From positions 62,001-126,000 of the forward strand of contig NZ_PYWA01000007.1 in NCBI RefSeq assembly GCF_003056335.1: DNA of 64,000 nucleotides. The letters are read 5' to 3'. The translations under genes and the position numbers were made by a program. Below the pieces are notes generated by a model. The model was not told where the DNA came from, did no database searches, and was given only the letters and a program-made list of their open reading frames with translations. Of this stretch, positions 1 through 64,000 are shown one piece after another; the stretch's first letter is position 1; the number at the start of each line of letters is the position of its first letter. Source of the DNA: Paracoccus indicus (GTDB lineage Bacteria; Pseudomonadota; Alphaproteobacteria; Rhodobacterales; Rhodobacteraceae).

Positions 1-614
1 GGACAAATTTGGCAAGTAGTCCAGTGTTTACAGGCAGTTCCGGCGCTGGACACTGGCAGACCGTTGGGAGCAAATCATGGATGCCCTGAACGAGAGTAGG
101 GTTGCGTCAGATGTCCTGCAAATGGTTGATAGCACCGTGATCCGACCGCAACATTTGGCGCGGGGGCAAAGGGGAACTTCGCGCTAGGATTTCGGGCGCT
201 CAAAAGATAGTTCTCGACCAAATCCACCTCCGCGTCAATACGGCCGGCTTGCCGATGAGAATCGAAATCACATCAGGCCGGTCATCCGATTATAAGGGCT
301 TCGATCTGGTCATGACCGTCAAATTACCGGTGCCGAGCGTGATGCTCGCGGACCAAGGCTATGATGCTGAAAAATTCGTAAAAAGGGTGGAGGTGTGGTG
401 TGAGCTGACCCAAGGTCCGATGCGGGGATCACGCAAGATGCGTGTCGGTGTAGACCACGCGATTTATGCACTGCGCAACCTTGTCGAACGGTGCTTCAAC
501 AAGCCGAAGAACGCCCGACGTGTTACCACCCGTTACGACAACACTGCCGAAAGCTTTCTTGAATTCGTAGACATCACATCGATCCGTATCTGCATTTACC
601 ATTTGTCAACATGA
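1..614 (+). pseudogene. IS5-family transposase remnant
   Basis: The plus strand reads as an IS5-type DDE transposase in several broken pieces. Frame 2 gives GK(stop)SSVYRQFRRWTLADRWEQ from base 11, with TAG at 17-19 where the family has Trp. It continues through a DSTVIR motif near 130 and hits another stop at 185-187. A second frame then picks up LDQIHLRVNTAGLP and runs to 614, including LADQGYDAEKF, RNLVERCFNK and the family C-terminus VDITSIRI...HLST. The N-terminus lies outside the window. It has at least two stops and a frame change, so it is dead. It marks the decayed left border of the accessory region. Confidence 0.85.
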
Positions 615-627
615 CCTAGTTCAGCGA

Positions 628-644
628 ATTTGGCGGAGGGAATG
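628..644 (-). repeat. tRNA-3'-end-like direct repeat, copy 1
   Basis: ATTTGGCGGAGGGA followed by (A/G)TG occurs here and again at 1904-1920, in the same orientation. Read on the minus strand it ends TCCCTCCGCCA, which looks like an acceptor 3' strand, discriminator base and CCA of a tRNA. It lies just after the dead transposase. It could be an attachment-site remnant; the parental tRNA was not identified. Confidence 0.5.
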
Positions 645-761
645 GGACTGACCTCCAACTTTCTCTGGCTCGATGGCAGGTTCGAAAGCGTGCTTAGGTG
701 AAGTGTGGGCCATTTATGTGGAATGCAGAAACACTTCTTCGCTGCGAGGAGCAGCCTTGGA

Positions 762-1499
762 TCAATCGCCACGCTGCAGGCAATCGAGGACCAATTGTCG
801 TAGACCTTCCGTGTGGCTCCGCAGTGGTCCGGCAATATCTTGTGTCGCCACGATCAGCATTTCCTTTGCGCCTTTCATCCCGATTGAATATCGCCGCCGG
901 ATCGGATCGGGCGGCAAGTCGCCATGATGGGGGTACAGCAGCACGACGTTTGGGCAGGCGTAGAGCCTGCCATAAGCCATCAGCTGGTAGACGTCTGCTT
1001 GGCTCACACCTTGCTTCGGATCGTCGATCTTCGGCATTATGCGCTTCCACTTGGTGTCGATGATCAGAATGATCTTCTCGCCATGCCGGAGGATGAGGTC
1101 CGGCCTTGTGCGGAAGCGCCCGGTCTCGCCTTCGTAAAGACAATCCCGATGGCCGCCTTGCGACGACACGCGAAAGCCCGTGCCGGCCAGAGCACGTGAC
1201 AGCATCCGCTCGACGTATGCTTCGAACAAGACGTTCATCTCGAAGAGCAGCGCGTGACCGTCAATGGTCCCCGCGCTCGTCTGTTGGTGCCGGTCAGATA
1301 AAAAGAGGCGCGCGAGAGACAGGAGATCCCGCCAACGACGATTGGTGCGGTCTAGGACGACCTGGTCCCGGCAGAGTGCGTTCGGATGGACGTCGGCTAC
1401 GTCGGCGTACACGAAGCCCAGTTCGCGCAGTACGCGCTGGTTATCCGGTGCACCGGACAGGCGCGACTGAACCGCGCCGGGTTTGCCGGAGCGGTTCAC
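762..1499 (-). pseudogene. mcrC: Truncated McrC-like restriction subunit (C-terminal half)
   Basis: About 245 residues match the C-terminal half of McrC, the nuclease partner of the McrB GTPase in modification-dependent restriction. A conserved helical segment (LLFEMNVLFEAYVERML) precedes a PD-(D/E)XK core: RTRPDLILRHG, then IILIIDTKWKRI, then QADVYQLMAYG. Complete McrC proteins are clearly longer. Here the frame opens only after a TAA at 1524-1526, the first usable start is GTG at 1499, and no mcrB is visible. It is probably a non-functional remnant. It sits between the two tRNA-like repeats at 628 and 1904, so it may be the residue of an older small island. Confidence 0.7.
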
Positions 1500-1857
1500 A
1501 CCGCCCTTCGCGTCGTCGCTGGTTTAGTGTCGATCCCTTACTTTCCATGCAGACTGCATTTCGGCAGGATTTGCCGGTGTAGGTTGCGATCATCCCTATC
1601 GAGGGGCCGCTCCGCCATATCTCGGAGGTATACTAAGCGGATGCGGTTCGACCAGAGATCCTTAGTCCTAGAAGGCCCTCATATCCAACGCCAAAGAATA
1701 GCTAGAAAAGATCGCATATTTTCAGTTCATTGCGAGCTGACCACCGTTCCGACGCAGTCATAAGCTTTAGAGAAATGCGGTCGCTAGAGAACAAAGTGAA
1801 GCCTACCTGTGCCGGGACATGTGAAAATGTCTCGTCCTATAACCCCTGAATATAACG

Positions 1858-1879
1858 AAAAAATCCGGCGGGAGCCGGA
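1858..1879 (-). terminator. Intrinsic terminator, orphan
   Basis: On the minus strand TCCGGC, loop TCCC and GCCGGA form a perfect 6-bp stem followed by six T. No intact gene precedes it. The only thing directly upstream on that strand is the tRNA-like 3' end at 1920-1904, 25-30 nt away. The functional tRNA-Ser at 55855 has its own terminator at almost the same distance. Confidence 0.7.
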
Positions 1880-1900
1880 CTTGGAGACAGGTTAGTTTAT

Positions 1901-1931
1901 GGTATTTGGCGGAGGGAGTGTAACAAATACC
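1901..1931. repeat. tRNA-3'-end-like repeat, copy 2, inside an inverted repeat
   Basis: ATTTGGCGGAGGGAGTG (1904-1920) repeats the element at 628-644 with one mismatch in 17. It also lies within a perfect 8-bp inverted repeat, GGTATTTG (1901-1908) and CAAATACC (1924-1931). Read on the minus strand it ends TCCCTCCGCCA and is followed by the terminator at 1879-1858, as expected for a tRNA gene end. It shares 12 of 14 bases with the 3' end of the tRNA-Ser at 55855. It is probably an old attachment site. Confidence 0.45.
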
Positions 1932-2340
1932 GAACTCTCTCCCGTGTCGATGGCTTCGGCACGGGATCGCCGCAAAAATCTGCGCATCAACGACCGTCAG
2001 ACACTCGGCCTTTAGCCTGAAGAGACGCTCCGCCCGCCCGTACCATCAACCGTTACCAACTGGCGCACGGCCACCAGATGGCTCGATTGAGTGCTCCGCG
2101 GCGGCATGCTTCTCTGCCACCATCAGGTCATCCCGCCAGCGCGAGGGAATCTTCCCAGCACCTCGTTGAAGTGTCGGTCGAGAGAGACCACGCGGCCCCC
2201 GCTCGGACCATGCCGTCCGACAAAGCAGTTCTTCACACCTCTGATGGGCGCGCTAGCAGTATGGCCCGCGATCAGCCGCGGCCAGCATTGGACTGGCTTG
2301 CCCCAGCTTACCCTGATATGGTCAAGAAAAAGAGGGCGAT

Positions 2341-2556
2341 ATGATGGCGGATGCGGCTGACCAAGCCATGACCGTACGAGATGTGGCTGGCTACCTGAAC
2401 GTCGACGAAAAGACGGTTTATCGGCTCGCCAAGCGCGGCGATCTGCCGGGTTTCAAAGTGGCCGGCGCATGGCGCTTCAAGAGGTCAGACCTCGATGGCT
2501 GGATCGATCTGCAGAAAAAAGCTGCGAAAAAAGAAAGTTTGAGGGGGCCCGAGTGA
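2341..2556 (+). CDS. Excisionase-family helix-turn-helix protein
   Basis: 71 residues with the winged-helix HTH typical of the excisionase/MerR-like family (HTH_17): DVAGYLNVDEKTVYRLAKRG, then LPGFKVAGAWRF and DLDGWI. Such proteins often bind the promoter of the operon they lead. The frame opens with tandem ATGs at 2341 and 2344. Its TGA (2554-2556) overlaps the GTG start of hsdM at 2553, so the two are translationally coupled. It is the first gene of the restriction operon and probably its regulator. That role is inferred from position and fold. Confidence 0.8.
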   Translation: MMADAADQAMTVRDVAGYLNVDEKTVYRLAKRGDLPGFKVAGAWRFKRSDLDGWIDLQKKAAKKESLRGPE

Positions 2557-4685
2557 GCGATCTGAACATCAGCAATTTTATCTGGAACATCGCTGATGAT
2601 GTTCTGCGCGATGTCTATGTTCGCGGCAAATACCGGGACGTCATCCTGCCGATGACCGTCATTCGTCGGCTCGACGCCGTGCTTGAACCGACCAAGGACG
2701 CTGTCTTGGCTATGAAGGCGCAGCTGGATAAGGCAGGAGTCGCCAACCAGCACGCGGCTCTTTGCCAGGCGTCGGGCGAAGCCTTCTACAACACATCGCA
2801 GTTCCGGCTTCGCGACCTCACGTCTCGCGCGCGCCGCCAGCAGCTGAAGTCAGACTTCGAGGCCTACCTCGACGGCTTCTCCCCGAACGTTCAGGAAGTG
2901 CTCGACAAGTTCAAGTTCCGCAATCAGATCCCAACGCTTGTCGAAGCCGACGCGCTCGGGTTCCTGATCGAAAAGTTCCTCGACCCATCAGTTAATCTCA
3001 GCCCTAAGCCCGTGCTGCACCAAGACGGAAGTGTGCGCCTGCCCGGGCTCGACAACCACTCAATGGGCACAATCTTCGAGGAGCTTATCAGGCGGTTTAA
3101 CGAAGAGAACAACGAGGAGGCCGGAGAGCACTTCACGCCTCGCGACGTGGTCGAGCTCATGGCGTACCTGATCTTCATGCCGATCGCGGATGAAATTCAG
3201 TCAGGCACCTATCTCGTCTACGATGGTGCCTGCGGCACGGGAGGCATGCTGACGGTCGCGGAAGAGACGCTGATCAAGTTGGCGACCGACCACGGGAAAG
3301 AGGTGTCGGTCCACCTATACGGGCAGGAGGTCAATCCCGAGACATTCGCCATCAGCAAGGCGGACCTCATCCTAAAAGGTGAAGGGGCCGAAGCCGAGAA
3401 CATGAAGTATGGCTCGACGCTCTCCAGCGATGCATTCCCATCGAGTGAGTTCGATTTCATGCTTTCGAACCCTCCTTACGGCAAGAGCTGGAAATCCGAT
3501 CTCGACCGACTCGGCGGCAAGAAGGACATCACCGACCCCCGCTTTGTGATCGAGCACGATGGCGATCCCGAGTACAGCCTGATCACGCGCTCCAGCGATG
3601 GCCAGATGGTGTTTCTAGCCAACATGCTGAGCAAGATGAAGAAGGCCACCAAGGTCGGGAGCCGGATCGCCGAGGTCCACAATGGCTCATCTCTGTTCAC
3701 AGGCGATGCGGGATCGGGGGAGAGCAATGTGCGGCGTTGGGTCATCGAGAATGATTGGCTTGAGGCCATCATCGCGCTGCCGCTGAACATCTTCTACAAC
3801 ACCGGGATCGCGACTTACATTTGGGTGCTCAGCAATCGCAAGGCAGAGTCCCGCAAGGGCAAGGTCCAGCTGATTGATGCGACGGCGTGGTTCAAACCTC
3901 TGCGGAAAAACCTCGGCAAGAAGAATTGCATTCTCGGGCCAGATGACATCAAGCGCATCTGCGACAGCTTCCTCAACAGCGAGGAAAGCGAGCAGTCGAA
4001 GATCTTCCCCAATGAGGCGTTCGGTTACTGGAAGGTGACGGTCGAGCGGCCCTTGCGCTTGAAGGTCGAACTATCCGCGAGCGCGCAGCGTCGCTTAGCG
4101 AAGAGGTGCGCGGAGGCTGCTGAAGAGCCCCTCATTGGCGTTGTGGAAGCGGTGGCTGAGCGGCTTGGCGAAGGCCCCCATCTCGATTTCAACCGCTTCC
4201 TTGAAGAAGCCGAAGCTGTGGCGGGCAAGCGCGGCGTCCGTATGACAGCCAAGCGCCAGAAGCTCCTGATGGCTGGGTTGGGCATCAAGGATCCCGGGTC
4301 GGAACCGGTCATCAAGAAGGTGTCCAAGATCAAGCCGGGCGCCGATGCTGAATCTGATGTGCTCTACGGCAACTATCATCTGACTGTCGGTGGCAAACCA
4401 GCGATCGTCGAATTCGAGCCGGACACGGAGTTGAGGGACACCGAACAGGTGCCGTTTTTGGAAGACGGCGGTATCGAGGCGTTCTTCCGTCGCGAGGTTC
4501 TGCCTCATGCGGCCGACGCCTGGATCGATCCCTCCAAGACGGTCATCGGCTATGAAATCTCCTTCACGCGGCACTTCTACAAGCCGCAGCCGCTGCGGAC
4601 GCTCCAAGAGATCGAGGCCGACATCCGGGCTCTTGAGCAGGAAACCGAAGGCCTGCTTGAAGACGTGCTAACGGGAGGCCGCTGA
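2553..4685 (+). CDS. hsdM: Type I restriction-modification methyltransferase subunit HsdM
   Basis: 710 residues. This is the modification subunit, which transfers methyl from S-adenosylmethionine to adenine N6 within the site chosen by HsdS. An N-terminal helical HsdM_N-type region covers about 1-150. The linker motif EHFTPRDVV is near 192-200. SAM motif I (DGACGTGG) is at 224-231 and catalytic NPPY at 306-309. A long C-terminal part follows, making it longer than the classical EcoKI subunit. GTG at 2553 is chosen because it overlaps the upstream stop and the protein starts in the usual way ([17 protein letters not shown]). The upstream in-frame extension back to 2469 lies inside the HTH gene and looks artefactual. 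The next gene starts 2 bases after the stop. Confidence 0.95.
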
Positions 4686-4687
4686 GC

Positions 4688-6484
4688 ATGGCCACCCAAC
4701 GGTACTCAGTCACCCCCCATCCGATCGAAACCCTGCTTACCTGGGTGAAGTCCGGCGAGATCGCGATACCGGAAATCCAGCGCCCCTTCGTTTGGGATGC
4801 GACCAAGGTCCGCAACCTTCTGGACTCGCTCTATCAGGGCTATCCGGTCGGCTATCTGATCGCCTGGCGGAACCCGTCGGTCAGGCTGAAAGACGGTTCC
4901 ACATCCTCGGGTAAGCGCATCTTGATCGACGGGCAACAGCGCGTCACCGCGCTCATGGCCGCGTTGCTCGGCCAGGAGGTGCTGACCAAGGATTACGAGA
5001 CCGTACGCATTCGGATCGCGTTCCACCCGGTCGAGGAGCGCTTCGAGGTTTCGAACCCGGCCATCCAGAAGGACGCCTCGTGGATCCCTGATCTGGCAAC
5101 GGTCTTCGCGCCTGATGCTAGCCTGACCAAGCTCACGCGCGAATATACAGCGCGCAATCCGGACGTTGATCAGGACCAGATTTCATTAGTGCTGGAGAAG
5201 GTCCGCAAGATCATCAACAATCAGGTCGGCATCATCGAGCTGGCCGAAGACCTCGACATCGAGACGGTCACTGAGATCTTCATCCGGGTGAATTCGGCCG
5301 GGGCATCGCTCAGCCAAGCGGATTTCGCCATGTCGAAAATCGCGGCGAACGACACCTATGGCGGCAACATGCTGCGCAAGGCGATCGACTATTTCTGCCA
5401 CCTCGCCGTCGCGCCCGAATTCCTGCCTCGCATCGAGAAGGGCGACAAGGCATTCGCCGCTTCCGAGTTCCTGCCGAAGATGCGTTGGCTGAAGGACGTG
5501 AACGACGACCTCTACGACCCGTCCTACACCGACATGCTGCGCGTGGCGTTCACGTCGGAGTTCCGCAGGGGCAAGCTGCAGGATTTGGTCGCCCTGCTGT
5601 CAGGACGTAACTTCGAGACGAAGCAGTACGAGGAAGCGGTCGCCGAGGAGGCCTTCGACAAGCTGAAGGCCGGTGTCCTCAACTTCATCAATAAGACCCA
5701 CTTTGACAGGCTCACGATGATCCTGCGCTCGGCCGGGTTCGTCACCTCCGGCCTGATCCGCAGCCAGAACGCCATCAACTTTGCGTACATCCTCTACCTT
5801 CGTGGCCGCGCCGAAGGCATGCCGGCCGCCGACATCGAGCGTCTCGTTCGGCGCTGGTACGTCATGTCGCTCCTGCGCGGGCGTTATTCGGGCAGTCCCG
5901 AAACGGCCTTCGATTTCGATATCCGTCAGATCGAGTCCCGTGGCCTGGCCTCATACACCGATGCGGTGATCGACGCGGAGCTGCCCGAAAGCTTCTGGAA
6001 CACTCTGCTGCCGCAGGAGATGGACACATCGTCCGCCTCGAGCCCCTATTTCCTCGTCTATCGGGCAGCGCAGGTGAAGCTCGGCGACCTCGGGTTCCTG
6101 TCGCGGGACATCACCGTGCGTGACCTGCTGTTGAACCGGAGCGACGTGCATCACGTCTATCCGCGCAATCACCTCAAGGGCCAGGGGCTGACGCGCGGCC
6201 GCTACAACCAGATCGCCAACTTCGTCCTGGCCCAGAGCGAGATCAACATTGGCATCGGTGACCGCGACCCAAAGATTTACTTCAGCGAGTTGGCGGACCA
6301 GTGCAACGGCGGCGCCAAGAAGTATGGTGGCATCACGACGATTGAGGAGATGCGGGCCAATCTTCGGATGAGCTGCTTGCCGGAGTGCATGCTGGACGGA
6401 GAGATCCCGTCATTCGATGACTTCCTGGAACAGCGACGCAAGCTGATGGCGCAGAAGATCAAGACCTATTTTGAAGGGCTGTAA
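4688..6484 (+). CDS. DUF262 / HNH (GmrSD-like) protein within the restriction operon
   Basis: 598 residues. The N-terminal DUF262 domain shows its two signatures: PEIQRPFVW (28-36), and DGQQR (81-85), a ParB/Srx-like nucleotide-binding motif. The C-terminus has a DUF1524-type HNH nuclease signature, VHHVYPRNH, around residues 487-495, followed by a conserved Asn-rich segment. This two-domain plan is that of GmrSD-type modification-dependent restriction enzymes and relatives such as BrxU and SspE, in which the DUF262 part hydrolyses NTP and the HNH part cuts DNA. It lies 2 bases downstream of hsdM and overlaps or abuts the next gene, so it is an integral member of the operon. Whether it cuts modified phage DNA or regulates the complex is unknown. 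Confidence 0.85.
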
Positions 6485-6524
6485 GGGGCACGATGAATGC
6501 ATTGCATTGGTAGAGGAACGAGGA

Positions 6525-7556
6525 ATGGCTGAACGGGACGAACTTCTCGCGTCGATCGCAGCGACAACAGCCGACTATCGTGAGGCCGATGGGGAGGCAC
6601 CGACACCCGAGCGTATTGAGCGTTGGATTGGCCAGTTCGACGCCGCAGTTCGGCTGCCGATTCTGCGCGAGATGGACCACGTTCTGAAGCAGACATACTT
6701 TTCCCGCGCGAATACAAGAAAGTTCCTGGCAGGGCTGTTCAAGACCGAAAAACTGGTGGGAGAAGATCCGTGCGCGTTCTGGAGGAGCGTCAAGTTCCTC
6801 GATATTCAAGGCGGTGGTGCAAGTCAGAAGGAAATGTTGGCGCTCTTCAGCGTCCTCCTGGAAAAGAAGTGTGGTTTCAAGATTGAGGACTGTGGCGCTA
6901 ATCCGGACACGTTCATTTATCTCGACGATGCGATATTCTCTGGAGGGCGCGTAAGCAGCGATCTCGCCGGCTGGATCGAGACGCATGCGCCGAAGAAAGC
7001 GACGATCCACGTTATCGTCATCGCCACGCACCAAAGCTCCTACTTCAATCGCAACCGAGTGGGACAGGCCATAAAGGCTTCCGGCAAATCAATTGATGTT
7101 CACTGGTGGCGGTCGGTCGAGCTTGAGGACCGCAAGGCGCACACCACAACATCTGATGTTCTGCGACCGGTCGCCATCCCGGACGATGAGGACGTGAAGG
7201 CGTATGTCGCGGCTATGCGCTTCCCACCCCATTTGCGTACTGCTGGTCATGTCGGCGGTAGCGGCATCTTCTCCAGCGATGCCGGTCGCCAGCTTCTGGA
7301 AACGGAATTCCTGAAGGCGGGCGTGCGGATCCGGCAGATGTGCCCGCACCTGAACCAATATCAGCGACCGCTGGGGAACATGATCCTCGACACGCTGGGC
7401 TTCGGCTCGTTGATCGTCACCTTCCGTAACTGCCCGAACAATGCGCCCCTCGCGCTTTGGGCAGGTGATCCTTGGGTCCCCTTGTTCCCCCGCACTACGA
7501 ACAGCGACACCTCAATGCGCAGGTTCATGGCCATGCTGGCGCAGGAAGACTTCTAA
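6525..7556 (+). CDS. Phosphoribosyltransferase-like protein (PRTase-CE type)
   Basis: 343 residues from an ATG at 6525 preceded by GAGGAACGAGGA; the frame opens earlier at TTG 6471 inside the DUF262 gene, which is less likely. Residues 129-146 (TFIYLDDAIFSGGRVSSDL) form a PRPP-binding-loop motif: hydrophobic strand, Asp-Asp, then a small-residue Gly-Gly turn. The C-terminus has NCPNNAPLALWAG and WVPLFPRTTN, a pattern of the conflict-associated PRTase-CE family. These are thought to act on nucleotide or PRPP substrates in prokaryotic immune operons, but no activity is established to my knowledge. Its TAA overlaps the ATG of the NADAR-HsdS gene (TAATG), so translation is coupled. The assignment rests on motifs only. 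Confidence 0.7.
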   Translation: MAERDELLASIAATTADYREADGEAPTPERIERWIGQFDAAVRLPILREMDHVLKQTYFSRANTRKFLAGLFKTEKLVGEDPCAFWRSVKFLDIQGGGASQKEMLALFSVLLEKKCGFKIEDCGANPDTFIYLDDAIFSGGRVSSDLAGWIETHAPKKATIHVIVIATHQSSYFNRNRVGQAIKASGKSIDVHWWRSVELEDRKAHTTTSDVLRPVAIPDDEDVKAYVAAMRFPPHLRTAGHVGGSGIFSSDAGRQLLETEFLKAGVRIRQMCPHLNQYQRPLGNMILDTLGFGSLIVTFRNCPNNAPLALWAGDPWVPLFPRTTNSDTSMRRFMAMLAQEDF

Positions 7557-9706
7557 TGTCCCAGCCCAGCCAAGTTCGCACATATGTCCCCACCGAAAGC
7601 GCTGTCTTCCTGAAGACGAACGAGCGCTTTGGCGGGCTGTCGAACATGGCGCCTGGCTTTCCGCTTGTCGTGAATGGTGTCCGGATCCGGACGTCGGAAG
7701 CGCTCTACCAGTCCTGCCGCTTCCCCCACATGCCGGAGGTGCAGCGCATGATCATCGGAGAACGGAGCCCGATGACCGCGAAGATGCGCAGCAAACCCTA
7801 TCATCGGGCGTCCCGACCGGATTGGGATGGCGTGCGGGTCAAGATCATGCGCTGGTGCCTTCGCGTGAAGCTGGCCCAGAACTGGGCCACCTTCGGGCGG
7901 CTCCTCCTATCCACCGGCGATCGGCCCATCGTCGAGAAAAAGGTGCGCCGCAAGGATTTCTGGGGCGCCACCGAACAGCCAGACGGCACGCTGGTCGGCA
8001 TGAACGTGCTCGGGCGGCTGTTGATGGAGTTGCGCGAGCAGTTGAAGGGCGACGAGGCGGAGAGCCTGCGGTTCATCGAGCCGCTGGCGATCTCCGACTT
8101 CCTGCTGTTCGGCCAGCCCATTGAGGCGGTCCAGGCCGCGCCCAATGCCGAGATCCCCGGCTGGACCCCTCGGCGGCCATCCCAGACTGATGCCATCCAG
8201 CCGCAGCCCAGCGACCCCCAGCCCTCCTTATTTGAGCAGCCAATGATTACTGATACGCAGCCCATAGCAGCTACTGCCCAGAATGAACCGGGGAAGAGCA
8301 CGCAGCCCCTGAAGCCCTACGAAGATCGTCGCGCGGCAGGCCTGCCTTGGCTTTCCGAAATCCCAGCTCACTGGCAGGTCCGGCGCAGCAAATATGTTCT
8401 TAGGGAGGTGGACAAGCGATCCGAGACTGGTGAGGAAACCCAGCTTTCAATGAGCCAGGTTCACGGTCTGGTCGAGAGCGCGAAGATCGACACTTGGCGG
8501 CTGCGGTCCGAAAGTTACGCGGGTGGGAAGCTGTGCGAACCTGGCGACCTCGTATTGAACCGGCTCAAGGCCCACTTGGGGGTCTTCGCGCATGCCTCAA
8601 TCCCCGGCGTGATCAGCCCGGACTATACTGTGTTCCGGCCGGTTGACGACATCGAGGTCCGATACTTCGAGCATCTCTACAAGACGCCCTCCTACAAGGC
8701 CGAGCTTCGCAAGCGGACGAAGGGCATCGTTGAGGGGTTCTGGCGCCTTTATTCGGACGACTTCTACGACGTGCGTGTCGTAGTGCCCCCCAAGGATGAG
8801 CAGTCCAAGATACTTGCTTTCATTGATTCTTACGATCGAAGGGTGCGCCGCCTGATCCGCAACAAGCGGCGGCTGATCGGGCTGTTGAACGAGCAAAAGC
8901 AGGCGATCATCAACCGGGCCGTCACGCGGGGTCTGAACCCCAACGCACCGATGAAGCCCACCGGCATCGACTGGATGCCCGAGGTTCCGGCTCATTGGGA
9001 GGTAAAGCCGCTCAAGCATTGGCTCCGCGAACGCGCCAAGGCACTGAGCGACAAGACCTCGCCAGAGTACGAGTTCGATTATCTCGACATCAGCTGTGTC
9101 GGGACTGGGTTTCTGACCGCCAAGCCAGAACGCATGAAGTTCGAAGATGCCCCGTCCCGAGCGCGGCAGATCGTGCAGAAGGGCGACACGATCCTATCAA
9201 CTGTCCGGACATACCTGAAGGCGGTGTACTTCATTGACGAGGAAAGGCCGGACCTAATCGCGTCTACAGGCTTCGCGGTACTGCGCCCCGTCGAGCGTGT
9301 CGAGCCACGATTGCTGGGCTATGTCCTGCAGAGCAGCACTTTCATCGAGCGTGTCATTCGTGCGTCAATCGGAGTCGCCTATCCGGCGATTTCAGAGGCG
9401 CGCCTCGGCACCCTTCATGTCGCGTTCGCCCCTGATTTGGTCGAGCAGAAAGCGATCCTCGATCACATCGCAGCTGAGACGGCCGCCTTCGACAAGGCAA
9501 TCGAGAAGGCTCAGAACGAGATCACGCTGATCCGGGAATACCGCGAACGCCTGATTGCCGATGTCGTTACTGGCAAGCTGGACGTACGCCATATCGAGAT
9601 TGCGGCGCCTGTGGACGAACCGATCTCAGATGACGATGACGCGCTGGAGGAGGATCTGGAGGGCGACGACGCCGAGGTGATGGAGGGGGCAGATGCCGAC
9701 AACTGA
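7556..9706 (+). CDS. hsdS: NADAR domain fused to type I specificity subunit HsdS
   Basis: 716 residues. Residues about 17-165 form a NADAR (YbiA/DUF1768) domain: FGGLSNM (25-31), TSEALYQSCRF (46-56) with the conserved Glu, SPMTAK (71-76), then KLAQNW, LLLSTGD, IVE, DFWG, and G.N.LG..LMELR. A Gln/Pro-rich linker (about 190-255) leads to an ordinary HsdS with two target-recognition modules. Each is introduced by the family entry motif (GLPWLSEIPAHW near 262, GIDWMPEVPAHWEV near 485) and followed by a helical spacer. HsdS chooses the DNA sequence methylated and cut. NADAR enzymes act on ADP-ribose-type N-glycosidic bonds, including removal of ADP-ribose from guanine in some DarT-type systems. 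ATG at 7556 overlaps the preceding stop. The fusion is in one uninterrupted frame. Confidence 0.9.
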   Translation: MSQPSQVRTYVPTESAVFLKTNERFGGLSNMAPGFPLVVNGVRIRTSEALYQSCRFPHMPEVQRMIIGERSPMTAKMRSKPYHRASRPDWDGVRVKIMRWCLRVKLAQNWATFGRLLLSTGDRPIVEKKVRRKDFWGATEQPDGTLVGMNVLGRLLMELREQLKGDEAESLRFIEPLAISDFLLFGQPIEAVQAAPNAEIPGWTPRRPSQTDAIQPQPSDPQPSLFEQPMITDTQPIAATAQNEPGKSTQPLKPYEDRRAAGLPWLSEIPAHWQVRRSKYVLREVDKRSETGEETQLSMSQVHGLVESAKIDTWRLRSESYAGGKLCEPGDLVLNRLKAHLGVFAHASIPGVISPDYTVFRPVDDIEVRYFEHLYKTPSYKAELRKRTKGIVEGFWRLYSDDFYDVRVVVPPKDEQSKILAFIDSYDRRVRRLIRNKRRLIGLLNEQKQAIINRAVTRGLNPNAPMKPTGIDWMPEVPAHWEVKPLKHWLRERAKALSDKTSPEYEFDYLDISCVGTGFLTAKPERMKFEDAPSRARQIVQKGDTILSTVRTYLKAVYFIDEERPDLIASTGFAVLRPVERVEPRLLGYVLQSSTFIERVIRASIGVAYPAISEARLGTLHVAFAPDLVEQKAILDHIAAETAAFDKAIEKAQNEITLIREYRERLIADVVTGKLDVRHIEIAAPVDEPISDDDDALEEDLEGDDAEVMEGADADN

Positions 9707-12668
9707 CACGAGCGAAAGAGGTCTCGAAACCCTTATCGTCCGCTCGCTGATCGACGAGGCCGGTTACGTCGCTGGCGCATCGACGGATTTCGATCGGGAC
9801 CACGCCCTAGACCTGGCCAAGCTGTTCGCCTTCCTGAACGCCACGCAGCCCGATGCTGTCGAAGCCCTCGGCATCGGTGAAGACGGGCCGAAGCGGCTGC
9901 AGTTCCTTCACCGGCTGCAAGGCGAGATCGCCAAGCGCGGTGTCATCGACGTGCTGCGCAACGGCGTGAAGCACGGCCCCGGATCGGTTGAGCTGTTTTT
10001 CGGCACGCCGACGCCCGGCAACGCCAAGGCCGAGGAGCTGTTCGCCGCCAATATCTTCAGCGTCACCCGCCAGCTGCACTATTCCAAGGATGCGACCAAG
10101 CTGTCGCTCGACGCAGCGCTGTTCATCAACGGCCTGCCCGTCGCCACCTTCGAGTTGAAGAACAGCCTGACCAAGCAGACGGTCGAGGGCGCGATCGAGC
10201 AGTACAAGCGCGACCGTGACCCGAAGGAGCTGCTGTTCCAGTTCGGCCGCTGCGTCGTCCATTTCGCCGTGGACGACCACGAAGTGCGGATGTGCAGTCA
10301 CCTGAAGGGCAAGGCGTCCTGGTTCCTGCCCTTCAACAAGGGCTGGAATGACGGCGCGGGCAACCCGCCGAACCCGCATGGACTGAAAACCGACTATCTG
10401 TGGAAGCAGGTTCTTACGAAGCGCAACCTCACCGACATATTGGAAAACTATGCGCAGGTGGTCGAGGAAACGGACGAGCGCGGAAAGAAGAAGCCGCCGA
10501 AGCAGATTTTCCCGCGCTTTCACCAGCTCGACGTGGTGCGCAAGCTGCTGGCTGACGCCGAGGCTTCCGGCGCCGGGCGGCGGTACCTGATCCAGCACTC
10601 GGCAGGTTCGGGCAAGAGCAACTCGATTGCCTGGCTCGGCCACCAGCTGATCGGGCTGGAGACCGGCGGCAAGCCGACCTTCGACACCGTCATCGTTGTC
10701 ACCGACAGGCGTAATCTCGACAAACAGATCCGCGACACGATCAAGCAGTTCGCGCAGGTGTCCTCCATCGTCGGCGCGGTCACGGAAGGCTCGCAGCAGC
10801 TGCGGACGTTCCTGCAGCAGGGCAAGAAGATCATCATCACCACGGTGCAGAAGTTCCCGTTCATCCTCGACGAGATCGGGGACGGGCATCGCGGGCGAAC
10901 CTTCGCCATCATCATTGACGAGGCGCATTCCAGCCAGGGCGGCCGGACCTCGGCAAAGATGAACATCGCGCTTGCCGCGAACGGCGCCGAGGAGGAAGAG
11001 GAAACCGTCGAGGACACGATCAACCGGCTGATGGAAGCGCGGAAGGTCCTGCCGAACGCGAGCTATTTCGCCTTCACCGCCACGCCCAAGAACAAGACGC
11101 TGGAGATTTTCGGCACGGCGGTCCCCGAGGGTGGGAAAGTCAGGCACGTCCCCTTCCACAATTATTCGATGAAGCAGGCCATCGAAGAGGGCTTCATCCT
11201 CGACGTGCTCAAGCACTACACGCCAGTCGAGAGCTACTACCGGCTCATGAAGACGGTGGAGGACGACCCGCAGTTCGACGCCAAGCGGGCGCAAAAAAAG
11301 CTCAGGCGCTATGTCGAATCCCATGACCATGCCATCCGCAAGAAAGCTGAGATCATGGTCGACCACTTCCACGACCAGGTGATGGCTCACCGCAAGATCG
11401 GCGGCGCAGCGCGCTCGATGGTGGTGACCAGCGGAATTCACCGCGCAATCCAGTATTTTCACGCCTTCGGGGAGTATCTGAAGGAGCGCAAGAGCCCCTA
11501 TCAGGCCATCGTCGCCTTCTCGGGCGAGCACGAATATGGCGGTCAGAAGGTGACCGAGGCGTCGCTCAACGGCTTTCCCAGCAACAAGATCGAGGAGTTG
11601 ATCCAGAAGGACCCGTACCGGTTTCTCATCGTCGCCGACAAGTTCCAGACCGGCTATGACGAGCCGCTTCTGCACACGATGTACGTGGACAAAACGCTGT
11701 CCGGCATCAAGGCCGTGCAGACGTTGTCGCGCTTGAACCGGGCACATCCGCAGAAGCACGATACCTTCGTGCTGGATTTCATGAACGATGTGGACAGCAT
11801 CAAGGCGTCGTTCGAGGACTATTACCGCACGACGATCCTGAGCGAGGAGACCGACCCGAACAAGCTGCACGACCTGAAAGCGCGGCTCGACGGCTACCAG
11901 GTCTATTCCTGGGAGCAGGTGGAGGACCTCGTGGCGCTTTATCTCAATGGCGCCGACCGCGACAAGCTCGACCCCATCCTCGACGCGTGCGTCGCGGTCT
12001 ACAAAGCCGATCTCGATGAGGATGGGCAGGTCGACTTCAAGGGCAAGGCAAAGGCTTTCACGCGCACCTACGGATTCCTCGCGGCCATCCTGCCCTACAC
12101 GAATGCGAAGTGGGAGAAGCTCTCGATTTTCCTGAACTTCCTGACGCCGAAACTGCCCGCTCCGGAGGAGCAGGACCTGTCGAAGGGCATTCTGGAGGCC
12201 ATCGACATGGACAGCTACCGAGTCGAGGCGCAGGCGACGATGGCGATTGCGCTTCCCGATGCCGACGCGGAAATTGGACCTGTGCCGTTGGGCGGAGGCG
12301 GCCGTAAGCCTGAGCCGGAACTGGATCTGCTCAGCAACATCCTCAAGACGTTCAACGAGATGTTCGGCAACATCGACTGGAAGGACGCCGACAAGATCGG
12401 GAAGGTGATAGCTGAGGAGTTGCCCACGAAGGTCGCGGCCGACAAGGCCTATCAAAACGCGATGCAGAATTCGGACAAGCAGAACGCCCGCATCGAGCAC
12501 GACAAGGCACTGGAGCGCGCGGTCATCGAGCTTCTGTCGGACCATACCGAGCTATTCAAACAGTTCAGCGACAATCCATCGTTCAAGAAATGGCTTTCGG
12601 AGACGATTTTCGCGGCGACCTATGCCGAGAAGGCGGCACCGACCGGTTCGGCCGCTACTCGCAGCTGA
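9693..12668 (+). CDS. hsdR: Type I restriction endonuclease/translocase HsdR
   Basis: 991 residues. This is the motor and nuclease subunit, which translocates DNA with ATP and cuts away from the unmodified target. A PD-(D/E)XK nuclease core is at about 140-156 (D140, then FELKN with E154 and K156). A superfamily 2 helicase follows: Walker A HSAGSGKS near 302-310, DEAH near 407, TATP near 460, and a motif VI-like TLSRLNRAHP near 680. The C-terminus (about 850-960) is helical and should bind HsdM. The ATG overlaps the hsdS stop by 14 bases. No internal stop or missing motif is seen, so the enzyme should be active. Confidence 0.95.
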   Translation: MPTTDTSERGLETLIVRSLIDEAGYVAGASTDFDRDHALDLAKLFAFLNATQPDAVEALGIGEDGPKRLQFLHRLQGEIAKRGVIDVLRNGVKHGPGSVELFFGTPTPGNAKAEELFAANIFSVTRQLHYSKDATKLSLDAALFINGLPVATFELKNSLTKQTVEGAIEQYKRDRDPKELLFQFGRCVVHFAVDDHEVRMCSHLKGKASWFLPFNKGWNDGAGNPPNPHGLKTDYLWKQVLTKRNLTDILENYAQVVEETDERGKKKPPKQIFPRFHQLDVVRKLLADAEASGAGRRYLIQHSAGSGKSNSIAWLGHQLIGLETGGKPTFDTVIVVTDRRNLDKQIRDTIKQFAQVSSIVGAVTEGSQQLRTFLQQGKKIIITTVQKFPFILDEIGDGHRGRTFAIIIDEAHSSQGGRTSAKMNIALAANGAEEEEETVEDTINRLMEARKVLPNASYFAFTATPKNKTLEIFGTAVPEGGKVRHVPFHNYSMKQAIEEGFILDVLKHYTPVESYYRLMKTVEDDPQFDAKRAQKKLRRYVESHDHAIRKKAEIMVDHFHDQVMAHRKIGGAARSMVVTSGIHRAIQYFHAFGEYLKERKSPYQAIVAFSGEHEYGGQKVTEASLNGFPSNKIEELIQKDPYRFLIVADKFQTGYDEPLLHTMYVDKTLSGIKAVQTLSRLNRAHPQKHDTFVLDFMNDVDSIKASFEDYYRTTILSEETDPNKLHDLKARLDGYQVYSWEQVEDLVALYLNGADRDKLDPILDACVAVYKADLDEDGQVDFKGKAKAFTRTYGFLAAILPYTNAKWEKLSIFLNFLTPKLPAPEEQDLSKGILEAIDMDSYRVEAQATMAIALPDADAEIGPVPLGGGGRKPEPELDLLSNILKTFNEMFGNIDWKDADKIGKVIAEELPTKVAADKAYQNAMQNSDKQNARIEHDKALERAVIELLSDHTELFKQFSDNPSFKKWLSETIFAATYAEKAAPTGSAATRS

Positions 12669-12855
12669 ACCAGCGCATGGCAGTTTGGATCAGATGGTCA
12701 TGATCCCCGCTAGTGGCCTCTTGGTAGAACGCGTCGATCTCCTTCTGCGAGAGGCCCGCATCTTTTGCAGCCTGCCGGCACAAGCCGAGGATCATGAAGG
12801 CATTGCTGTCGTGTCCAGTCAGCTGGACTGTTATGTTTGAGTACTTCGGGGGCAT
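12655..12855 (-). CDS. Small conserved hypothetical protein facing hsdR
   Basis: 66 residues starting MPPKYSNITVQLTGHDSNAF, with KDAGLSQKEIDAFYQEATSGDHDHLIQTAMRWF. I recognise this as a widespread short protein of unknown function found near restriction and mobile genes; it has no catalytic motif I can name. It converges on hsdR, and its last 14 bases overlap the hsdR 3' end in antisense. The next leftward gene upstream on the same strand is phage lysis, so it may belong to the restriction island rather than the prophage. Confidence 0.75.
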   Translation of the reverse strand: MPPKYSNITVQLTGHDSNAFMILGLCRQAAKDAGLSQKEIDAFYQEATSGDHDHLIQTAMRWFSCE

Positions 12856-12960
12856 TGACCGGCTCCTCCAGCGCAGTAGGTACGACGCCTAGAACGCTCG
12901 TTTATCCATTATTATCAACAAGATATGGCGGCTTGACTCGCGCTTCTCCCACTGCCGTGT

Positions 12961-13224
12961 TTAAGGGCTTGGGCTGCGACAACTTCGCGCCTGATCCCGC
13001 AGGACGCTGTAGTCGGCGAGCGTCTCCGCGATCGCCGAACCCTCGGGCAGCAGGGCCAGCTCCTCTGCAGCGCGCGCCTGGAACTCCCTGCTGTACTCGA
13101 CGACCGGCGGACACGCCCCTGGCCCGCTACGGTCAGAACCGACCGTCGCGCAGCCGCTCAGCCAGGTCGTCGCGAGAACGAGGACGGCGCGCCGCAGCCT
13201 CCAGCATTCGGCGTTGTACGTCAT
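12961..13224 (-). CDS. Outer-membrane spanin lipoprotein (Rz1-like)
   Basis: 87 residues with a lipoprotein signal: a basic start (CWRLRRAVLVL), a hydrophobic run and the lipobox LSGC. The mature part has CPPVVEYSREFQARAAEELALLPEGS, seen in o-spanins of alphaproteobacterial phages. It would sit in the inner leaflet of the outer membrane and pair with the i-spanin to fuse the two membranes at lysis. Its 5' end overlaps the 3' part of the i-spanin gene by 92 bases in another frame, the classic Rz/Rz1 arrangement. Confidence 0.75.
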   Translation of the reverse strand: MTYNAECWRLRRAVLVLATTWLSGCATVGSDRSGPGACPPVVEYSREFQARAAEELALLPEGSAIAETLADYSVLRDQARSCRSPSP

Positions 13225-13390
13225 TGGTCTTCTCCGAGGTTTCGAGGCGTTCGGCGAGGCGTCCCGCTCGCTCCCCGGAGCGCCGAAGCGAAAGCAGGAA
13301 CAGGAGCACTGCCAGCGCGATGGCTCCGTAGCGCAGCGCCGCCCGCATCCATGGGCTCGTGGCGATCCCGGTGAGGAGCCCGCCGATCAC
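13133..13390 (-). CDS. Inner-membrane spanin (Rz-like)
   Basis: 85 residues: one N-terminal membrane segment (ALRYGAIALAVLLFLLSL, about 19-36), then a charged helical stretch with coiled-coil character (RSGERAGRLAERLETSEKTN). This is the layout of i-spanins. The start is GTG at 13390, which overlaps the TGA of the endolysin gene (GTGA), so the two are coupled. The frame stays open further upstream, but that is endolysin sequence. Assigned from topology and from the overlapping lipoprotein gene, not from sequence similarity. Confidence 0.65.
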   Translation of the reverse strand: MIGGLLTGIATSPWMRAALRYGAIALAVLLFLLSLRRSGERAGRLAERLETSEKTNDVQRRMLEAAARRPRSRDDLAERLRDGRF

Positions 13391-14061
13391 CGACGCCCCC
13401 GCTTCCAATCGTCGAGGCGGGCATAGATGGTGACCCCGATGCCGCCGAGCGCCACGGCGATGAACACCCAACGCAACGTGTCGAGATACGGCACCAGTGG
13501 CAGGATGGCGGTCTGGGTCTCGGTCAGGACGCTCTGCGCCACCTCCACGCCGGCAGCGCCCAGCGTGGCGACACCGGCCGCCCCGCCACCCTTCATGGTG
13601 CGGCTCTCCGCCAGCACTTCGCGCGCGGGCGGCGTTTCTTCGGCGAAGGCGGTCGGCCGGACCGGGAACCGCTCGCCCCACTGACGCGCGGGGCCGAGGT
13701 CGACATGGATGAACCCCGATCGCGGGTAGAACCCGAAGCCGAGGAACCCGACCTCCCGCGCCGCAGCCTCGAACGCCACCGGGTCGTGGTTTGCCATGGC
13801 GATGTCCAAGGCGGCGCCGTCGAGGTGCTTCGAGCGGGTGGCGCCGCCCACGGCGCGGTTGTGCTCGGGGCTGCGATAGGCGGAGCGGACGATCAGCGGC
13901 TTGCCCAGCCGGTCGCGCAGCGCCTGCAGCTTGTCGAGCGCCGCTTCGTTGATCAGCAGCTTGCCGGTGCCCCGGCAGGCGATTTCGGCCGGGCTGAAAT
14001 TCGGCCAGCGCCAGGTGCCCTCGGGCACGTCGCGCCAGTGGCTGTGGAAGGTCTTCGTCAT
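13387..14061 (-). CDS. Peptidase M15-type endolysin with C-terminal membrane anchor
   Basis: 224 residues. Residues about 10-130 are a peptidase M15A (D-Ala-D-Ala carboxypeptidase-like) domain: SAYRSPEHNRAVGG, the zinc-binding SKHLDGAALDIA (His and Asp ligands), and GFIHVDLG with the third ligand. It should cleave peptidoglycan cross-links during lysis. An Ala-rich region and one membrane segment (LRWVFIAVALGGIGVTIYA) near the C-terminus suggest it is tethered in the inner membrane. First gene of the endolysin/spanin cassette, preceded by a hairpin at 14083-14101. Confidence 0.85.
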   Translation of the reverse strand: MTKTFHSHWRDVPEGTWRWPNFSPAEIACRGTGKLLINEAALDKLQALRDRLGKPLIVRSAYRSPEHNRAVGGATRSKHLDGAALDIAMANHDPVAFEAAAREVGFLGFGFYPRSGFIHVDLGPARQWGERFPVRPTAFAEETPPAREVLAESRTMKGGGAAGVATLGAAGVEVAQSVLTETQTAILPLVPYLDTLRWVFIAVALGGIGVTIYARLDDWKRGRR

Positions 14062-14082
14062 GGGGGCCTCCGAAAACGAGAA

Positions 14083-14101
14083 ACCCGCCTCGAGGGCGGG
14101 T
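14083..14101 (-). terminator. Hairpin between holin-like and endolysin genes
   Basis: ACCCGCC and GGCGGGT form a perfect 7-bp stem with a 5-base loop. On the minus strand the stem is followed by TTTCTCGTTTTC. It may be a leaky terminator that sets expression of the lysis cassette. Confidence 0.5.
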
Positions 14102-14134
14102 CATTGCGGGCTGATGAATGGGGATTGGGCGCGG

Positions 14135-14422
14135 CTACGGGCCGCTGCCGAAGATCTTGAGCTTGATGGCGATGCCTGCGAGCAGCGCCAGCATGACGCC
14201 GGTGGTGATCATGCGGACGGCGGTCTGCATCGCGGTGCGGCGCACCAGCCGAATGCAATCCACCAGGGAGCGCAGATCGCGGATGTCGAGCGCGGCCTCG
14301 TCGCCATCGAGGCCGACATCGGCGAGCGCGCGCTTCGCGCCTTCCTCGGCCGCGCGGGTAAGGATCGCCTCGAACTCGGCGTCGGGCATGCGCACGAAGC
14401 CTTCGGATCGGGGTGGTGTCAT
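14135..14422 (-). CDS. DUF6127-like membrane protein, holin candidate
   Basis: 95 residues from an ATG at 14422 preceded by AGGACC; the open frame upstream of it does not look coding. The N-terminus is charged and helical (MPDAEFEAILTRAAEEGAKRALADVG). A single membrane helix lies near the C-terminus (ITTGVMLALLAGIAIKLKIF). I associate it with the DUF6127 family of Rhodobacterales prophages. Its position, size and one membrane segment beside endolysin and spanins make a holin or holin-like role plausible, but that is inference. Confidence 0.65.
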   Translation of the reverse strand: MTPPRSEGFVRMPDAEFEAILTRAAEEGAKRALADVGLDGDEAALDIRDLRSLVDCIRLVRRTAMQTAVRMITTGVMLALLAGIAIKLKIFGSGP

Positions 14423-14441
14423 CGGGTCCTCCTTCCGGCGC

Positions 14442-15518
14442 TCAGCCGATCTTGCAGCCCCAGAGGGACGTGTGATCGGCGGCGAAGTAGCCGTCCGCAG
14501 CGCGGAAGACTCCTTGCAGTTCGACGGTGTCTCCGGCGGTGAGAGGTGCGATGGTCTGCAGCCAGAGTGCTGTCCACTCGGAGACATGCGCACCACTGAT
14601 CTCGCCGAATGAGCCCCGAAGCACGGTTGTTCCGTTCAGCACCAGCCGCCCGCTCATGCGGGCCGCGGTGCTTGCGTTGACCTTGTACATGAGCGTCGCG
14701 CCGAAGAGGTAGGTGCCGTCGACTGGAGCCAAGAAGTGGTTGTTCGCGGCGTCGAAGGCACCCTGATCGTTGTAGTCGGTGTTGTTGAGGCCAATCTTCA
14801 TCCAGGAGCCGACGCCCACATAGTTGTCATAGTTCGTGTACGCCTTGAAGCGGGGCAGCCGGGGCTGATCGACGATGCCGCTCGCGTTGTCGACGCTGAG
14901 CCCGTCGAAGAACGTGCTGCCGTCGGCGGAGACCGCGAGGCGGAAGCGGTCGGAGCCGAAGAGCCCCACCAGCGCCTTGGTCAAGAAGCCGGTCTGGAGC
15001 GTCAGGCCCAGATCGTCACCGGCGGCCTCCTTGTTCATGGTGTAGAAAAGATCGCCGGTGCCGCCCTCGGCCACGGTCTTCGCCGTCCAGAGCGCGGCGT
15101 TCAGCTTGGCCGAGAACGGGTTCGACGCATCCGCTGTCGTGCCCAGCCCGAGCAGCGCCATGTTCTGCAACGCCGCGGGCGTAGTCCCGACCCAGCCCGC
15201 GCCGTCGTAGACCAGCAGCAAGCCCTCGTCCTCGACCCACGCCCGCCAGCCGGTGCGCGGCGGCAGGCGCAGCCAGGCGCCATCGGTCCAGAGCGCGACG
15301 TTGAGGTCCCAGCCGGCCCAGTCGCCCGTCGCGCCCGAGCTGACGATGTAGCGGTCACCGTCAGCGGGGATGGCGGGCGGCGCTGTCAGATCCCGGTCGA
15401 GGACGGAAAGCTGGACGAGCCCGTCGAGGATCCGCAGCGCCTCGTTGTGGGTGACATGCTTCTGGGCCTGCGCCGCCAGGATGTAGGGCAGCAGCAGATG
15501 GGTCGTGGCGTCGGACAT
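14442..15518 (-). CDS. DUF2793 phage protein (tail fibre/receptor-associated)
   Basis: 358 residues. The N-terminal half matches DUF2793: LPYILAAQAQKHVTHNEALR, PADGDRYIVSSGATGDWAG and LWTDGAWLRLPPRTGWRAWVEDE. The C-terminal ~130 residues (FDAANNHFLAPVDGTYLFGATL ... VELQGVFRA) resemble a C1q/TNF-like beta-sandwich of the kind used as a phage tip module. In Rhodobacterales prophages this gene follows the baseplate megaprotein, as here (11 bases after it), so it probably forms the distal tail fibre. The C1q-like reading is tentative. Confidence 0.75.
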   Translation of the reverse strand: MSDATTHLLLPYILAAQAQKHVTHNEALRILDGLVQLSVLDRDLTAPPAIPADGDRYIVSSGATGDWAGWDLNVALWTDGAWLRLPPRTGWRAWVEDEGLLLVYDGAGWVGTTPAALQNMALLGLGTTADASNPFSAKLNAALWTAKTVAEGGTGDLFYTMNKEAAGDDLGLTLQTGFLTKALVGLFGSDRFRLAVSADGSTFFDGLSVDNASGIVDQPRLPRFKAYTNYDNYVGVGSWMKIGLNNTDYNDQGAFDAANNHFLAPVDGTYLFGATLMYKVNASTAARMSGRLVLNGTTVLRGSFGEISGAHVSEWTALWLQTIAPLTAGDTVELQGVFRAADGYFAADHTSLWGCKIG

Positions 15519-15528
15519 GGGATGGCCT

Positions 15529-18500
15529 TCAGAGTATCAGCGTGACGGTCTTGGGCGCGCCCCGCCCCACGAGGGCGGAGAGCTGGTAGATGCGGACGGT
15601 GAGGTTGTCGCCGGGCCCGAGCGGCCCGCTCCAATCGGCGGTCTGCTGGGCGGCGGTGTAGACGGCGCTGGCGGTGGCGGTGCTCAGCAGCCGCATTACC
15701 GTGGCACCGTCCAGGATTTCGACCTCGTAGGCTTCCAGTTCCTCCGCCATAGGCACTTCGACAGCGCCCCAGCTGTCGGCGGCGAGCGCGCGGGACCGGC
15801 GTTTCCAGCGGATCGTCAGATCGCCGGGCGTACGCGGCGTGCGCCACGGCTGCTCGACATGGGCGACGGAGAACGGCCGCAGCCCCACGCCTACCGGCGT
15901 GAATGCCTGCGCGACATAGGTCTCGTCGCTGACCGATCGGCTCGCCGGGCCGACGCGCCAGTTCCACGGGATGCCGAGATCAGCCTCGGCGATCGGCAGC
16001 GATGCGAGGCTGTCGTCGAGCACGACGACCCGCGCGCCTGCCGGAGCCGGGTTGCCCATGGCGCCTTCTGTGCCGCGCTGACCGCGCAGGAGCCGGGTGA
16101 GCCTATACCGGCCGGGCGCGAGCAGCTCGGCCGCACCCGCCTGGACGATCTCCCAGACGCCGGGCGCGCTCTCGATGGCCAGCGCGTTCGCCCCGCCGAA
16201 CAGGGTCAGCTCGGTGACGCTTTCCAGCGTGCCGGTCAGCAGATCGATTACCAGCGCATTGCCGAGATCGAAGCGCGACGTGGGGCCGGCATAGAAGTCC
16301 GAGACCAGCGCCCCGATCCGGGCGCGGCTGCCGAACGTCGTCAGCAGCTCGAAGCCATCGGTCGACGGGCTGCGGAACACCGCCATCTCTCCGGGCCACG
16401 GCACGGCATGCGCCGCCGCAAACGGCCGGTGCGCGGGCTGGTCTTCGGTCAGCTGCGGCAGGTCCATGAGCACCGCATCCGGCGCGCCGAACACCACGGC
16501 GCGCGTCAGCGACGCCGCGCGGGGATCGCCGGGCGGCAGATCGTAGGTCGCCCTGTCCTGGCGCACCGCCTCGATGCCGCGCGCCTCGGCATCGGCGATG
16601 GAGATGAGCCGCAGGTCGACCAGCCGCCCGTCATGCACGAGGCGGATCGCGTCAGCCGGATCGAGCGCGAGCCGCGAGGGCGGCACACGGAATGCCGCCG
16701 TCTCGCGCCCCACCCACGCCTCCATCAGCGCGCGGCGGCAGCGGCGCTCGGCCTCCTCGGGCGGCACCGCCATCGGGAAGGATTCTGAGGCGATCCGGGT
16801 CGTGTCTACCGTGATGCGCCGCGCCTCGACGAGGGCCGCGTCGTAGTCCTCGTCGGCGCGCGCGATCTGCCATTTCAGCGCCTGCGGCAGTTCGGTCTCC
16901 TGGCCGCGCGTCAGTTCCAGCACGTCGCCCTCGCGGGCGGCCACCAGATCGTCGGGTACGAGAGTGGTGACGGAGGCCCGGCCGCGCATTACGAAGCGGA
17001 TCACCCCCTCGGTCTCGACGGCGTCGAAGCCGAAGTGGCGCGACAGCGTCGTGATCGAGGCGCGCGGGCTCTCCAGCGCCGTGATGGCGTAGCCCTCGAC
17101 CGCGCCCCAGAGCCCGGTGACGTCGATCCGGGACTCGGGCAGCCCGGCGCGCAGACAAAGGTGGCGGACGAGCGCGGCCAGCGACACCGCCCCAAGCCGC
17201 CCGGTCAGCCAGTGGCCGAGCCGCCAGTTGCCACCGTCCGTCCAGACATCGGTGAGCGCCGGAAAGAACGGATAGGGCCGCGCGTCCCAGGTCCAGGCGG
17301 CGCATTCGGGGACATGCACCATCCGACCGCCGTAGACCGAGGACACCGGGTTGTTCGCGGCCTCGCCCCACCAGAGGTACGTCGCCTCGAGATACGCCCG
17401 CTGGATGGCGTCGTCGCGCCAGCCCCGCGAAAAATGCGGCGTGAAGCTCTCGGACGACTTCGGGTCGAAGAAGACGTTCGGCTGGTTGGTGCCACGGTCG
17501 ATAGCGGGGCAACCGAGTTCCGTGAACCAGATCGGCTTGGATTGCGGCGCCCATTCGGTTGGGGTGCCGCTCTCCTCGCCGCCGGGGCGGTTGTAGTGTG
17601 CGTTCGACCACCAGGCGCGAAGATCCTTGTAGCGGAAGACCCACGGCTTTCCCGCGCCGCCATCCGTGATCGGCGTCCGCACCTGTGCGGTTCGATCCGC
17701 CGGACTGGCGTAGAACCAGTCGAAGCCCTCGCCGCCCGCGATGTTCCCCTGCAGGTAGGCCCGGTCGTAGATCGCGGGCCAGCCCTCGGCTGCATCGATA
17801 TGCTCGAAGCCGTCGCGCCAATCCGACAGTGGCATATAGTTGTCGATCCCGACGAAATCGATCTCCGGATCGGCCCATAGTGGGTCGAGATGGAAGAACA
17901 CATCGCCCGAGCCGTCGCCCGGCTGATGCCCGAAATACTCCGACCAGTCGGCGGCATAGCCGAGGCTCACACCGGACCCGAGGATCGACCGCACATCCGC
18001 AAGCAGGTCCCGATACGCCTGCACCGCCGGATAGGTGCTGGCGCTCGAGCGGATCGTCGTGAGCCCCGGCATCTCGGTGCCGATCAGGAAGGCGTCGACC
18101 CCGCCCGCCGCCACGCAGAGATGGGCGTAGTGCAGCACCATGCGCCGCAGACCCCAGTCGCCGGATGGTCCGGTCCAAGAAACCGTCTGACCCGAAACGC
18201 TGAAGCTCGCGGGCGTGGCCGCGCCGAACAGCGCCGCGACCTGGCTTGCGGCCGTGGCGGTCTTGTCGACCGATCCGGCGTAGCCAGCGGCAGGCGAACA
18301 GGTGATCCGCCCTCGCCAAGGAAACGCAGGCTGACCCGTCTCCGCGGCGCTGTCGGAATACGGGTTCGGCAGCGTGTTGCCGGGCGGCACGTCCATCAGG
18401 ATGAAGGGATAGAAGGTGACGCGCAGTCCGCGCGCCTTCATCTCCTGGATGGCCTGAACCACCGCGAAGTCGGACGGCGTGCCGCCATAGACCGGCCGGT

Positions 18501-19494
18501 CCTGGTCGTCGCGGCTGACGAGGAAGGCATTGGCGCGGCTCACGCCGTTCACCGACCAGCTGGCGGGCGTGGTCGACTTCGCGGAGACCTCGACGCCGGG
18601 CCGCACCTTGCAGGAGCCTGCGCGCAGGTCGTCGCCGAACCACGCCACCACGAGGCTGACGCTTGTCACAGCCGGGGCCATCGCCTGCAGCCGGTCGAGC
18701 GCTTCGACCATGTCGGTGGAGTCGGCCAGCGCGTTCAGGTTCTCGGGCACCGTCGCGCCGCCATCGGTCTTGCGGATCGCCTGCGTCGCATAGGTGAACT
18801 CGCCCGAGGCCGGGATCATGGTGACGGCGCGGGTGAGCCCCTCGGCGGTGTCGGGATCGGCGAGCGGACGGAACACCTCGAACGACAGCTGCGGCAGGCG
18901 GTTGCCGTAGGTCGAGAGCGCCAGCTCTTCGAAGACCACATAGGCCGTGCCGCGATAGGCCGGCGTGCTGGCCGCGCCCATCTTCGCGGCGATGAACGGA
19001 TCGGCCGTCTGCGCCTCGTCGCCCGGATACCAGCGCCAGGTCACGCCGGAGAGGTCCATCGGCTTGCCGTCGGCCCAGATGCGGCCGATGCCGGTGATCG
19101 GACCCTCGCAGAGCGCGACGGCGAAGCTGGCGTAGTAGAGATATTCGGTCGTCTTGACCTTGCCGCCTCCACCTCCCTTGCCGCCGCCTTGGGTGGTGGT
19201 CATCGTCTCCTCGCGGAAGTCGGTCGCCCAGATGATGTTGCCGCCCATCCGCATGCGCCCGTAGAGCCGCGGGATCACCGCGCCCTCGGTAGCCGAGGTG
19301 ATGCGCAGCGTGTCGAGCCGCGCGCCCTCGATGCGCTGCGTGGGCGCCAGCGACGAGATGATCCAGCTGTCCACGACTGAGCCGATGGTGGAGCCGATGA
19401 AGCCGCCGATGGTCGCGGCGCTGACGCCGAGGATGGCTCCGCCAATGCTGCCGCCAATGGCGGCGCCTGCGGCGCCGAGAACGAGGGTGGCCAT
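15529..19494 (-). CDS. Baseplate multidomain protein (GTA TIM-barrel / tail tip)
   Basis: 1321 residues, the largest gene in the window. A Gly/Ala-rich hydrophobic start (about 1-45) leads into a tail-hub region. Around 350-720 is the GTA TIM-barrel-like glycoside hydrolase fold (RVTFYPFILMDVPPGN, IDFVGIDNYMPLSDW, KPIWFTELGCPAIDRGTNQPNVF), then a phage-tail-3 type hub domain. It is the counterpart of the Rhodobacter gene transfer agent megatron protein (gp15) and of lambda J. It should form the central tail tip, bind the receptor and perhaps digest surface polysaccharide. Full length, no defects. Confidence 0.9.
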   Translation of the reverse strand: MATLVLGAAGAAIGGSIGGAILGVSAATIGGFIGSTIGSVVDSWIISSLAPTQRIEGARLDTLRITSATEGAVIPRLYGRMRMGGNIIWATDFREETMTTTQGGGKGGGGGKVKTTEYLYYASFAVALCEGPITGIGRIWADGKPMDLSGVTWRWYPGDEAQTADPFIAAKMGAASTPAYRGTAYVVFEELALSTYGNRLPQLSFEVFRPLADPDTAEGLTRAVTMIPASGEFTYATQAIRKTDGGATVPENLNALADSTDMVEALDRLQAMAPAVTSVSLVVAWFGDDLRAGSCKVRPGVEVSAKSTTPASWSVNGVSRANAFLVSRDDQDRPVYGGTPSDFAVVQAIQEMKARGLRVTFYPFILMDVPPGNTLPNPYSDSAAETGQPAFPWRGRITCSPAAGYAGSVDKTATAASQVAALFGAATPASFSVSGQTVSWTGPSGDWGLRRMVLHYAHLCVAAGGVDAFLIGTEMPGLTTIRSSASTYPAVQAYRDLLADVRSILGSGVSLGYAADWSEYFGHQPGDGSGDVFFHLDPLWADPEIDFVGIDNYMPLSDWRDGFEHIDAAEGWPAIYDRAYLQGNIAGGEGFDWFYASPADRTAQVRTPITDGGAGKPWVFRYKDLRAWWSNAHYNRPGGEESGTPTEWAPQSKPIWFTELGCPAIDRGTNQPNVFFDPKSSESFTPHFSRGWRDDAIQRAYLEATYLWWGEAANNPVSSVYGGRMVHVPECAAWTWDARPYPFFPALTDVWTDGGNWRLGHWLTGRLGAVSLAALVRHLCLRAGLPESRIDVTGLWGAVEGYAITALESPRASITTLSRHFGFDAVETEGVIRFVMRGRASVTTLVPDDLVAAREGDVLELTRGQETELPQALKWQIARADEDYDAALVEARRITVDTTRIASESFPMAVPPEEAERRCRRALMEAWVGRETAAFRVPPSRLALDPADAIRLVHDGRLVDLRLISIADAEARGIEAVRQDRATYDLPPGDPRAASLTRAVVFGAPDAVLMDLPQLTEDQPAHRPFAAAHAVPWPGEMAVFRSPSTDGFELLTTFGSRARIGALVSDFYAGPTSRFDLGNALVIDLLTGTLESVTELTLFGGANALAIESAPGVWEIVQAGAAELLAPGRYRLTRLLRGQRGTEGAMGNPAPAGARVVVLDDSLASLPIAEADLGIPWNWRVGPASRSVSDETYVAQAFTPVGVGLRPFSVAHVEQPWRTPRTPGDLTIRWKRRSRALAADSWGAVEVPMAEELEAYEVEILDGATVMRLLSTATASAVYTAAQQTADWSGPLGPGDNLTVRIYQLSALVGRGAPKTVTLIL

Positions 19495-19503
19495 GGCGGG
19501 ATC

Positions 19504-19950
19504 TCAGCGTTGCGGGAACAGGAAAGCGAAGGCGATGCGCCGCCGCCAGGATGGGGTGAGCGGTTCCTCGATCACGCCGAGCCGCTCATAGGCGTGGAGG
19601 AAGGAGCCGGCACCGGTAAGGATCCCGACATGCTTGGCGATGGCGCGGGGCTTCATGCGGAAGAGCACCAGCGCGCCGGGACCGGTCACCGCCGGTGCCA
19701 CCTCGATCATCATTCGCCGCGCGCCTTCCGCCAGCACCTCTCGCGGGCCGGTCTCGCCCCAGTCCCGGCTGTAGGGCGGGATTCGGAACGGCTCGGGGCC
19801 GACGACCTCGCGCCAGACGCCCCGCGCGAGCCCGAGGCAGTCGCAGCCCACGCCCTTTAGGCTGGCCTGGTCGTGGTAGGGCGTGCCGAGCCAGGATCGC
19901 GCAATGGCGATGACGCGCGCGGGGTCAGCCAATGCGAGGGGTTGCGTCAT
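19504..19950 (-). CDS. NlpC/P60 cell-wall peptidase (GTA gp14-like)
   Basis: 148 residues. NlpC/P60 cysteine peptidase with nucleophile Cys in VGCDCLGLARG and the catalytic His in AIAKHVGIL. It probably opens peptidoglycan for DNA entry as part of the tail tip. ATG at 19950 is chosen over an upstream open frame because it overlaps the end of the preceding gene (4 bases) and gives the usual family start. Confidence 0.85.
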   Translation of the reverse strand: MTQPLALADPARVIAIARSWLGTPYHDQASLKGVGCDCLGLARGVWREVVGPEPFRIPPYSRDWGETGPREVLAEGARRMMIEVAPAVTGPGALVLFRMKPRAIAKHVGILTGAGSFLHAYERLGVIEEPLTPSWRRRIAFAFLFPQR

Positions 19951-20831
19951 AGGACGCCTCCCTCGTGGCCACCATCCTTGGTGGCGTAGCGCAGCACGGC
20001 ATCCTGGCCGGGGATATGCGGGAAGCCGCGGAAGTTGGCGGTGTTGGCGAACTTCGCCCCGCAGGTCTCGATCCGCTTGTCGCAGCCCGCGCGGATGGTG
20101 AAGGCGTCGTCCTCGGCGATCGCGCGCACCGGTGCTTCGAGCAGGGTCAGTATCGCGATGCCGTCGGTCACGTCGTGGCCCAGCACTTCCGCGCGACGCC
20201 CGGCGTTCGCGCCGCTCGTCCATTCGACGGTGCCAAACGTGAACCAGCCGGCTTCGAACCCGCTGAGCCCCGAGGCAGTGAACGCGCGATCCCGCAGGAG
20301 ATCGATGACGGCACCCGCGCCCTTGTAGGCGGGATCTTCGAGATCGACGCCGCAGCGTCCATCGCCGAGCGCAGCGTCGCAGGTCGTCTGGAAGGTCCGA
20401 CCGACCGTCTGGCCCAGCACGTGGGCAAGCGAGCGGACCTCGGTCACGAAGGCCAGACGTCCACGCCGGATCTGACCTATGGCGCCCCGGCGCATCAGCA
20501 CGCGCTGACCCGTGTCCGCCCAGTTCACGCGCCAGACCTCGACCTCGGCGTTGTCCCAGCGGCCGTCGAGAATGTCGGTCTCGGTGATTCGGTCCGAGGT
20601 CAGCACGCCTTCCGCGTCCTGCGCATCCACCGACAGGTCCGAGCCAGAGCGGACCTCGGAGGCGGTCAGCCCGCTCTCGGGCTCGAAGTCAGTCCCGTCG
20701 AAGCTGAGCGTCAGGTCGTGATCGGTGAAGCCGAAGGTGACGCCGTCGGCGCGCGTTATCCGCCAGCACCAGGCGAGCGTAGTCGTGCCCTCGCCGAGAT
20801 GGGCCTGCAGGGCGGGATCGAGGGATTTCAT
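19947..20831 (-). CDS. DUF2163 / BR0599 tail protein (GTA gp13-like)
   Basis: 294 residues. N-terminal DUF2163 (LAWCWRITRADGVTFGFTDHD) and a C-terminal phage BR0599 domain with Cys residues (AGCDKRIETCGAKFANTANF). In the gene transfer agent the homologue is an iron-sulphur hub protein of the baseplate. Overlaps its neighbours by 4 bases on each side. Confidence 0.88.
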   Translation of the reverse strand: MKSLDPALQAHLGEGTTTLAWCWRITRADGVTFGFTDHDLTLSFDGTDFEPESGLTASEVRSGSDLSVDAQDAEGVLTSDRITETDILDGRWDNAEVEVWRVNWADTGQRVLMRRGAIGQIRRGRLAFVTEVRSLAHVLGQTVGRTFQTTCDAALGDGRCGVDLEDPAYKGAGAVIDLLRDRAFTASGLSGFEAGWFTFGTVEWTSGANAGRRAEVLGHDVTDGIAILTLLEAPVRAIAEDDAFTIRAGCDKRIETCGAKFANTANFRGFPHIPGQDAVLRYATKDGGHEGGVL

Positions 20832-21454
20832 CGGCGCAGTTCCAGCAACGGGATGGATGTGATCGAGCCGAGCCGCTCGAGGTCGAGCGTCACGTCGAGA
20901 GCGTCTGTGTCGAAGCGAACCGGCACGTCGAACTCGAAGCCCGCGGTGATGGCAACGCCCGCCGAAGGGCCGGTGTCGAAGGTGACGACACCGGTGGTCG
21001 TGTCGACGGACCAGCCGCCAAGTTCCTCCGCGCCATCGAGTGCGACGCGCAAGGTTCCGGCCACAGGTTTGCCGATGGCGCGCGTCCAGGATTGCGCACC
21101 AGAGGCGTAGTGCTTCACGAGCTGGAAGGCGGTCGTCGCACCGTCGCCGGTGCCGATGGTCTGGTCGGTTGGCGACGGCGTGCCCGAGGGCAGGCAGGAC
21201 TTGTGATCGCCCCAGTCCTTGAACCGGAAGCCATGCAGCCGACCGTTCCGCGCCTCGAAGAAGGCGACGACGGCGGCGAGATCATCGGCGCGGCGGATGC
21301 CGTAGGCGACGTCGTAGCGGCGGCGGCTGTTCGCCCAGCTGGCGTTGCGCTCCTCGTCGCCCGAGGCAAGCTCGACGATCTGGGTGCGCCGTTCCGGCCC
21401 ACCCCGCGCGCCGCGGCTGATGTCGTCCGGAAACCGGACCTCGTGAAACGCCAT
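20828..21454 (-). CDS. DUF2460 distal tail protein (GTA gp12-like)
   Basis: 208 residues matching DUF2460: FHEVRFPDDISRGARGGPERRTQIVELASG, then RRYDVAYGIRRADDLAAVVAFFEARNGRLHGFRFKDW. It forms the distal tail ring that joins the tube to the hub in GTA-type tails. Shares one base with the tape-measure stop and overlaps DUF2163 by 4 bases. Confidence 0.88.
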   Translation of the reverse strand: MAFHEVRFPDDISRGARGGPERRTQIVELASGDEERNASWANSRRRYDVAYGIRRADDLAAVVAFFEARNGRLHGFRFKDWGDHKSCLPSGTPSPTDQTIGTGDGATTAFQLVKHYASGAQSWTRAIGKPVAGTLRVALDGAEELGGWSVDTTTGVVTFDTGPSAGVAITAGFEFDVPVRFDTDALDVTLDLERLGSITSIPLLELRR

Positions 21455-23871
21455 TACATGCCTCTCCGCCCGAGCGACACGGCGCGGGCAATGTCGGCCG
21501 CGACCTGCGTACGGGACTGCCGGAAGCTTTCGGCGTCGCGCGCCATGATGGTGACGTTGACCCCGCCGCCCGCGCCGTAGCTCTGCGCCTCGCGCCGCGA
21601 CAGCACGCGCTCGCCGCGTTGCAGGATCGCGGGTACCTCGTCATGGCGAAGCCCCGCCATGCCGCCTGAATGCATTCGCGGGGCGGCGGCGAAAGCCATG
21701 GCCGAGACCATGCGCGAAGGCCCCGCAGACCCCACTATCCCGCCCGCATGCAGGACGTTGGCGAAGATGCCGCCCGCCCCGGCAAACACACCCGAGAGCG
21801 CATTGGCGATCGGCCCGAGGATGAACCGCCGCGCCGCGAGCTGGGCGAGATCGGCCAGCAGCGAAGTCACCAGATCGCGGAAGTTCAGCTTGCCGGTCCG
21901 CACGAACTGGCCAACCGCGTTTTCGGCCGACTGGAAGGCGCCGACGAGGCTCTGGCCGATGTCGCCGCCGATGTCGCGCGCCTTGCTGGCGTAATCCGAC
22001 AGCGCCGCCGTCACCGCCTGCCACCCGGTGACGGCGGCTTCGGTCACGGGCTCCGCCGCAGCAGCCGCCGTACCCGCGGCAGCGCCGGCGTCGGTTGCTG
22101 CCTGTCCAGCGCCGTCGAGCGCGGTCTCGAACCGCTCCGCTGCGGCCGTGGCCTCGGCCAGCGCATCGGCGCCATCCTCATCTGTGCCCCGGACCGCATC
22201 GCGCAGCGCCTGCCAGCTTTCCAGCGGGGCCCGCGCCCCTTCCGCCAGATCGCGCGCGGCGCCGCGATAGACGTTCGCGGACTCGAGCGCCCGATTTGCC
22301 GCCTCGGTCAGACCGAGATCGGGCGCGGTCAGCGGGTTGTCCTCGAAGGCCCGATCGAAGGCTGCCTGCGCCGCCGTCGTGGCAGCACTGGCCGCGCCCT
22401 CGAAGCGGTTCTCGATCTCGCCGAGGTCGAGGTCGGGCACCAGCGAAATGCGCCGCTCGGAGCCGAGCGCTTCCAGCCCCTGGTTGATGCCACCGATGAA
22501 GCCGTTGATGCGCGAGACCACGCCGTTCAGCATTGCCTCGACACCGTCGATCAGGCTGTTGGCCGCCTGGAACGCCAGATCCCCGATGGCGGCGGGCAGC
22601 AAGCCCCAGGTAGCCTTGATCGCCTCGTAGGCCCCCTCGAACGTGTTTGCCGCCGTATTCCCTAAACCGACGACACTCTCGATGGCGCTCTGCATGCCGG
22701 ACGCCGCATCGGCCTTGAGGTCGAAGAACATCGCCGTGGCGGCCGCGCCCGCCGCAGCGGCACCCATGCGGATCCGCTCCCAGACCTCGACGGCGACATC
22801 CTTCAGCAGCGACATGGCCTCGCCGAAGCCGCCCGCGCCGGAGACGAGGCGGGTGAACTGGTAGACGAGCTCGCCTGCGCCCACGATCAGCGCCCCGATG
22901 CCGGTGCGGATCAGCGCCCCACGCAGCAAGACCAGCGCCGTGGCAAGACCGCGGACGGAGAGCGCAGCGGCGGCCATGCCAGCCACCCAGCGGCCTGCGA
23001 GGAAGGCCGCGAAGGTCGCGGCATAGGTGGTCAGGCGGCCGATGTTGTCGAAAAGTCCACGGATCGCGATGCCAAGCGGCCCGGTGCGGCTTGCGACCGC
23101 CGCCATGGCGTCGGCAACGGCCTCCAGCGCGGGGGTTGCGGCGACAGCCAGCTGGTTCGACAGCCCGCGCCAGATCAGCCCGAGCCGGGAGATGGCATCG
23201 TTCGTCCGCTCGATCTGGTCGGCATCCTGCTCCGAGACCACGACGCCGAAGGCGAGGACGTCCTCCGTCGCCTGGCGCAGCGTCGCGGTGTCGATGCGCG
23301 ACATGGCGATGGAGCCTTCTTCGCCGAAAAGCTGCCCCGCGACCGCGGCACGTTCTGCGGCGGGCACGAAGTTCTCGATGGCGGCGTTGATGGCGCCGAC
23401 GCGCCGGTCCAGGGGCAGCGCGATCAGGTCGGTTGCAGAAAGGCCCAGCCGGTCGAGCGCATCGGCGGCGGGACCGGTCCCGGCCGCCGCCTGGCTAAGA
23501 CGGCGCGTCAGGTCCTTGGTGGCCTGCTCGATGCCGGACATCGAGACGCCCGCCAGCTCGCCCGCGCGCTCCAGCGCCTGGATCGAGGCGACCGTGGTGC
23601 CGAGGGATTGCGCCAGCTTCGCCTGCGCATCGACCGTCTGCAGCCCAGACCGGATCATCGCCACACCGGCGGCTGCAGCTGCTGCCACGGCAGCGGCGGC
23701 CGCCACACGGACCCGGCGCGAGAAGGCCGCGAGCCGGGCGTTCGCCGCTTCCATCTCCCGGCTCAGCCGTCCGAAGCCGCGCGACCCGGCTTCGCCGACA
23801 CCTTCCAGCTCGGCGCGCACCTGTCGCCCGCCGACCGCAGCCAAGCGGACGGACACACGCTTTTCAGCCAT
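21454..23871 (-). CDS. Tail tape measure protein (lambda family)
   Basis: 805 residues. Long helical protein with an N-terminal basic/Ala-rich region, a tape-measure core (AKLAQSLGTTVASIQALERAGELAGVSM), hydrophobic Gly/Ala segments (about 280-340) and a C-terminal lambda-type domain (LNFRDLVTSLLADLAQLAARR). It sets tail length during assembly. Its ATG overlaps the stop of the frameshifted chaperone frame, typical of the G-GT-tape-measure order in siphophages. Confidence 0.9.
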   Translation of the reverse strand: MAEKRVSVRLAAVGGRQVRAELEGVGEAGSRGFGRLSREMEAANARLAAFSRRVRVAAAAAVAAAAAAGVAMIRSGLQTVDAQAKLAQSLGTTVASIQALERAGELAGVSMSGIEQATKDLTRRLSQAAAGTGPAADALDRLGLSATDLIALPLDRRVGAINAAIENFVPAAERAAVAGQLFGEEGSIAMSRIDTATLRQATEDVLAFGVVVSEQDADQIERTNDAISRLGLIWRGLSNQLAVAATPALEAVADAMAAVASRTGPLGIAIRGLFDNIGRLTTYAATFAAFLAGRWVAGMAAAALSVRGLATALVLLRGALIRTGIGALIVGAGELVYQFTRLVSGAGGFGEAMSLLKDVAVEVWERIRMGAAAAGAAATAMFFDLKADAASGMQSAIESVVGLGNTAANTFEGAYEAIKATWGLLPAAIGDLAFQAANSLIDGVEAMLNGVVSRINGFIGGINQGLEALGSERRISLVPDLDLGEIENRFEGAASAATTAAQAAFDRAFEDNPLTAPDLGLTEAANRALESANVYRGAARDLAEGARAPLESWQALRDAVRGTDEDGADALAEATAAAERFETALDGAGQAATDAGAAAGTAAAAAEPVTEAAVTGWQAVTAALSDYASKARDIGGDIGQSLVGAFQSAENAVGQFVRTGKLNFRDLVTSLLADLAQLAARRFILGPIANALSGVFAGAGGIFANVLHAGGIVGSAGPSRMVSAMAFAAAPRMHSGGMAGLRHDEVPAILQRGERVLSRREAQSYGAGGGVNVTIMARDAESFRQSRTQVAADIARAVSLGRRGM

Positions 23872-24528
23872 CGGGGCGTTCCATCTGTTCGTTAAGTTTC
23901 GCGACCATCACCGCTTCGATCACGGGCAGCAGTTCGGCCATCGCGACGGGCGGCACGCCGAGCGCGTCACCGAGCGCCAGCGCCGCGGACATGTCCCAGC
24001 CGATCACCGCGCCCGGCAGCACGCGCAGCTGGCCACCGAGGCGGCCGACCAGGTCCCAAACCTGCCAACCCTCCGGAGTTTCCGGACGGTTCAGCCGCGC
24101 CGGGTAGTCTTCGCACGCCGTCTGGCAGGCGTCGCAGTATCGATCGCCCCCTCCGAAGGACCATTCGGCGAGGGCGCGGAGACGTTTTTTTCCTGCTCCA
24201 GCAGCAGACCCTTGGAGACGTAGGTCAGCTGGAAGGCCTCGAAGATCGGCCAGACATCGAGCAGCGCGTCGATGGCCTCGGGGCTGGGATCGATGGAATT
24301 GCCGTCAGCGTCGCCGATGCCCTCCCAGCCGAGCACCGCCCGCCGCGCCAGCGCCTTGGCGAAGGCGACGGCGCGCTCCTCGTCGGAGGCTTCCTCCGGA
24401 ACTGCCTCGATGGCCGGGTCGCTCCGCGTCGCCACCATCAGCGCGGTGGTCAGCGGGCGCAGCTGCACCCGGACCCCATGGGCGAGGTCGTGCCAGCGTG
24501 GGGCATTGGTCAGGTCGAGCGTCAGCAT
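23864..24528 (-). CDS. Frameshifted tail assembly chaperone (G-T fusion), predicted
   Basis: Ribosomes reading the chaperone gene from 24528 meet A-AAA-AAC at 24190-24184. A -1 slip there joins the first 115 codons to a downstream frame (RLRALAEWSFGGGDRYCDACQ ... MVAKLNEQMERPDG), which stops at 23866-23864, for about 221 residues in all. The extension has no start codon of its own early enough to explain it, contains a CDAC/C cluster, and overlaps the tape-measure start exactly as lambda T does. I associate the extension with a DUF7697-type sequence. Expression by slippage is inferred, not shown. Confidence 0.7.
24091..24528 (-). CDS. Tail assembly chaperone (G-like, unshifted product)
   Basis: 145 residues from an ATG at 24528. 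It begins MLTLDLTNAPRWHDLAHGV and contains a helical core (PEEASDEERAVAFAKALARRAVLGWEGI) typical of phage tail assembly chaperones. It lies between tail tube and tape measure, as lambda G does, and should coat the tape measure while the tail tube polymerises. After the slippery site the zero frame runs only a further ~30 low-complexity residues (ending ARRRAKTTRRG). Confidence 0.8.
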   Translation of the reverse strand: MLTLDLTNAPRWHDLAHGVRVQLRPLTTALMVATRSDPAIEAVPEEASDEERAVAFAKALARRAVLGWEGIGDADGNSIDPSPEAIDALLDVWPIFEAFQLTYVSKGLLLEQEKNVSAPSPNGPSEGAIDTATPARRRAKTTRRG

Positions 24529-24530
24529 CG

Positions 24531-25472
24531 TTAGTACACCTCGATGTCGTTGATCAGGGTTGCCGTGCACATTCGGCCGACCACGCTGTCGCGGGCGGCC
24601 TGCCAGTCGAAGGTGGCCTGCACGCCTTGCGGCCCGGAGATCTCGATGCGCGGGCGCGGCAGGTAGACGGCGTGCACGGTAAAGGTGAAGCTTTCGCCCG
24701 AGGGCAGGACGTAGGCGAACTCCATCTCGCAGGCCTCGCCGTTGATGGCCTGCGTCACCAGCGTCTGGTCGGCGAAGCGCACCTCGATCCGGCCGGTGAG
24801 CGCCGCGATGGACGGGTCCGCCCCGTCGATGCGGCCGTCGTTCCGGATCGTCTCGATCCGGTCGAGGTTGTTGGCATAGGTGATCTCGGCCGAGACGACG
24901 TTGCCGAGCGCGGTCCCATTCCGCGTGATCGATCCGTTGAAATGGCCGAAGCGCTTCAGCTCGAGAGCTGCAGGCGTCCCAGCGCTGGTGGTCGTGCCCA
25001 CCGTTTCGCCCTGCGCCACGAGCCGCGCGGTTGCGGTCAGCAGGCCGGAGCGCTGCATCTGCCAGGTGATCTGGTCGAGCACGCAGCCGGAATACATCGC
25101 ATAGCGCGGCACCTCCGGCATGCCGGTCTCGATCGACATCGAGGGCAGAGTCCATGCCCCCGACTGGAATTCGTGGGTGTACGGGGCCTCCGCGCCCGTG
25201 GTCGTGGGCGCGCCGAAGGCCGCCTTCAGCCAGAAGCCGAAGGCCTCCGCGTCGAGCGGCACCACGACATCGCCGTCCGCCGTCACCGCGTCCTTGATCG
25301 GCGCCAGCGGATCGCGGCCGTACCCCAGCAGCTCGGAGTTCAGCAGCGGTTGCTCGGCCCCCAGCGACGCGCTGGCGAAGGGCATGCGGGTAAAGCCGCT
25401 CACGGGCGGCGTTCCATAGGTCGTCTCGAACGCAAGCGCCATCAGCGCCCGCGCCCCCTGGGCTCGTGCCAT
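24531..25472 (-). CDS. Phage tail tube protein
   Basis: 313 residues with the pattern of tail tube (major tail) proteins: ALAFETTYGTPPVSGFTRMPF, PYTHEFQSGAWTLPSMSIE, and a C-terminal Ig-like stretch. Stop (TAA) and the next ATG are 3 bases apart. It polymerises into the non-contractile tail tube. Confidence 0.85.
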   Translation of the reverse strand: MARAQGARALMALAFETTYGTPPVSGFTRMPFASASLGAEQPLLNSELLGYGRDPLAPIKDAVTADGDVVVPLDAEAFGFWLKAAFGAPTTTGAEAPYTHEFQSGAWTLPSMSIETGMPEVPRYAMYSGCVLDQITWQMQRSGLLTATARLVAQGETVGTTTSAGTPAALELKRFGHFNGSITRNGTALGNVVSAEITYANNLDRIETIRNDGRIDGADPSIAALTGRIEVRFADQTLVTQAINGEACEMEFAYVLPSGESFTFTVHAVYLPRPRIEISGPQGVQATFDWQAARDSVVGRMCTATLINDIEVY

Positions 25473-25496
25473 GGTGTTCTCCTCGGGTTGTCGGGG

Positions 25497-25916
25497 TCAG
25501 GCCAGCTGGTCGGCCGTGGAATAGTGCAACACCACCGGGATCACGGCGGCCTTCAGGCTCGCCGCGCCTTCGACGGGCAGATCGACCGGCCTCGGGGGTT
25601 CCGCCTCGACCCAGTCGCACAATCCGCCCAGTGTTCGGTCGGCGGCGAGCGCCGTGCCAATGCTGGCGGTCAGCGTGTCGAAGGCGGCGTCACGGTCGGC
25701 GCCCTGCACAATCGCCTCGATTTCAGCGCGGTGCTGGTAGTGATAGGCGAGCGGCGACAGCGTCACCTCGGGCTCACCGGGCTCCCCATCGCGCAGGATC
25801 AGCAGGCCCTCGGCCGGCACGCGTTCGGGCAGCACCTCACCGCGCAGCGCGGTGGCGGGAAGCGCCGAGAGCCGCGCATGCAACGCGACGAGGATGGTTT
25901 CGCGGGTGGTGGGCAT
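25497..25916 (-). CDS. Tail terminator-like protein
   Basis: 139 residues: RETILVALHARLSALPATALRGEVLPERVP, then LSPLAYHYQHRAEIEAIVQG and a final beta-rich part. This matches the phage tail terminator/minor tail family located between head-tail connector genes and the tail tube. It caps the finished tail tube. Assignment is from sequence pattern and position. Confidence 0.7.
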   Translation of the reverse strand: MPTTRETILVALHARLSALPATALRGEVLPERVPAEGLLILRDGEPGEPEVTLSPLAYHYQHRAEIEAIVQGADRDAAFDTLTASIGTALAADRTLGGLCDWVEAEPPRPVDLPVEGAASLKAAVIPVVLHYSTADQLA

Positions 25917-25922
25917 GGCAAT

Positions 25923-26762
25923 CTACGGCGTATCGACCGGATCAACGGCATCTGGCGGACGCGCACGGTCAGGCTGATCGGGATCAATCACGCCCCAACG
26001 CGTTGTTTCATATTCCATAAGTGGACGACCAAGCACTGATATGGATCCGGAGGCCCGGTCAGGCCAATATACGCCAACAGGCACTGCATTGGCGTGCTCA
26101 TAAATCTTCACTAGTTGGATCGGCCCTCCAACACTACCAAATTTCCCTTCTCGAATAATATCTCGAAGCACTTCGAAAGGTTCCATGTCCAAAGAGCCCG
26201 AGCGAAGCTTTCCACGTGCTCGGAGAAGTGACACCAACCTTTCCTTGGCTTCAGCAACCGGATCCGCATCACCGATGTAGCATATCAACTTGTACGCATC
26301 TTCGTCTTGAGCTGCCCATGTTGAAGCCGGTTTGAAAGTGAATCGCCCAATTGATCGATCAAAATGAAGCGTCCAAACGTGAAATTTCTTTGACTTCCAC
26401 GAATACCCGCTGAGCGCGAATTTCGCGTCCGGTTCATCAGGGACAACCTGCCCGCGTGGCAAATTCGAAATGAACTTGCGAGAGTGGTCGAAGACCCTAT
26501 TCAAGTGCCCTTTTAGGTGCTCGAGGTCCATCGCTCTGTTCTGTGCAGGAGGATACATTAGGATCGAATTGTACGCCTGAAGCATCAGGGGATAGGCGTC
26601 GCCTGTATGGCCGGCAAACGAAATTACGGCATCACTTCTGGGAAGAAGCACGATCTTCGGGTTTGCGTCCCAGAATTGCCCACCGGAGAGACGGCTATCA
26701 GAAGCAACGATTAGCTCTCTGACTCCACCAGCAACTCTAACCCATGATATGCCAAGCGTCAT
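25923..26762 (-). CDS. HslV/proteasome-like Ntn hydrolase, inserted cargo gene
   Basis: 279 residues. After Met removal the N-terminus is Thr (TLGISWVRV), followed by ELIVASDSRLSGG with an Asp, NPKIVLL with a Lys, and VISFAGHTGDAYPL. This order (Thr1, Asp about 21, Lys about 35, GFAG-T-DA-like segment) is that of HslV and proteasome beta subunits. It could be a self-contained peptidase, though no ATPase partner is nearby. It interrupts the conserved morphogenesis order between tail terminator and DUF6441 genes and is visibly AT-richer than its neighbours, so it looks like a recently acquired moron. Function in the phage is unknown. Confidence 0.6.
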   Translation of the reverse strand: MTLGISWVRVAGGVRELIVASDSRLSGGQFWDANPKIVLLPRSDAVISFAGHTGDAYPLMLQAYNSILMYPPAQNRAMDLEHLKGHLNRVFDHSRKFISNLPRGQVVPDEPDAKFALSGYSWKSKKFHVWTLHFDRSIGRFTFKPASTWAAQDEDAYKLICYIGDADPVAEAKERLVSLLRARGKLRSGSLDMEPFEVLRDIIREGKFGSVGGPIQLVKIYEHANAVPVGVYWPDRASGSISVLGRPLMEYETTRWGVIDPDQPDRARPPDAVDPVDTP

Positions 26763-26867
26763 TTCAGCGGCCCCCGCGCTTCTGGTTTTTCGACCGCATA
26801 TACATATTCCAGCGGCAGTTTGTCGTGACAGTCAACTATGACGAACGTGACAGCCTGCCGTGGTAAA

Positions 26868-27488
26868 TCACAAGACCCAGTTCGCCACGATCAGCCCCGG
26901 CACGCTGTCCAATGCCCGGTCCGCGTCCCGCGCCAGGTCCAGCCGCTTCGGCAACTTGACCTGCGGCACCAGCAGGAAGATCGGCGCGGTGACCTTGCCG
27001 CGCCCGGTCTTCGAGCGGGACACCACGGCCTGGCCCTTCGTGTTCAGCCGTCCCTCCGCCACCAGCAGGCTCGGCCCCGTGCGGCGATAGACGAAGCGCA
27101 GGCGCAGGCCGCGTCGTCGTTCCCATTCACCGGGCGTGATCCGGCCGCCACGCAGGGACTTGCCCGCCGCAGGCAGCGGGATCGCCAGCCAGAACCCGTT
27201 CTTCGAGCGGATCAGCGGCCCGGTGTCATGGGCACCGACGATCACCGGGGCCTTCGACCAGACCAGCGCCGCGGCATCGAGGCTGTCGCCCGACCTCGGG
27301 AAGCTCTGGCTGCGGATCGAGTTGGCGAGTCGGGGGCCGAGCCCCGCGCCGGTGATCTGCAGCCGCCAAGCGGTCTTCAGTCCGGTCCCGGCCTCGCGCA
27401 TGGCGGCCGTGACAGCGCGCTCGCCCGCCGCGACCTCGGCCGCCATCATCGCGACGATGTCGGGATCGATGTCGAGCTTCAGTTTCAC
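26868..27488 (-). CDS. DUF6441 head-tail protein (HK97 gp10-like position)
   Basis: 206 residues, basic C-terminal half (RRRGLRLRFVYRRTGPSLLV). I associate it with DUF6441, which occupies the HK97 gp10/tail-completion slot in alphaproteobacterial prophages. Overlaps the upstream connector gene by 4 bases. The 105 bases between it and the Ntn hydrolase gene contain nothing recognisable. Confidence 0.7.
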   Translation of the reverse strand: MKLKLDIDPDIVAMMAAEVAAGERAVTAAMREAGTGLKTAWRLQITGAGLGPRLANSIRSQSFPRSGDSLDAAALVWSKAPVIVGAHDTGPLIRSKNGFWLAIPLPAAGKSLRGGRITPGEWERRRGLRLRFVYRRTGPSLLVAEGRLNTKGQAVVSRSKTGRGKVTAPIFLLVPQVKLPKRLDLARDADRALDSVPGLIVANWVL

Positions 27489-27796
27489 GCGGGCCTCAGA
27501 TCGACGGTCCAGACCAGCCGCTCGCGGTCGCGGACAGGCTCGCCCTGAATGAGGAAGGCGTCGCCGTCGATCTCGATGCGGTCGCCGGGACGCGGTGTCG
27601 GCACCTCAGCCACGCGCAGGTCGATCCTCGTGGTCTCGGACCAGAGTCGCGCATCGCCGAAGTCGCTGATCGCGTCGGCGCGCCGGGCGACGACCCGCAC
27701 CAGCACGGGCGCGCCGCCGTCGGCGATGTAGACCGCGTCCCGACCGATGTTCGGATCGGCGAAGAGCGCGCCAACGGCGGCGGCGAAGGCGCTCAT
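27485..27796 (-). CDS. Head-tail joining protein
   Basis: 103 residues from an ATG at 27796 that shares bases with the stop of the upstream gene. Beta-rich protein (VYIADGGAPVLVRVVARRAD ... PRPGDRIEIDGDAFLIQGEPVRDRERLVWTVDL), typical of phage head-tail adaptors of the lambda FII-like class. Called mainly from pattern and position. Confidence 0.7.
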   Translation of the reverse strand: MSAFAAAVGALFADPNIGRDAVYIADGGAPVLVRVVARRADAISDFGDARLWSETTRIDLRVAEVPTPRPGDRIEIDGDAFLIQGEPVRDRERLVWTVDLRPA

Positions 27797-28131
27797 TAGA
27801 ACGTCGCGTTCAGGCGCACTCGACCGGTTGTGTCGCCCGCGCCGCTGGCCACGGCCTCGACGGCCGCGCCGATGAGGGTGTTGTCGGTCGCGACCGTGGT
27901 GCAGCGCTTGTTGGTGTCGTCCCAATAGACCTTGGCGCCGACGGTCCAGGCCTGGGAGCCGACCTTGGTGATGTCGAAGACGCCGACGAGCGCCGTCTCG
28001 ACGGGCTCGCCGAGGGCGGCGGCGCCCGCGGCGATACCGAAGATGGAGCCGACGAGCAGGCCATCGCCGGAGGCGACGGCATAGGGCGCGGTCAGGGTGA
28101 TGGTATTGCCGGGCTGGACGTAGGTTTTCAT
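27796..28131 (-). CDS. DUF2190 capsid decoration protein
   Basis: 111 residues: MKTYVQPGNTITLTAPYAVASGDGLLVGSIFGIAAG ... KVYWDDTNKRCTTVATDNTLIGAAVE. This is a clear DUF2190 protein, a small capsid-stabilising protein encoded directly after the major capsid gene. Confidence 0.88.
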   Translation of the reverse strand: MKTYVQPGNTITLTAPYAVASGDGLLVGSIFGIAAGAAALGEPVETALVGVFDITKVGSQAWTVGAKVYWDDTNKRCTTVATDNTLIGAAVEAVASGAGDTTGRVRLNATF

Positions 28132-28157
28132 GGGGGTGATCCTCTTGGAAAGACGAA

Positions 28158-28179
28158 GGGCGGCCCGTGTGGGCCGCCC
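28158..28179 (-). terminator. Strong hairpin after the capsid gene
   Basis: GGGCGGCCC, loop GTGT, GGGCCGCCC: a perfect 9-bp stem between the capsid gene (ends 28209) and the decoration gene (starts 28131). On the minus strand it is followed by TTCGTCTTTCC. It probably attenuates transcription or protects the capsid mRNA 3' end. Confidence 0.6.
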
Positions 28180-28208
28180 GCGTGTCAGGGTTCAGCATGG
28201 GGTGCGGG

Positions 28209-30266
28209 TTACGCGCCCGGGTTCTTGTAAAGGCCGCGCCAGTCGATGGCCTTGGCGCCGAAGTCGAGGCGGCACTTGATCTCGACGCCGTCGACGTCGA
28301 AGCCGTTGCGCGTCTCGATGTAGGCGCCCTGCTGGCCCTCGAGATAGGCGTACTCGATGGTGTCGATCTGGTTGGGCGAAGCCGCCAGATACCAGGCGGT
28401 CTCGCTGGCGGCGTCGAGCCGGGGCTCGCTGATCGGCGCGAGGGTGCGGATCGACTGCGGCACCACGCTGGACGTCGCAGCGGGCACCAGGTTCTGGGCG
28501 ACCAGCTGCTCGGCCTTCAGCTCCAGCGACGCGGGCACGATCAGGAACGCCGGGCGGACGTTCAGCACCGTCTTCTTGTCGAGGCCGGTCTGCTTGGCCA
28601 TCGCGGCGCGCGCCGCACCGACGCTGCTCACGTCGAGCGCCGCGCCGGTGCCGGCGAGGTTCTTGTGGGTGGCGTGGAATAGCGCGTTGCCGTCGGCCAT
28701 CGCCGGGTTGGCGGTGATGATGCCCCAGACCACGTCCGACTCCAGCTGCGCGATGGAGTTGCCGTACATCGCCGGGATCCGGGTGAAGGCGTCGAGATCG
28801 TCGTTGATCAGCGTCTGGTGGGTGATCGCGACCACCCGGCCATACGTCTTGACCTTGTAGCTCTCCTTCGACTCCCCGAGCGTGCCGCGCTTGAACTCAC
28901 CACTCTCGCCGACCTCGAGCAGCTGAGGGGCTTCGCCGAGCTGCACCCGGTGCATCGCCTTGAAGTCGGTCGCCAGCACCTGGCGGCAGAACAGCATGAA
29001 GGTGCGGGGATAGGCCTCGTAGGCCTGCCGCAGGGTCTTGTTGGTGACGGCCGAGAGGATCTCGGGGAAGTCCGATGTGGAATGCAGCGCCCGCGTCGCC
29101 ACCTCGTCGCGCGACAGGCCCCGCGTGTTCACCCCGGCATTGCCGAAGCTCTCGCGGGCGAGTTCCAGCAGCGTCATGCCGCGATACTGGCGCGCGGCGT
29201 CCTCCAGCTGGAACAGCGTCGGGCTGTAGCGGTGCAGCAGCGCGTTCGCCACCGCATCGCGGCGGGTGATGCGCTCGTCGCGGCCGCCGAGCGGGACGGA
29301 GACATGGGGGAAGGTGCGGGTCTCGTCCGACTTCGCGGCGACCTGGTCGAGGATAAGGCGGCGGGACTCGTCGACGCTGACGCCGCGCTTGACCAGATCC
29401 TCGGCGAAGCCGCGCTCGAGGTTCAGCCGCCCGGCCAGATCGTAGATCGTGGAGACGCGGTCGCGCTCGGCCTCGCGCGCGCGTGTCGCGACCGTTTCGG
29501 TGTCGGGCGCGGGAGTTGCCTGCGTCTTCGGCTGGCTGCGGGTTTCGACTACGGCGACCGTCGGGTCGGGCGCAGCCGGTTTCGGCTCGGTCATGGGGGT
29601 GTCCTCGGTTGCGACCGGCTCGGTCGGCTGGGTGGTGGCGGGGGTTGCGGCGTCGCTCGCCGGAGTCTGGGTCTTGTCCGTCATCGGGGTCGGTCCTTTC
29701 GTGGTGGAAGGGGCGTCCCGGCGGTGGAGGACGCAGTCGTGAAGGGGATGCTGGGCACGGAAGCCCGCGGCGGGGTCCGCGCCGACCGCGACGGCGGAGA
29801 CCTCGAACGGGGTCCAGTCGACCGCGCGCCAGAGTTCGCGCGCGGCCTCGGGCTTCGAGACCTCGAAGCGGTGGACCTGGTAGCCGATCGAGACCGCGCG
29901 GATGTGCCCGGCCTGGATGTCGCGCCAGATTGGCTCGACATCGGCGCGCTCGCTGATCCGCACCAGCGCGATGCCGCGGCCGTTCTCGATCCGCGCCGAG
30001 CCCGGCACGACCGAGCCGATCACCGCGTCGAGCGTGTCGAGCTCGTGCACCTTCAGGAACGGCGCGCCCGCGTTCAGCCGGTCGAGCCGGACATGGGCGG
30101 GATCGAGGCTCAATTCCTCGTCATAGGCCTCGCCGAAGAGGGTGGCGCGGCGGACGCGGGCCCCGGCCGACCAGATCACCTCGACGGTGCGGCTGTCGGC
30201 ATCGGCGGTGTTGGGCGCAAGCTCCGCCGACCGGCGCATGGCCGGCAGTTCGATCATCGTGTCCAT
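28209..30266 (-). CDS. Prohead protease / major capsid protein fusion
   Basis: 685 residues from an ATG at 30266. Residues about 5-185 are an HK97-type prohead protease: EVIWSAGARVRR, MNGG-like FLKVHE with the catalytic His, and IRAVSIGYQVHRFE with the Ser. A Thr/Pro-rich linker (about 190-290) acts like a scaffold domain. The rest is an HK97-fold major capsid protein (GMTLLELARESFG, VVWGIITANPAMADGNALFHATHKN, FLIVPASLELKAEQLV). Two in-frame internal ATGs in the linker, at 29684 (preceded by GAAAGGA) and 29594 (preceded by GAGGACA), could yield a separate capsid protein. This fusion is known in alphaproteobacterial phages. Confidence 0.9.
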   Translation of the reverse strand: MDTMIELPAMRRSAELAPNTADADSRTVEVIWSAGARVRRATLFGEAYDEELSLDPAHVRLDRLNAGAPFLKVHELDTLDAVIGSVVPGSARIENGRGIALVRISERADVEPIWRDIQAGHIRAVSIGYQVHRFEVSKPEAARELWRAVDWTPFEVSAVAVGADPAAGFRAQHPLHDCVLHRRDAPSTTKGPTPMTDKTQTPASDAATPATTQPTEPVATEDTPMTEPKPAAPDPTVAVVETRSQPKTQATPAPDTETVATRAREAERDRVSTIYDLAGRLNLERGFAEDLVKRGVSVDESRRLILDQVAAKSDETRTFPHVSVPLGGRDERITRRDAVANALLHRYSPTLFQLEDAARQYRGMTLLELARESFGNAGVNTRGLSRDEVATRALHSTSDFPEILSAVTNKTLRQAYEAYPRTFMLFCRQVLATDFKAMHRVQLGEAPQLLEVGESGEFKRGTLGESKESYKVKTYGRVVAITHQTLINDDLDAFTRIPAMYGNSIAQLESDVVWGIITANPAMADGNALFHATHKNLAGTGAALDVSSVGAARAAMAKQTGLDKKTVLNVRPAFLIVPASLELKAEQLVAQNLVPAATSSVVPQSIRTLAPISEPRLDAASETAWYLAASPNQIDTIEYAYLEGQQGAYIETRNGFDVDGVEIKCRLDFGAKAIDWRGLYKNPGA

Positions 30267-30270
30267 GGGG

Positions 30271-31812
30271 TCAGTCCTGTCGGTCGGGGTCGGCCTGCGC
30301 CGGGTTGGTTTCATACGCGTTGGCGGAGGGATCGTCGTCGGCGGGATCGTTGGTCTGGGCGCTGCCGGTTTTCGTGACGCGCCGCGGATCGCTGTCGAGC
30401 ACCAGCCCCAGCGCATCGAGCTTGGCGTTCGTCGCGGCGATCTCCGCCAGCACCGCATCGGGGTTCCGGCCCTGCCGCGCGATCACCTCGGCCAACGTCA
30501 TGGTGCCGGAGCGGATCGACAGCAGGTTCGCCATCGCGTCCTTCTGCGGATCGACCGCCTCGAACTTCGGCGGCGACCATTCGACCGGCACTATCGGCGA
30601 CGGGATCTGACCCGCCGCCCATGCGGCCTCGGTGAACCAGCGCCAGACCGGGGCGCAGAACATCGGGATGAACAGCTGCCATTGGACGGCGTCGATCTGG
30701 CGGCGGAACTCCACCAGGCCCGCCCGTATCGAGGAATAGTTGACCTGGGACAGATCGCCGGTGAGCAGCTCGTAGGGCACCCGGAAGCCCGCCGAGATGG
30801 TGTGCAGGCTCGCGCGCTTGTACTCACCGTAGCCGCCCGTGGCCGAGGGCTGGTTGAACCGGATGTCCTTGCCGCCGCGGGCATAGGCGATCAGCCCCGG
30901 CTCGAACTGCTCGACGCGGTTGCCATCGGCATCGATCACCGACGGCGCGATGCCCTGCTGCGCCTCGTCATCGCCGAAGACGATGGCGGTGACGCAGGCC
31001 TCGGTCTTCTTGCGGACGAGTTCCGCCACCTCGTAATCGTCGAGATCACGCAACGACCGGATCACCGGCGCGCCCCATGGCACACCGCGCGCCTGCGTGC
31101 GCTGCTTCTCGTAGACATGGGCGATCTCGCTCGCTGGCACCGGGCGACTCTGCAACCCGTTCTGCAAGGCGCCATAGGCGTCGCCCGGATGCTCGGCATG
31201 CAGCCAGTAGGCGCGGCGCTTGCCGACCGGATCGAACTCGATCCCTTGCACAAGGCGCCCCGCGCCGAGGGCGCCGGATTTCGTGGCGTCGAGGAAGTCG
31301 GCCTCCAGCACCTGCAACTGCAGAGGCACGGCCAGACCGTCGCTCGCGCGCCGCAGGCGACGGCGTACCAGGACCTCGCCCGCCTCGACCATCTCACGGC
31401 AGATCAGCGTCTGCAGCCCGTAAAAGTCGAGCTGGCCGTCGGCGTCGCACTCCGCCGTCCAGCGCTCGAACAGCGCGTCCACCTTGCGGTCCAGCGTGTC
31501 GTCGCCGCTGGCGGCGCGGGGCATGATGCCCGCGCCGATGATGTTGTTGACCAGCACTGCGACGGCCTTGGCCGCATGCGGGTTGTTGCGCACCAGGTCG
31601 CGCATCCGGTCGCGCAGCAGTGCCCCGGCGACGCCGATTTCGGTGTCGGCCGAGGATCCCGGCGCACGCCAGCCCTCCGTCCGCCGCCCGCGCGCGGCCC
31701 CGTCGTAGCCCCGCGTCAGGGTCTCGAAGGCTTGCCGCGCCATGACGCGGCGCGCGGCCATGCGAGGCGCCACGGTTGCGATGGCGTGGTCGAACCAGTT
31801 CGCCGACATCAC
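30271..31812 (-). CDS. Portal protein (lambda family)
   Basis: 513 residues: RDRMRDLVRNNPHAAKAVAVLVNNIIGAGI, DFYGLQTLICREMVEAGEVLVRRR, and PYELLTGDLSQVNYSSIRAGLVEFRR, all typical of lambda B-like portals. It forms the dodecameric ring through which terminase pumps DNA. Overlaps the gpW-like gene by 4 bases and ends 5 bases before the protease/capsid start. Confidence 0.93.
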   Translation of the reverse strand: MMSANWFDHAIATVAPRMAARRVMARQAFETLTRGYDGAARGRRTEGWRAPGSSADTEIGVAGALLRDRMRDLVRNNPHAAKAVAVLVNNIIGAGIMPRAASGDDTLDRKVDALFERWTAECDADGQLDFYGLQTLICREMVEAGEVLVRRRLRRASDGLAVPLQLQVLEADFLDATKSGALGAGRLVQGIEFDPVGKRRAYWLHAEHPGDAYGALQNGLQSRPVPASEIAHVYEKQRTQARGVPWGAPVIRSLRDLDDYEVAELVRKKTEACVTAIVFGDDEAQQGIAPSVIDADGNRVEQFEPGLIAYARGGKDIRFNQPSATGGYGEYKRASLHTISAGFRVPYELLTGDLSQVNYSSIRAGLVEFRRQIDAVQWQLFIPMFCAPVWRWFTEAAWAAGQIPSPIVPVEWSPPKFEAVDPQKDAMANLLSIRSGTMTLAEVIARQGRNPDAVLAEIAATNAKLDALGLVLDSDPRRVTKTGSAQTNDPADDDPSANAYETNPAQADPDRQD

Positions 31813-32018
31813 CGGTCCCCGCGCGAGAAGCCAGCCAGTCCGGCGATCGGCAACGGCCGCGTGGTGCCCGCGATGGCGCGCTCGATGGTCCGGATGCGGG
31901 CGAGCAGGTCCTCGGCCGAGCCGTAATCCACCGACTTGCCGTCATAGCTGACCCGGGTCGTGCCGCTGGCATAGGCGCGGCGCAGCGCCGAAAGCTCCGT
32001 TTCCGTCCAGTCGGTCAT
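31809..32018 (-). CDS. gpW-like head-tail joining protein
   Basis: 69 residues (MTDWTETELSALRRAYASG, VSYDGKSVDYGSAEDLLARIRTIE), the size and pattern of lambda gpW, located as usual between terminase and portal. ATG at 32018 lies directly after the terminase coding region. Confidence 0.8.
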   Translation of the reverse strand: MTDWTETELSALRRAYASGTTRVSYDGKSVDYGSAEDLLARIRTIERAIAGTTRPLPIAGLAGFSRGDR

Positions 32019-32020
32019 GT

Positions 32021-34024
32021 TCAGAACCATCCTCCGCGCCGTCCGAGCCAGTCGGAGCGGCGCTTGCCCTGCGGGGCCTGTCCCGGCCGGTTGATCTGCC
32101 CGGCGGGATCGGTGTCGGTGGGGGCTGCCCCGAGCTGATCCTCGAGGTCGCGCCATTTCTCGTCAGGCCAGCGATCCGCGCCCGCGATCCAGGCGGCGGC
32201 GCGGGCATAGACTCGGCAGTCCAGCGCCTCGTTGCGCTCGCGCAGCTTCTGCCATTCCAGCCGGGCGAAGCCGCGCTTCGTGCGCACCGTCACCAGCTGC
32301 TCGGCCACGAACTGCTTCAGCCATTCGTTCTCGACCCAGTGCGGCAGGTGCACCGCGCCGGGCGGGAACGCCGCACCGTCGGCCATGTCCTCCTCGGTCG
32401 GGCGCGCCAGCCGCAGGAAGCGGTAGGTCTCGGCCTTGAAGGTGGACACCGCCACGGTCCAGAGCCGCGCCCCGCGCCGCAGGCGTTTCCCGCCCTCGGT
32501 CGCGTCGACGAAGGTTGGCCCCGACACCGGGCTCGAGCGGTTGAACCCCTCGACACCCTTCACCGGCGACACCTGTGCGAACCCCTGCGCTCGCGACCAG
32601 GAATAGACCGCCGGGGGCTCGTAGCCGGTATCAATGGCCAGCCGCGCGATCCTGAGATGCGCGCCACGCTCGTGCGGCCACGACCTGTCAAGCAGCGCCG
32701 TCAACTCCGACCAAGCGTCGTGCCGGTCGGGGCCACCCTCGATCACGACGTGATCCACCAACCAGCTTTCCAGACCACGACCCCAGGCCCAGACGTCGAC
32801 CTCGATCCGGTCCTTCTGCACGTTTGCCCCGGCGGTCAGGAACAGCCCGCCCGCGGGCACCGTGCCGGATGTCCAGCGCTCGCGCCGGTCGTAGAGCCGC
32901 TGCCAGTCGGGGGCTTCGCCGGTCTCGACCCAGGTCTCGCCGAGGATCGTGTTGCGGAACGCCTTGATCGCCTCGTCCGACCCCTGAGCCGCGTCCCATG
33001 CCCGCACGATCCGCTCCCAGCTCAGCCAGCCGATCGGCGAATAGAGCGCCGAGAGGTGATACCCGACCGTGGTCGGATCGGCGGCCACAGCCGTCGCCCG
33101 CCATTCGCCCCCCTCCAGCATGGCCGTCTTGTGGTGCTCCGCGATGGGCGTCTCGCAGCCCTCGCAGTGATATTCCGCCGTCCCCGGGCGGCCCTTCTGC
33201 CAGCGTAGCCTGTCGAACTTCAGCCACTGCATCGCGCCGCAATGCGGGCACGGCACGAAGAACCGGCGCTGATCGCTGGCCTCGTACTCGCGCTCGATGC
33301 GCGACAGCCCCCGGATCGTGGGCGTCGAGACCAGCAGCACCTTGCGCCGGTGGGCAAAGGTCAGTGACCGCGCCTCGGCCAGCGTGACCGGGTCGCCTTC
33401 CTCGTCAGCGGACGCCGGATAGGCGTCGACCTCGTCGAGGAAGATGTAGCGCGCCGGAGTGGACCGCAGCCCGACCGCCGAGTTCGCCCCGGTCATGATC
33501 AAAATGCCGCCCGCGAATTCCTTCGACAGCATCGTGTTGCCCGCGTCACGGGACCGGGCGGGCTTCACCCGCTCCCGCAGCTCGGGGCTTTCGTCGATCA
33601 GTGGGTCGATCCGCTGGCGGGAGTTGCGTTTCGCCAACTCCACCGTCGGCTGGACCGCGAGCATCGGGCCCGGCGCCTGGTGGATCGCGAACCCGATCCA
33701 GTTGTTCCCGGCCTCCGTCGCGCCGACCTGCGCCGCCTTCATGAACACGACCCGCTGCGTGGGATCGCCGGGCGACAGCCGGTCCATGATCTCGCGCATG
33801 TAGGGCGTGCGCACCGTGCGATACCGCCCCGGCTCGGCCGAGGCGCGGCCCGAAAGCATCCGGTGCCGGTCCGCCCATTCCGAGACGGTCAGGTCCGGGT
33901 CGGGCCGAAGCCCGTTGCCCCAGGCGCGCAGGATCTCGCCCGCGCCGTCGAAGTCCGTCAGGCCATCATCGTCACCGGAAGTCGGGCCGGACCTCGGCGA
34001 GTTCGTCGAGGTGGGCGCGTACAT
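32021..34024 (-). CDS. Terminase large subunit (GpA family)
   Basis: 667 residues. ATPase part: VVFMKAAQVGATEAGNNWIGF (Walker A-like, about 95-115) and YIFLDEVDAYP (Walker B). Nuclease part: LAIDTGYEPPAVYSWSR and later acidic residues. Zinc-like CPHCGAMQWLKFDRLRW ... YHCEGCETPI lies between. It cuts concatemers and drives packaging. The start (34024) overlaps the small-subunit gene by 53 bases, longer than elsewhere in this operon, so a shorter form starting at a non-ATG codon is possible. Confidence 0.92.
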   Translation of the reverse strand: MYAPTSTNSPRSGPTSGDDDGLTDFDGAGEILRAWGNGLRPDPDLTVSEWADRHRMLSGRASAEPGRYRTVRTPYMREIMDRLSPGDPTQRVVFMKAAQVGATEAGNNWIGFAIHQAPGPMLAVQPTVELAKRNSRQRIDPLIDESPELRERVKPARSRDAGNTMLSKEFAGGILIMTGANSAVGLRSTPARYIFLDEVDAYPASADEEGDPVTLAEARSLTFAHRRKVLLVSTPTIRGLSRIEREYEASDQRRFFVPCPHCGAMQWLKFDRLRWQKGRPGTAEYHCEGCETPIAEHHKTAMLEGGEWRATAVAADPTTVGYHLSALYSPIGWLSWERIVRAWDAAQGSDEAIKAFRNTILGETWVETGEAPDWQRLYDRRERWTSGTVPAGGLFLTAGANVQKDRIEVDVWAWGRGLESWLVDHVVIEGGPDRHDAWSELTALLDRSWPHERGAHLRIARLAIDTGYEPPAVYSWSRAQGFAQVSPVKGVEGFNRSSPVSGPTFVDATEGGKRLRRGARLWTVAVSTFKAETYRFLRLARPTEEDMADGAAFPPGAVHLPHWVENEWLKQFVAEQLVTVRTKRGFARLEWQKLRERNEALDCRVYARAAAWIAGADRWPDEKWRDLEDQLGAAPTDTDPAGQINRPGQAPQGKRRSDWLGRRGGWF

Positions 34025-34568
34025 GTCTCTCCAGCACCTTCTGCATCGCGGCTGGCTCCACGGCGATCTGCTGGCCGGTCGCGTCGCTGCATGCGGCCGA
34101 GAGCTCGGCCGCCATCAGCGCCGCCGCGCGTGCAGGCCAGGTCACCCAGGCGTCCCGCTCTTCCCGCGCCAGGCGGAACACCAGCGCCAGCGCGCGAGCC
34201 CGCTCGATCAACTCCCCCTTCAGCTTCTGCAGCCGGATGCGCCGCTCCTGCGCCTTCAGCACCTCGTTCGCGGTCTTGGCTTGCAGGAAGGTGGTGCCAC
34301 CACCGACGGCTGGCACCGCCAGACCCTGTTCTCGGAGCGTGTCACCGACGGCCGCCACTGCCGCCTCGGGGACAGGCTTCAGCTTCGGTGCGGGCGGCTT
34401 GCGGGTCTTGGACGGGTCCGTCGTTTCCGCCCGCCGGGCGTCGCTGGCCGTCGCGTTAATGCTGCCGTCGGGATAGAGGACCAGCCGCTCGGCCGTCTTC
34501 GCCTTCTGGATCGCGCCCCGCGACAGCCCGACATGGGCGGCGTACTGGCGCTCGCTCATGCCCTGCAT
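33972..34568 (-). CDS. Terminase small subunit-like (Nu1-type) protein
   Basis: 198 residues. N-terminal HTH (MSERQYAAHVGLSRGAIQKAKTAERLVLYPDGSINA, matching the 'elements of external origin' family), a long charged helical middle and a C-terminal helical region (LERHVRAHLDELAEVRPDFR). It should recognise the packaging site and recruit GpA. First gene of the late leftward operon. An in-frame ATG at 34559 is an alternative start. Confidence 0.75.
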   Translation of the reverse strand: MQGMSERQYAAHVGLSRGAIQKAKTAERLVLYPDGSINATASDARRAETTDPSKTRKPPAPKLKPVPEAAVAAVGDTLREQGLAVPAVGGGTTFLQAKTANEVLKAQERRIRLQKLKGELIERARALALVFRLAREERDAWVTWPARAAALMAAELSAACSDATGQQIAVEPAAMQKVLERHVRAHLDELAEVRPDFR

Positions 34569-34597
34569 CGACGACCCCGATTATCATTCAAGATCAT

Positions 34598-34620
34598 GTG
34601 CTTATCGAGTTGATAAGCAC
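34598..34620. promoter_or_regulatory. Operator-like palindrome in divergent promoter region
   Basis: GTGCTTATC and GATAAGCAC form a perfect 9-bp inverted repeat with a 5-base spacer. It is the only clear palindrome in the 111 bases between the late leftward operon (start 34568) and the rightward gene at 34680, so it is a good candidate repressor or activator site. Confidence 0.55.
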
Positions 34621-34679
34621 GACGGAGAGAGCGAACGTCCTGTCAGAAGGACGATGCAACTCACCACGGAGCCACCACG

Positions 34680-34952
34680 ATGACCACGCGCCTGAACCCG
34701 ATCACCACCCCGCGCCACGAACTCCGCGCCGAGAGGGCGCGCAGGAACAAGGAAGCCGCGCTCGCGGCCTTCATCGGCAAGAAAGCCGAGATCGACGAGA
34801 TGCTCGCCCGGCTGCAGGCGCTCAGCGACGACCATTTCAACTGCCACCCCGACGAGGTGGGCTGGGCCATGGTCGGCACCCTCGAACACTACGCCAGCCT
34901 TCTGAAGCGCATCACCGACAGCGCCTTCGGCGAGGGCGAGCACGCCCGCTGA
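34680..34952 (+). CDS. Conserved phage hypothetical protein
   Basis: 90 residues, helical and charged (RHELRAERARRNKEAALAAFIGKKAEIDEMLARLQALSDDHFNC). No catalytic motif. I recognise this type from Rhodobacterales prophages but know no function. It is the first gene of a short rightward operon with the DUF3489 gene. A perfect hairpin (TTCCGGC, GCT, GCCGGAA at 34954-34970) follows its stop. Confidence 0.7.
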   Translation: MTTRLNPITTPRHELRAERARRNKEAALAAFIGKKAEIDEMLARLQALSDDHFNCHPDEVGWAMVGTLEHYASLLKRITDSAFGEGEHAR

Positions 34953-35046
34953 TTTCCGGCGCTGCCGGAACTCCTGCCGCGCCGAAGCGCGGCTCGGGGT
35001 CGTAGGAGGGTCGCGACGGTCGCGGCCCCGAACACGGAGACCCCAG

Positions 35047-35634
35047 ATGACCAAGCTTTTCGACACACAGCTCGTGATCCTCAGCGCCGCCGCGCAGCGC
35101 GAGGACCGCAACGTCCTGCCGCTTCCCGGCTCGCTCCGCGTCGGCGCCGCCGCCAAGGTGGTCGGCGCGCTCCTCTCCCGCGGGCTGATCGCCGAAACGC
35201 CGACCGAGAGCCAGACCAAGGCCGACGCCGCGCTCAACCGCATCTGGCACAACGATGAGGACGGCAACGCCATCCTCCTCCACATCACGAACGCTGGCCT
35301 TGCCGCCATCGGCGTCGAGCCGGAGAGCGGCGACAGCGCGCCCACGGGCGCCGACGAGGCGCCGAGTGCGGAGGCCTCGCAGGACACCCCCACCGAGCCC
35401 GCAGCCGCGCCCAAGGCGCGCACGCCGCGCGAGGGCACCAAGCAGGCCACCCTGATCGCCATGCTGCGTGCGCCGGATGGCGCGACCATCGAGGAGATCA
35501 TGGCCGCGACGGGCTGGCAGTCGCACACGGTGCGCGGCGCGATGGCCGGGGCGCTGAAGAAGAAACTCGGGCTCGAGGTGACATCGGAGAAGATGGACGG
35601 GCGCGGCAGGGTCTATCGGCTTCCCGCCGCCTGA
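35047..35634 (+). CDS. DUF3489 winged-helix protein
   Basis: 195 residues. N-terminal half: FDTQLVILSAAAQREDRNVLPLP, AAKVVGALLSRGLIAE and LLHITNAGLAAIGVE. An Ala/Pro/Thr-rich linker follows. The C-terminal DUF3489 is REGTKQATLIAMLRAPDGATIEEIMAATGWQSHTVRGAMAGALKKKLGLEVTSEK. The last part has winged-HTH character, so DNA binding is likely. Common cargo of alphaproteobacterial mobile elements. Followed by a terminator. Confidence 0.88.
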   Translation: MTKLFDTQLVILSAAAQREDRNVLPLPGSLRVGAAAKVVGALLSRGLIAETPTESQTKADAALNRIWHNDEDGNAILLHITNAGLAAIGVEPESGDSAPTGADEAPSAEASQDTPTEPAAAPKARTPREGTKQATLIAMLRAPDGATIEEIMAATGWQSHTVRGAMAGALKKKLGLEVTSEKMDGRGRVYRLPAA

Positions 35635-35655
35635 TCCTATGCCGTAAGCGCTACG

Positions 35656-35684
35656 CCGCCGCCCCGACCGGGCGGCGGTTTCTC
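35656..35684 (+). terminator. Intrinsic terminator after DUF3489 gene
   Basis: CCGCCGCCC, loop CGACC, GGGCGGCGG (perfect 9-bp stem, 35656-35678) followed by TTTCTCGTT, 22 bases after the DUF3489 stop on the plus strand. Confidence 0.7.
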
Positions 35685-35816
35685 GTTGCCATAACAGCAG
35701 ATCGCGGGCGGCGGCCTGCAGATTGTCGTGTGCCATTACTGTGCCACCAGTGAGACTCGTGACGGGCATCATTCGGCGTGACATGTTGTGGGAGAATCTG
35801 TGAACGGCGGCACAAC

Positions 35817-36425
35817 ATGATCGAAGACGAAGATGTCAATCGAGCGATTATTGATCGCGACAGCCTGCCTCCAAAGTGGCCCACCCACCGCCATTCGCCC
35901 GAGTTCTGGGAACAGTTGGGTAGAACTGTAGCGACCTACGGCTTTCTAGAGGAGGTGTTGGGCAAAGCGATTTTCGCGTTTACCGCGACTCGTCAGTTTG
36001 AGACGACCGCAGAGGCGCAGGAGGCGTATGCTTCATGGCTTCCAACCCTCGAAAGAGCCTTGACTGACACATTAAAGCCGCTTGCCGATGCCTATGCCAA
36101 GGCGGCTCGCGAAAATGCGAAAAGCACCACTGAGAACATTGACGAACTCGTTGCCGCGATCAAGGAAGCGTCTGAGATCAGGAACGTGATCTGTCACGGC
36201 TCGTGGCGGACGCCAGACCACGAAGGACGCTCATTACCTCTCTTCGTTAACAAGCGAAAAGAGATCTTCGGCACACCAATTGACGTTCCCTACCTCCATC
36301 AAGTTCAAAGCCATGTTGCCGAACTCGCGGCCACAGTAATCGATACCGTCACCCACATGGGTTTTCAGTTTCCGGGCGGCGCCGGACCAGGGAAACGAGT
36401 CTGGCCGGATAATCAAAGAGTGTAA
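35817..36425 (+). CDS. HEPN-like protein, probable phage cargo
   Basis: 202 residues from ATG 35817; the frame stays open back to GTG 35778 but that part looks non-coding. All-helical. The middle has LEEVLGKAIFAFTATRQFET, and the C-terminal part has EASEIRNVICHGSW, an R-x4-H motif with the Asn and His spacing of HEPN-type (RNase or RNase-derived) domains. The gene is AT-richer than its neighbours and points opposite to the flanking leftward genes, so it looks like an added cargo gene. HEPN assignment is from the motif and helical character only. An antiviral or regulatory RNase is possible, and an inactive helical protein equally so. Confidence 0.55.
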   Translation: MIEDEDVNRAIIDRDSLPPKWPTHRHSPEFWEQLGRTVATYGFLEEVLGKAIFAFTATRQFETTAEAQEAYASWLPTLERALTDTLKPLADAYAKAARENAKSTTENIDELVAAIKEASEIRNVICHGSWRTPDHEGRSLPLFVNKRKEIFGTPIDVPYLHQVQSHVAELAATVIDTVTHMGFQFPGGAGPGKRVWPDNQRV

Positions 36426-36647
36426 TCAGAGCTGCCCCACTTTCAGGCGCTCGAACAGCCGCCGCAGGAGGTAGGACCGCGCGATGCTCACCACGGTGAA
36501 AATCGCGCCCATCTTGAGGTTTTGCGCCAGCGTCGTGTGCAGCCCGAAGACTGGGAAGATCAGGGTCTGCGTGACGACCGCGGCGCCGTAGCCGACAGCC
36601 ACGTTGGCGACGGACTCGACCAGCGACATGAGGCGGGACTGCTTCAT
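36426..36647 (-). CDS. Small membrane protein (DUF7220-like)
   Basis: 73 residues with two hydrophobic segments (VANVAVGYGAAVVTQTLIFPVFG and LKMGAIFTVVSIARSYLL) and a basic C-terminus. I associate it with a small prophage membrane family (DUF7220). Its 5' end lies next to the dcm gene end, so it is the last gene of the leftward early operon. Confidence 0.65.
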   Translation of the reverse strand: MKQSRLMSLVESVANVAVGYGAAVVTQTLIFPVFGLHTTLAQNLKMGAIFTVVSIARSYLLRRLFERLKVGQL

Positions 36648-37834
36648 GCCGCTGCCTCATCCATCGGCCAGCAATTCAGCCGCCAGAGTTCGCAGCGCAT
36701 GCGCCGCAACCAGGGGGACCACGCCGTTGCCACAGAGGCGAAGCCGGTCCACCCGGTGGGCCAGCCCATCAGCGCCTCGACGAACAGCGGGTTCAAGGTC
36801 CGGCGCGGCTCGGAGGAGTTGCTCCCAGCCATCGGCGTCACCAGGACCTGGCGGCCAAGCAGGCCGTTCACCGGCGTGTTCGCCAAGGTCGTCGCGCCAT
36901 CCTTGTGATCGCGGGCCGTCGGCGTCATCCACATCCCCGCCGCATGGGTCAGATCGGCCGTCTTGCGGTTGCCCGCGCTCGGCTTGCAGCCGTCGTTCGC
37001 CATTGGCGTCGGCCAATCCCGCGCCATGCGGTCCAGACCCTTCTCGTCGCGCCGTTCGCCGCCCCGGCTGCGGAAACTGTCCGTCTGCGGCGTCGGCCAC
37101 AGCGCAGCCGTCGTCGCGAGGTTCATGCCGTGCTGACCCGCTTCCTGCGATGGCGTCGGTTTCGTCTGCCGGTTCTCGTTGGCGCTGGCCCTCGGCGTCG
37201 GCCAGAGCCGCAGCAGTTCCGTCCGGTTCCCGGCACTCGACCGGGTCCCAGAGCAGGCGCGCGGGGTCGGCCAGTTCGTCCCCCTCGCGGATGGCGAGAA
37301 TGAAGAGGCGCTCGCGCTTGTGCGGCGCGCCGACTTCCGCCGCCGTGAAGAGGCCTGCCGCAAGGCGGTAGCCCATGCCGACCAGTCCGCCGGCGACTTC
37401 GGGGAAGCCGAGGCGGAGATGATGGGCGACATTCTCGAGGAACACGAAGGGCGGCTCGCATTCGCCGACGATGCGGGCGACATGCGGCCAGAGGTGCCGC
37501 GGGTCGTCCGCGCCGCGACGCTTTCCCGCGACAGAGAACGGCTGGCACGGATAGCCTGCAGTGACGATGTCCACCGCGCCGCGCCACGGGCGGCCGTCGA
37601 AGGTGGCAACGTCGTCCCAGACAACAGACTGATCCAGGGACGCGTCTTCCATCCGCGCCACGAGAGTGGCTGCGGCGAAGGTTTCCCGTTCGACATGGCC
37701 CACAGCACGATATCCGGGGATGGCGATGGCAAGCCCGAGATCGAGCCCGCCTGCGCCGGAGCAAAGGGAGAGACCGAACAGGCATGCGTCTCCGGCTCCG
37801 GAAGCGTCTCCGGAGGAAGGTAGAGCCAGGTCAT
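36644..37834 (-). other. Second long reading frame overprinting dcm
   Basis: A stop-free frame of 397 codons, starting at ATG 37834 four bases from the dcm start, covers the whole dcm gene in a different frame. Its product has repeated WPTP motifs, TARDHKDG, and the ending LNPLFVEALMGWPTGWTGF ... WLRRMRCELW, a pattern I know from phage proteins predicted beside cytosine methylases. Its N-terminal half looks like a translated shadow of the methylase motifs. Either the C-terminal part is really translated or it is a conserved by-product of dcm. Given as a candidate only. Confidence 0.3.
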
Positions 37835-37838
37835 GCAT
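36657..37838 (-). CDS. DNA cytosine-5 methyltransferase (Dcm-like)
   Basis: 393 residues from ATG 37838. All key C5-MTase motifs are present: I, SLCSGAGGLDLGL (24-36); IV, AGYPCQPFSVAGKRRG with the catalytic Cys98; VI, FLENV (133-137); VIII, HKRERLFILA; and X, RLRLCGNGVVP near the C-terminus. Between VIII and X is a low-complexity target-recognition region with LADA-type repeats. It should methylate C5 of cytosine in phage DNA and so protect it from host restriction. A start 45 bases upstream lies inside the preceding methylase gene and is less likely. The ATG sits 2 bases after that gene's TGA. Confidence 0.92.
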   Translation of the reverse strand: MHDLALPSSGDASGAGDACLFGLSLCSGAGGLDLGLAIAIPGYRAVGHVERETFAAATLVARMEDASLDQSVVWDDVATFDGRPWRGAVDIVTAGYPCQPFSVAGKRRGADDPRHLWPHVARIVGECEPPFVFLENVAHHLRLGFPEVAGGLVGMGYRLAAGLFTAAEVGAPHKRERLFILAIREGDELADPARLLWDPVECREPDGTAAALADAEGQRQREPADETDAIAGSGSARHEPRDDGCAVADAADGQFPQPGRRTARREGSGPHGAGLADANGERRLQAERGQPQDGRSDPCGGDVDDADGPRSQGWRDDLGEHAGERPAWPPGPGDADGWEQLLRAAPDLEPAVRRGADGLAHRVDRLRLCGNGVVPLVAAHALRTLAAELLADG

Positions 37839-37839
37839 G

Positions 37840-39216
37840 TCACGCGGCGGTCTTGCGCTTGCGCGCGGGTTCGGGGGCGGCATCCGTGTGCGGCGTATCG
37901 GCCGGGGCCGCGGCGTCGTCGCCCAGCCGCTCGGTCCTCACCTGCGCGAAGGTCCGACCGTTGCCGTCGAGGATCGCGTCGCGGCCGGTCTCGGCCTGCC
38001 AGCGTTCCACGGCGACATCGACGTAGGCCGGGCTGATCTCCATCGCGAAGACGCGACGGCCGTTGGCCTCGCCCGCCATGATCTGCGAGCCGGAGCCCGA
38101 GAAGGGCTCGTAGCAGAGCCCGCCGCGCGCCACGTGCTGGCGCATCGGAATGCCGAAGGCGTCGAGCGGCTTCGGCGTCGGGTGATCCGGGCGCTCGTCC
38201 TTGGCGAAGGACGGCATCTCCCAGGTCGAGGGCAGCGTCTGCTCGGCGACCTTCGGCGGCCGGTTCGGGCGCCGCCAGCCCATGAAGCAGGGCTCGTGTT
38301 TCCAGAGGTAGTGCGACCGGGTGAGGACGCCCCGGTCCTTCACCCAGATGATCTGCTGATGGACGAAGGCGCCGGCCTTCTCCCAGCAGGCCTCGAGCAT
38401 CGCCTGGCGACGGGAGGCGTGCCAGCAGTACCAGGCCGCGTCCTCCGTGATCGCCTCCGCGACCGCGGCGGCGATGAAACCGTCGTAGAGTTCCGCGCCC
38501 TGAGAACTGTCGTCCCAGGTCGTGCCGTAGGACGCGGACCAATCCTTGTTGCGGGTCGGATGGTTCGAGCCGTCGTAATCGACGAGATACGGCGGGTCGG
38601 TCGCGAACAGCACCGCGCGCTCGCCGTTCATCAGGCGACGGACATCCTCGTGGCTGGTGCTGTCGCCGCAGAGCAGCCGATGATCACCGAGGATCCAGAG
38701 ATCGCCGGTCCGCGAGGCCGGGTTGCGCGGCGGTTCGGGGATGGTCACCGGCGGCACGGAGCCCCCGGCGCCACCTTCTTCACCGTCGTCTTCCGCGACG
38801 TAGGCCAGCAGCTTGTCGAGTTCGCCATCGGAGAAGCCGACCAGCGACAGGTCGAAGTCCTCGGCCAGAAGGTCGTTCAGTTCCGCCGACAGCAGCGCTT
38901 CGTCCCAGGTGCCTAGTTCGGTCAGCTTGTTGTCCGCGATGCGGTACGCGCGCCTCTGCGCCTCGGTCAGGTGCCCGAGCACGATGACTGGCGCTTCGGT
39001 CAGTCCAAGCTGGGTTGCCGCCAGAACGCGCCCGTGGCCCGCGATCAGCTCGCCGCCCTCGCCGACGAGGCACGGCACGGTCCAGCCGAACTCGGCCATG
39101 CTGGCGGCGATCTTCGCGACCTGGTCCGGCCCGTGCGCTTTCGCGTTCTTCGCGTAGGGCTGGAGGCGCGACAGCGGCCACGTCTCGATCGCGTCCGGGG
39201 CGAAGCTCAGCGTCAT
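37840..39216 (-). CDS. ParB-like domain fused to beta-class DNA methyltransferase
   Basis: 458 residues from ATG 39216. Residues about 10-110 are a ParB/Srx-like domain (LQPYAKNAKAHGPDQVAKIA, GGELIAGHGRVLAATQLG, YRIADNKLTELGTWD). From about 170 comes an amino-methyltransferase: DPPY (207-210) first, then CYEPFSGSGSQIMAGE, the SAM motif, at about 385-400. That order makes it beta-class, methylating adenine N6 or cytosine N4. DHPTPKPLDAFGIPM between them is typical. This fusion is common in phages and is usually an orphan anti-restriction methylase. A 416-base structured region lies upstream. Confidence 0.92.
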   Translation of the reverse strand: MTLSFAPDAIETWPLSRLQPYAKNAKAHGPDQVAKIAASMAEFGWTVPCLVGEGGELIAGHGRVLAATQLGLTEAPVIVLGHLTEAQRRAYRIADNKLTELGTWDEALLSAELNDLLAEDFDLSLVGFSDGELDKLLAYVAEDDGEEGGAGGSVPPVTIPEPPRNPASRTGDLWILGDHRLLCGDSTSHEDVRRLMNGERAVLFATDPPYLVDYDGSNHPTRNKDWSASYGTTWDDSSQGAELYDGFIAAAVAEAITEDAAWYCWHASRRQAMLEACWEKAGAFVHQQIIWVKDRGVLTRSHYLWKHEPCFMGWRRPNRPPKVAEQTLPSTWEMPSFAKDERPDHPTPKPLDAFGIPMRQHVARGGLCYEPFSGSGSQIMAGEANGRRVFAMEISPAYVDVAVERWQAETGRDAILDGNGRTFAQVRTERLGDDAAAPADTPHTDAAPEPARKRKTAA

Positions 39217-39632
39217 GGTGGGCAAGGTTCCTCGGTCGGGTGGATGCTGGTGGCTTCCGGACTCCGGATGCCAGGCTGGACTCCACATGGGGTCCAGCGG
39301 CCACCAGCGGTGTCCGGTCCGAAGGCCAGCATTCATTGGTTTTTGCGCGGGCCGCGCGCGGCTCCGGCTTCCGGGTGGCTTCCCAAAAAACCGGCCCAGT
39401 CGCTGGCGATATTCCGCGCTTCGCCCGCCAGCATACGAATATCGCCAGGAAGGAACCGGAAACTGCCTCGGGGTGGACCCCGGCCGGACCCTCGCTGGAT
39501 ACCGGGGTCCAGAAGAGCCCCGCCAACGCAAAGGGGAGAGCGAGCTTTCCAGCGCACTCTCCCCATCTTGCCTTCGGAATAGCATGGATCTGTTGCAGAT
39601 GTCGAAGGAAAAAGTGTTGCAACACATTGGAG
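39217..39632. other. Intergenic region rich in inverted repeats
   Basis: No supported gene. It holds a cluster of perfect or near-perfect inverted repeats: GCTGGTGGC/GCCACCAGC (39246-39254, 39300-39308) enclosing TCCGG-ACT-CCGGA and the 10-bp hairpin 39275-39298; CTGGCGATATTC/GAATATCGCCAG (39403-39414, 39437-39448); TGGACCCCGG/CCGGGGTCCA (39474-39483, 39502-39511); and GGGGAGAG/CTCTCCCC near 39533-39564. As transcript it would be the leader of the ParB-methylase mRNA. A non-coding RNA or a replication origin are alternatives. Confidence 0.7.
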
Positions 39633-40013
39633 TCACTGCGCATTCAGGCGCGCGGCGATCTTGGTCAGCGCCAGCTGCCAGCGACGCCAGGCGGTCGTGC
39701 GGTCGCAGCCCAACTCCCCGCTGATCTGCTTCCACGGCACCCGGGCCGCGCGCGACCAGACCAGCTTGCGCTCCGCTTCCTCGATCCAGAGCACCCAGTC
39801 GAAGGTCTGCTCGAGCCGGGTGATCGCGGCGGCCGAGGGCCAGACCCGCATCGGCTGGGGTTCCATCGCCGCGATCTCGCGGCTGGTCCGCACGATGTCG
39901 GGCCAGGTGTTGAAGTAGCCCTGCGCCTTCACCGGCGGCAGCTTGCGCAGGGTGCGGAACGCCTCCTCGAAATGATCGGCGACGCAGTCTGCGGTCCATT
40001 CGCGATCAGCCAT
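39633..40013 (-). CDS. DUF6362 HTH protein
   Basis: 126 residues: WTADCVADHFEEAFRTLRKLPPVKAQGYFNTWPDIVRT, then VPWKQISGELGCDRTTAWRRWQLALTKIAARL, a C-terminal HTH. Matches DUF6362 of Rhodobacterales and Rhizobiales prophages. It probably binds DNA and may regulate the neighbouring early genes. Overlaps the next gene upstream by 8 bases. Confidence 0.8.
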   Translation of the reverse strand: MADREWTADCVADHFEEAFRTLRKLPPVKAQGYFNTWPDIVRTSREIAAMEPQPMRVWPSAAAITRLEQTFDWVLWIEEAERKLVWSRAARVPWKQISGELGCDRTTAWRRWQLALTKIAARLNAQ

Positions 40014-40206
40014 GGCGCGCCTCCCTGTCGGACGGGCGCGGGCCGTAGAGCTTCTCGCCGAGCTGGCGGACAAGCTCACGCTCGGGCCAGCTGAGGCGGT
40101 CGTCATCGGCGGAGACCGCGAGCACGCCCTGTTCCTGCCAGCCCTCACGCTTGACCTGTTCGGGATCCCGGCGCCGACCGCCGTAGCCATGGGGGTGCCA
40201 TCTCAT
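40006..40206 (-). CDS. Small basic phage protein
   Basis: 66 residues (MRWHPHGYGGRRRDPEQVKREGWQEQGVLAVSADDDRLSWPERELVRQLGEKLYG). No domain recognised. It overlaps its neighbours by 8 and 4 bases in a tight early operon, which supports it being real. Confidence 0.65.
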   Translation of the reverse strand: MRWHPHGYGGRRRDPEQVKREGWQEQGVLAVSADDDRLSWPERELVRQLGEKLYGPRPSDREARHG

Positions 40207-40742
40207 GCCACACCTCCCTTCGTCTCGATCGCCCAGAGCAGGAGCGCGATGGCGTCGGCCTCGTTGTCGTCTGCCGGGTTGAAGCCGCGGGCGCGGACGG
40301 CGGCGACCATGGCGGCCTTGTCGGCGTTGCCCTTGCCCGAGGCGTGGCGCTTGATCGTGCCAACCGGGACACCCTCGTACGGCACGCCGCGCAGCTCAGC
40401 CCATGCGGTCAGCGTGGCCATGAGCCCGCCGTAGATGTGGCTCGCGTCGGTGCCTGCGTGGCGGCGGACTTCCTCGAACCAGATGGCGGCGACAGGACCG
40501 GAGAGCCGGTCGATCTCGGTCAGCCAGTTGGTGAAGCGCAGGTAGCGCATGCCGCCGCCGTCGAAGCGGCCCGGGCGCAGCGAGACGGTGCCGCTGGTGA
40601 TCAGACCGTCGTGACCGCGGATCGCCCAGCCGGTCGAGGTGCCGAGGTCGAGCGCGAGGATGCAGCGGTTGCGGGGAGTGTCGAGTGGCAGCGATTCAAA
40701 CCTTGCGCCGTCGCAATTGGGGATCAGAGTCGGCTGAGCCAT
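40203..40742 (-). CDS. RuvC-like Holliday junction resolvase
   Basis: 179 residues from ATG 40742. RNase H-fold resolvase: strand 1 CILALDLGTSTGWAI with the catalytic Asp, AAIWFEEVRRH with the Glu, and the C-terminal DNEADAIALLLWA with the acidic pair. It would resolve branched phage DNA before packaging. First gene after a 340-base regulatory gap. Confidence 0.85.
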   Translation of the reverse strand: MAQPTLIPNCDGARFESLPLDTPRNRCILALDLGTSTGWAIRGHDGLITSGTVSLRPGRFDGGGMRYLRFTNWLTEIDRLSGPVAAIWFEEVRRHAGTDASHIYGGLMATLTAWAELRGVPYEGVPVGTIKRHASGKGNADKAAMVAAVRARGFNPADDNEADAIALLLWAIETKGGVA

Positions 40743-41082
40743 GATGGGTCTCCTTCGCCGGTGGCCTGTGGTGGTGGAAGACGACGGCGGTCTGGTGCTT
40801 GGCGGTACGGGGCCGCCGTCGTCGGATCGGAAAGCACAAGGGAGCGTCACGGCGACGCGCGCGGCTGGCCCGGACGTATGGGAGGAGTGGCCAACCCTGT
40901 GGGGTGGCCCTCCCATACGTAGTATGGGGGTTTGACACCTAACTGTTCCGAGGCGTTCAAGTGGCTGAAATCATTGTGGAATAAGACTTCATGAAGTCTT
41001 CGGGCATGAGTCAGGGACCTAACTCTTATTTGCCCGTAACCCATTGATTTCATTGAGTGCACAGTTGGCGCTGTCATATGAG
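40743..41082. promoter_or_regulatory. Palindrome-rich early control region
   Basis: No supported gene (an open frame at 40847-41077 looks incidental). Contents: an 11-bp inverted repeat CGTATGGGAGG/CCTCCCATACG (40875-40885, 40909-40919) with CCCATAC-GTA-GTATGGG beside it; a perfect 18-bp palindrome AAGACTTCATGAAGTCTT (40983-41000); and ATGAGTCAGG-GA-CCTAACTCTT (41006-41027), whose half-site recurs at 41078 and 41097. It lies upstream of the resolvase operon and is likely an operator region or replication origin. Confidence 0.6.
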
Positions 41083-43404
41083 TCAGGCCTCACTCATATG
41101 AGTTAGGTCGTCCTCCAGCCCCTCCGGGTAGGCCCAGACGGCGGGGTTTTCGACCTGCAGGCAGAGCCCGGACTGGGGGCATTTGAAGTGGCTGGGCAGG
41201 ACCGGACGGGCGCTTGTGGTGACTTCACCGGTGTCCGGATCGACCTCCTCGACGGGCGCGCCGAACTGCATGCCCTCGACGCAGAGGTAGCCGAACCGCG
41301 ACCGGGTGACGGGGAAGCCGAACCCCGAGGGGTCGCGCAGGAACTTCACGAAGCCCTTGGTCGCCAGCACGCTGAGGCGCTCGCGGATGGTGTGCTTGCT
41401 GCCCAGACCTCCCCGGTTCTCGAAGGTCTCGGCGAACTGCATGGCGGTGTAGAGGCGCTCGCTCGCCGCCTCGTCCAGCAGCATGCCGAGGATGACATCG
41501 TGCTTGCGCAGCCGCTCGGCATCGAGTTTGGCGCCGACCTCCTTTCGCACCAGGCGCTCGTTCATCGGGTTCAGCTCGACCCATTCGCCCTTCACCTTGT
41601 CGATCAGCTTCCCAGGCAGCGCGGGGCCGTTCCGGAGTTCGATCTCCACCCTGCGGACGCTGCTGTCCTCGTCGGGCCGGTGCATGAGCAGCCCCGAGGT
41701 GTAGAAACCCCGCAGCGCGCTGGCGCCGGAGAGCGCGAGGAAGGGATCGTCCTTGACCTGATGCTTGCTGGCCTTGCGGGTATGGTGGGCGAGGATGACG
41801 CCCGCGTCCGGATTGACCGCCTCGCGCAGAAGCTCCACCCGGTCCTTCAGGAAGAACATCATGGCGGTGTTGTCGTTTTCGCCGCCGCCCTCGGGGCCAC
41901 CGTCGAAAAGGTTGCGGATCGGGTCGATGACGATGATGTCGGGCGGCGCGTCGGGGAATTCGGCCCGGATCGCCTCGGCCACGCGCGCGACGCCCTCTGC
42001 GTCGAGCAGCAGCTTCAGCTTCGGCGTGGCAATGAAGGTGTCGCGCGCGGCGGCGATCACGGCGGCGGGCAGCGCGATCTGCTGCATGCGCTCGCGCAGG
42101 TAGTGATACTGGATCTCGGCCTGCAGGTAGAACACGCGCAGCGGCCGGGGAGGCGTGAAGCCGAGGAACGGCACGCCCGCCGCCATGTGCACGAGCCAGG
42201 AGATCAGGAAGTCGCTCTTGCCGACCTTGGGCGCGCCGCCCAGCACCAGGAGCCCGCCCGGCGTCAGCACGCGCGGCCCGATGATGTCCTCGGGCATCGG
42301 GCTCGTGTCGTCGAGGAGCGCGCCGAGGGTGAAGGTCGGCAGCGGGCTGGCCGGGGCATCGACATGGGCCGCGCGCAGGAGCGGCGGACCGTTGCGCTTC
42401 ACATGCAGCGCCCAGAGCCGTTCGGACTCGGCCATCAGCCGATCGAGCGGCCAGGACGGGCGCAGCATGGCGGCGTTGTAGCCGCAGATCGCCTCCCAGC
42501 CCGCGAAGGGATCGAGGCGGCCCTCGTGGACGAGGCGTACGTAATGGCCGATGGCGGCGCTGGCCCCCTGGAAGCGGGACCAGTCGTCCACCGCGCCTTC
42601 GCGCACTGGCGTGGTGAGCACCGCGTCGATGCCGGGCTTCGATGCTGTTGTGGCAACGTCGCTGGCGAAGCCTACGCCTGGCAGCGGCGGCATGTCGGCG
42701 ACCTTTTCCGCGAAATCGGCAAGATCCACTTCGATCGAGCAATGCTCGCGGATCTGCACGAGGCGTTGATGGCCATGCTTGTGATAGACGGTGCCAGGCA
42801 CCCGGATCGGCTGGTGCGCGGAGCGGAAATGCGTGTCGCCGCCGACTTTCACGGCAATCTCGCCCCGCAGGCGGCAGAGGGTGGCGAGCTCCTCGCTCTC
42901 CGCGGGCTCGGTCAGTTTCCACCAGACATGAAGCTTCGCGGCGCCCTCGGGCGTGCGCCCGCCGCTTTCGATGATGAGTGTGGGCGTGCCGAGGTAGCGA
43001 GTGACATGGTCGAGCTTGGCCGGGATATCGCCCGCGTCGAGATCGACGACGATGGCCTGCATCTGCAGCACGTCGGCGGCGCGTGCCTGACCCTGCTCCT
43101 CGACCGTGCCCGGGATGACATAGACGGCGGCGCCCTCGCGGTTCGCCCACGCGGCGAAGGTCGCGAGTTTCTCGGGCGCGGTGGCGTCGGCCGGGATCCA
43201 GATGTTGTGCGGCTTGCCGTCCCGGCCCTGACCCTTGTCGACAAAGCCGCGCAGCGGGATCAGCCCCTCGCACCAGCTGAACACGGTGTCGAGGAAAAGG
43301 CCGATCTGCTCGGGGTCAGGATCGCAGCCGAACGGGTTCTCGGACGGTGGCCCGTCGTTGAAGTCCATCCACGGATTGAAATGCAGGATGCCGTCGTCGC
43401 TCAT
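41083..43404 (-). CDS. Phage primase-helicase (AEP-like primase plus RepA-type ATPase)
   Basis: 773 residues. The N-terminal part resembles an archaeo-eukaryotic/RepB-type primase: NIWIPADATA, AIVVDLDAGD (117-126) with DxD, and HQPIRVPGTVYHK. A RepA-like hexameric helicase ATPase follows: Walker A GGAPKVGKS (389-397), IIVIDPIRN (Walker B), and ILAHHTRK. The C-terminus is winged-helix-like. It should initiate phage DNA replication. Overlaps the upstream nuclease gene by 4 bases. The last codons run into the ATGAGT repeats. Confidence 0.85.
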   Translation of the reverse strand: MSDDGILHFNPWMDFNDGPPSENPFGCDPDPEQIGLFLDTVFSWCEGLIPLRGFVDKGQGRDGKPHNIWIPADATAPEKLATFAAWANREGAAVYVIPGTVEEQGQARAADVLQMQAIVVDLDAGDIPAKLDHVTRYLGTPTLIIESGGRTPEGAAKLHVWWKLTEPAESEELATLCRLRGEIAVKVGGDTHFRSAHQPIRVPGTVYHKHGHQRLVQIREHCSIEVDLADFAEKVADMPPLPGVGFASDVATTASKPGIDAVLTTPVREGAVDDWSRFQGASAAIGHYVRLVHEGRLDPFAGWEAICGYNAAMLRPSWPLDRLMAESERLWALHVKRNGPPLLRAAHVDAPASPLPTFTLGALLDDTSPMPEDIIGPRVLTPGGLLVLGGAPKVGKSDFLISWLVHMAAGVPFLGFTPPRPLRVFYLQAEIQYHYLRERMQQIALPAAVIAAARDTFIATPKLKLLLDAEGVARVAEAIRAEFPDAPPDIIVIDPIRNLFDGGPEGGGENDNTAMMFFLKDRVELLREAVNPDAGVILAHHTRKASKHQVKDDPFLALSGASALRGFYTSGLLMHRPDEDSSVRRVEIELRNGPALPGKLIDKVKGEWVELNPMNERLVRKEVGAKLDAERLRKHDVILGMLLDEAASERLYTAMQFAETFENRGGLGSKHTIRERLSVLATKGFVKFLRDPSGFGFPVTRSRFGYLCVEGMQFGAPVEEVDPDTGEVTTSARPVLPSHFKCPQSGLCLQVENPAVWAYPEGLEDDLTHMSEA

Positions 43405-44171
43405 GCCGGCAGCCCCCAGCAGCGCTCGGACCACGGGCAGAAGCGGCACTCGAAGAAGTCTGATGTGGTGGCGACGCGCGGCAGAAGCTCGCCTGCATCG
43501 GTCGCCTGAAGGATCCGCACGCCCCGGTCGGACATGCGCTGCGCGAGATCGGCATCGAAGGGCACCAGCTCGTGGTGCATCTCCGCCGTGTCCTTGTTGA
43601 TCGCGGTGAACACGGCGGGCGCGGCCGAGATGCCGGGGACCGTCCCTTCCATGTAGGCTTGGTAGAGTGCGATCTGGGCGGCATAGACCGGCTTCGACTT
43701 CGTGACGCCGTCCTTGACGCAGGCGCGCCAGTTCTTGGCGTTCATGGTCTTGCATTCCCAGAGTGAGGGAACGGCGAGACCGAAGCCCTCGGGCCCGGCG
43801 GTAATGATGCCGTCGACATGACCGCGGATGCGCCCGCCCGCGACCGAGAACCCGAACTGGCCGCCATCTGGCCGGTTGCCCTTCCGGGTGTAGAGGTCGA
43901 AGCCCGCGCCGCGAAGCCAGGCGACGGCCAGATCCTCGAGCGCGTGGCCGATGGCGAAGATGCGCAGCGACTGGCCGCTGAAGTCATGGCCCTCGTCCTT
44001 CGGCGTCGCCGTGAACTCGAACTGCAGCGCCCGTTCGCAGGCATGGCCCAAGCGTGAGCCGCCCAGATAGTCGCGGGGCGGCCGCGTCGAATGATCGGCG
44101 GTGAGCGCCCGATCGACAGCGGCGTTGACCCGGTCGGCGAAGCTGGGGCGGTGATTGTAATCGAGGGTCAA
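43401..44171 (-). CDS. PD-(D/E)XK nuclease (RecB/Cas4-like)
   Basis: 256 residues. Core: GSRLGHACERALQFEF, HALEDLAVAWL, GHVDGII (Asp), LWECKT (E-x-K), and YAAQIALYQAYM. A C-terminal cysteine set (FFECRFCPWSERCW) with Cys43 could hold an iron-sulphur cluster as in Cas4/RecB-type exonucleases. Likely a recombination or replication exonuclease of the phage, encoded with primase-helicase. Confidence 0.85.
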   Translation of the reverse strand: MTLDYNHRPSFADRVNAAVDRALTADHSTRPPRDYLGGSRLGHACERALQFEFTATPKDEGHDFSGQSLRIFAIGHALEDLAVAWLRGAGFDLYTRKGNRPDGGQFGFSVAGGRIRGHVDGIITAGPEGFGLAVPSLWECKTMNAKNWRACVKDGVTKSKPVYAAQIALYQAYMEGTVPGISAAPAVFTAINKDTAEMHHELVPFDADLAQRMSDRGVRILQATDAGELLPRVATTSDFFECRFCPWSERCWGLPA

Positions 44172-44578
44172 AACGGCACCTCCGGCGTCTGCGCCCGGGC
44201 GATGTCGGACATGGCTTCACGGAAGCCTTCGACAGCTTCCTCGATCAGCGCGCGCACCTGCGGCTCGGTCAGGTCGGCGAGCGGAGTGGCCCAGCCGATC
44301 TCGTCCATCAGCAGCGCCACGCGCTTCATGGTGGCCGTGATCGCGGCGCGCTCTTCCTCGGTCAGGTCAACCATGGCGAAACGCTCCCGGGCCAAGCGCG
44401 TCCAGAAGGACTGGCAGGGCATCGAGCAGAACCAGACCGATGGCCGGGGCCGCTTCGACCGGTGCGGATCGAACCAGCCAAAACCACGGGTGGGTTGCCG
44501 GCAGACAGCACAGAGCGTCCCACGCGGATGCCAGAGCCGCCGCCGGTCCTCGGCCGTGATGGGGGTGATGGAAGCCAT
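44168..44578 (-). CDS. DUF6511 zinc-binding phage protein
   Basis: 136 residues. N-terminal Cys motifs CAVCRQPTRGFGWFD ... WFCSMPCQSFW suggest a zinc site. The C-terminus is helical and acidic. Fits DUF6511 of prophage replication operons. Overlaps the nuclease gene by 4 bases. Confidence 0.72.
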   Translation of the reverse strand: MASITPITAEDRRRLWHPRGTLCAVCRQPTRGFGWFDPHRSKRPRPSVWFCSMPCQSFWTRLARERFAMVDLTEEERAAITATMKRVALLMDEIGWATPLADLTEPQVRALIEEAVEGFREAMSDIARAQTPEVPF

Positions 44579-44581
44579 GGG

Positions 44582-46270
44582 TCATGCCGCCCTCCGTTCG
44601 GGCCGGGCGGCCGTGTCGATCAGCTGGCGGATGGCGCGCTTGTTGAAGCCGAAGGTCATCAGCGCGGAGGCGCGGTATCGCGTCAGGCCGAAGTCATGGC
44701 GGCACTCGGGCGGCAGGTACTGCAGCTGCTTTTCGGTCGGAGGCTGGCGCAGCCAGGAGCGGGTCTTGAAGGCGCTCTCGTCGGTCTCATGGGTGTTCAG
44801 CCAGTCGTCGGCCTGCGCGAGGCAGACGGTGCGCTCGCCCACGCCCAGCAGATGCGGGCGTTCGCCCTTCGCCCCGCCGATGGCGTACCAGACCCCGTCC
44901 AGCCAGAAGATGCCGCCCCAGGCCGCGAAGCCCGCGGCCATCAGCGCGTCGTCCGTGCCGTAGAGGTCGACCCAGGCGAAGCTGGATCGCTTCAGCAGGT
45001 CGATCTCGGTCATCATGAAGCCCGAGAGCGGTGCGGCACCGCCGCCTTCACCGGCCCCATCGTCCTCGCGCGGGAACGCCTCGCCGCAGAGCGGGCATTC
45101 GGTGGCGGCCAGCGGGATTTCCGCATCGCAGGCAGGACAGGTCTTGGTCGGCGCCTCACCAGCCTCGATCTTGCCGTCCAGATCGACATCCTGTTCCAGC
45201 GTGCCGTGGATCAGGCTGGAGGTGCCGAAATCCAGCACGACGCAGTCGGTCTTGACGATGCCGGGATGTTCCTCGGGATCGACGGTGCGCAGACCGCGCC
45301 CGACCATCTGGATCATGGTGGACTTGTAGGAGCTGGGGCGCAGCAGCACGACGCAGGAGGTGGGCGGATGGTCCCAGCCCTCGGTCAGCACCGCAACGTT
45401 GACGACGACGCGGATGTCGCCCGCCGCATAGTCGGCGAGGATCGCCTTGCGGGTCTCGGCCGCCAGATCGCCGTGGATCAGCGCGGCGGCAACACCCGCA
45501 GCCCGGAACGCCTCGGTGACATGCTCGGCGTGCGCGACAGTGGAGCAGAATACCACGGTCTGCCGATCGCCCGCCTTCTCCTTCCAGTGGCGGATCACCT
45601 CGTCGGTGACGGGGGCGCGGTCCATGATGCCCGCCACCTCCGCCATGTCGAAATCCGACATGGTCTTGCGGACCGAGCGCAACTCGTCCTGCACGCCCAC
45701 GTCGATGACGAAAGTTCGCGGCGGCAGCAGGTGGCCCGAGGCGATCAGCTCGCCCAGCCGAACCTGATCGGCGACATTGTCGAAGACCTCGCGCAGACCC
45801 TTCCTGTCGCCCCGGTTCGGCGTCGCCGTGATCCCGAAAATGCGGGCGTCGGGATTGGCTTCGCGCACCCGGTCGATGATGCGGCGGTAGCTGTCGGCGA
45901 TGGCATGGTGCGCCTCATCCACGACCAGCAGATCGAGACGCGGCATGTCGGCGAGGTTCGAAGCCCGCGCCAGCGTCGGCACCATGGCGAAGGCGACCTG
46001 GCCGTTCCAGGATTTCTCGGTGGCGTCGATCACCGAGGTAGCTATGCCCGGCACCACGCGCTGGAACTTGTCGCGGTTCTGCGCAGTCAACTCGTCGCGA
46101 TGCGCCAGCACGCAGGCCTTCGCGCCGTCGCCGATCATCTCGCCGGTGACCGCCGAGAGCATGATGGTCTTGCCCGCACCGGTGGGCGCCACGCCCAGCG
46201 TGTTGCCGCGGGAGGCGAGCGCAGCAACGCTGCGCTCGACGAAGGTCTTCTGGCGGGGGCGCAGGCGCAT
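44582..46270 (-). CDS. Superfamily 2 DEAD/DEAH helicase with zinc ribbon
   Basis: 562 residues. Walker A APTGAGKT (28-35), DEAH (118-121), TATPNRGD (motif III), VFCSTVAHAEHV and QMVGRGLRT (motif VI). A zinc ribbon follows: CPACDAEIPLAATECPLCG. DEAD-box helicases of this type (ResIII-like) are a normal part of phage replication modules. Complete. Confidence 0.9.
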   Translation of the reverse strand: MRLRPRQKTFVERSVAALASRGNTLGVAPTGAGKTIMLSAVTGEMIGDGAKACVLAHRDELTAQNRDKFQRVVPGIATSVIDATEKSWNGQVAFAMVPTLARASNLADMPRLDLLVVDEAHHAIADSYRRIIDRVREANPDARIFGITATPNRGDRKGLREVFDNVADQVRLGELIASGHLLPPRTFVIDVGVQDELRSVRKTMSDFDMAEVAGIMDRAPVTDEVIRHWKEKAGDRQTVVFCSTVAHAEHVTEAFRAAGVAAALIHGDLAAETRKAILADYAAGDIRVVVNVAVLTEGWDHPPTSCVVLLRPSSYKSTMIQMVGRGLRTVDPEEHPGIVKTDCVVLDFGTSSLIHGTLEQDVDLDGKIEAGEAPTKTCPACDAEIPLAATECPLCGEAFPREDDGAGEGGGAAPLSGFMMTEIDLLKRSSFAWVDLYGTDDALMAAGFAAWGGIFWLDGVWYAIGGAKGERPHLLGVGERTVCLAQADDWLNTHETDESAFKTRSWLRQPPTEKQLQYLPPECRHDFGLTRYRASALMTFGFNKRAIRQLIDTAARPERRAA

Positions 46271-46283
46271 CGCCGATCCCCCC

Positions 46284-46907
46284 TTACTGCGCCCAGCTCG
46301 GCCGACCGGCGGCGCCGGGGGCGGACGCGGGCTGGCTGGGCTGGGTGGCCGTGGTGGGCTGCTGCGGGGCGTGGCCCTGCGCCGGGGCGGCGGAGACCTG
46401 CGGCGCGACCGTGCTCATCAGCGCGGCGTAATCGCGGTGATCGGGGGTGACCGCGGCACGGATCTCGTTCTTGTCCTCGCCGTTGGTGTCGGTCCCGATG
46501 TCGATGCGGGCGACGAATTCGACGCCGTCGAGATCACCGAACCCGTTGATGCGGCGGCGCGCCTGCGCCTCGGGCGAGTTGTCCTTGTCCGAAACCCCGC
46601 GCGCCGAGTTGAGGATGCCGCGGATCAGGCCGCGCCCCATGTTGGCCCAGTCCGGGCCCTTCGGGCTGTAGAGGCCGATCAGCGACCAGACCTTGCGGCG
46701 GGCATAGGGTCCCTCGAGCACCGTGTATTCGGCGTCGAGATAGACGGCGCCGGTGGCGGCGCGGCGTGCCCAGCCGCCGGTCCAGCCCTGCGAGGGGTCG
46801 TCGAAGCCGCCGGGGCGGAGCGTCAGCCGCACCTTGGCGAGCGTGCCCTTCGGCATGACGTTGGCGTTCGATTGCGCGGAGTTGAAGTCGTTCCAGGGTC
46901 CGGACAT
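46284..46907 (-). CDS. Phage DNA-replication accessory protein (possible SSB-like)
   Basis: 207 residues: MSGPWNDFNSAQSNANVMPKG, AEYTVLEGPYARRKVWSLIGLYSPKGPDWANMGRGLIRGILNSARG, then a Gln/Pro/Ala-rich tail. The pattern (beta-rich core, disordered C-terminal tail, position beside helicase and an AAA ATPase) resembles DUF669-like single-strand-binding proteins, but I cannot confirm this. Preceded by the conserved bipartite leader motif at 46959-46990. Confidence 0.6.
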   Translation of the reverse strand: MSGPWNDFNSAQSNANVMPKGTLAKVRLTLRPGGFDDPSQGWTGGWARRAATGAVYLDAEYTVLEGPYARRKVWSLIGLYSPKGPDWANMGRGLIRGILNSARGVSDKDNSPEAQARRRINGFGDLDGVEFVARIDIGTDTNGEDKNEIRAAVTPDHRDYAALMSTVAPQVSAAPAQGHAPQQPTTATQPSQPASAPGAAGRPSWAQ

Positions 46908-46958
46908 TGCGCGGCTCCTTTCAGTTGGAGGATGGGACGCGCAGCGGCGTCAGAAGGG

Positions 46959-46990
46959 AAAAGCCACCCCGGCGACCGGATCGGGACACC
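46959..46990 (-). promoter_or_regulatory. Bipartite motif, copy B
   Basis: Minus-strand GGTGTCCCG, 13 bases, GGTGGCTTTT, followed by CCC and then CCTCCAACTGAAAGGAG before the ATG at 46907. Same elements and spacing as copies at 48463-48494 and 52187-52218. Probably a promoter or activator site for the downstream gene. Confidence 0.65.
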
Positions 46991-47008
46991 GGGCGTGGCG
47001 CGATGCGC

Positions 47009-47884
47009 TCAACCATGGCCGGGCTCCTGCGCGGGGGCGGGATCAGCCGGGGTCACCGGCGGCCAGGTCAGGCGTTCGGAGGCAGGCGCCGCAGGGCGCT
47101 GGATCTTCTCCATCAGCCGTCCGAGATGCGGGGCCTCGACCCTGTCGAGACGGCCCGAGCGGTCCTTGGCCGGATAGCCCCAGGGGTTCAGCGTCTGGCA
47201 GACGAAGGCGCGCTGCGGCTGGCCGCCCGGGTCCGGGATGTCGGCCATGGTGATGACCTGATCGACGATCCCGGGCAGTTCGAGCCCGGTCTTCGAGCCG
47301 TCGATCTGCGGCTGGAAGACCTTGCGGTTGAAGTCGTCGAGCTTCTCGTCGAGGATCCCGACGAACCAGACGTTCTTGCCGCGCGTGTGCTGCAGGTGGG
47401 TCAGCCAGCCGATCATCTCGCGCCCGTGCAGGCCGTAGGCGCCGCGCACGTCTGGCTTGCCGGTCTTCTCCGAGAACGCCTCAAGCTGGCCGCGGCACCA
47501 CTGGAAGCAGAGACGCCCGGCCACGGTGATCGAGTCGATGAAGACGGTCTCGTACTTCCCCATTACCGTGGGATCGCCGTAGCGCCCGCAGACCTCGTCG
47601 AAATGCGCCTGGCTGTAGGGCTGGTCCTCGCGCAGCGCCGGGTTCGGCCCGCCGATGAAAACCGCGAAGTCGCGGCATTCCTTCCATGTGCGCGGCCGGA
47701 GCGTGTCGATCTCCAGGCCCTCGACCGCCAGATCCCCGGCCTCGAGGTCGAGGAAGAGAGTGGTCGAGGCGTTCAGCGTCCAGAGCAGGCTGGTCTTGCC
47801 GATGCCGGACCGGCCGAAGATGACGCCCTTGATGCCCTTGCGCTGCGCGAGCCGTTCGTCGGCGCCGATGATGGGAAGGGCCAT
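47009..47884 (-). CDS. Phage AAA ATPase (AAA_24, RecA-like)
   Basis: 291 residues from ATG 47884. Walker A GRSGIGKT (24-31), TLFLDLEAG, and Walker B-like ETVFIDSITVAGR. This matches phage nucleotide-binding proteins of the AAA_24 family, often a Sak4-like annealing/recombination ATPase. Its start overlaps the preceding gene's stop. Confidence 0.82.
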   Translation of the reverse strand: MALPIIGADERLAQRKGIKGVIFGRSGIGKTSLLWTLNASTTLFLDLEAGDLAVEGLEIDTLRPRTWKECRDFAVFIGGPNPALREDQPYSQAHFDEVCGRYGDPTVMGKYETVFIDSITVAGRLCFQWCRGQLEAFSEKTGKPDVRGAYGLHGREMIGWLTHLQHTRGKNVWFVGILDEKLDDFNRKVFQPQIDGSKTGLELPGIVDQVITMADIPDPGGQPQRAFVCQTLNPWGYPAKDRSGRLDRVEAPHLGRLMEKIQRPAAPASERLTWPPVTPADPAPAQEPGHG

Positions 47885-48180
47885 CACTGGCCCACCTTCT
47901 TCATCACCGCCGTGGCGGCGCGATCTGCGCCGATGCACCCCGCCTCGCGGGCGAGCCTGTAGAGCCGCTTCAGCGCATCGGCGCGGCGGTAGGCGGCCGT
48001 GCTCTCGCGCTCCGCTTCCACGATCGCGAAGGCGATCTCGTCGACGGTCGCCTCGACGACCGGCAGCGGCTCGCGCGGCTCGTCACCCGCGTGCTGCGGG
48101 AGGGCGATGGTTTCGGGGAGGTCTTCGAGCGCGTAGCTCGCCTTGCGAAGACGGGTGATGTCGTCCGGCTGGTCCGGCAT
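47884..48180 (-). CDS. Small acidic phage protein
   Basis: 98 residues (MPDQPDDITRLRKASYALEDLPETIALP ... FAIVEAERESTAAYRRADALKRLYRLAREAGCIG). No domain recognised; helical. ATG 48180 has a good ribosome site (CGGAGAA). An in-frame ATG at 48219 overlaps the previous stop (TGATG) and would add 13 residues, so the true start is uncertain. Confidence 0.65.
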   Translation of the reverse strand: MPDQPDDITRLRKASYALEDLPETIALPQHAGDEPREPLPVVEATVDEIAFAIVEAERESTAAYRRADALKRLYRLAREAGCIGADRAATAVMKKVGQ

Positions 48181-48218
48181 GGCGGTTCTCCGTGGGATGA
48201 TGTGATCGAGGAGGCGCA

Positions 48219-48413
48219 TCACGCGGCCTCGCGGACGTCGGGCGCTGGCTCGGCGACGTAGATCGCCAAGAGCGGCGTCCCGTCGGCATGGGCGCCGGCG
48301 TCCTCGATCTGATAGTTGCGGTTGGGCTCGCAGACCTCGGTCAGCTCCCAGCGGCGATAGAGCCCCGGGAGACGCCTGAAATCCTCGAGCGACAGATCGG
48401 CAGTGCGGTTCAT
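48219..48413 (-). CDS. Small conserved phage protein
   Basis: 64 residues (MNRTADLSLEDFRRLPGLYRRWELTEVCEPNRNYQIEDAG ... LLAIYVAEPAPD). No known domain. Directly downstream of the bipartite leader (48463-48494), with CCTCCAACCGAAAG before the ATG. The leader is shared with the gene at 46907, which supports it being a genuine gene. Confidence 0.65.
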   Translation of the reverse strand: MNRTADLSLEDFRRLPGLYRRWELTEVCEPNRNYQIEDAGAHADGTPLLAIYVAEPAPDVREAA

Positions 48414-48462
48414 GCGTGTCTGCTTTCGGTTGGAGGGAAGGCGCTCGGGGCGCTCGAATGGG

Positions 48463-48494
48463 AAAAGCCACCGGCTGGACAGGATCGGGACATC
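48463..48494 (-). promoter_or_regulatory. Bipartite motif, copy A
   Basis: Minus-strand GATGTCCCG, 13 bases, GGTGGCTTTT, then CCCATTC and CCTCCAACCGAAAG before the ATG at 48413. The similarity to copy B extends over most of the 85-base leader. It lies between the sigma-like gene end (48498) and the next start. Confidence 0.65.
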
Positions 48495-48497
48495 GGC

Positions 48498-49220
48498 TCA
48501 GGGGATTTCATCGAGGGCGTCGTGCAGCCGGCGCATGGCGCGCTGGTACCGCTTGCGGGCGGCGGCCTCGGTCAGGCCCAGCTCGACGGCGACCTCGGCC
48601 TGCGAGAAGCCCTCGATCGCGACGCGGATCACCAGAAGGGCGTCGTCGCCGAGCAGCTTCCGCACCGCGCCGTTCAGGCGCGCGTACCCGGCCGCTCCGA
48701 TCCCGCTGTCGCCGTTGTCCGCGACCTCGTCGGGGTCGGCGCCGCTGGCGTGATATTCGCGCGCCTGGTCTCGCTGGCGCGCCCGGATCATGTCGCGCTC
48801 GACGTTGCGCAGCACCGTGGCCGCGATCCAGTTGACGCGCCCGAGGTCGAGCCCACGGACCGCCTCGGTGGTGCGCGCCAGAACGTCGGACGCGACCTCG
48901 TCGGCGCTGCCGAGCCTGCGCCAGAGCGACCGGCGTCGTATGGCGTCGAGGCCGGGCCAGAGCGCCAGCAACAGCAGCGTCAGGGCGCAGTCGGACGTGG
49001 GCCCGTCGCCCTGCGCCGCCCCGACCAGCGCGGCGAGGATCACGTTCTTCTGGCCCTGATCGCCGGGGGTGCGATGCAGCCCGTCCAGCAGGGCCGCCGG
49101 ATCGCGGAACGGCGCAAGGGCAGCCTGCGCACGCCGGACGGCGTCGAAACTGCGCTGGAAGTGAAGGTTGGAGGATGAATGCATGAGGTGATCACGGATC
49201 TCGTGCCACGCGAAGGACAT
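48498..49220 (-). CDS. ECF-like RNA polymerase sigma factor (phage)
   Basis: 240 residues. The middle has a region 2-like helical segment (SADEVASDVLARTTEAVRGLDLGRVNWIAATVLRNVERDMIRARQRDQ). The C-terminus has a sigma region 4 HTH (LNGAVRKLLGDDALLVIRVAIEGFSQAEVAVELGLTEAAARKRYQRAMRRLHDAL). It probably redirects host RNA polymerase to phage promoters. A 10-bp perfect hairpin ends one base before the ATG and contains the only AGG-type ribosome site; an in-frame ATG at 49184 is an alternative start. Confidence 0.75.
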   Translation of the reverse strand: MSFAWHEIRDHLMHSSSNLHFQRSFDAVRRAQAALAPFRDPAALLDGLHRTPGDQGQKNVILAALVGAAQGDGPTSDCALTLLLLALWPGLDAIRRRSLWRRLGSADEVASDVLARTTEAVRGLDLGRVNWIAATVLRNVERDMIRARQRDQAREYHASGADPDEVADNGDSGIGAAGYARLNGAVRKLLGDDALLVIRVAIEGFSQAEVAVELGLTEAAARKRYQRAMRRLHDALDEIP

Positions 49221-49249
49221 CGGACGCCTGCCTTGCGGCCAGGCGTCCG
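49221..49249 (-). promoter_or_regulatory. Hairpin abutting the sigma-factor start codon
   Basis: CGGACGCCTG (49221-49230) and CAGGCGTCCG (49240-49249), a perfect 10-bp inverted repeat with a 9-base loop. On the mRNA it lies immediately 5' of the ATG at 49220 and would bury the AAGGCAGG ribosome site. It could switch translation of the sigma factor. Confidence 0.55.
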
Positions 49250-49319
49250 GCGCCTTCTCGTGGCCAGGTCAGGACGTCGCGCGTCTCTGCGATTTCAGGG
49301 GGTTGGGTGAATGCGCGCG

Positions 49320-49565
49320 TCAGCGCGCGGGCGCGGTCGCGTGGTTCAGCGTGCCGCAGCCGCGGCAGGTGGCCTGAACCGGAAAGCCCACGAGATACTC
49401 GTGCCCCCGCGCGAAGCGCAGGTGCATCCGGCCGTCCCGGCAGACGCCGAGCAGCTTTTCACAGCGCGAGCAGCGCCATTCCGAGTTGTGGGTGGTGGGC
49501 TTGGTCGTCGCGGCGCCGGACCAGCTCGTCTGGGCTGCCTGGCGCGAGGGGAAGGGAGTCGGCAT
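49320..49565 (-). CDS. Com-like zinc-ribbon regulator
   Basis: 81 residues. Two CxxC pairs, WRCSRCEKLLG and TCRGCGTLNHA, separated by a basic stretch. This matches Mu Com-like zinc-finger proteins, which in Mu activate translation of the mom gene by opening an mRNA structure. Here no mom gene is seen, but structured leaders are common in this prophage. Upstream lies the hairpin GTGCTCC/GGAGCAC (49570-49591). Confidence 0.65.
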   Translation of the reverse strand: MPTPFPSRQAAQTSWSGAATTKPTTHNSEWRCSRCEKLLGVCRDGRMHLRFARGHEYLVGFPVQATCRGCGTLNHATAPAR

Positions 49566-49656
49566 CGAAGTGCTCCTCTGATGTGGAGCACTCCCATTGG
49601 CCCGGAGAATCGGAGCTAGTCAGACCCCCCAATCGGAGCCGGATCGGAGCCAGCAG

Positions 49657-51690
49657 TCAGATGGCGATCTCCCATTGCCCTTTTCCGGGGCTTCGCAGGA
49701 AGTCGGCCGTCAGCTTTTTCCAGAGAGGCTGCTTGAAAATGTTCGCCAACGACTGGTCTTCCGCGATCCCGCTGATCAGGTCTGCTGTCGCCATTGGCAT
49801 CGGGCCGGCGTTATGCGCATCGACCAGCCGTTGGATGACATCAATGCGGTTCTCGCCCTTGATGTCGATGCTGCCTTTCCCCGGAACAAACAGAGTTGCC
49901 ATGTTGTCCCCGACCCGGGTGAGTTCGACAGCCTGGCCGCCGCGGGCCAGTATCCGATGGCGTCGAAACACGGACCGGAGCTTGTCTGCGACCAATGCGA
50001 TTTCGGCTTGCTGCGTGTCGATCTGATCAACAAGCGGCGTCAGAACATTGGCCGCCAGGCACGGTCCGGGAGCGCTGCCGGCCTGCAGGACAAGACCTAT
50101 TCCGAGGTTGTGGCGCGCCCGAAGCTCAGTATCGACGGCCGAGCGGACCTTCTCCCGGTCGAGACCGCGCGCGAGATAGATCGGGACGTCCCCGCCATCG
50201 ACACTGAGTGTTCCAAGGTAGAGAAGGTGGTCGGTCAGCTTGTCGATTGCAGGCGCATCGAGCACTTGTTCGAGACGTTCCTTCAGATGTTGCACGACCC
50301 AGCCGTCGCGCACCCGATATATCCTGTAGCGATCCGGGTTGCCCGCAGACGTCACCTGTCCCTCGGCGACCTTGAGGTCGGCCACCTTTCGGTGACCGTC
50401 CTCGGCATCTCCCTCATCGACCCGAACGACCACTTCGGCTGCGACCGGTCCGACCTCGTCTTCATCATCGATCAGGTCGTCCCCCTCCCAGCCGGCGGGC
50501 ACGAGGAAACCCAGATCGGTCAGGAGGCCAGGATCGACACCACGAGCTTGGAGCCATGCACCGGTGACCCTCTCAGCTCCGATGTCCCAGATGGCCAGCA
50601 AGGCGGGCATGACCGCCATGCTCTCCTCATCGCCCGGTGCGCGACCATCACGAAGGATGTTCCAGTGTCTGAGCAACCGATGCCCCAGAACACGCTCGAA
50701 CGGGTCGTCGATGCTGAGAAGGCTGCTCGTGTTGCGGTCGGTGAGCGTGAAGTTGAGGGTTTGCGCCTCATCCCGTCCCGCGCGGGAGTACCGGACCGCA
50801 ATTTCGACAAAACGGATTGCGAGCGCTCGCTCGAAAACCCTCGGAAGGCCCGGCTGGCTGTCGATGATCTCCGAGATGTCCTGGTCGATCGTGGTGGAAA
50901 GCGAAAGGCGGTTGGCGAGATTGCCGATGCTGATGTCGGCGCGGATCACCTGCGCGCGGTCGATCGCCACGTCGTCGAGTTCTGGCGGTTCAAGATCGAG
51001 CCCCCGCAGGAACTGCGAAATGTCGTAAGCCTGAAAGTCGACGGGCTGGTTGGAGTAAGTCTGCTCGAGGGCAGTCTCGATGAAGCGTTCGGCAACTGTG
51101 TGCCTGAGCTTTCGGTTGCCTGCACGGACATGGACCCGCCCAGTCGATGGCGTGTAGACGATCATCGCCTCTCCAGGCGGCCGAAAATAGATGCTCGACC
51201 GATTGCCATCGTCATCGATCTCCCGAACGCTCGTGGGGGGATCGGGATGGAACAGCAGGTACATCTCCGCCGCCGGTTCATCGCGGTCCTCGGGGATGTC
51301 GAACTTGTCGATGCTGTAGCCGTCGCCGCGATCGAGACGCTTGTTGAGGTCGACTAGAAGCTCGTCGAGCAATGCACTGCCGGCGTCGGGGCCCCCATCG
51401 ACCGAAGGCTCGGCCATGAAGGTCTGGTAGTGCTTGTCGTAGCGCCGGTAGAGACGCAGGTGCAGGCTGTTCTCCGCCGCTTCAAATAAGCCGTGTTCGT
51501 AGGCGTAAGCCCACAGGCTTCGCGCAAGCTTGTCCCGCCGGTTCAGAAGTTCCTTGGCGCGCTCGGGTTCGAGCGTGGTCTTGGCGAGACCTTCGAGGAC
51601 ATACTCGCCACGGTCGCTTGCGATTGTGACGATCCGGGCAGCTTCAGCTTCGAGAGGCCCCAGCCGGTCCTTCTTTTCCTGGGGCAGCAT
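49657..51690 (-). CDS. Large orphan protein of unknown function
   Basis: 677 residues from ATG 51690. I recognise no domain. The sequence is acidic with long helices (LEPERAKELLNRRDKLARSLWAYAYEHGLF) and beta-rich parts (AEMYLLFHPDPPTSVREIDDDGN, IYFRPPGEAMIVYTPSTGRVHVRAG). A -1 frame upstream of the ATG encodes a plausible N-terminus (51860-51695: MVRAPARTCPNLSRLFDDAEP ... FLKSKAFERLSWLAPYRFDPENPDGPSMPE), which joins at the start codon if one base is re-read. So the gene may be frameshifted, or start at 51690. It lies between phage regulatory genes and the recombinase, the usual place for accessory or defence cargo. Confidence 0.7.
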   Translation of the reverse strand: MLPQEKKDRLGPLEAEAARIVTIASDRGEYVLEGLAKTTLEPERAKELLNRRDKLARSLWAYAYEHGLFEAAENSLHLRLYRRYDKHYQTFMAEPSVDGGPDAGSALLDELLVDLNKRLDRGDGYSIDKFDIPEDRDEPAAEMYLLFHPDPPTSVREIDDDGNRSSIYFRPPGEAMIVYTPSTGRVHVRAGNRKLRHTVAERFIETALEQTYSNQPVDFQAYDISQFLRGLDLEPPELDDVAIDRAQVIRADISIGNLANRLSLSTTIDQDISEIIDSQPGLPRVFERALAIRFVEIAVRYSRAGRDEAQTLNFTLTDRNTSSLLSIDDPFERVLGHRLLRHWNILRDGRAPGDEESMAVMPALLAIWDIGAERVTGAWLQARGVDPGLLTDLGFLVPAGWEGDDLIDDEDEVGPVAAEVVVRVDEGDAEDGHRKVADLKVAEGQVTSAGNPDRYRIYRVRDGWVVQHLKERLEQVLDAPAIDKLTDHLLYLGTLSVDGGDVPIYLARGLDREKVRSAVDTELRARHNLGIGLVLQAGSAPGPCLAANVLTPLVDQIDTQQAEIALVADKLRSVFRRHRILARGGQAVELTRVGDNMATLFVPGKGSIDIKGENRIDVIQRLVDAHNAGPMPMATADLISGIAEDQSLANIFKQPLWKKLTADFLRSPGKGQWEIAI

Positions 51691-51694
51691 ATTT

Positions 51695-51860
51695 CTGGCA
51701 TCGACGGACCGTCCGGATTCTCGGGGTCGAACCTGTAGGGCGCGAGCCAGCTCAGCCTCTCGAAAGCCTTGCTCTTGAGGAAGCCGGACAGCAGTTCCGG
51801 CTCTGCATCGTCGAATAGCCGAGAAAGATTGGGGCAAGTTCTGGCCGGGGCGCGTACCAT
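51695..51860 (-). pseudogene. Out-of-frame N-terminus of the orphan gene
   Basis: Start ATG at 51860, about 55 plausible residues ending DPENPDGPSMPE, after which the frame turns into low-quality sequence (RKRRTGWG ... SPRPRSNPSAPRNF). The continuation with good protein character is in the -1 frame (NMLPQEKKDRLGPLEAEAARIVTIA). No canonical slippery heptamer is present at the junction, so a one-base indel or sequencing error is more likely than programmed slippage. Confidence 0.5.
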
Positions 51861-52255
51861 ATAAATCTCCGAAAATACTGAGCTGAACTATAGATCGCGA
51901 CCGTAGTGCCTAGCTCGGGGCTCGACACCGCGACGTCGCCTCAGGGGGCCGAGTTGACTAACACCGCCCTCCCGGGCCGAGAGAATCGTTAGGGCAAGAT
52001 TCACGCGCGCGTCCTCGATCAGCGCCGAAATACGGGGACAGATCGGGCTTGCTTTGCACGGCATGAACTCACCTCATCGAACAACTGCTCTCGCTTGATT
52101 CAACTCCCGATGATCATGGACAAATCCGTGATCGGCAAGCCCTGATGTTCCCCTCCTGTTCGCATTCACTCATCTCGTTCAGCTGAGATGTCCCGTCGGG
52201 GGCGGCTGGGTGGCTTTTGATCGGTAACGACACCATCGAACACGGCTACCGAGAC
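51861..52255. other. Intergenic, upstream of recombinase module
   Basis: No supported gene. It separates the leftward orphan gene from the rightward recombinase module, so it should hold divergent promoters. The one clear element is the third bipartite motif at 52187-52218, 37 bases before the ATG at 52256. Confidence 0.5.
52187..52218 (+). promoter_or_regulatory. Bipartite motif, copy C
   Basis: GATGTCCCG, 13 bases, GGTGGCTTTT on the plus strand, with the same spacing as copies A and B but pointing at the recombinase module. Similarity does not extend beyond the two blocks, which suggests a protein-binding or promoter motif rather than a duplicated leader. Confidence 0.6.
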
Positions 52256-52459
52256 ATGAGACGCCCGAACCCGCTCCCTCCCGACCAGATGACCGCCTCC
52301 GAGCGCCGCGCCGAGCTTTGCGGCCTGCTGGCGCTCGGGCTGGTTCGGCTGCTCGGGCAGAATGGACGCGAAGTATCTGATAATACTGGAGAACGTTGCC
52401 TACACTATCCCGAAGACCAATGCCGTCATGCAACTCCAACTCACCGGAGAAACGCATGA
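52256..52459 (+). CDS. Small conserved protein of the DUF2924-recombinase module
   Basis: 67 residues (MRRPNPLPPDQMTASERRAELCGLLALGLVRLLGQ ... LHYPEDQCRHATPTHRRNA). I recognise it as a short protein regularly found directly upstream of DUF2924 and a serine recombinase in alphaproteobacteria; function unknown. Its TGA overlaps the DUF2924 ATG (ATGA). Confidence 0.75.
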   Translation: MRRPNPLPPDQMTASERRAELCGLLALGLVRLLGQNGREVSDNTGERCLHYPEDQCRHATPTHRRNA

Positions 52460-52911
52460 CGAAGCCCGATCCCATCCCCGCGCGCCTGGCCGCGTTGAAG
52501 TCCATGTCCGTCACCCAGCTGAAGTCAGAGTGGCAGACGATCTTTGCCACGGCGGCGCCGAACAACAGCCGGGCGTTCCTCGAGAGCCGATTGGCCTACC
52601 GCATCCAGGAACTGTCGTATGGCGGTCCTGATCGCGAAACCCGACGCATGCTTGACCTGCTGGCCGACGAGGTCGGCGGCACCCTGACGCGCAAGAGCCA
52701 GATCGCCGATCCTCGCAATCCCGTGGTCGGCACGAGGCTGATCCGCGAATGGAACGGGGTCGAGCACACGATCACGGTCTTGCGGGACGGTTTCGAGTGG
52801 CAGGGCCGCCCCTACAAATCCCTGTCCGCGATAGCGCGGGCGATCACCGGAACGCGCTGGAATGGCTACCGCTTCTTCGGGTTGCGCGAACGAAAGCGGG
52901 GGAATGATTGA
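52456..52911 (+). CDS. DUF2924 protein
   Basis: 151 residues: ARLAALKSMSVTQLKSEWQTIFATAAPNNSRAFLESRLAYRIQELSYGG, then GTRLIREWNGVEHTITVLRDGFEWQGRPYKSLSAIARAITGTRWNGYRFFGL, a textbook DUF2924. Always coupled to a recombinase; probably a DNA-binding accessory or directionality factor, though this is not established. Overlaps the recombinase start (TGATG). Confidence 0.9.
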   Translation: MTKPDPIPARLAALKSMSVTQLKSEWQTIFATAAPNNSRAFLESRLAYRIQELSYGGPDRETRRMLDLLADEVGGTLTRKSQIADPRNPVVGTRLIREWNGVEHTITVLRDGFEWQGRPYKSLSAIARAITGTRWNGYRFFGLRERKRGND

Positions 52912-54236
52912 TGGAGCAGCGTCCAAATCCCGTCCGCCGCCAGCGCTGCGCTATCTACACGCGGAAGTCGTCCGAGGAAGGGCTGGAGCAGGAGTTCAAC
53001 AGCCTGCACGCCCAACGAGAGGCCTGCGAGGCCTACATCGCCAGCCAGCGTTCCGAGGGCTGGGTGCTGGTCCGCGATCAATATGACGACGGCGGCATCT
53101 CGGGCGGAACGTTGGAACGGCCCGGTCTCAAGCAGCTTCTGGCAGACATCGAAGACGGCCTGATCGATGTCGTCGTGGTCTACAAGATCGACCGACTGTC
53201 GCGATCCCTCATGGACTTCTCGAAGCTGGTTGAGGTCTTCGACCGCAACGGCGTGACCTTCGTGTCGGTCACGCAGTCCTTCAACACCACCACGTCCATG
53301 GGGCGCCTGACGCTGAACATCCTGCTCAGCTTCGCGCAGTTCGAGCGCGAGGTCACGGCCGAGCGCATCCGCGACAAGGTCCGCGCCTCCCGCATGAAGG
53401 GGATGTGGATGGGCGGCTATGTCCCGCTCGGGTACGATGTGAAGGACCGCAAACTCGTGGTGAACGAGGAAGAGGCCGCCACCGTGCGCGGCATCTTCGA
53501 ACGGTTCGTCGAGGTCGGCTCAGCGACCGTGCTGGCGCGCGAACTGCGCCGCAAAGGGCTCCGCAACAAGCAGGGCACATTGGTCGACAAGGGATATCTC
53601 TACAGGGTGCTGGTGAACCGCGTCTATCGCGGCGACGCCGTCCACAAGGGCAAGGCCTATCCCGGCGAGCATCAGGCTATCATCGACGCGCAGCTGTGGG
53701 ATCAGGTCCATGCCATCTTGCGGCAGAACCCGCGAAAGCGCGCCAACAACACCCGCGCGCAGGCGCCCGCGCTGCTTAAGGGACTGATCTTCACGGCTAC
53801 GGGCGCCGCCATGACCCCGAGCAGCACGAAGAAGGGCGCGCGGCGATACCGGTACTACGTCTCGATGGACGTCATCAAGAATCGCGAACCCAGCGATGCG
53901 GGCATCCCGCGCCGTCTTCCTGCCGACCTCGTGGAAGCGGCCGTGGTGACCGAGTTGCGGCGGGTGATGCGCGCCCCGTCGATCACGGCACAGGTCATCG
54001 CCCACATAGCGCGCGAGGGTCACGCCTTCGCCGAGGCCGACGTGATTTCCGCGCTGCAGACGTTCGACGACGTCTGGGGCCAGCTGTTCCCTGCGGAGCA
54101 GACCCGGATCGTGCAGTTGCTGGTGCGCCGGGTCACCGTGACGTCCGAGGGGCTGGTCATAGATGTCCGGACCGAAGGCGTCTCGGGCGTCATGCGCGAC
54201 ATGATGGCGCCACGAAAGAAGGTGGCGGCGGAATGA
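52911..54236 (+). CDS. Large serine recombinase
   Basis: 441 residues. N-terminal resolvase domain: CAIYTRKSSEEGLEQEFNSL (catalytic Ser near 20), then YKIDRLSRSLMDFSKLVEVF and FEREVTAERIRDKVRASRMKG. Recombinase domain: GYVPLGYDVKDRKLVVNEEEAATVRGIFERFV, and LYRVLVNRVYRGDAVHKGKAYPGEHQAIIDAQLWDQV. A reduced zinc-ribbon region (LLKGLIFTATGAAMTPSSTKKG) lacks the usual cysteines. It is the only integrase-type enzyme in the window and the likely integrator of the prophage or island. ATG 52911 overlaps the DUF2924 TGA. Confidence 0.92.
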   Translation: MEQRPNPVRRQRCAIYTRKSSEEGLEQEFNSLHAQREACEAYIASQRSEGWVLVRDQYDDGGISGGTLERPGLKQLLADIEDGLIDVVVVYKIDRLSRSLMDFSKLVEVFDRNGVTFVSVTQSFNTTTSMGRLTLNILLSFAQFEREVTAERIRDKVRASRMKGMWMGGYVPLGYDVKDRKLVVNEEEAATVRGIFERFVEVGSATVLARELRRKGLRNKQGTLVDKGYLYRVLVNRVYRGDAVHKGKAYPGEHQAIIDAQLWDQVHAILRQNPRKRANNTRAQAPALLKGLIFTATGAAMTPSSTKKGARRYRYYVSMDVIKNREPSDAGIPRRLPADLVEAAVVTELRRVMRAPSITAQVIAHIAREGHAFAEADVISALQTFDDVWGQLFPAEQTRIVQLLVRRVTVTSEGLVIDVRTEGVSGVMRDMMAPRKKVAAE

Positions 54237-54616
54237 TGAACCTGGACGAGTCCCTCCGGATCTTCGTGCCGCTCAAGGTCCGCAAGCAGAACGGGCGGCC
54301 GAAGATTATGCCGCCCGCCACCTATCTGCCCAGCGAAGACCGGACGCAGGATCCGCATATCCTGCGCGCCATTGGTCGGGCGTGGGGCTGGCGGCGGCGC
54401 ATGGAAGCTGGCGAGTTCAATACGGTCACCGATCTGGCAAAAGCCGTTGGGCTGGCCGAACGCCATGTCAGCCGCCAGCTGCGGCTCGCCTATCTCGCGC
54501 CGGGTGTCCTCAAGCGACTGGTCTACAAGCGCGAGGTGCCCGCCGTGACCCTGTTGAAACTAACCGACGTCGCGGCCCTGCCGTGGCACGAACAGCCGGA
54601 ACGGGTGTTCGACTGA
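54233..54616 (+). CDS. HTH partner protein of the recombinase
   Basis: 127 residues. N-terminal FVPLKVRKQNGRPKIMPP, then an HTH (TVTDLAKAVGLAERHVSRQLRLAYLAPGVLKRLV). This ParB/KorB-like HTH protein follows DUF2924-linked recombinases in many alphaproteobacteria. Start overlaps the recombinase stop. Likely a recombination cofactor or regulator. Confidence 0.8.
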   Translation: MMNLDESLRIFVPLKVRKQNGRPKIMPPATYLPSEDRTQDPHILRAIGRAWGWRRRMEAGEFNTVTDLAKAVGLAERHVSRQLRLAYLAPGVLKRLVYKREVPAVTLLKLTDVAALPWHEQPERVFD

Positions 54617-54619
54617 TCC

Positions 54620-55456
54620 TCAGTGAAAGCTTGCCTGAAACGTCGTCGCCGTCAGCGAGACATGCGCGTCCAGCGGCGGATGCAGTTCGAACGCCTTCGG
54701 CTCGCGTGAGAAATTCCACAGGCGGAACAGACGCCATTCCGACCGACGCTCCTCGGCCACGGCCAGTTCGTTGCGGGTGATGTGGAAGGGCGTGCGCTCC
54801 CATCCGTTCGTCGTCTTGACCTCGATCAGCCGTGTCCGGCCGTCCGGCCCGAAACTCGCGATGTCGTAGCCCGCGCCATCGCCATCCTCCTCCGACACCC
54901 AGCGCACCTTGCGCGCCAGATCGTCCCGTCCCGCCAAGCGTAGAGACGCCCGTTCATGCGCCAGCACACGTTCCTCTCCCGCGCGGCCGAGGGCTCGGTT
55001 GCGCTCATCCCGGCCCGCCACGTCGAACTTGCGGGCGATGTGCAGCATCTGCTCCAGCTCCTGCGGCGGCGGCTGGTTCGACAGCGTCGGCGGCGGCCCC
55101 ACCCAGATCTGCACCGCCTCGCGCAAACCGCCTGCGGGTTGCAGGCCAGGTTCGCGCCCGAGCCAAGCCGGGTTCAGCGCCAGCCACCGCGCCACGGCAT
55201 CCACCAAGGTCATCTGGAAGTTGAACGCGGGTTTGTAACCGGGGATCCAGTCCTCGCCGAGCCCCTTCAGCACCGCGCTGATATTCTGGTGCTTGAACTC
55301 GACGGACCCCTCGGACCGGTCTTTCAGCAGCGGCAGCAGCGCTCGGCGATGCTCGGCCTTGCTGTAGCGGCGCCCGGAGATGTCGTCGGCCAGCATCGCG
55401 AAGTAATCCGCGACGATCAGATCGTTCTCTTCATCCGTCCAGGGCCCGTTCGACAT
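54620..55456 (-). CDS. DUF3883 nuclease-like protein
   Basis: 278 residues. The N-terminus is helical (WTDEENDLIVADYFAMLADDISGRRYSKAEHRRALLPLL). The C-terminal DUF3883 has a PD-(D/E)XK pattern: GAGYDIASFGPDGRTRLIEVKTTNG, with Asp, Glu and Lys in place. DUF3883 proteins are common in restriction and defence clusters, often with helicases. Here the gene stands alone, converging with the recombinase module and adjacent to the tRNA-Ser end. A standalone restriction-like endonuclease is plausible. Confidence 0.8.
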   Translation of the reverse strand: MSNGPWTDEENDLIVADYFAMLADDISGRRYSKAEHRRALLPLLKDRSEGSVEFKHQNISAVLKGLGEDWIPGYKPAFNFQMTLVDAVARWLALNPAWLGREPGLQPAGGLREAVQIWVGPPPTLSNQPPPQELEQMLHIARKFDVAGRDERNRALGRAGEERVLAHERASLRLAGRDDLARKVRWVSEEDGDGAGYDIASFGPDGRTRLIEVKTTNGWERTPFHITRNELAVAEERRSEWRLFRLWNFSREPKAFELHPPLDAHVSLTATTFQASFH

Positions 55457-55807
55457 TGCGCCAGGCTATGGGCGCGAAGTCTGTTTGTCATCAGAGACTT
55501 CCGGCAGGGATTTCGCTGCTGTCGCCGGCCCTATGCACCAGCGCCAAGGCCTGGTGATCGGCCGCCACGGAGCCGTCCTTCTGACCGCCCTGCGCCTTCG
55601 CGTCCGTCTCCGTCACCGGATTATCTCGCGAACGGGGCGACCCCATGAACGTGGCAACTCATTGAAAACGCTACGATGTTTTGCGCCGTCCTGCGGCCGT
55701 CGAGGGGCGCTCGAAGAGAGACGCAGGCCATTCGGAGACCCATTCTACGTCAAGCGCCCGGTCTCCGAAGGGCGGATGGCGCTGCCAACACCCTTTGAAA
55801 CAAAAAG
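55457..55807. other. Intergenic at the island/chromosome boundary
   Basis: No supported gene; the open frames here are short and unconvincing. It lies between the DUF3883 gene and the terminator of tRNA-Ser, so the junction between imported and resident DNA is probably here. No repeat of the far border was recognised by eye. Confidence 0.45.
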
Positions 55808-55829
55808 AAAAAAGGCCCCAAGCGGGGCC
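55808..55829 (-). terminator. Terminator of the tRNA-Ser gene
   Basis: Minus-strand GGCCCC, loop GCTT, GGGGCC, followed by TTTTTTCTTTTT. It begins 26 bases after the tRNA CCA end. Confidence 0.8.
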
Positions 55830-55854
55830 ATTGGACGGATTCGGTGTCTGAATG

Positions 55855-55944
55855 TGGCGGAGCGAGAGGGATTCGAACCCTCGAGACGGTTCCCCGCCTA
55901 CACACTTTCCAGGCGTGCGCCTTCGACCACTCGGCCACCGCTCC
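55855..55944 (-). tRNA. tRNA-Ser (anticodon GGA)
   Basis: 90 bases including encoded CCA. Acceptor GGAGCGG pairs with TCGCTCC (one wobble), D-arm GGCCGAGTGGTCGAAGGC, anticodon loop CTGGAAA with GGA at 55910-55908, long variable arm typical of serine tRNAs, T-arm GAGGG-TTCGAAT-CCCTC. Reads UCC/UCU codons. Its 3' end faces the accessory region. Confidence 0.95.
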
Positions 55945-55990
55945 GTGGGATGGGGTCTAGCCTGTGATGCGGCGATCCGCAAGCATGATC

Positions 55991-56563
55991 TCAGAGCTTG
56001 GAAATACGCTTTTGCAGCTCGGCCAATTGGCGCCGAATTTCGGCCATATCCTGTGCATCCTCGGTGGCCGGTGCGGATGTCTCGGACGTCTCGTCTTCGG
56101 GTTCCGGGCCGGATGCGCCGCCGCGCCAGCCGCCCATCATGGTCTTTAGGAACATCTGCTGCTGGCGTTGCAGGGCCTCGAACCCCGGCATGGACGACAT
56201 CGGATTCGGGATTGCCGACATGTTCTCCATGACCTTTGACTGCCCGTCACGCAGCATCTCGAAGCTGGCGGCAAGGAACTGCGGGACGACGGATTGGGCG
56301 TTGGTCGTGTAGCTCCGGACCAGATCGGTCAGCACGTCCAGTGGAAGGACGCTTTCGCCGCGGCTTTCATGTTCGGCGATGATCTGAAGCATGTACTGGC
56401 GGGTCAGATCGTCGCCGGACTTCAGATCGACGATCTTGACATCACGACCCTCGCGAATGAAGGCGGCGATATCTTCGAGGGTCACGTAGTCGCTGGTCTC
56501 GGTGTTGTACAGGCGCCGGCTTGCATAACGCTTAATCAGCAGGGGCGCGGATGATGCGGCCAT
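55991..56563 (-). CDS. phaR: Polyhydroxyalkanoate synthesis repressor PhaR
   Basis: 190 residues. N-terminal PHB/PHA accumulation regulator DNA-binding domain (LLIKRYASRRLYNTETSDYVTLEDIAAFIREGRDVKIVDLKSGDDLTRQYMLQII), then the accumulation domain (LPLDVLTDLVRSYTTNAQSVVPQFL) and a coiled C-terminus. It binds PHA granules and, when free, represses phaP and its own gene. ATG 56563 has a good site (AAGGAAG). A CTGCACTGCAG operator lies upstream at 56631-56641. Confidence 0.93.
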   Translation of the reverse strand: MAASSAPLLIKRYASRRLYNTETSDYVTLEDIAAFIREGRDVKIVDLKSGDDLTRQYMLQIIAEHESRGESVLPLDVLTDLVRSYTTNAQSVVPQFLAASFEMLRDGQSKVMENMSAIPNPMSSMPGFEALQRQQQMFLKTMMGGWRGGASGPEPEDETSETSAPATEDAQDMAEIRRQLAELQKRISKL

Positions 56564-56630
56564 CAGGGCTTCCTTGGGGTCGTTTCGACCATGATGAAAG
56601 CTGCACATGCAAAAGGCAAAGGAAAAAATC

Positions 56631-56641
56631 CTGCACTGCAG
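56631..56641. promoter_or_regulatory. PhaR operator (phaR)
   Basis: CTGCACTGCAG between phaP end and phaR start, with a partial CTGCACATGCA at 56601-56611. It fits the TGC/GCA-rich sites reported for Paracoccus PhaR and suggests autorepression. Confidence 0.7.
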
Positions 56642-56711
56642 CGCGCACGAAAAAGGGCAGCCGAAGCTGCCCTTTCGTGACCACGTCGGTCGTACTGATG
56701 ACTCGGCCTGA

Positions 56712-57173
56712 TTACTTTGCAGTGGCGGTCGTCGCCGTCGCGGCCTTCTTGGCTGCGGCCTGCGTGTCGCGGGTTGCTTTCTCAGCAACCTTCTGCGCGT
56801 CCGAAGCCATGTCCTTGCCGGCCGTCAGCATCAGGTCGACGGTGTCCATCTGAACCTTCTTGGCGACTTCGGCATAGGCGGCCATGTGCTCGGCGGCCAT
56901 TTCGGCCGAAGAGGACGCGAAATCGCTCATGGCCTTGGCGTAATCGGCGGGCTCTTCCTTCTTCGAGGTCATTTCGCCCATGCGGGCGATCGAATCCTTG
57001 GCCCACTGCGCCGAGATCTCGGTCGAGCGTTCGGCGGCGGTCAGTGCGACCTTTGCCAGCTTCTCGCCCAGCATGCTCTGGGATTTCATCGCATCCTGCA
57101 TTGAGCTGGTGTCGATCGGGAAGTTCGCCATCATGTCCTGCATCGTCTTCGCAAAATCGGGGGTCTTGGCCAT
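56712..57173 (-). CDS. phaP: Phasin (PHA granule-associated protein)
   Basis: 153 residues, helical, without membrane segments: TPDFAKTMQDMMANFPIDTSSMQDAMKSQ, AAERSTEISAQWAKDSIARMGEM, ending in an Ala/Lys/Thr-rich tail (ATRDTQAAAKKAATATTATAK). Typical phasin that coats PHA granules and controls their size. Upstream are two PhaR-type operators (57256-57270, 57287-57300). Confidence 0.9.
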   Translation of the reverse strand: MAKTPDFAKTMQDMMANFPIDTSSMQDAMKSQSMLGEKLAKVALTAAERSTEISAQWAKDSIARMGEMTSKKEEPADYAKAMSDFASSSAEMAAEHMAAYAEVAKKVQMDTVDLMLTAGKDMASDAQKVAEKATRDTQAAAKKAATATTATAK

Positions 57174-57255
57174 AACGTATACTCCTGTAACTGCGACGAC
57201 AGAGAGACTTGGATAGGGAACAATCGTCGCTTCTATTCCGTGGCCCCAATATGCA

Positions 57256-57300
57256 TGCTGCAGTGCAGCATTTCAAGGGTCATCTTCTGCACTGCAGCAG
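57256..57300. promoter_or_regulatory. Paired PhaR operators upstream of phaP
   Basis: TGCTGCAGTGCAGCA (57256-57270) and CTGCACTGCAGCAG (57287-57300) in the 190 bases between phaC and phaP. Both are palindromic TGC/GCA arrays as known for PhaR of Paracoccus. They should repress phaP until granules titrate PhaR. Confidence 0.8.
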
Positions 57301-57363
57301 AATCGGGTCGCGTTCTGGCAGTTCGGCGTAAACCCTTGATCCGTCGATCTACCCCTGCCCCTG

Positions 57364-59466
57364 TCAGCCGGCACGTTCGTGGACATAGCTGCCGGGCGCG
57401 GGTTCCAGCCCATCTTCGGGCATGCGCGCATCGACCATCTGCCCTGCCCTTTCGGCTAGCCACTCGCCCCATCGCGGCCACCAGCTGCCCTCGTGGAAGC
57501 TGGCCGATTCCCGCCATTCCTCGTGGCCACTGGTGAAGTCGTCGTCGCTGACGTAATGCCCGTATTTCTTCTTGGAGGGCGGGTTCACGATGCCTGCGAT
57601 ATGCCCTGACTGCGACAGGATGAAGGTCCGGTCGCGGGTGCCCATGGCGGCCACGCCCCGCCAGCAGTCCTTCCAAGGTGCGATATGGTCGGTTTCGCAG
57701 GCGATGGCGCACAGGGGCACCTTAACGTCGGAAATATGCAGACGTCGGCCCATGATCTCGAAGCCCTCGCCTGCGAAGGCGTTCTCTTGGCACAGCCCGT
57801 GCAGGTATTGCATGGCCATGCGCCCCGGCAGGTTGGTGCTGTCGCCGTTCCAGAACAGCAGGTCGAAGGCCGGTGGCGCCTCGCCCATCATGTAGCTTCG
57901 GATCGCCGGGCCCCAGACCAGATCGTTGGCGCGCAGAAAGCTCATGGTGCGCGACATCAGGTGGGCGCGCAGCAACCCGTGGCGTTTGACCTCCTCGGCG
58001 ATGCCCGAGACGAAATCGTTCTGCAGGAAGCTGGTGAATTCCCCTTGATCCGAAAAATCCGTCAGCGTCGTGAACAAGGTGGCCGAGTTGATCCGCTTGT
58101 CACCGCGTTGTTCCAGCAGGGCCAGCGTCAGCGATAGCGTGGTACCCGCAATGCAATAGCCGACGGCGTTCAGCTTCTCCTGTCCGGTCAGATCGCGGAC
58201 CCTGTCCATCGCATCCAGATAGGCCGCGATGTAATCCTCCATCCCGGTCTCGGACAGTTCCGGCCCGGGGTTCTTCCAGCTGACGATGAACAGGGTATGC
58301 CCCTGTTCCAGCAGCCAACGGATCATGCTGTTCTGTGGCTTGAGGTCCAGGATGTAGAACTTGTTGATCCAGGGCGGGAAGATGATCAAGGGCAACGCGT
58401 GAACCTTGTCGGTCGTGGGCGCGTATTGGATCAGCTCGTACAAGGGTGCGCGGTGGACCACGGTTCCCGGAGCGGTTCCGATGTTGTCGCCCACGGCAAA
58501 TGCGTTGCGATCTGCCAGCGAGACGACCATCTCGCCGCCGTTCATCTCGACGTCGCGGACAAGGTTCTCAAGCCCGCGGACAAGGCTTTCGCCCTCGGTC
58601 TCGATGGCCTTTTCCAGCGCGTCGGGATTGGTGGCCAGGAAATTCGTCGGCGCCATCATGTCGATGATCTGATTGGTCAGCCAGTCGACCCGCCTGCGCG
58701 CGATCTGATCGGGCAGCTGCAATTCGCTGGCGGCATCGCGAAGCGCGCGGGCATTGGTCTGATACTGCTTCTTGATCAGGTTGAAATAGGGATGGCTTTT
58801 CCACAGCGGGTTCGAGAACCGGCGATCGTCCGCATTCTCATCCTCGGGGGCGGACAGCTGGCCCTTGGCCAGCGCCTGCTGGGCGCGGGAATAATTCGTC
58901 AGCGTCTCGGCCCAATAGGAGACCTGCGTTTCCAACATGCGGGTGGGATGTTCGCTCAGCGTCTTCATGAAGGCGCTGGTGGCGGTCATGAACAGGTCCG
59001 GGCCCGGCCCCTCGACGCCGGGGTTGGGCAGGCTGCGCGATCCGAAGGCCTGCATCAGGCGCTGGCCCAGCCCCTCGATCCGTTCGATGTTCTCGGCCAG
59101 CTTCTGCGCGGTCGGGCCATGCCCCATATCCGCCATGCGCGACAACATGCGGGCGGCCTCCTGCTGACTGTCCTGAATGTCCCGAATGGGATCCGGTGTC
59201 TTTTCCGCACCCTGATCCCCCGCCTGCGGTTCCGGGTTGGCATCCACCTTGGGCGCGGCCTTGGCAGATGGCTTTCGTGTTCTTCTGCGCGGTGCTGCGG
59301 TCGGTTTCTTCTGCGCGGCCGCATCTTGCTGCACTGCAGCATCATCCGACGTCTTCGGGGCTGTCGCATCCGCCGCATTGGCGCGGCTGCGCGACCTGCC
59401 ACTTGCTGGCTTCTTCTGCCCTGCCCCGGTAACTTCTTTGTCCGAATTCCTTGGCTGGCTTGCCAT
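57364..59466 (-). CDS. phaC: Class I polyhydroxyalkanoate synthase
   Basis: 700 residues from ATG 59466, preceded by AGGGGGG at good spacing; an ATG 9 bases earlier is too close to that site. PHA synthases polymerise (R)-3-hydroxyacyl-CoA on granules. The lipase-like box GYCIAGTTLS with the catalytic Cys is near residue 438; the acid is in ETDHIAPW and the base in QSGHIAGIVNPP. The N-terminal ~100 residues are a basic Ala/Lys/Pro-rich extension (PAPRRRTRKPSAK-like), making it longer than usual. A PhaR-type operator lies inside this extension at 59327-59341. Confidence 0.93.
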   Translation of the reverse strand: MASQPRNSDKEVTGAGQKKPASGRSRSRANAADATAPKTSDDAAVQQDAAAQKKPTAAPRRRTRKPSAKAAPKVDANPEPQAGDQGAEKTPDPIRDIQDSQQEAARMLSRMADMGHGPTAQKLAENIERIEGLGQRLMQAFGSRSLPNPGVEGPGPDLFMTATSAFMKTLSEHPTRMLETQVSYWAETLTNYSRAQQALAKGQLSAPEDENADDRRFSNPLWKSHPYFNLIKKQYQTNARALRDAASELQLPDQIARRRVDWLTNQIIDMMAPTNFLATNPDALEKAIETEGESLVRGLENLVRDVEMNGGEMVVSLADRNAFAVGDNIGTAPGTVVHRAPLYELIQYAPTTDKVHALPLIIFPPWINKFYILDLKPQNSMIRWLLEQGHTLFIVSWKNPGPELSETGMEDYIAAYLDAMDRVRDLTGQEKLNAVGYCIAGTTLSLTLALLEQRGDKRINSATLFTTLTDFSDQGEFTSFLQNDFVSGIAEEVKRHGLLRAHLMSRTMSFLRANDLVWGPAIRSYMMGEAPPAFDLLFWNGDSTNLPGRMAMQYLHGLCQENAFAGEGFEIMGRRLHISDVKVPLCAIACETDHIAPWKDCWRGVAAMGTRDRTFILSQSGHIAGIVNPPSKKKYGHYVSDDDFTSGHEEWRESASFHEGSWWPRWGEWLAERAGQMVDARMPEDGLEPAPGSYVHERAG
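59327..59341. promoter_or_regulatory. PhaR-type operator inside phaC
   Basis: TGCTGCACTGCAGCA, a near-perfect palindrome, about 125 bases into the phaC reading frame. Same half-sites as the phaP operators. It could act as a roadblock or bridge to the site at 59575. Confidence 0.6.
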
Positions 59467-59574
59467 ATGAAACATTCCCCCCTAATAATATGGGAATGAT
59501 ACGCGCAGGGCAGGCAAGGCGTAAACCCGGCTTGTGACCGAAATTCGGTCGGCTCCGATGGCGAAGACAGCGAT

Positions 59575-59588
59575 GCCGCAGTGCAGCA
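59575..59588. promoter_or_regulatory. PhaR-type operator at the phaZ 5' end
   Basis: GCCGCAGTGCAGCA on the plus strand, upstream of the preferred phaZ starts and about 110 bases from the divergent phaC start. It shares the GCAGTGCAGCA core with the phaP operator and may control both phaC and phaZ. Confidence 0.55.
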
Positions 59589-59602
59589 AGATGGTGGATG
59601 AC

Positions 59603-60949
59603 ATGCCGGTCAAGGGTATCAAGGGCATCGTGTCCTATGACGCGATGGAAACGATCAGGAACACGAACGAATGGCTGGGTGCGACGGCCCGCGCCATGGG
59701 CTCCTACCCCGCCTTCGCACTGGTGCCCAATCCGGCGTTCCACCTGCTCAGCGCATGGGGTCGCGTCACCGAACGCAGCTTCAGCCGCATGGTCATGAAA
59801 CCCGATTGGGAAATCCCCAGCATCGTGGGTGAGGATGGCCAGGACCACATCATCTATGTCGAACCCGAGCTGAAGCGCCCCTTCGGCGACCTGATCCACT
59901 TCCGCGTCGCACGCCGCGATCCCATGCCGCGCAAGGTGCTGCTGGTCGCGCCCATGTCGGGCCATTACGCGACGCTGATGCGCTCGACCGTCATCTCGCT
60001 TCTGCCCGACTGCGAGGTTTACGTCACCGATTGGCACAACGCCCGCGACATCCCCGTCAGCGAGGGCAAGTTCGACATCGAGGATTACACCAGCTATCTG
60101 GTGGATTTCATCAAGCATCTGGGCCCCGACACCAATGTCATCGCCGTCTGCCAGCCCGCGCCCCTTGCGCTGGCCGCGACAGCCATCCTGGCGGCCGAGG
60201 ATCCCAAGGCCCAGCCCCGCACGCTGACCCTGATCGGCGGCCCTGTCGACCCCGATGCCGCCGCGACCGAGGTGACCGATTTCGGCAACCGCATCACTAT
60301 GGGTGAGCTGGAGCATCTGGTCATCCAATCCGTCGGCTTCAAATATCGCGGCGCGGGGCGGATGGTCTATCCGGGACTGGCGCAGCTGGGCAGCTTCATC
60401 GCCATGAACGCGGAATCCCACAGCCGCGCCTTCATCAACCAGATCTTCGCCGAGGCGCGCGGCACCGCATCGGACGCCGACAAGCACAACAAGTTCTATG
60501 ACGAATACCTGGCCGTGATGGACATGACGGCGGAATTCTACCTCTCGACGGTTGAACGTATCTTCAAGAACCTTGAGATCGCGCAGAACCGCTTCACCGT
60601 GAACGGCACGCCAGTCGATATCAGCAAGATCACCGACGTCGCCGTCATGACGGTCGAGGGTGGAAACGACGACATCTCGGCCCCCGGGCAATGCGTCGCG
60701 GCGCTGGACCTGTGCAGCGGCGTTCCCGCCGACAAGAAGGTGCAGCATCTGGAACCGGGCGCCGGGCATTATGGCATCTTTGCCGGCAAGTCTTGGCGCC
60801 TGAACATCCGCCCGCTGGTTCTGGACTTCATCGACGAGAACGCCGCCCTGCCGGACTCGATCAAGCCCAAGCGCCGCCGCAAGGAAGGTGCCAAGAACCC
60901 CGATTGCGGCAGCGTCGATACCATGGATGACGGCAAGATCGCCGTTTGA
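59603..60949 (+). CDS. phaZ: Intracellular polyhydroxyalkanoate depolymerase
   Basis: 448 residues from ATG 59603. The frame opens at 59534, and GTG 59630 (just before SYDAMETIRNTNEWLGATARA, the usual family start) is equally possible. Alpha/beta-hydrolase with a Cys nucleophile in VCQPAPLALAA, and a C-terminal EPGAGHYGIFAGKSWR with the catalytic His; Asp in TVEGGNDDISAPGQC. It releases hydroxyacid monomers from native granules. Divergent from phaC. Confidence 0.92.
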   Translation: MPVKGIKGIVSYDAMETIRNTNEWLGATARAMGSYPAFALVPNPAFHLLSAWGRVTERSFSRMVMKPDWEIPSIVGEDGQDHIIYVEPELKRPFGDLIHFRVARRDPMPRKVLLVAPMSGHYATLMRSTVISLLPDCEVYVTDWHNARDIPVSEGKFDIEDYTSYLVDFIKHLGPDTNVIAVCQPAPLALAATAILAAEDPKAQPRTLTLIGGPVDPDAAATEVTDFGNRITMGELEHLVIQSVGFKYRGAGRMVYPGLAQLGSFIAMNAESHSRAFINQIFAEARGTASDADKHNKFYDEYLAVMDMTAEFYLSTVERIFKNLEIAQNRFTVNGTPVDISKITDVAVMTVEGGNDDISAPGQCVAALDLCSGVPADKKVQHLEPGAGHYGIFAGKSWRLNIRPLVLDFIDENAALPDSIKPKRRRKEGAKNPDCGSVDTMDDGKIAV

Positions 60950-61022
60950 GCTTGGCGGAACCGCCAGTCGCGCGTGTCGTTGTCTTCCCGACGGTCGCAT
61001 CAGGCGACCAAGGGAGATTTCC

Positions 61023-61505
61023 ATGACCGACCATGACAAGCACGCCGATCAGTTCTGGGACCGGCTTGACGATGTGAACGCAGGCATGCTGGGCACCACC
61101 GAGGATCCTCGGCTGGTGCCCATGTCGCATTACGCGGACCGTGATCAATCCACGCTGTGGTTCATCGGCGCCAAGGGCACCGACCTTGCCGAAACCTTGG
61201 CCGGCGGTCCCAAGGACGCCATCCACGTCGTCACCGACGCCGGACAGGGCATCTATACCCGCATCCACGGCAGTCTGTCGCTCTCCGACGACCGCGCGAA
61301 ACTGGACGAGATCTGGAACGCCGTCGCCTCCAGCTGGTTCGAGGGCGGCAAGGACGACCCCGACGTGCAGCTGATGCACCTGACCCTCTCCGAGGCCGAG
61401 GTCTGGGCCACCGGAGGCAGCACCACCTTCCTATTCCAGATCGCCAAGTCGAAGGTCACCGGCGACAAGCCCGACATGGGCGACCATTACACCCTGCCGT
61501 TCTGA
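61023..61505 (+). CDS. Pyridoxamine 5'-phosphate oxidase family (general stress protein 26-like)
   Basis: 160 residues. Split-barrel flavin-binding fold: GMLGTTEDPRLVPMSHYADRDQSTLWFIGAKGTDLAETL, AIHVVTDAGQGIYTRIHGSLSLSDDRAKLDEIW, and LMHLTLSEAEVWATGGS. This is the GSP26/pyridox_oxase_2 group, which binds FMN or related flavin; substrate unknown. Good ribosome site AGGGAGA. It converges with the hydrolase gene with no gap. Confidence 0.85.
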   Translation: MTDHDKHADQFWDRLDDVNAGMLGTTEDPRLVPMSHYADRDQSTLWFIGAKGTDLAETLAGGPKDAIHVVTDAGQGIYTRIHGSLSLSDDRAKLDEIWNAVASSWFEGGKDDPDVQLMHLTLSEAEVWATGGSTTFLFQIAKSKVTGDKPDMGDHYTLPF

Positions 61506-62252
61506 TCAGGTCCTAATCGGCAATGCGCTGATCGTATCGGTTACCAGATCCAGGCATTCGGGCGTCGAAAAGCGATGATCGGCGCCCTTCACCATCGTCA
61601 GCCGCAGGTCCGGCGAGGTCGCGTGATCCATCAGGTCCAGCGCCCATTGCATCGGCACATCCGTGTCGGCGGTCCCCTGCAGCAGACGCACCGGGAAGGG
61701 CAGGTCCAGCGGCCGGTTCAGAACCTGCTGGTCGCGCCCGTCCTCGATCAGGCGGCGGGTGATGACATAGGGCTGATCGGCATAATCGCTTGGCAGCTCC
61801 AGCCTGCCGTCCCGCATCAGGGCTTCACGCTGATCCTGCGAGAAACCGGGCCAGAAGCCGCGTTCTGTGAAATCGGGGGCGGCCGCGATGGTCACGAGAC
61901 CCGCTACGCGCTCAGGCATCCGGCGCGCGACCAGCAGGCTGATCCAGCCGCCCATGGATGACCCCACCAGCACCTGCGGCCCTGTCGTCAGGGAAGTGAT
62001 CGCCTGAAACGCATCCTCGGCCCAATCGCCGATGCAGCCATCCTCGAAAGCCTCGCTGCTGTCACCATGGCCGGAGTAATCGAAGCGCAGGAAGGCGCGG
62101 CCCTTCGCGCGGGCCCAATCCTCAAGATGCACGGCCTTGGTGCCGGTCATGTCGGATTTGAACCCGCCCAGGAAGATCACGCCGGGCCCCTGCCCCATCG
62201 TGCGCCGATAGGCGATGCGCCGCCCCGAAGGCGTATCCAGATAGTCGTTCAT
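61506..62252 (-). CDS. Alpha/beta hydrolase
   Basis: 248 residues. Nucleophile elbow VGSSMGGWIS (Ser), oxyanion segment FLGGFKSDMTGTKA, Asp in TADTDVPM and C-terminal His in VKGADHRFS. This type, with the FDYSGHGDS signature, is a cytoplasmic serine hydrolase (carboxylesterase/thioesterase-like), natural substrate unknown. The ATG (62252, with another at 62255) overlaps the MFS gene stop. Confidence 0.85.
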   Translation of the reverse strand: MNDYLDTPSGRRIAYRRTMGQGPGVIFLGGFKSDMTGTKAVHLEDWARAKGRAFLRFDYSGHGDSSEAFEDGCIGDWAEDAFQAITSLTTGPQVLVGSSMGGWISLLVARRMPERVAGLVTIAAAPDFTERGFWPGFSQDQREALMRDGRLELPSDYADQPYVITRRLIEDGRDQQVLNRPLDLPFPVRLLQGTADTDVPMQWALDLMDHATSPDLRLTMVKGADHRFSTPECLDLVTDTISALPIRT

Positions 62253-63562
62253 CATCCAACCTCGTCCAATCCATAGGCGACCCATGCCCCGGCAACGGAT
62301 GCCAGCGCAAAGACCGCGATGACCCATGGGGCGCCCAAGGCCGCCAGCGCCGCCGATGCGGCCCCCGCCACCAGGATCACGATGCCGACCACCAGGTTCG
62401 ACACGGCGGTATAGGCCGCGCGCTGGTCGTCGGGCGCCATGTCCACCAGATAGGTGGATCGCCCCTGCCTGACGCCGTGATAGGCGATCATCAGGCCAAA
62501 CAAAACCACCGCGATGGCGACGGCATGCCCCGCCAGACCCACAGCATTCAGCACTATAGCGAATGCCAGCGCGACAGCTGCCGCGGCCCCCGACCAGATC
62601 AGCACCCGCCGGGCCGAGCGGTCGGCCATCCGCCCCCAGACCCAGGATGACACAAGCGACGCCAGCGCCGAGGCCAGCACCAGCAGCCCCAACTGCCGGT
62701 CGTCCGCATCCTGTCCCGCCGCCAGCACCAGAAGGAATGGCGGCGCCAGGGCCGTCCCCACCAGCAGCGACCGCGCAACCACGAAGCGCGCCAATTGCCC
62801 GTCGCGCCTCAGCAGCCGCAGCTGCGCTATGGATTCGCGTAGGCCAAGCGCGCCCGTCTTCGGCTGCGCGACCTCGTCCAGCGTCGCAAGGATCGCGCCG
62901 CCTGTGATCCAGGCCGCGCCCGCCAGCAGGATCGCGCCCACGACCAGCGGCGCGCGATCCACCGGCCCCCACAGCAGCAGCAGCGCGAAGATGATGACGC
63001 CCGCCGCCCCGATGCTGCTGGCAAGCCCGGTGGCCGATCCGCGCCGCGACTTGCCGACCGTCTTGCCAAGGATGTCCTTGTAACTGGCCGAACAGGCCGA
63101 ACGTGCCAGTGCCAGCACTGCCAGCAGCCCGACAATGGCCAGCCCCGCCGCCGCCCCCTGCATGGTCAGCGCCACGCCCGCGATCCCAAGCGCGGCCAGC
63201 CCCTGCACGACGCTGCCCACCGCCCAGACCCATTTGCGCCGCGGCAACGCCCCGATGGCCCCCGCCGTGAACAGCTGCGGCAACAGCGATCCTGCCTCGC
63301 GCACGGGAACCAGCAGGCCGATGAAGACCGATCCCGCGCCCAGATGCGTCAGCAGCCATGACAGCACCAGCTTGGCATCGACCAGCCCATCCCCCAGCTT
63401 AGAACCCGAAAGCGCCGCGACGTGGCGCAGGAAATTGCGCGGCTCGGCCTGTTTCTGGTCCTCGTCCAGCCCACCGTCGGGTTCGGGGTCATCGACCAGC
63501 GCCTCGAACAGCTGTTCTTCTATGTCTCTCATCGGGTCATCCTGATTGCTGCCAGCACTCAT
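62252..63562 (-). CDS. MFS transporter
   Basis: 436 residues from ATG 63562 (MSAGSNQDDPMRDIEEQLFEALVDD). A soluble N-terminal ~50 residues precede about 12 hydrophobic segments with the loop RSGSATGLASSIGAAG-like and WGRMADRSARRVLIW, typical of the major facilitator superfamily. Substrate unknown. Overlaps the hydrolase by 1-4 bases, so the two form an operon. Confidence 0.83.
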   Translation of the reverse strand: MSAGSNQDDPMRDIEEQLFEALVDDPEPDGGLDEDQKQAEPRNFLRHVAALSGSKLGDGLVDAKLVLSWLLTHLGAGSVFIGLLVPVREAGSLLPQLFTAGAIGALPRRKWVWAVGSVVQGLAALGIAGVALTMQGAAAGLAIVGLLAVLALARSACSASYKDILGKTVGKSRRGSATGLASSIGAAGVIIFALLLLWGPVDRAPLVVGAILLAGAAWITGGAILATLDEVAQPKTGALGLRESIAQLRLLRRDGQLARFVVARSLLVGTALAPPFLLVLAAGQDADDRQLGLLVLASALASLVSSWVWGRMADRSARRVLIWSGAAAAVALAFAIVLNAVGLAGHAVAIAVVLFGLMIAYHGVRQGRSTYLVDMAPDDQRAAYTAVSNLVVGIVILVAGAASAALAALGAPWVIAVFALASVAGAWVAYGLDEVG

Positions 63563-63654
63563 CTTGACAGTTTTTGCGCGCGGGTCCATTCCTGCGGCCT
63601 TATCATAACCCGCAACCGGGCGTTCCGTGGGCGCCAAACCGACGAGGAGGACCT

Positions 63655-64000
63655 ATGTCCCAGATTTCCCTCACCTTCCCCGATGGCAATTCGCGCGAAT
63701 ATCAGGCAGGCGTCACCGCCGCCCAGGTGGCCGAAAGCATCGCCCCCAGCCTTGCCAAGCGCGCCATCAGCGCCAGCCTTGACGGGCGGCACATCGACCT
63801 TGCTTGGCCCATCACGACCAGCGGGCAGATCGCCATCCATTCCATGAAGGACGAGGAACAGGCACTGGAACTGATCCGCCATGATTTCGCCCATGTCATG
63901 GCCCGCGCCGTCCAGTCGATCTGGCCCGACGTGAAGGTCACCATCGGTCCGGTCCGCGATTACGGCTGGTTCTATGACTTCGACCGTGCCGAGCCCTTCA
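63655..64000 (+). CDS. thrS: Threonyl-tRNA synthetase, 5' part
   Basis: Cut by the window edge; 115 residues seen. N-terminal TGS domain ([40 protein letters not shown]), then the start of the editing domain with [28 protein letters not shown] (HxxxH). Charges tRNA-Thr. Strong ribosome site GAGGAGG. A housekeeping gene that confirms the right flank is resident chromosome. Confidence 0.95.

Follow-up and report, generated by a model that had tools for sequence, protein, structure and literature searches.

In EcoprrI-PrrC, a toxin is held together with a type I restriction enzyme and is released when a phage inhibits that enzyme. According to the accessible part of PMC12255303, the RRDM island of enteropathogenic E. 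coli is a type I system that includes an HTH repressor, RptR, and has DarTG2 embedded in it. As described in the available portions of PMC11543638 and PMC11125620, NADAR proteins are the erasers in the DarT1-NADAR and YarT-YbiA toxin-antitoxin pairs. The Hma system, with the helicase HmaA, the methyltransferase HmaB and the ATPase HmaC, is presented as DUF499-centred and BREX-related in the available text of PMC12839542, and type III-A retrons combine a PRTase with a winged-helix protein in that of PMC12548924. The DS32 pair is probably a system of DefensePredictor (PMC13092281); in the accessible text, the DS naming, a Fig. 4 legend with a PRTase and a single mention of NADAR domains point to this, while the string DS-32 is absent from the main text. 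In the open-access literature we found no biochemical mechanism for DS32 or type III-A retron PRTases, and the term 'PRTase-CE' had 0 occurrences in papers. Some RefSeq E. coli records call a prophage pair 'anti-phage protein'.

In the window, the whole 64,000-nucleotide stretch of Paracoccus indicus DNA that was analyzed, positions 2341-12668 encode on one strand an HTH protein, HsdM, a DUF262 protein, a PRTase, a NADAR::HsdS fusion and HsdR, as identified from open reading frames and profile matches (Table 1). The six-gene, one-strand operon of the preliminary description was thus borne out, with the open reading frames where it had placed them and the expected motifs in all five large proteins. 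Since the same gene order is found in other genomes, the layout is not due to chance. The accompanying statement that all genes overlap or abut needs one correction. The overlaps are the GTGA formed by the HsdM start and the HTH stop, the single base that the ATG of NADAR::HsdS shares with the PRTase stop and the 14 bases common to HsdS and HsdR; the best PRTase start, the ATG at 6525, leaves a 40-base gap after the DUF262 stop; an alternative TTG at 6471 would overlap.

Table 1. Features of the operon and the evidence for each.
Feature	Position	Strand	Evidence
HTH protein, 71 aa, excisionase/MAD1-like	2341..2556	+	Pfam HTH_17 59.7 bits
HsdM, type I N6-adenine methyltransferase, 710 aa, GTG start	2553..4685	+	Pfam N6_Mtase and HsdM_N; DGACGTGG and NPPY motifs
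DUF262/GmrSD_N protein, HNH-like C-terminal motif, 598 aa	4688..6484	+	Pfam GmrSD_N 104.5 bits; DGQQR motif
PRTase-CE protein, 343 aa, first half of DS32 pair	6525..7556	+	Pfam PRTase-CE 199 bits; NCBIfam DS32_1 417.6 bits (cut-off 250)
Variable block within PRTase gene	6702..7316	+	about codons 61-265 counted from base 6522; operon comparison
PRPP-loop-like motif YLDDAIFSG	6918..6944	+	alignment, 31 rows
NADAR domain, second half of DS32 pair, fused to HsdS	7556..8176	+	NCBIfam DS32_2 275.3 bits (cut-off 240); Pfam NADAR 72.5 bits
Linker and HsdS, two target-recognition regions, one ORF with NADAR	8177..9706	+	PADLOC Specificity_I 332.7 bits, residues 281-708 of P0006
HsdR, type I restriction/translocase subunit, 991 aa	9693..12668	+	Pfam HSDR_N, SWI2_SNF2, T1R_D3-like; FELKN, GSGKS, DEAH and TATP motifs

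The type I restriction-modification gene set is complete, with HsdM (PADLOC MTase_I, 842 bits), an HsdS with two recognition regions (PADLOC 333 bits for the HsdS part of ORF 7556-9706) and HsdR encoded together, and its motifs predict sequence-specific N6-adenine methylation and translocation-linked cutting. The HTH protein, which is 84-88% identical to its counterparts in the sister operons where it was found, is probably the regulator of the operon; a search for repeats upstream of its gene found none. A MADS gene set comprises MAD1, MAD2 and further genes. When the six operon proteins were compared with the MADS models, the HTH protein scored 77 bits against a cut-off of 80 (NCBIfam antiphage_MADS1) and HsdM 35.5 against 720 (MAD2), and the PADLOC mad2 and mad5 models gave weaker matches than the ordinary type I models. 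As the MAD1 and MAD2 scores fall below their cut-offs, the operon was not assigned to MADS.

The nuclease called GmrSD-like in the preliminary description contains a GmrSD_N domain with a DGQQR motif, and the label applies to this N-terminal domain. At the other end there is a motif, HHVYPRNHL at 6149 (HH..P..HL), and no Pfam match to the GmrSD_C (HNH) domain was obtained. The best PADLOC match of the protein is HEC-05, in which we take HEC to mean Hma-embedded candidate. DUF262 is an optional part of the operon, present in 12 of the 19 type I loci that carry the pair.

The PRTase and NADAR both pass the NCBIfam cut-offs of the DS32 pair (NF053875, NF053876), with NADAR directly downstream, and the name given by the curators suggests an anti-phage role. 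NADAR directly follows the PRTase in 58/58 loci. This number includes duplicates (L097 = L004; L108 and L099 resemble each other closely, as do several E. coli alleles), while L051 (= L007) and L087 (= L003) were counted once and a weak match below the cut-off (L017 in G300, 25.9 bits) was left out. Searches starting from the PRTase supplied most of the type I carriers; those by HsdM, HsdR and NADAR, which are less biased and were made on small samples, agree with them, and in the NADAR-side search of 376 genomes the three genomes over the cut-off all have a PRTase before NADAR. One type I locus, L005, has a stop codon in the PRTase and a contig end inside NADAR; it lies on a metagenome-bin contig of 3.9 kb, its host is unsure, and it was counted for HsdM, DUF262 and PRTase but not for the fusion. 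The preliminary description would have been refuted had the PRTase and DUF262 genes not been conserved beside NADAR::HsdS in other genomes. This was not the case, as the PRTase directly precedes NADAR::HsdS in each of the 18 type I loci extending to HsdS, and DUF262 is present in 12 of 19.

To examine the PRTase protein further, its structure was predicted (pLDDT 88.2, pTM 0.86) and compared with solved structures. By title, 46 of the 50 rows listed by VIA are PRTases, PyrR, UMP synthases or PRPP synthetases; the others are 1v9s, 1ufr, 7rh8 and 5vog. The rows have Z values of 7.0-8.4 over 109-139 residues at 3.0-4.8 Å, a range that the tool rates as middling, and among the matches listed those closest to the model are PyrR and the uracil and purine PRTases. 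Foldseek returned no E value below 1e-3 (best 2.7e-3), and a sequence-profile search against solved PRTases gave none better than E 0.49. With a first, poorer model, the two top Foldseek rows had been unrelated proteins. The VIA rows support the PRTase-like fold proposed earlier, and the modeled protein likely has the type I PRTase core fold. Within the PRPP-loop-like motif, Y133, D135, D136, F139 and G141 are invariant in 31/31 aligned rows. Set against a PRPP-binding loop, in which DD and a following glycine are expected, this YxDDxxFxG departs from the usual pattern, and PRPP binding is putative. Comparison of the PRTase with phage records gave no match.

The assignment of the second protein to the NADAR family is upheld by its profile scores and by the catalytic glutamates. 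E47 and E126 (counted from base 7559) are invariant in 19/19 relatives and, by alignment to 8bau and 2b3w, correspond to the pair E43/E125 of P. nicotianae NADAR, residues named in the accessible part of PMC11125620. The same text gives K95 as the catalytic lysine of E. coli C7 NADAR, and at this position all 19 relatives have an arginine (R54). Guanine-ADP-ribose hydrolysis can therefore not be assumed, and the NADAR was not placed in that hydrolase class. The fusion to HsdS is in frame in 18/18 type I loci reaching HsdS; with the frames open in all of them, a frame artefact was rejected. A second kind of fusion, to the Hma methyltransferase HmaB, is found in L011. A single clade for the HsdS-fused NADARs was not rejected (p-AU 0.125 with 23 rows and 0.082 with 30 rows, without the three long rows L019, L020 and L065); the free trees split them. 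NADAR may have joined HsdS either once or twice.

We explored the possibility that the pair defines a distinct type I subclass, as had been suggested. A single clade for the HsdM proteins of carriers was rejected with p-AU 5.8e-34 when L055 and L058, whose sequences end right after HsdM, were left out, and with p-AU 1.3e-4 in a first sequence set where these two were labeled pair-less. Related operons lack the pair (L052, L053, L054, L056, L057, L059, L060 and L064), and the pair also occurs outside type I operons, within Hma systems (L061, L011) and on its own, with no restriction system, on plasmids and in prophages of E. coli. Since the carriers' HsdM do not form one clade, the subclass has to be given up, and the PRTase-NADAR pair is a portable module spread patchily over type I lineages. 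Its occurrence in prophages and on plasmids also indicates that the pair itself can do without HsdS. In related operons DarTG, Fic, YhcG or RhuM genes are found, which resembles the published DarTG-in-type-I island, and unrelated genes of these kinds or PLD-like ones occupy the hsdM-hsdS and hsdS-hsdR gaps. In L057 these are DarT and DarG (Pfam DarT 212 bits, Macro 93 bits); L064 has genes annotated as DUF4433, which we assume to be the DarT family, and macro domain. By analogy with the DarTG embedded in a type I operon in the available text of PMC12255303, a built-in safety or abortive module is plausible.

Some near-identical operon pairs differ in the PRTase core (about residues 61-265) in a block-like way, as is also seen in HsdS recognition regions. 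For L004/L009 and L012/L013, an evenly diverging PRTase gene was rejected on the basis of the block edges, and the core appears to have been exchanged between otherwise near-identical operons. The reverse incongruence tests for the PRTase center were not significant (p-AU 0.060 and 0.351). In E. coli-type pairs the PRTase changes faster, without sharp edges. Exchange of the core would suggest that the effector itself is engaged in an arms race.

The type I operon hosts two embedded modules, an optional type IV-like DUF262 protein and the DS32 pair. As to mechanism, we tentatively favor one in which the PRTase is writer or toxin, NADAR the eraser, and the HsdS fusion guards the two; this seems to us possible and somewhat short of probable. 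The PRTase would attach a (phospho)ribosyl group through an N-glycosidic bond to a nucleobase, a nucleic acid or a cofactor, and NADAR would hydrolyze that bond. With the eraser fused to HsdS, the assembled restriction complex would guard the pair. A phage that blocks or saturates this complex would shift the balance, and the PRTase would halt the infection; varying phage inhibitors or targets may be the reason for exchange of the PRTase core among operons. The constant pairing and the fusions to HsdS and HmaB favor this mechanism, as do the DarT-DarG and DUF4433/macro genes in the same kind of operon, the eraser role of NADARs in the accessible accounts of DarT1-NADAR and YarT-YbiA, and the conserved glutamates, PRTase-like fold and motif. 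The pairs without restriction systems, the lysine-to-arginine change in NADAR and the profile and Foldseek searches weaken it. A bolder form, which we consider unlikely, makes the type I complex both sensor and, through the NADAR in HsdS, antitoxin of the PRTase effector. Erasure of the PRTase-made mark would depend on the state of the complex, and the catalytic domain of the PRTase would be swapped between operons as a cassette, like HsdS recognition domains, against phage inhibitors or for a new target.

Alternatively, DS32 may be an independent defense sheltered in the type I operon, with the HsdS fusion a translational convenience without regulatory coupling. Pairs without a type I or Hma neighbor in the sequence examined are indeed common (28/33 viral-contig loci), the gaps of the operon take unrelated genes, and the hsdS-hsdR site is a potential recombination hotspot in the accessible text of PMC12255303. 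We nevertheless regard this as rather unlikely, since the fusion is kept in 18/18 type I loci, including L010, L094 and L095, whose HsdM are about 57-66% identical to that of the window, and since NADAR is also fused to a DNA methyltransferase in Hma. The fusions to DNA-recognition or methylation subunits of two unrelated systems could also mean that HsdS directs NADAR to phage sites lacking methylation. There NADAR, with a PRTase-made intermediate, would act as a DNA N-glycosidase and leave abasic sites, adding base excision to type I cutting. Free-standing pairs have no adjoining DNA-recognition subunit and, to our knowledge, NADARs remove added ribose from a base and none removes an unmodified base, and we find this improbable. 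NADAR might instead strip glycosyl or ADP-ribosyl groups added by the phage and make sites available again for recognition by HsdS and for the type I nuclease, with DUF262 taking other modified DNA, as GmrSD-type proteins act on modified DNA; this leaves no role for the PRTase, though it stands beside NADAR in every locus over the cut-off, and is very improbable. The hydrolysis of ADP-ribose from guanosine in DNA by NADARs, described in the available part of PMC11543638, speaks for both of these explanations, and the restriction glycosylases of PMC10273834, also available in part, for the former. Finally, the PRTase could make a nucleotide from PRPP that NADAR hydrolyzes, a futile cycle that would drain PRPP and stop phage DNA synthesis. 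The nearest structural matches of the PRTase and the cleavage of N-glycosidic bonds of riboflavin intermediates by E. coli YbiA (PMC11125620, accessible text) fit such a sink, but the fusions to HsdS and HmaB are left unexplained by it, and it is quite improbable.

The DS32 pair and a DarTG-in-type-I island were already known (PMC12255303 for the latter, in its accessible part). Here, a type I operon hosts a second, presumed anti-phage pair that is partly fused to HsdS, an arrangement that recurs in other bacteria; the block-like difference in the PRTase core among some near-identical operons is new. The findings join two fields, defense genes embedded in other defense systems and (ADP-)ribose chemistry in phage defense. 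Two unrelated systems each have an eraser-type enzyme physically joined to their DNA-recognition or methylation part, as NADAR::HsdS and NADAR::HmaB, so that functional coupling of embedded modules to their host system can be tested directly.

Among the known systems, EcoprrI-PrrC is the model for the guarding idea, although PrrC is an anticodon nuclease and unrelated. As far as the available text describes it, the RRDM island shares a small DNA-binding protein encoded first, hsdM-hsdS-hsdR and a writer/eraser pair inside the operon; in the island, hsdS and hsdR are set apart by the two unfused genes of DarTG2, whereas the PRTase-NADAR pair is placed between hsdM and hsdS, with a fusion to HsdS. 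Besides the HEC-05 match, Hma is linked to the operon by L061, which PADLOC reads as HmaA-PRTase-NADAR-HmaB-HmaC, and by L062, with the same layout from open reading frames alone, but type I genes were not matched at Hma loci. In DarT1-NADAR and YarT-YbiA, as covered by the accessible sources, a transferase likewise adjoins a NADAR eraser with the YbiA-type catalytic glutamate (E126 here); the transferase of the window has a PRTase-like rather than an ADP-ribosyltransferase fold, and arginine replaces K95 of C7. Type III-A retrons, in the part of their description available, share a PRTase protein as presumed effector, and three PADLOC PRTase_III-A models match the PRTase over a short C-terminal stretch (best 2.8e-9), but its partner here is NADAR. 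The two proteins themselves match DS32, with both over the cut-offs and encoded by adjacent genes in the same order; what sets the operon apart is that the pair lies within a type I system, its NADAR is fused to HsdS and its PRTase core appears to be exchanged.

The preliminary description had placed six genes, for an HTH protein, HsdM, a DUF262 protein, a PRTase-like protein (PRTase), a NADAR fused in frame to the specificity subunit (NADAR::HsdS) and HsdR, on one strand at window 2341-12668, and all six are present where it put them, on the forward strand. The HTH stop and the hsdM start overlap in GTGA, a gap of 2 bases separates hsdM from the DUF262 gene, the NADAR::HsdS frame starts at 7556, inside the PRTase stop codon, and hsdS and hsdR overlap by 14 bases. 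The PRTase start was taken as ATG 6525; the alternative TTG 6471 would run into the DUF262 gene. All five large operon proteins retain the motifs expected of their families. Just 5' of the operon lie a transposase piece under its cut-off (249-614, forward strand) and an McrC-like ORF (762-1499, reverse strand; Pfam McrBC, 126 bits), and 3' of it are GTA-type tail genes (GTA_TIM, Rcc01698_C and baseplate hub; 15529-20831, reverse strand). An antisense ORF of 912 aa that faces hsdR (9807-12545, reverse strand) is probably a high-GC shadow frame.

The PRTase gene directly precedes NADAR in all 58 loci with this pair, duplicates included (the window, L001-L013, L018-L020, L061, L062, L065, L088, L094-L129 and L148). 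Nineteen distinct type I loci, the window counted, were collected from a PRTase scan of species genomes, which gave 13 loci, from further search stretches and from 33 viral or proviral contigs (window, L001-L010, L012, L013, L088, L094, L095, L098, L099 and L103). The PRTase was the query for all of them except L088, which was found with HsdR, so that only their neighbour content is informative. HsdM lies upstream of the PRTase in 19 of 19 (partial in L005, L088 and L099), and NADAR and HsdS share a single open frame in 18 of 18, L005 being excluded since it ends within NADAR. A DUF262 gene stands between hsdM and the PRTase gene in 12 of the 19 and is absent from L003, L010, L088, L094, L095, L099 and L103. 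Among the named hosts are several alphaproteobacterial families, plus the gammaproteobacterium Nitrococcus; L005 comes from a bin named Opitutales.

The pair also occurs outside type I operons. Methylobacterium and Vibrio plasmids carry two-gene PRTase-NADAR units, as do L096, L148 and a Klebsiella entry of 5.4 Mb in the plasmid collection; another sits in a lambdoid prophage of E. coli, flanked by replication gene P and ninE. The pair was matched in 63 of 5426 E. coli genomes, with at least 80% of it covered in 43; in two strains (records H21 and H22) the PRTase gene is annotated as two pieces around an ISKpn26-type transposase. Type I operons account for five of the 33 loci on viral contigs (L097, L098, L099, L103 and L108); for the other 28, the DNA examined contained no match to type I or Hma genes. 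At L061 (PADLOC) HmaA and HmaB flank the pair, L062 shows the same ORF layout, and in a Gemmataceae bin (L011, 10846-14772) the Hma methyltransferase HmaB carries NADAR as an N-terminal fusion.

The system is rare and patchily distributed. When 385 genomes of the class were searched with HsdM, both loci at 91% or more (the window's own genome and G450) had the pair, and it was absent from all seven judgeable loci among nine examined at about 58-80% (L052-L060). An HsdR search of 292 genomes of the order gave five matches at 90% or more, with the pair present in the window's genome, G975 and G908. In G916, NADAR is reduced to its last 26 residues ahead of HsdS, beside transposase-like ORFs (IS3-like by eye), with neither PRTase nor HsdM within the 19.5 kb examined; G1006 is a rearranged remnant. 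The PRTase family exceeded its cut-off in 3 of 398 genomes of the phylum, in 2 of 48 genomes (both already among those three) and, in a separate search, in 3 of 369. The NADAR family did so in 3 of 376, each time preceded by the PRTase; weaker NADAR matches came from 15 genomes, with no PRTase match on the four contigs examined, three of them under 4.4 kb.

Monophyly of the carrier HsdMs was rejected (17 carriers, 7 non-carriers; p-AU 5.8e-34), as it was in an earlier set, two of whose non-carrier labels ('none') were unverified (p-AU 1.3e-4). Because these HsdMs do not form one clade, the module has spread between HsdM lineages or disappeared from some, and the trees fit gain or loss alike. 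Free trees split the HsdS-fused NADARs; a single clade of them was not rejected in two data sets (p-AU 0.125 and 0.082).

The PRTase differs between some otherwise near-identical operons (L004/L009 and L012/L013) as an internal block corresponding to window 6702-7316, varying in like manner to HsdS recognition regions. Between L004 and L009, dS is 0.956 for the PRTase versus 0.028 for HsdM, 0.235 for DUF262, 0.130 for NADAR and 0.044 for HsdR, and PRTase nucleotide identity is 88-100% over codons 1-60, 60-82% in the middle and 90-95% from codon 281. For L012/L013 it is 55-75% over codons 61-220 with flanks at 88-100%. Allele classes at PRTase residues 111-200 (numbered from base 6522, one codon upstream of the ATG) cut across HsdM relationships: L004 and L009 are 51% identical there with HsdM at 99%, and L002 and L006 share 91% with each other and only 51-53% with the window, their HsdMs matching that of the window at 85% and 98% identity. 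On the HsdM data, a clade of the main core class was rejected (p-AU 1.9e-88); in the opposite direction, tests with the PRTase core did not reach significance (p-AU 0.060 and 0.351). No variable block was seen in window/L001, L006/L008 or L004/L098 (codons 61-80 excepted), and E. coli-type PRTases showed no sharp block edges in the identity comparison. We read the block pattern as suggestive of recombination.

The block lies inside the PRTase-aligned part of the structural model (about 51-310) and includes Y133, D135, D136, F139 and G141, invariant in 31 of 31 alignment rows; variation is lower in the helices at the N-terminus and in the RNCPNN part at the C-terminus. A first model was poor (pLDDT 67), with unrelated proteins as top Foldseek rows and PRTases as VIA rows. 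For a second, from the 31-row alignment (pLDDT 88.2, pTM 0.86), Foldseek ranked PRTases first with weak E-values (2.7e-3). By title, 46 of the 50 rows that VIA listed were PRTases or relatives (Z 7.0-8.4, a range the tool rates as middling). The best match of the PRTase sequence profile to solved PRTases had an E-value of only 0.49. The NADAR profile matched YbiA 2b3w (1.2e-24) and 8bau (1.1e-9). NADAR E47 and E126 (numbered from base 7559, the second codon) are counterparts of the key Glu residues named in PMC11543638. At R54 (window 7718-7720), all 19 aligned DS32-type NADARs have Arg where characterised NADARs have the catalytic Lys.

Mostly by analogy with DarT1-NADAR, YarT-YbiA and embedded DarTG, we favour, at somewhat less than even confidence, a reading in which the PRTase and NADAR are a writer/eraser pair that the restriction complex would guard by way of NADAR::HsdS; the coupling is proposed because NADAR is fused to HsdS.

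Related type I operons host other genes, including toxin-antitoxin DarT-DarG pairs, as listed below.

Additional genes and domains in related type I loci
Feature	Locus	Coordinates	Strand	Placement	Basis or remark
DarT-DarG pair	L057	8255-9959		between hsdS and hsdR	genome of the window's class
DarT-DarG pair	L064	12683-14376		between hsdS and hsdR	by annotation; Meiothermus plasmid
Fic protein	L052			related type I locus	
YhcG nuclease	L063			upstream of hsdS	
RhuM	L099				pair present too
PLD-like protein	L094				slightly below its cut-off; pair present too
Orphan protein, DarG C-terminal-half-like	L095	4796-5404	-		by eye
HNH domain (~196 aa)	L012	13162		fused to HsdR	domain scan
HNH domain (~196 aa)	L013	13129		fused to HsdR	ORF length only
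HNH domain (~196 aa)	L093	1-1243		fused to HsdR	ORF length only
HNH domain (~196 aa)	L089	9986-10732		adjoining hsdS	sequence likeness

The L095 orphan adjoins PRTase-NADAR::HsdS, has neither a macro domain nor DarT, and gave no match in a Pfam scan; L053 is a bare hsdMSR. The open-access articles examined, by title, abstract opening or text passage, gave no description of a NADAR::HsdS fusion. Among the published cases found, the closest to the pair inside a type I operon is that of PMC12255303, where a type I system controlled by the RptR repressor has DarTG2 embedded in it.
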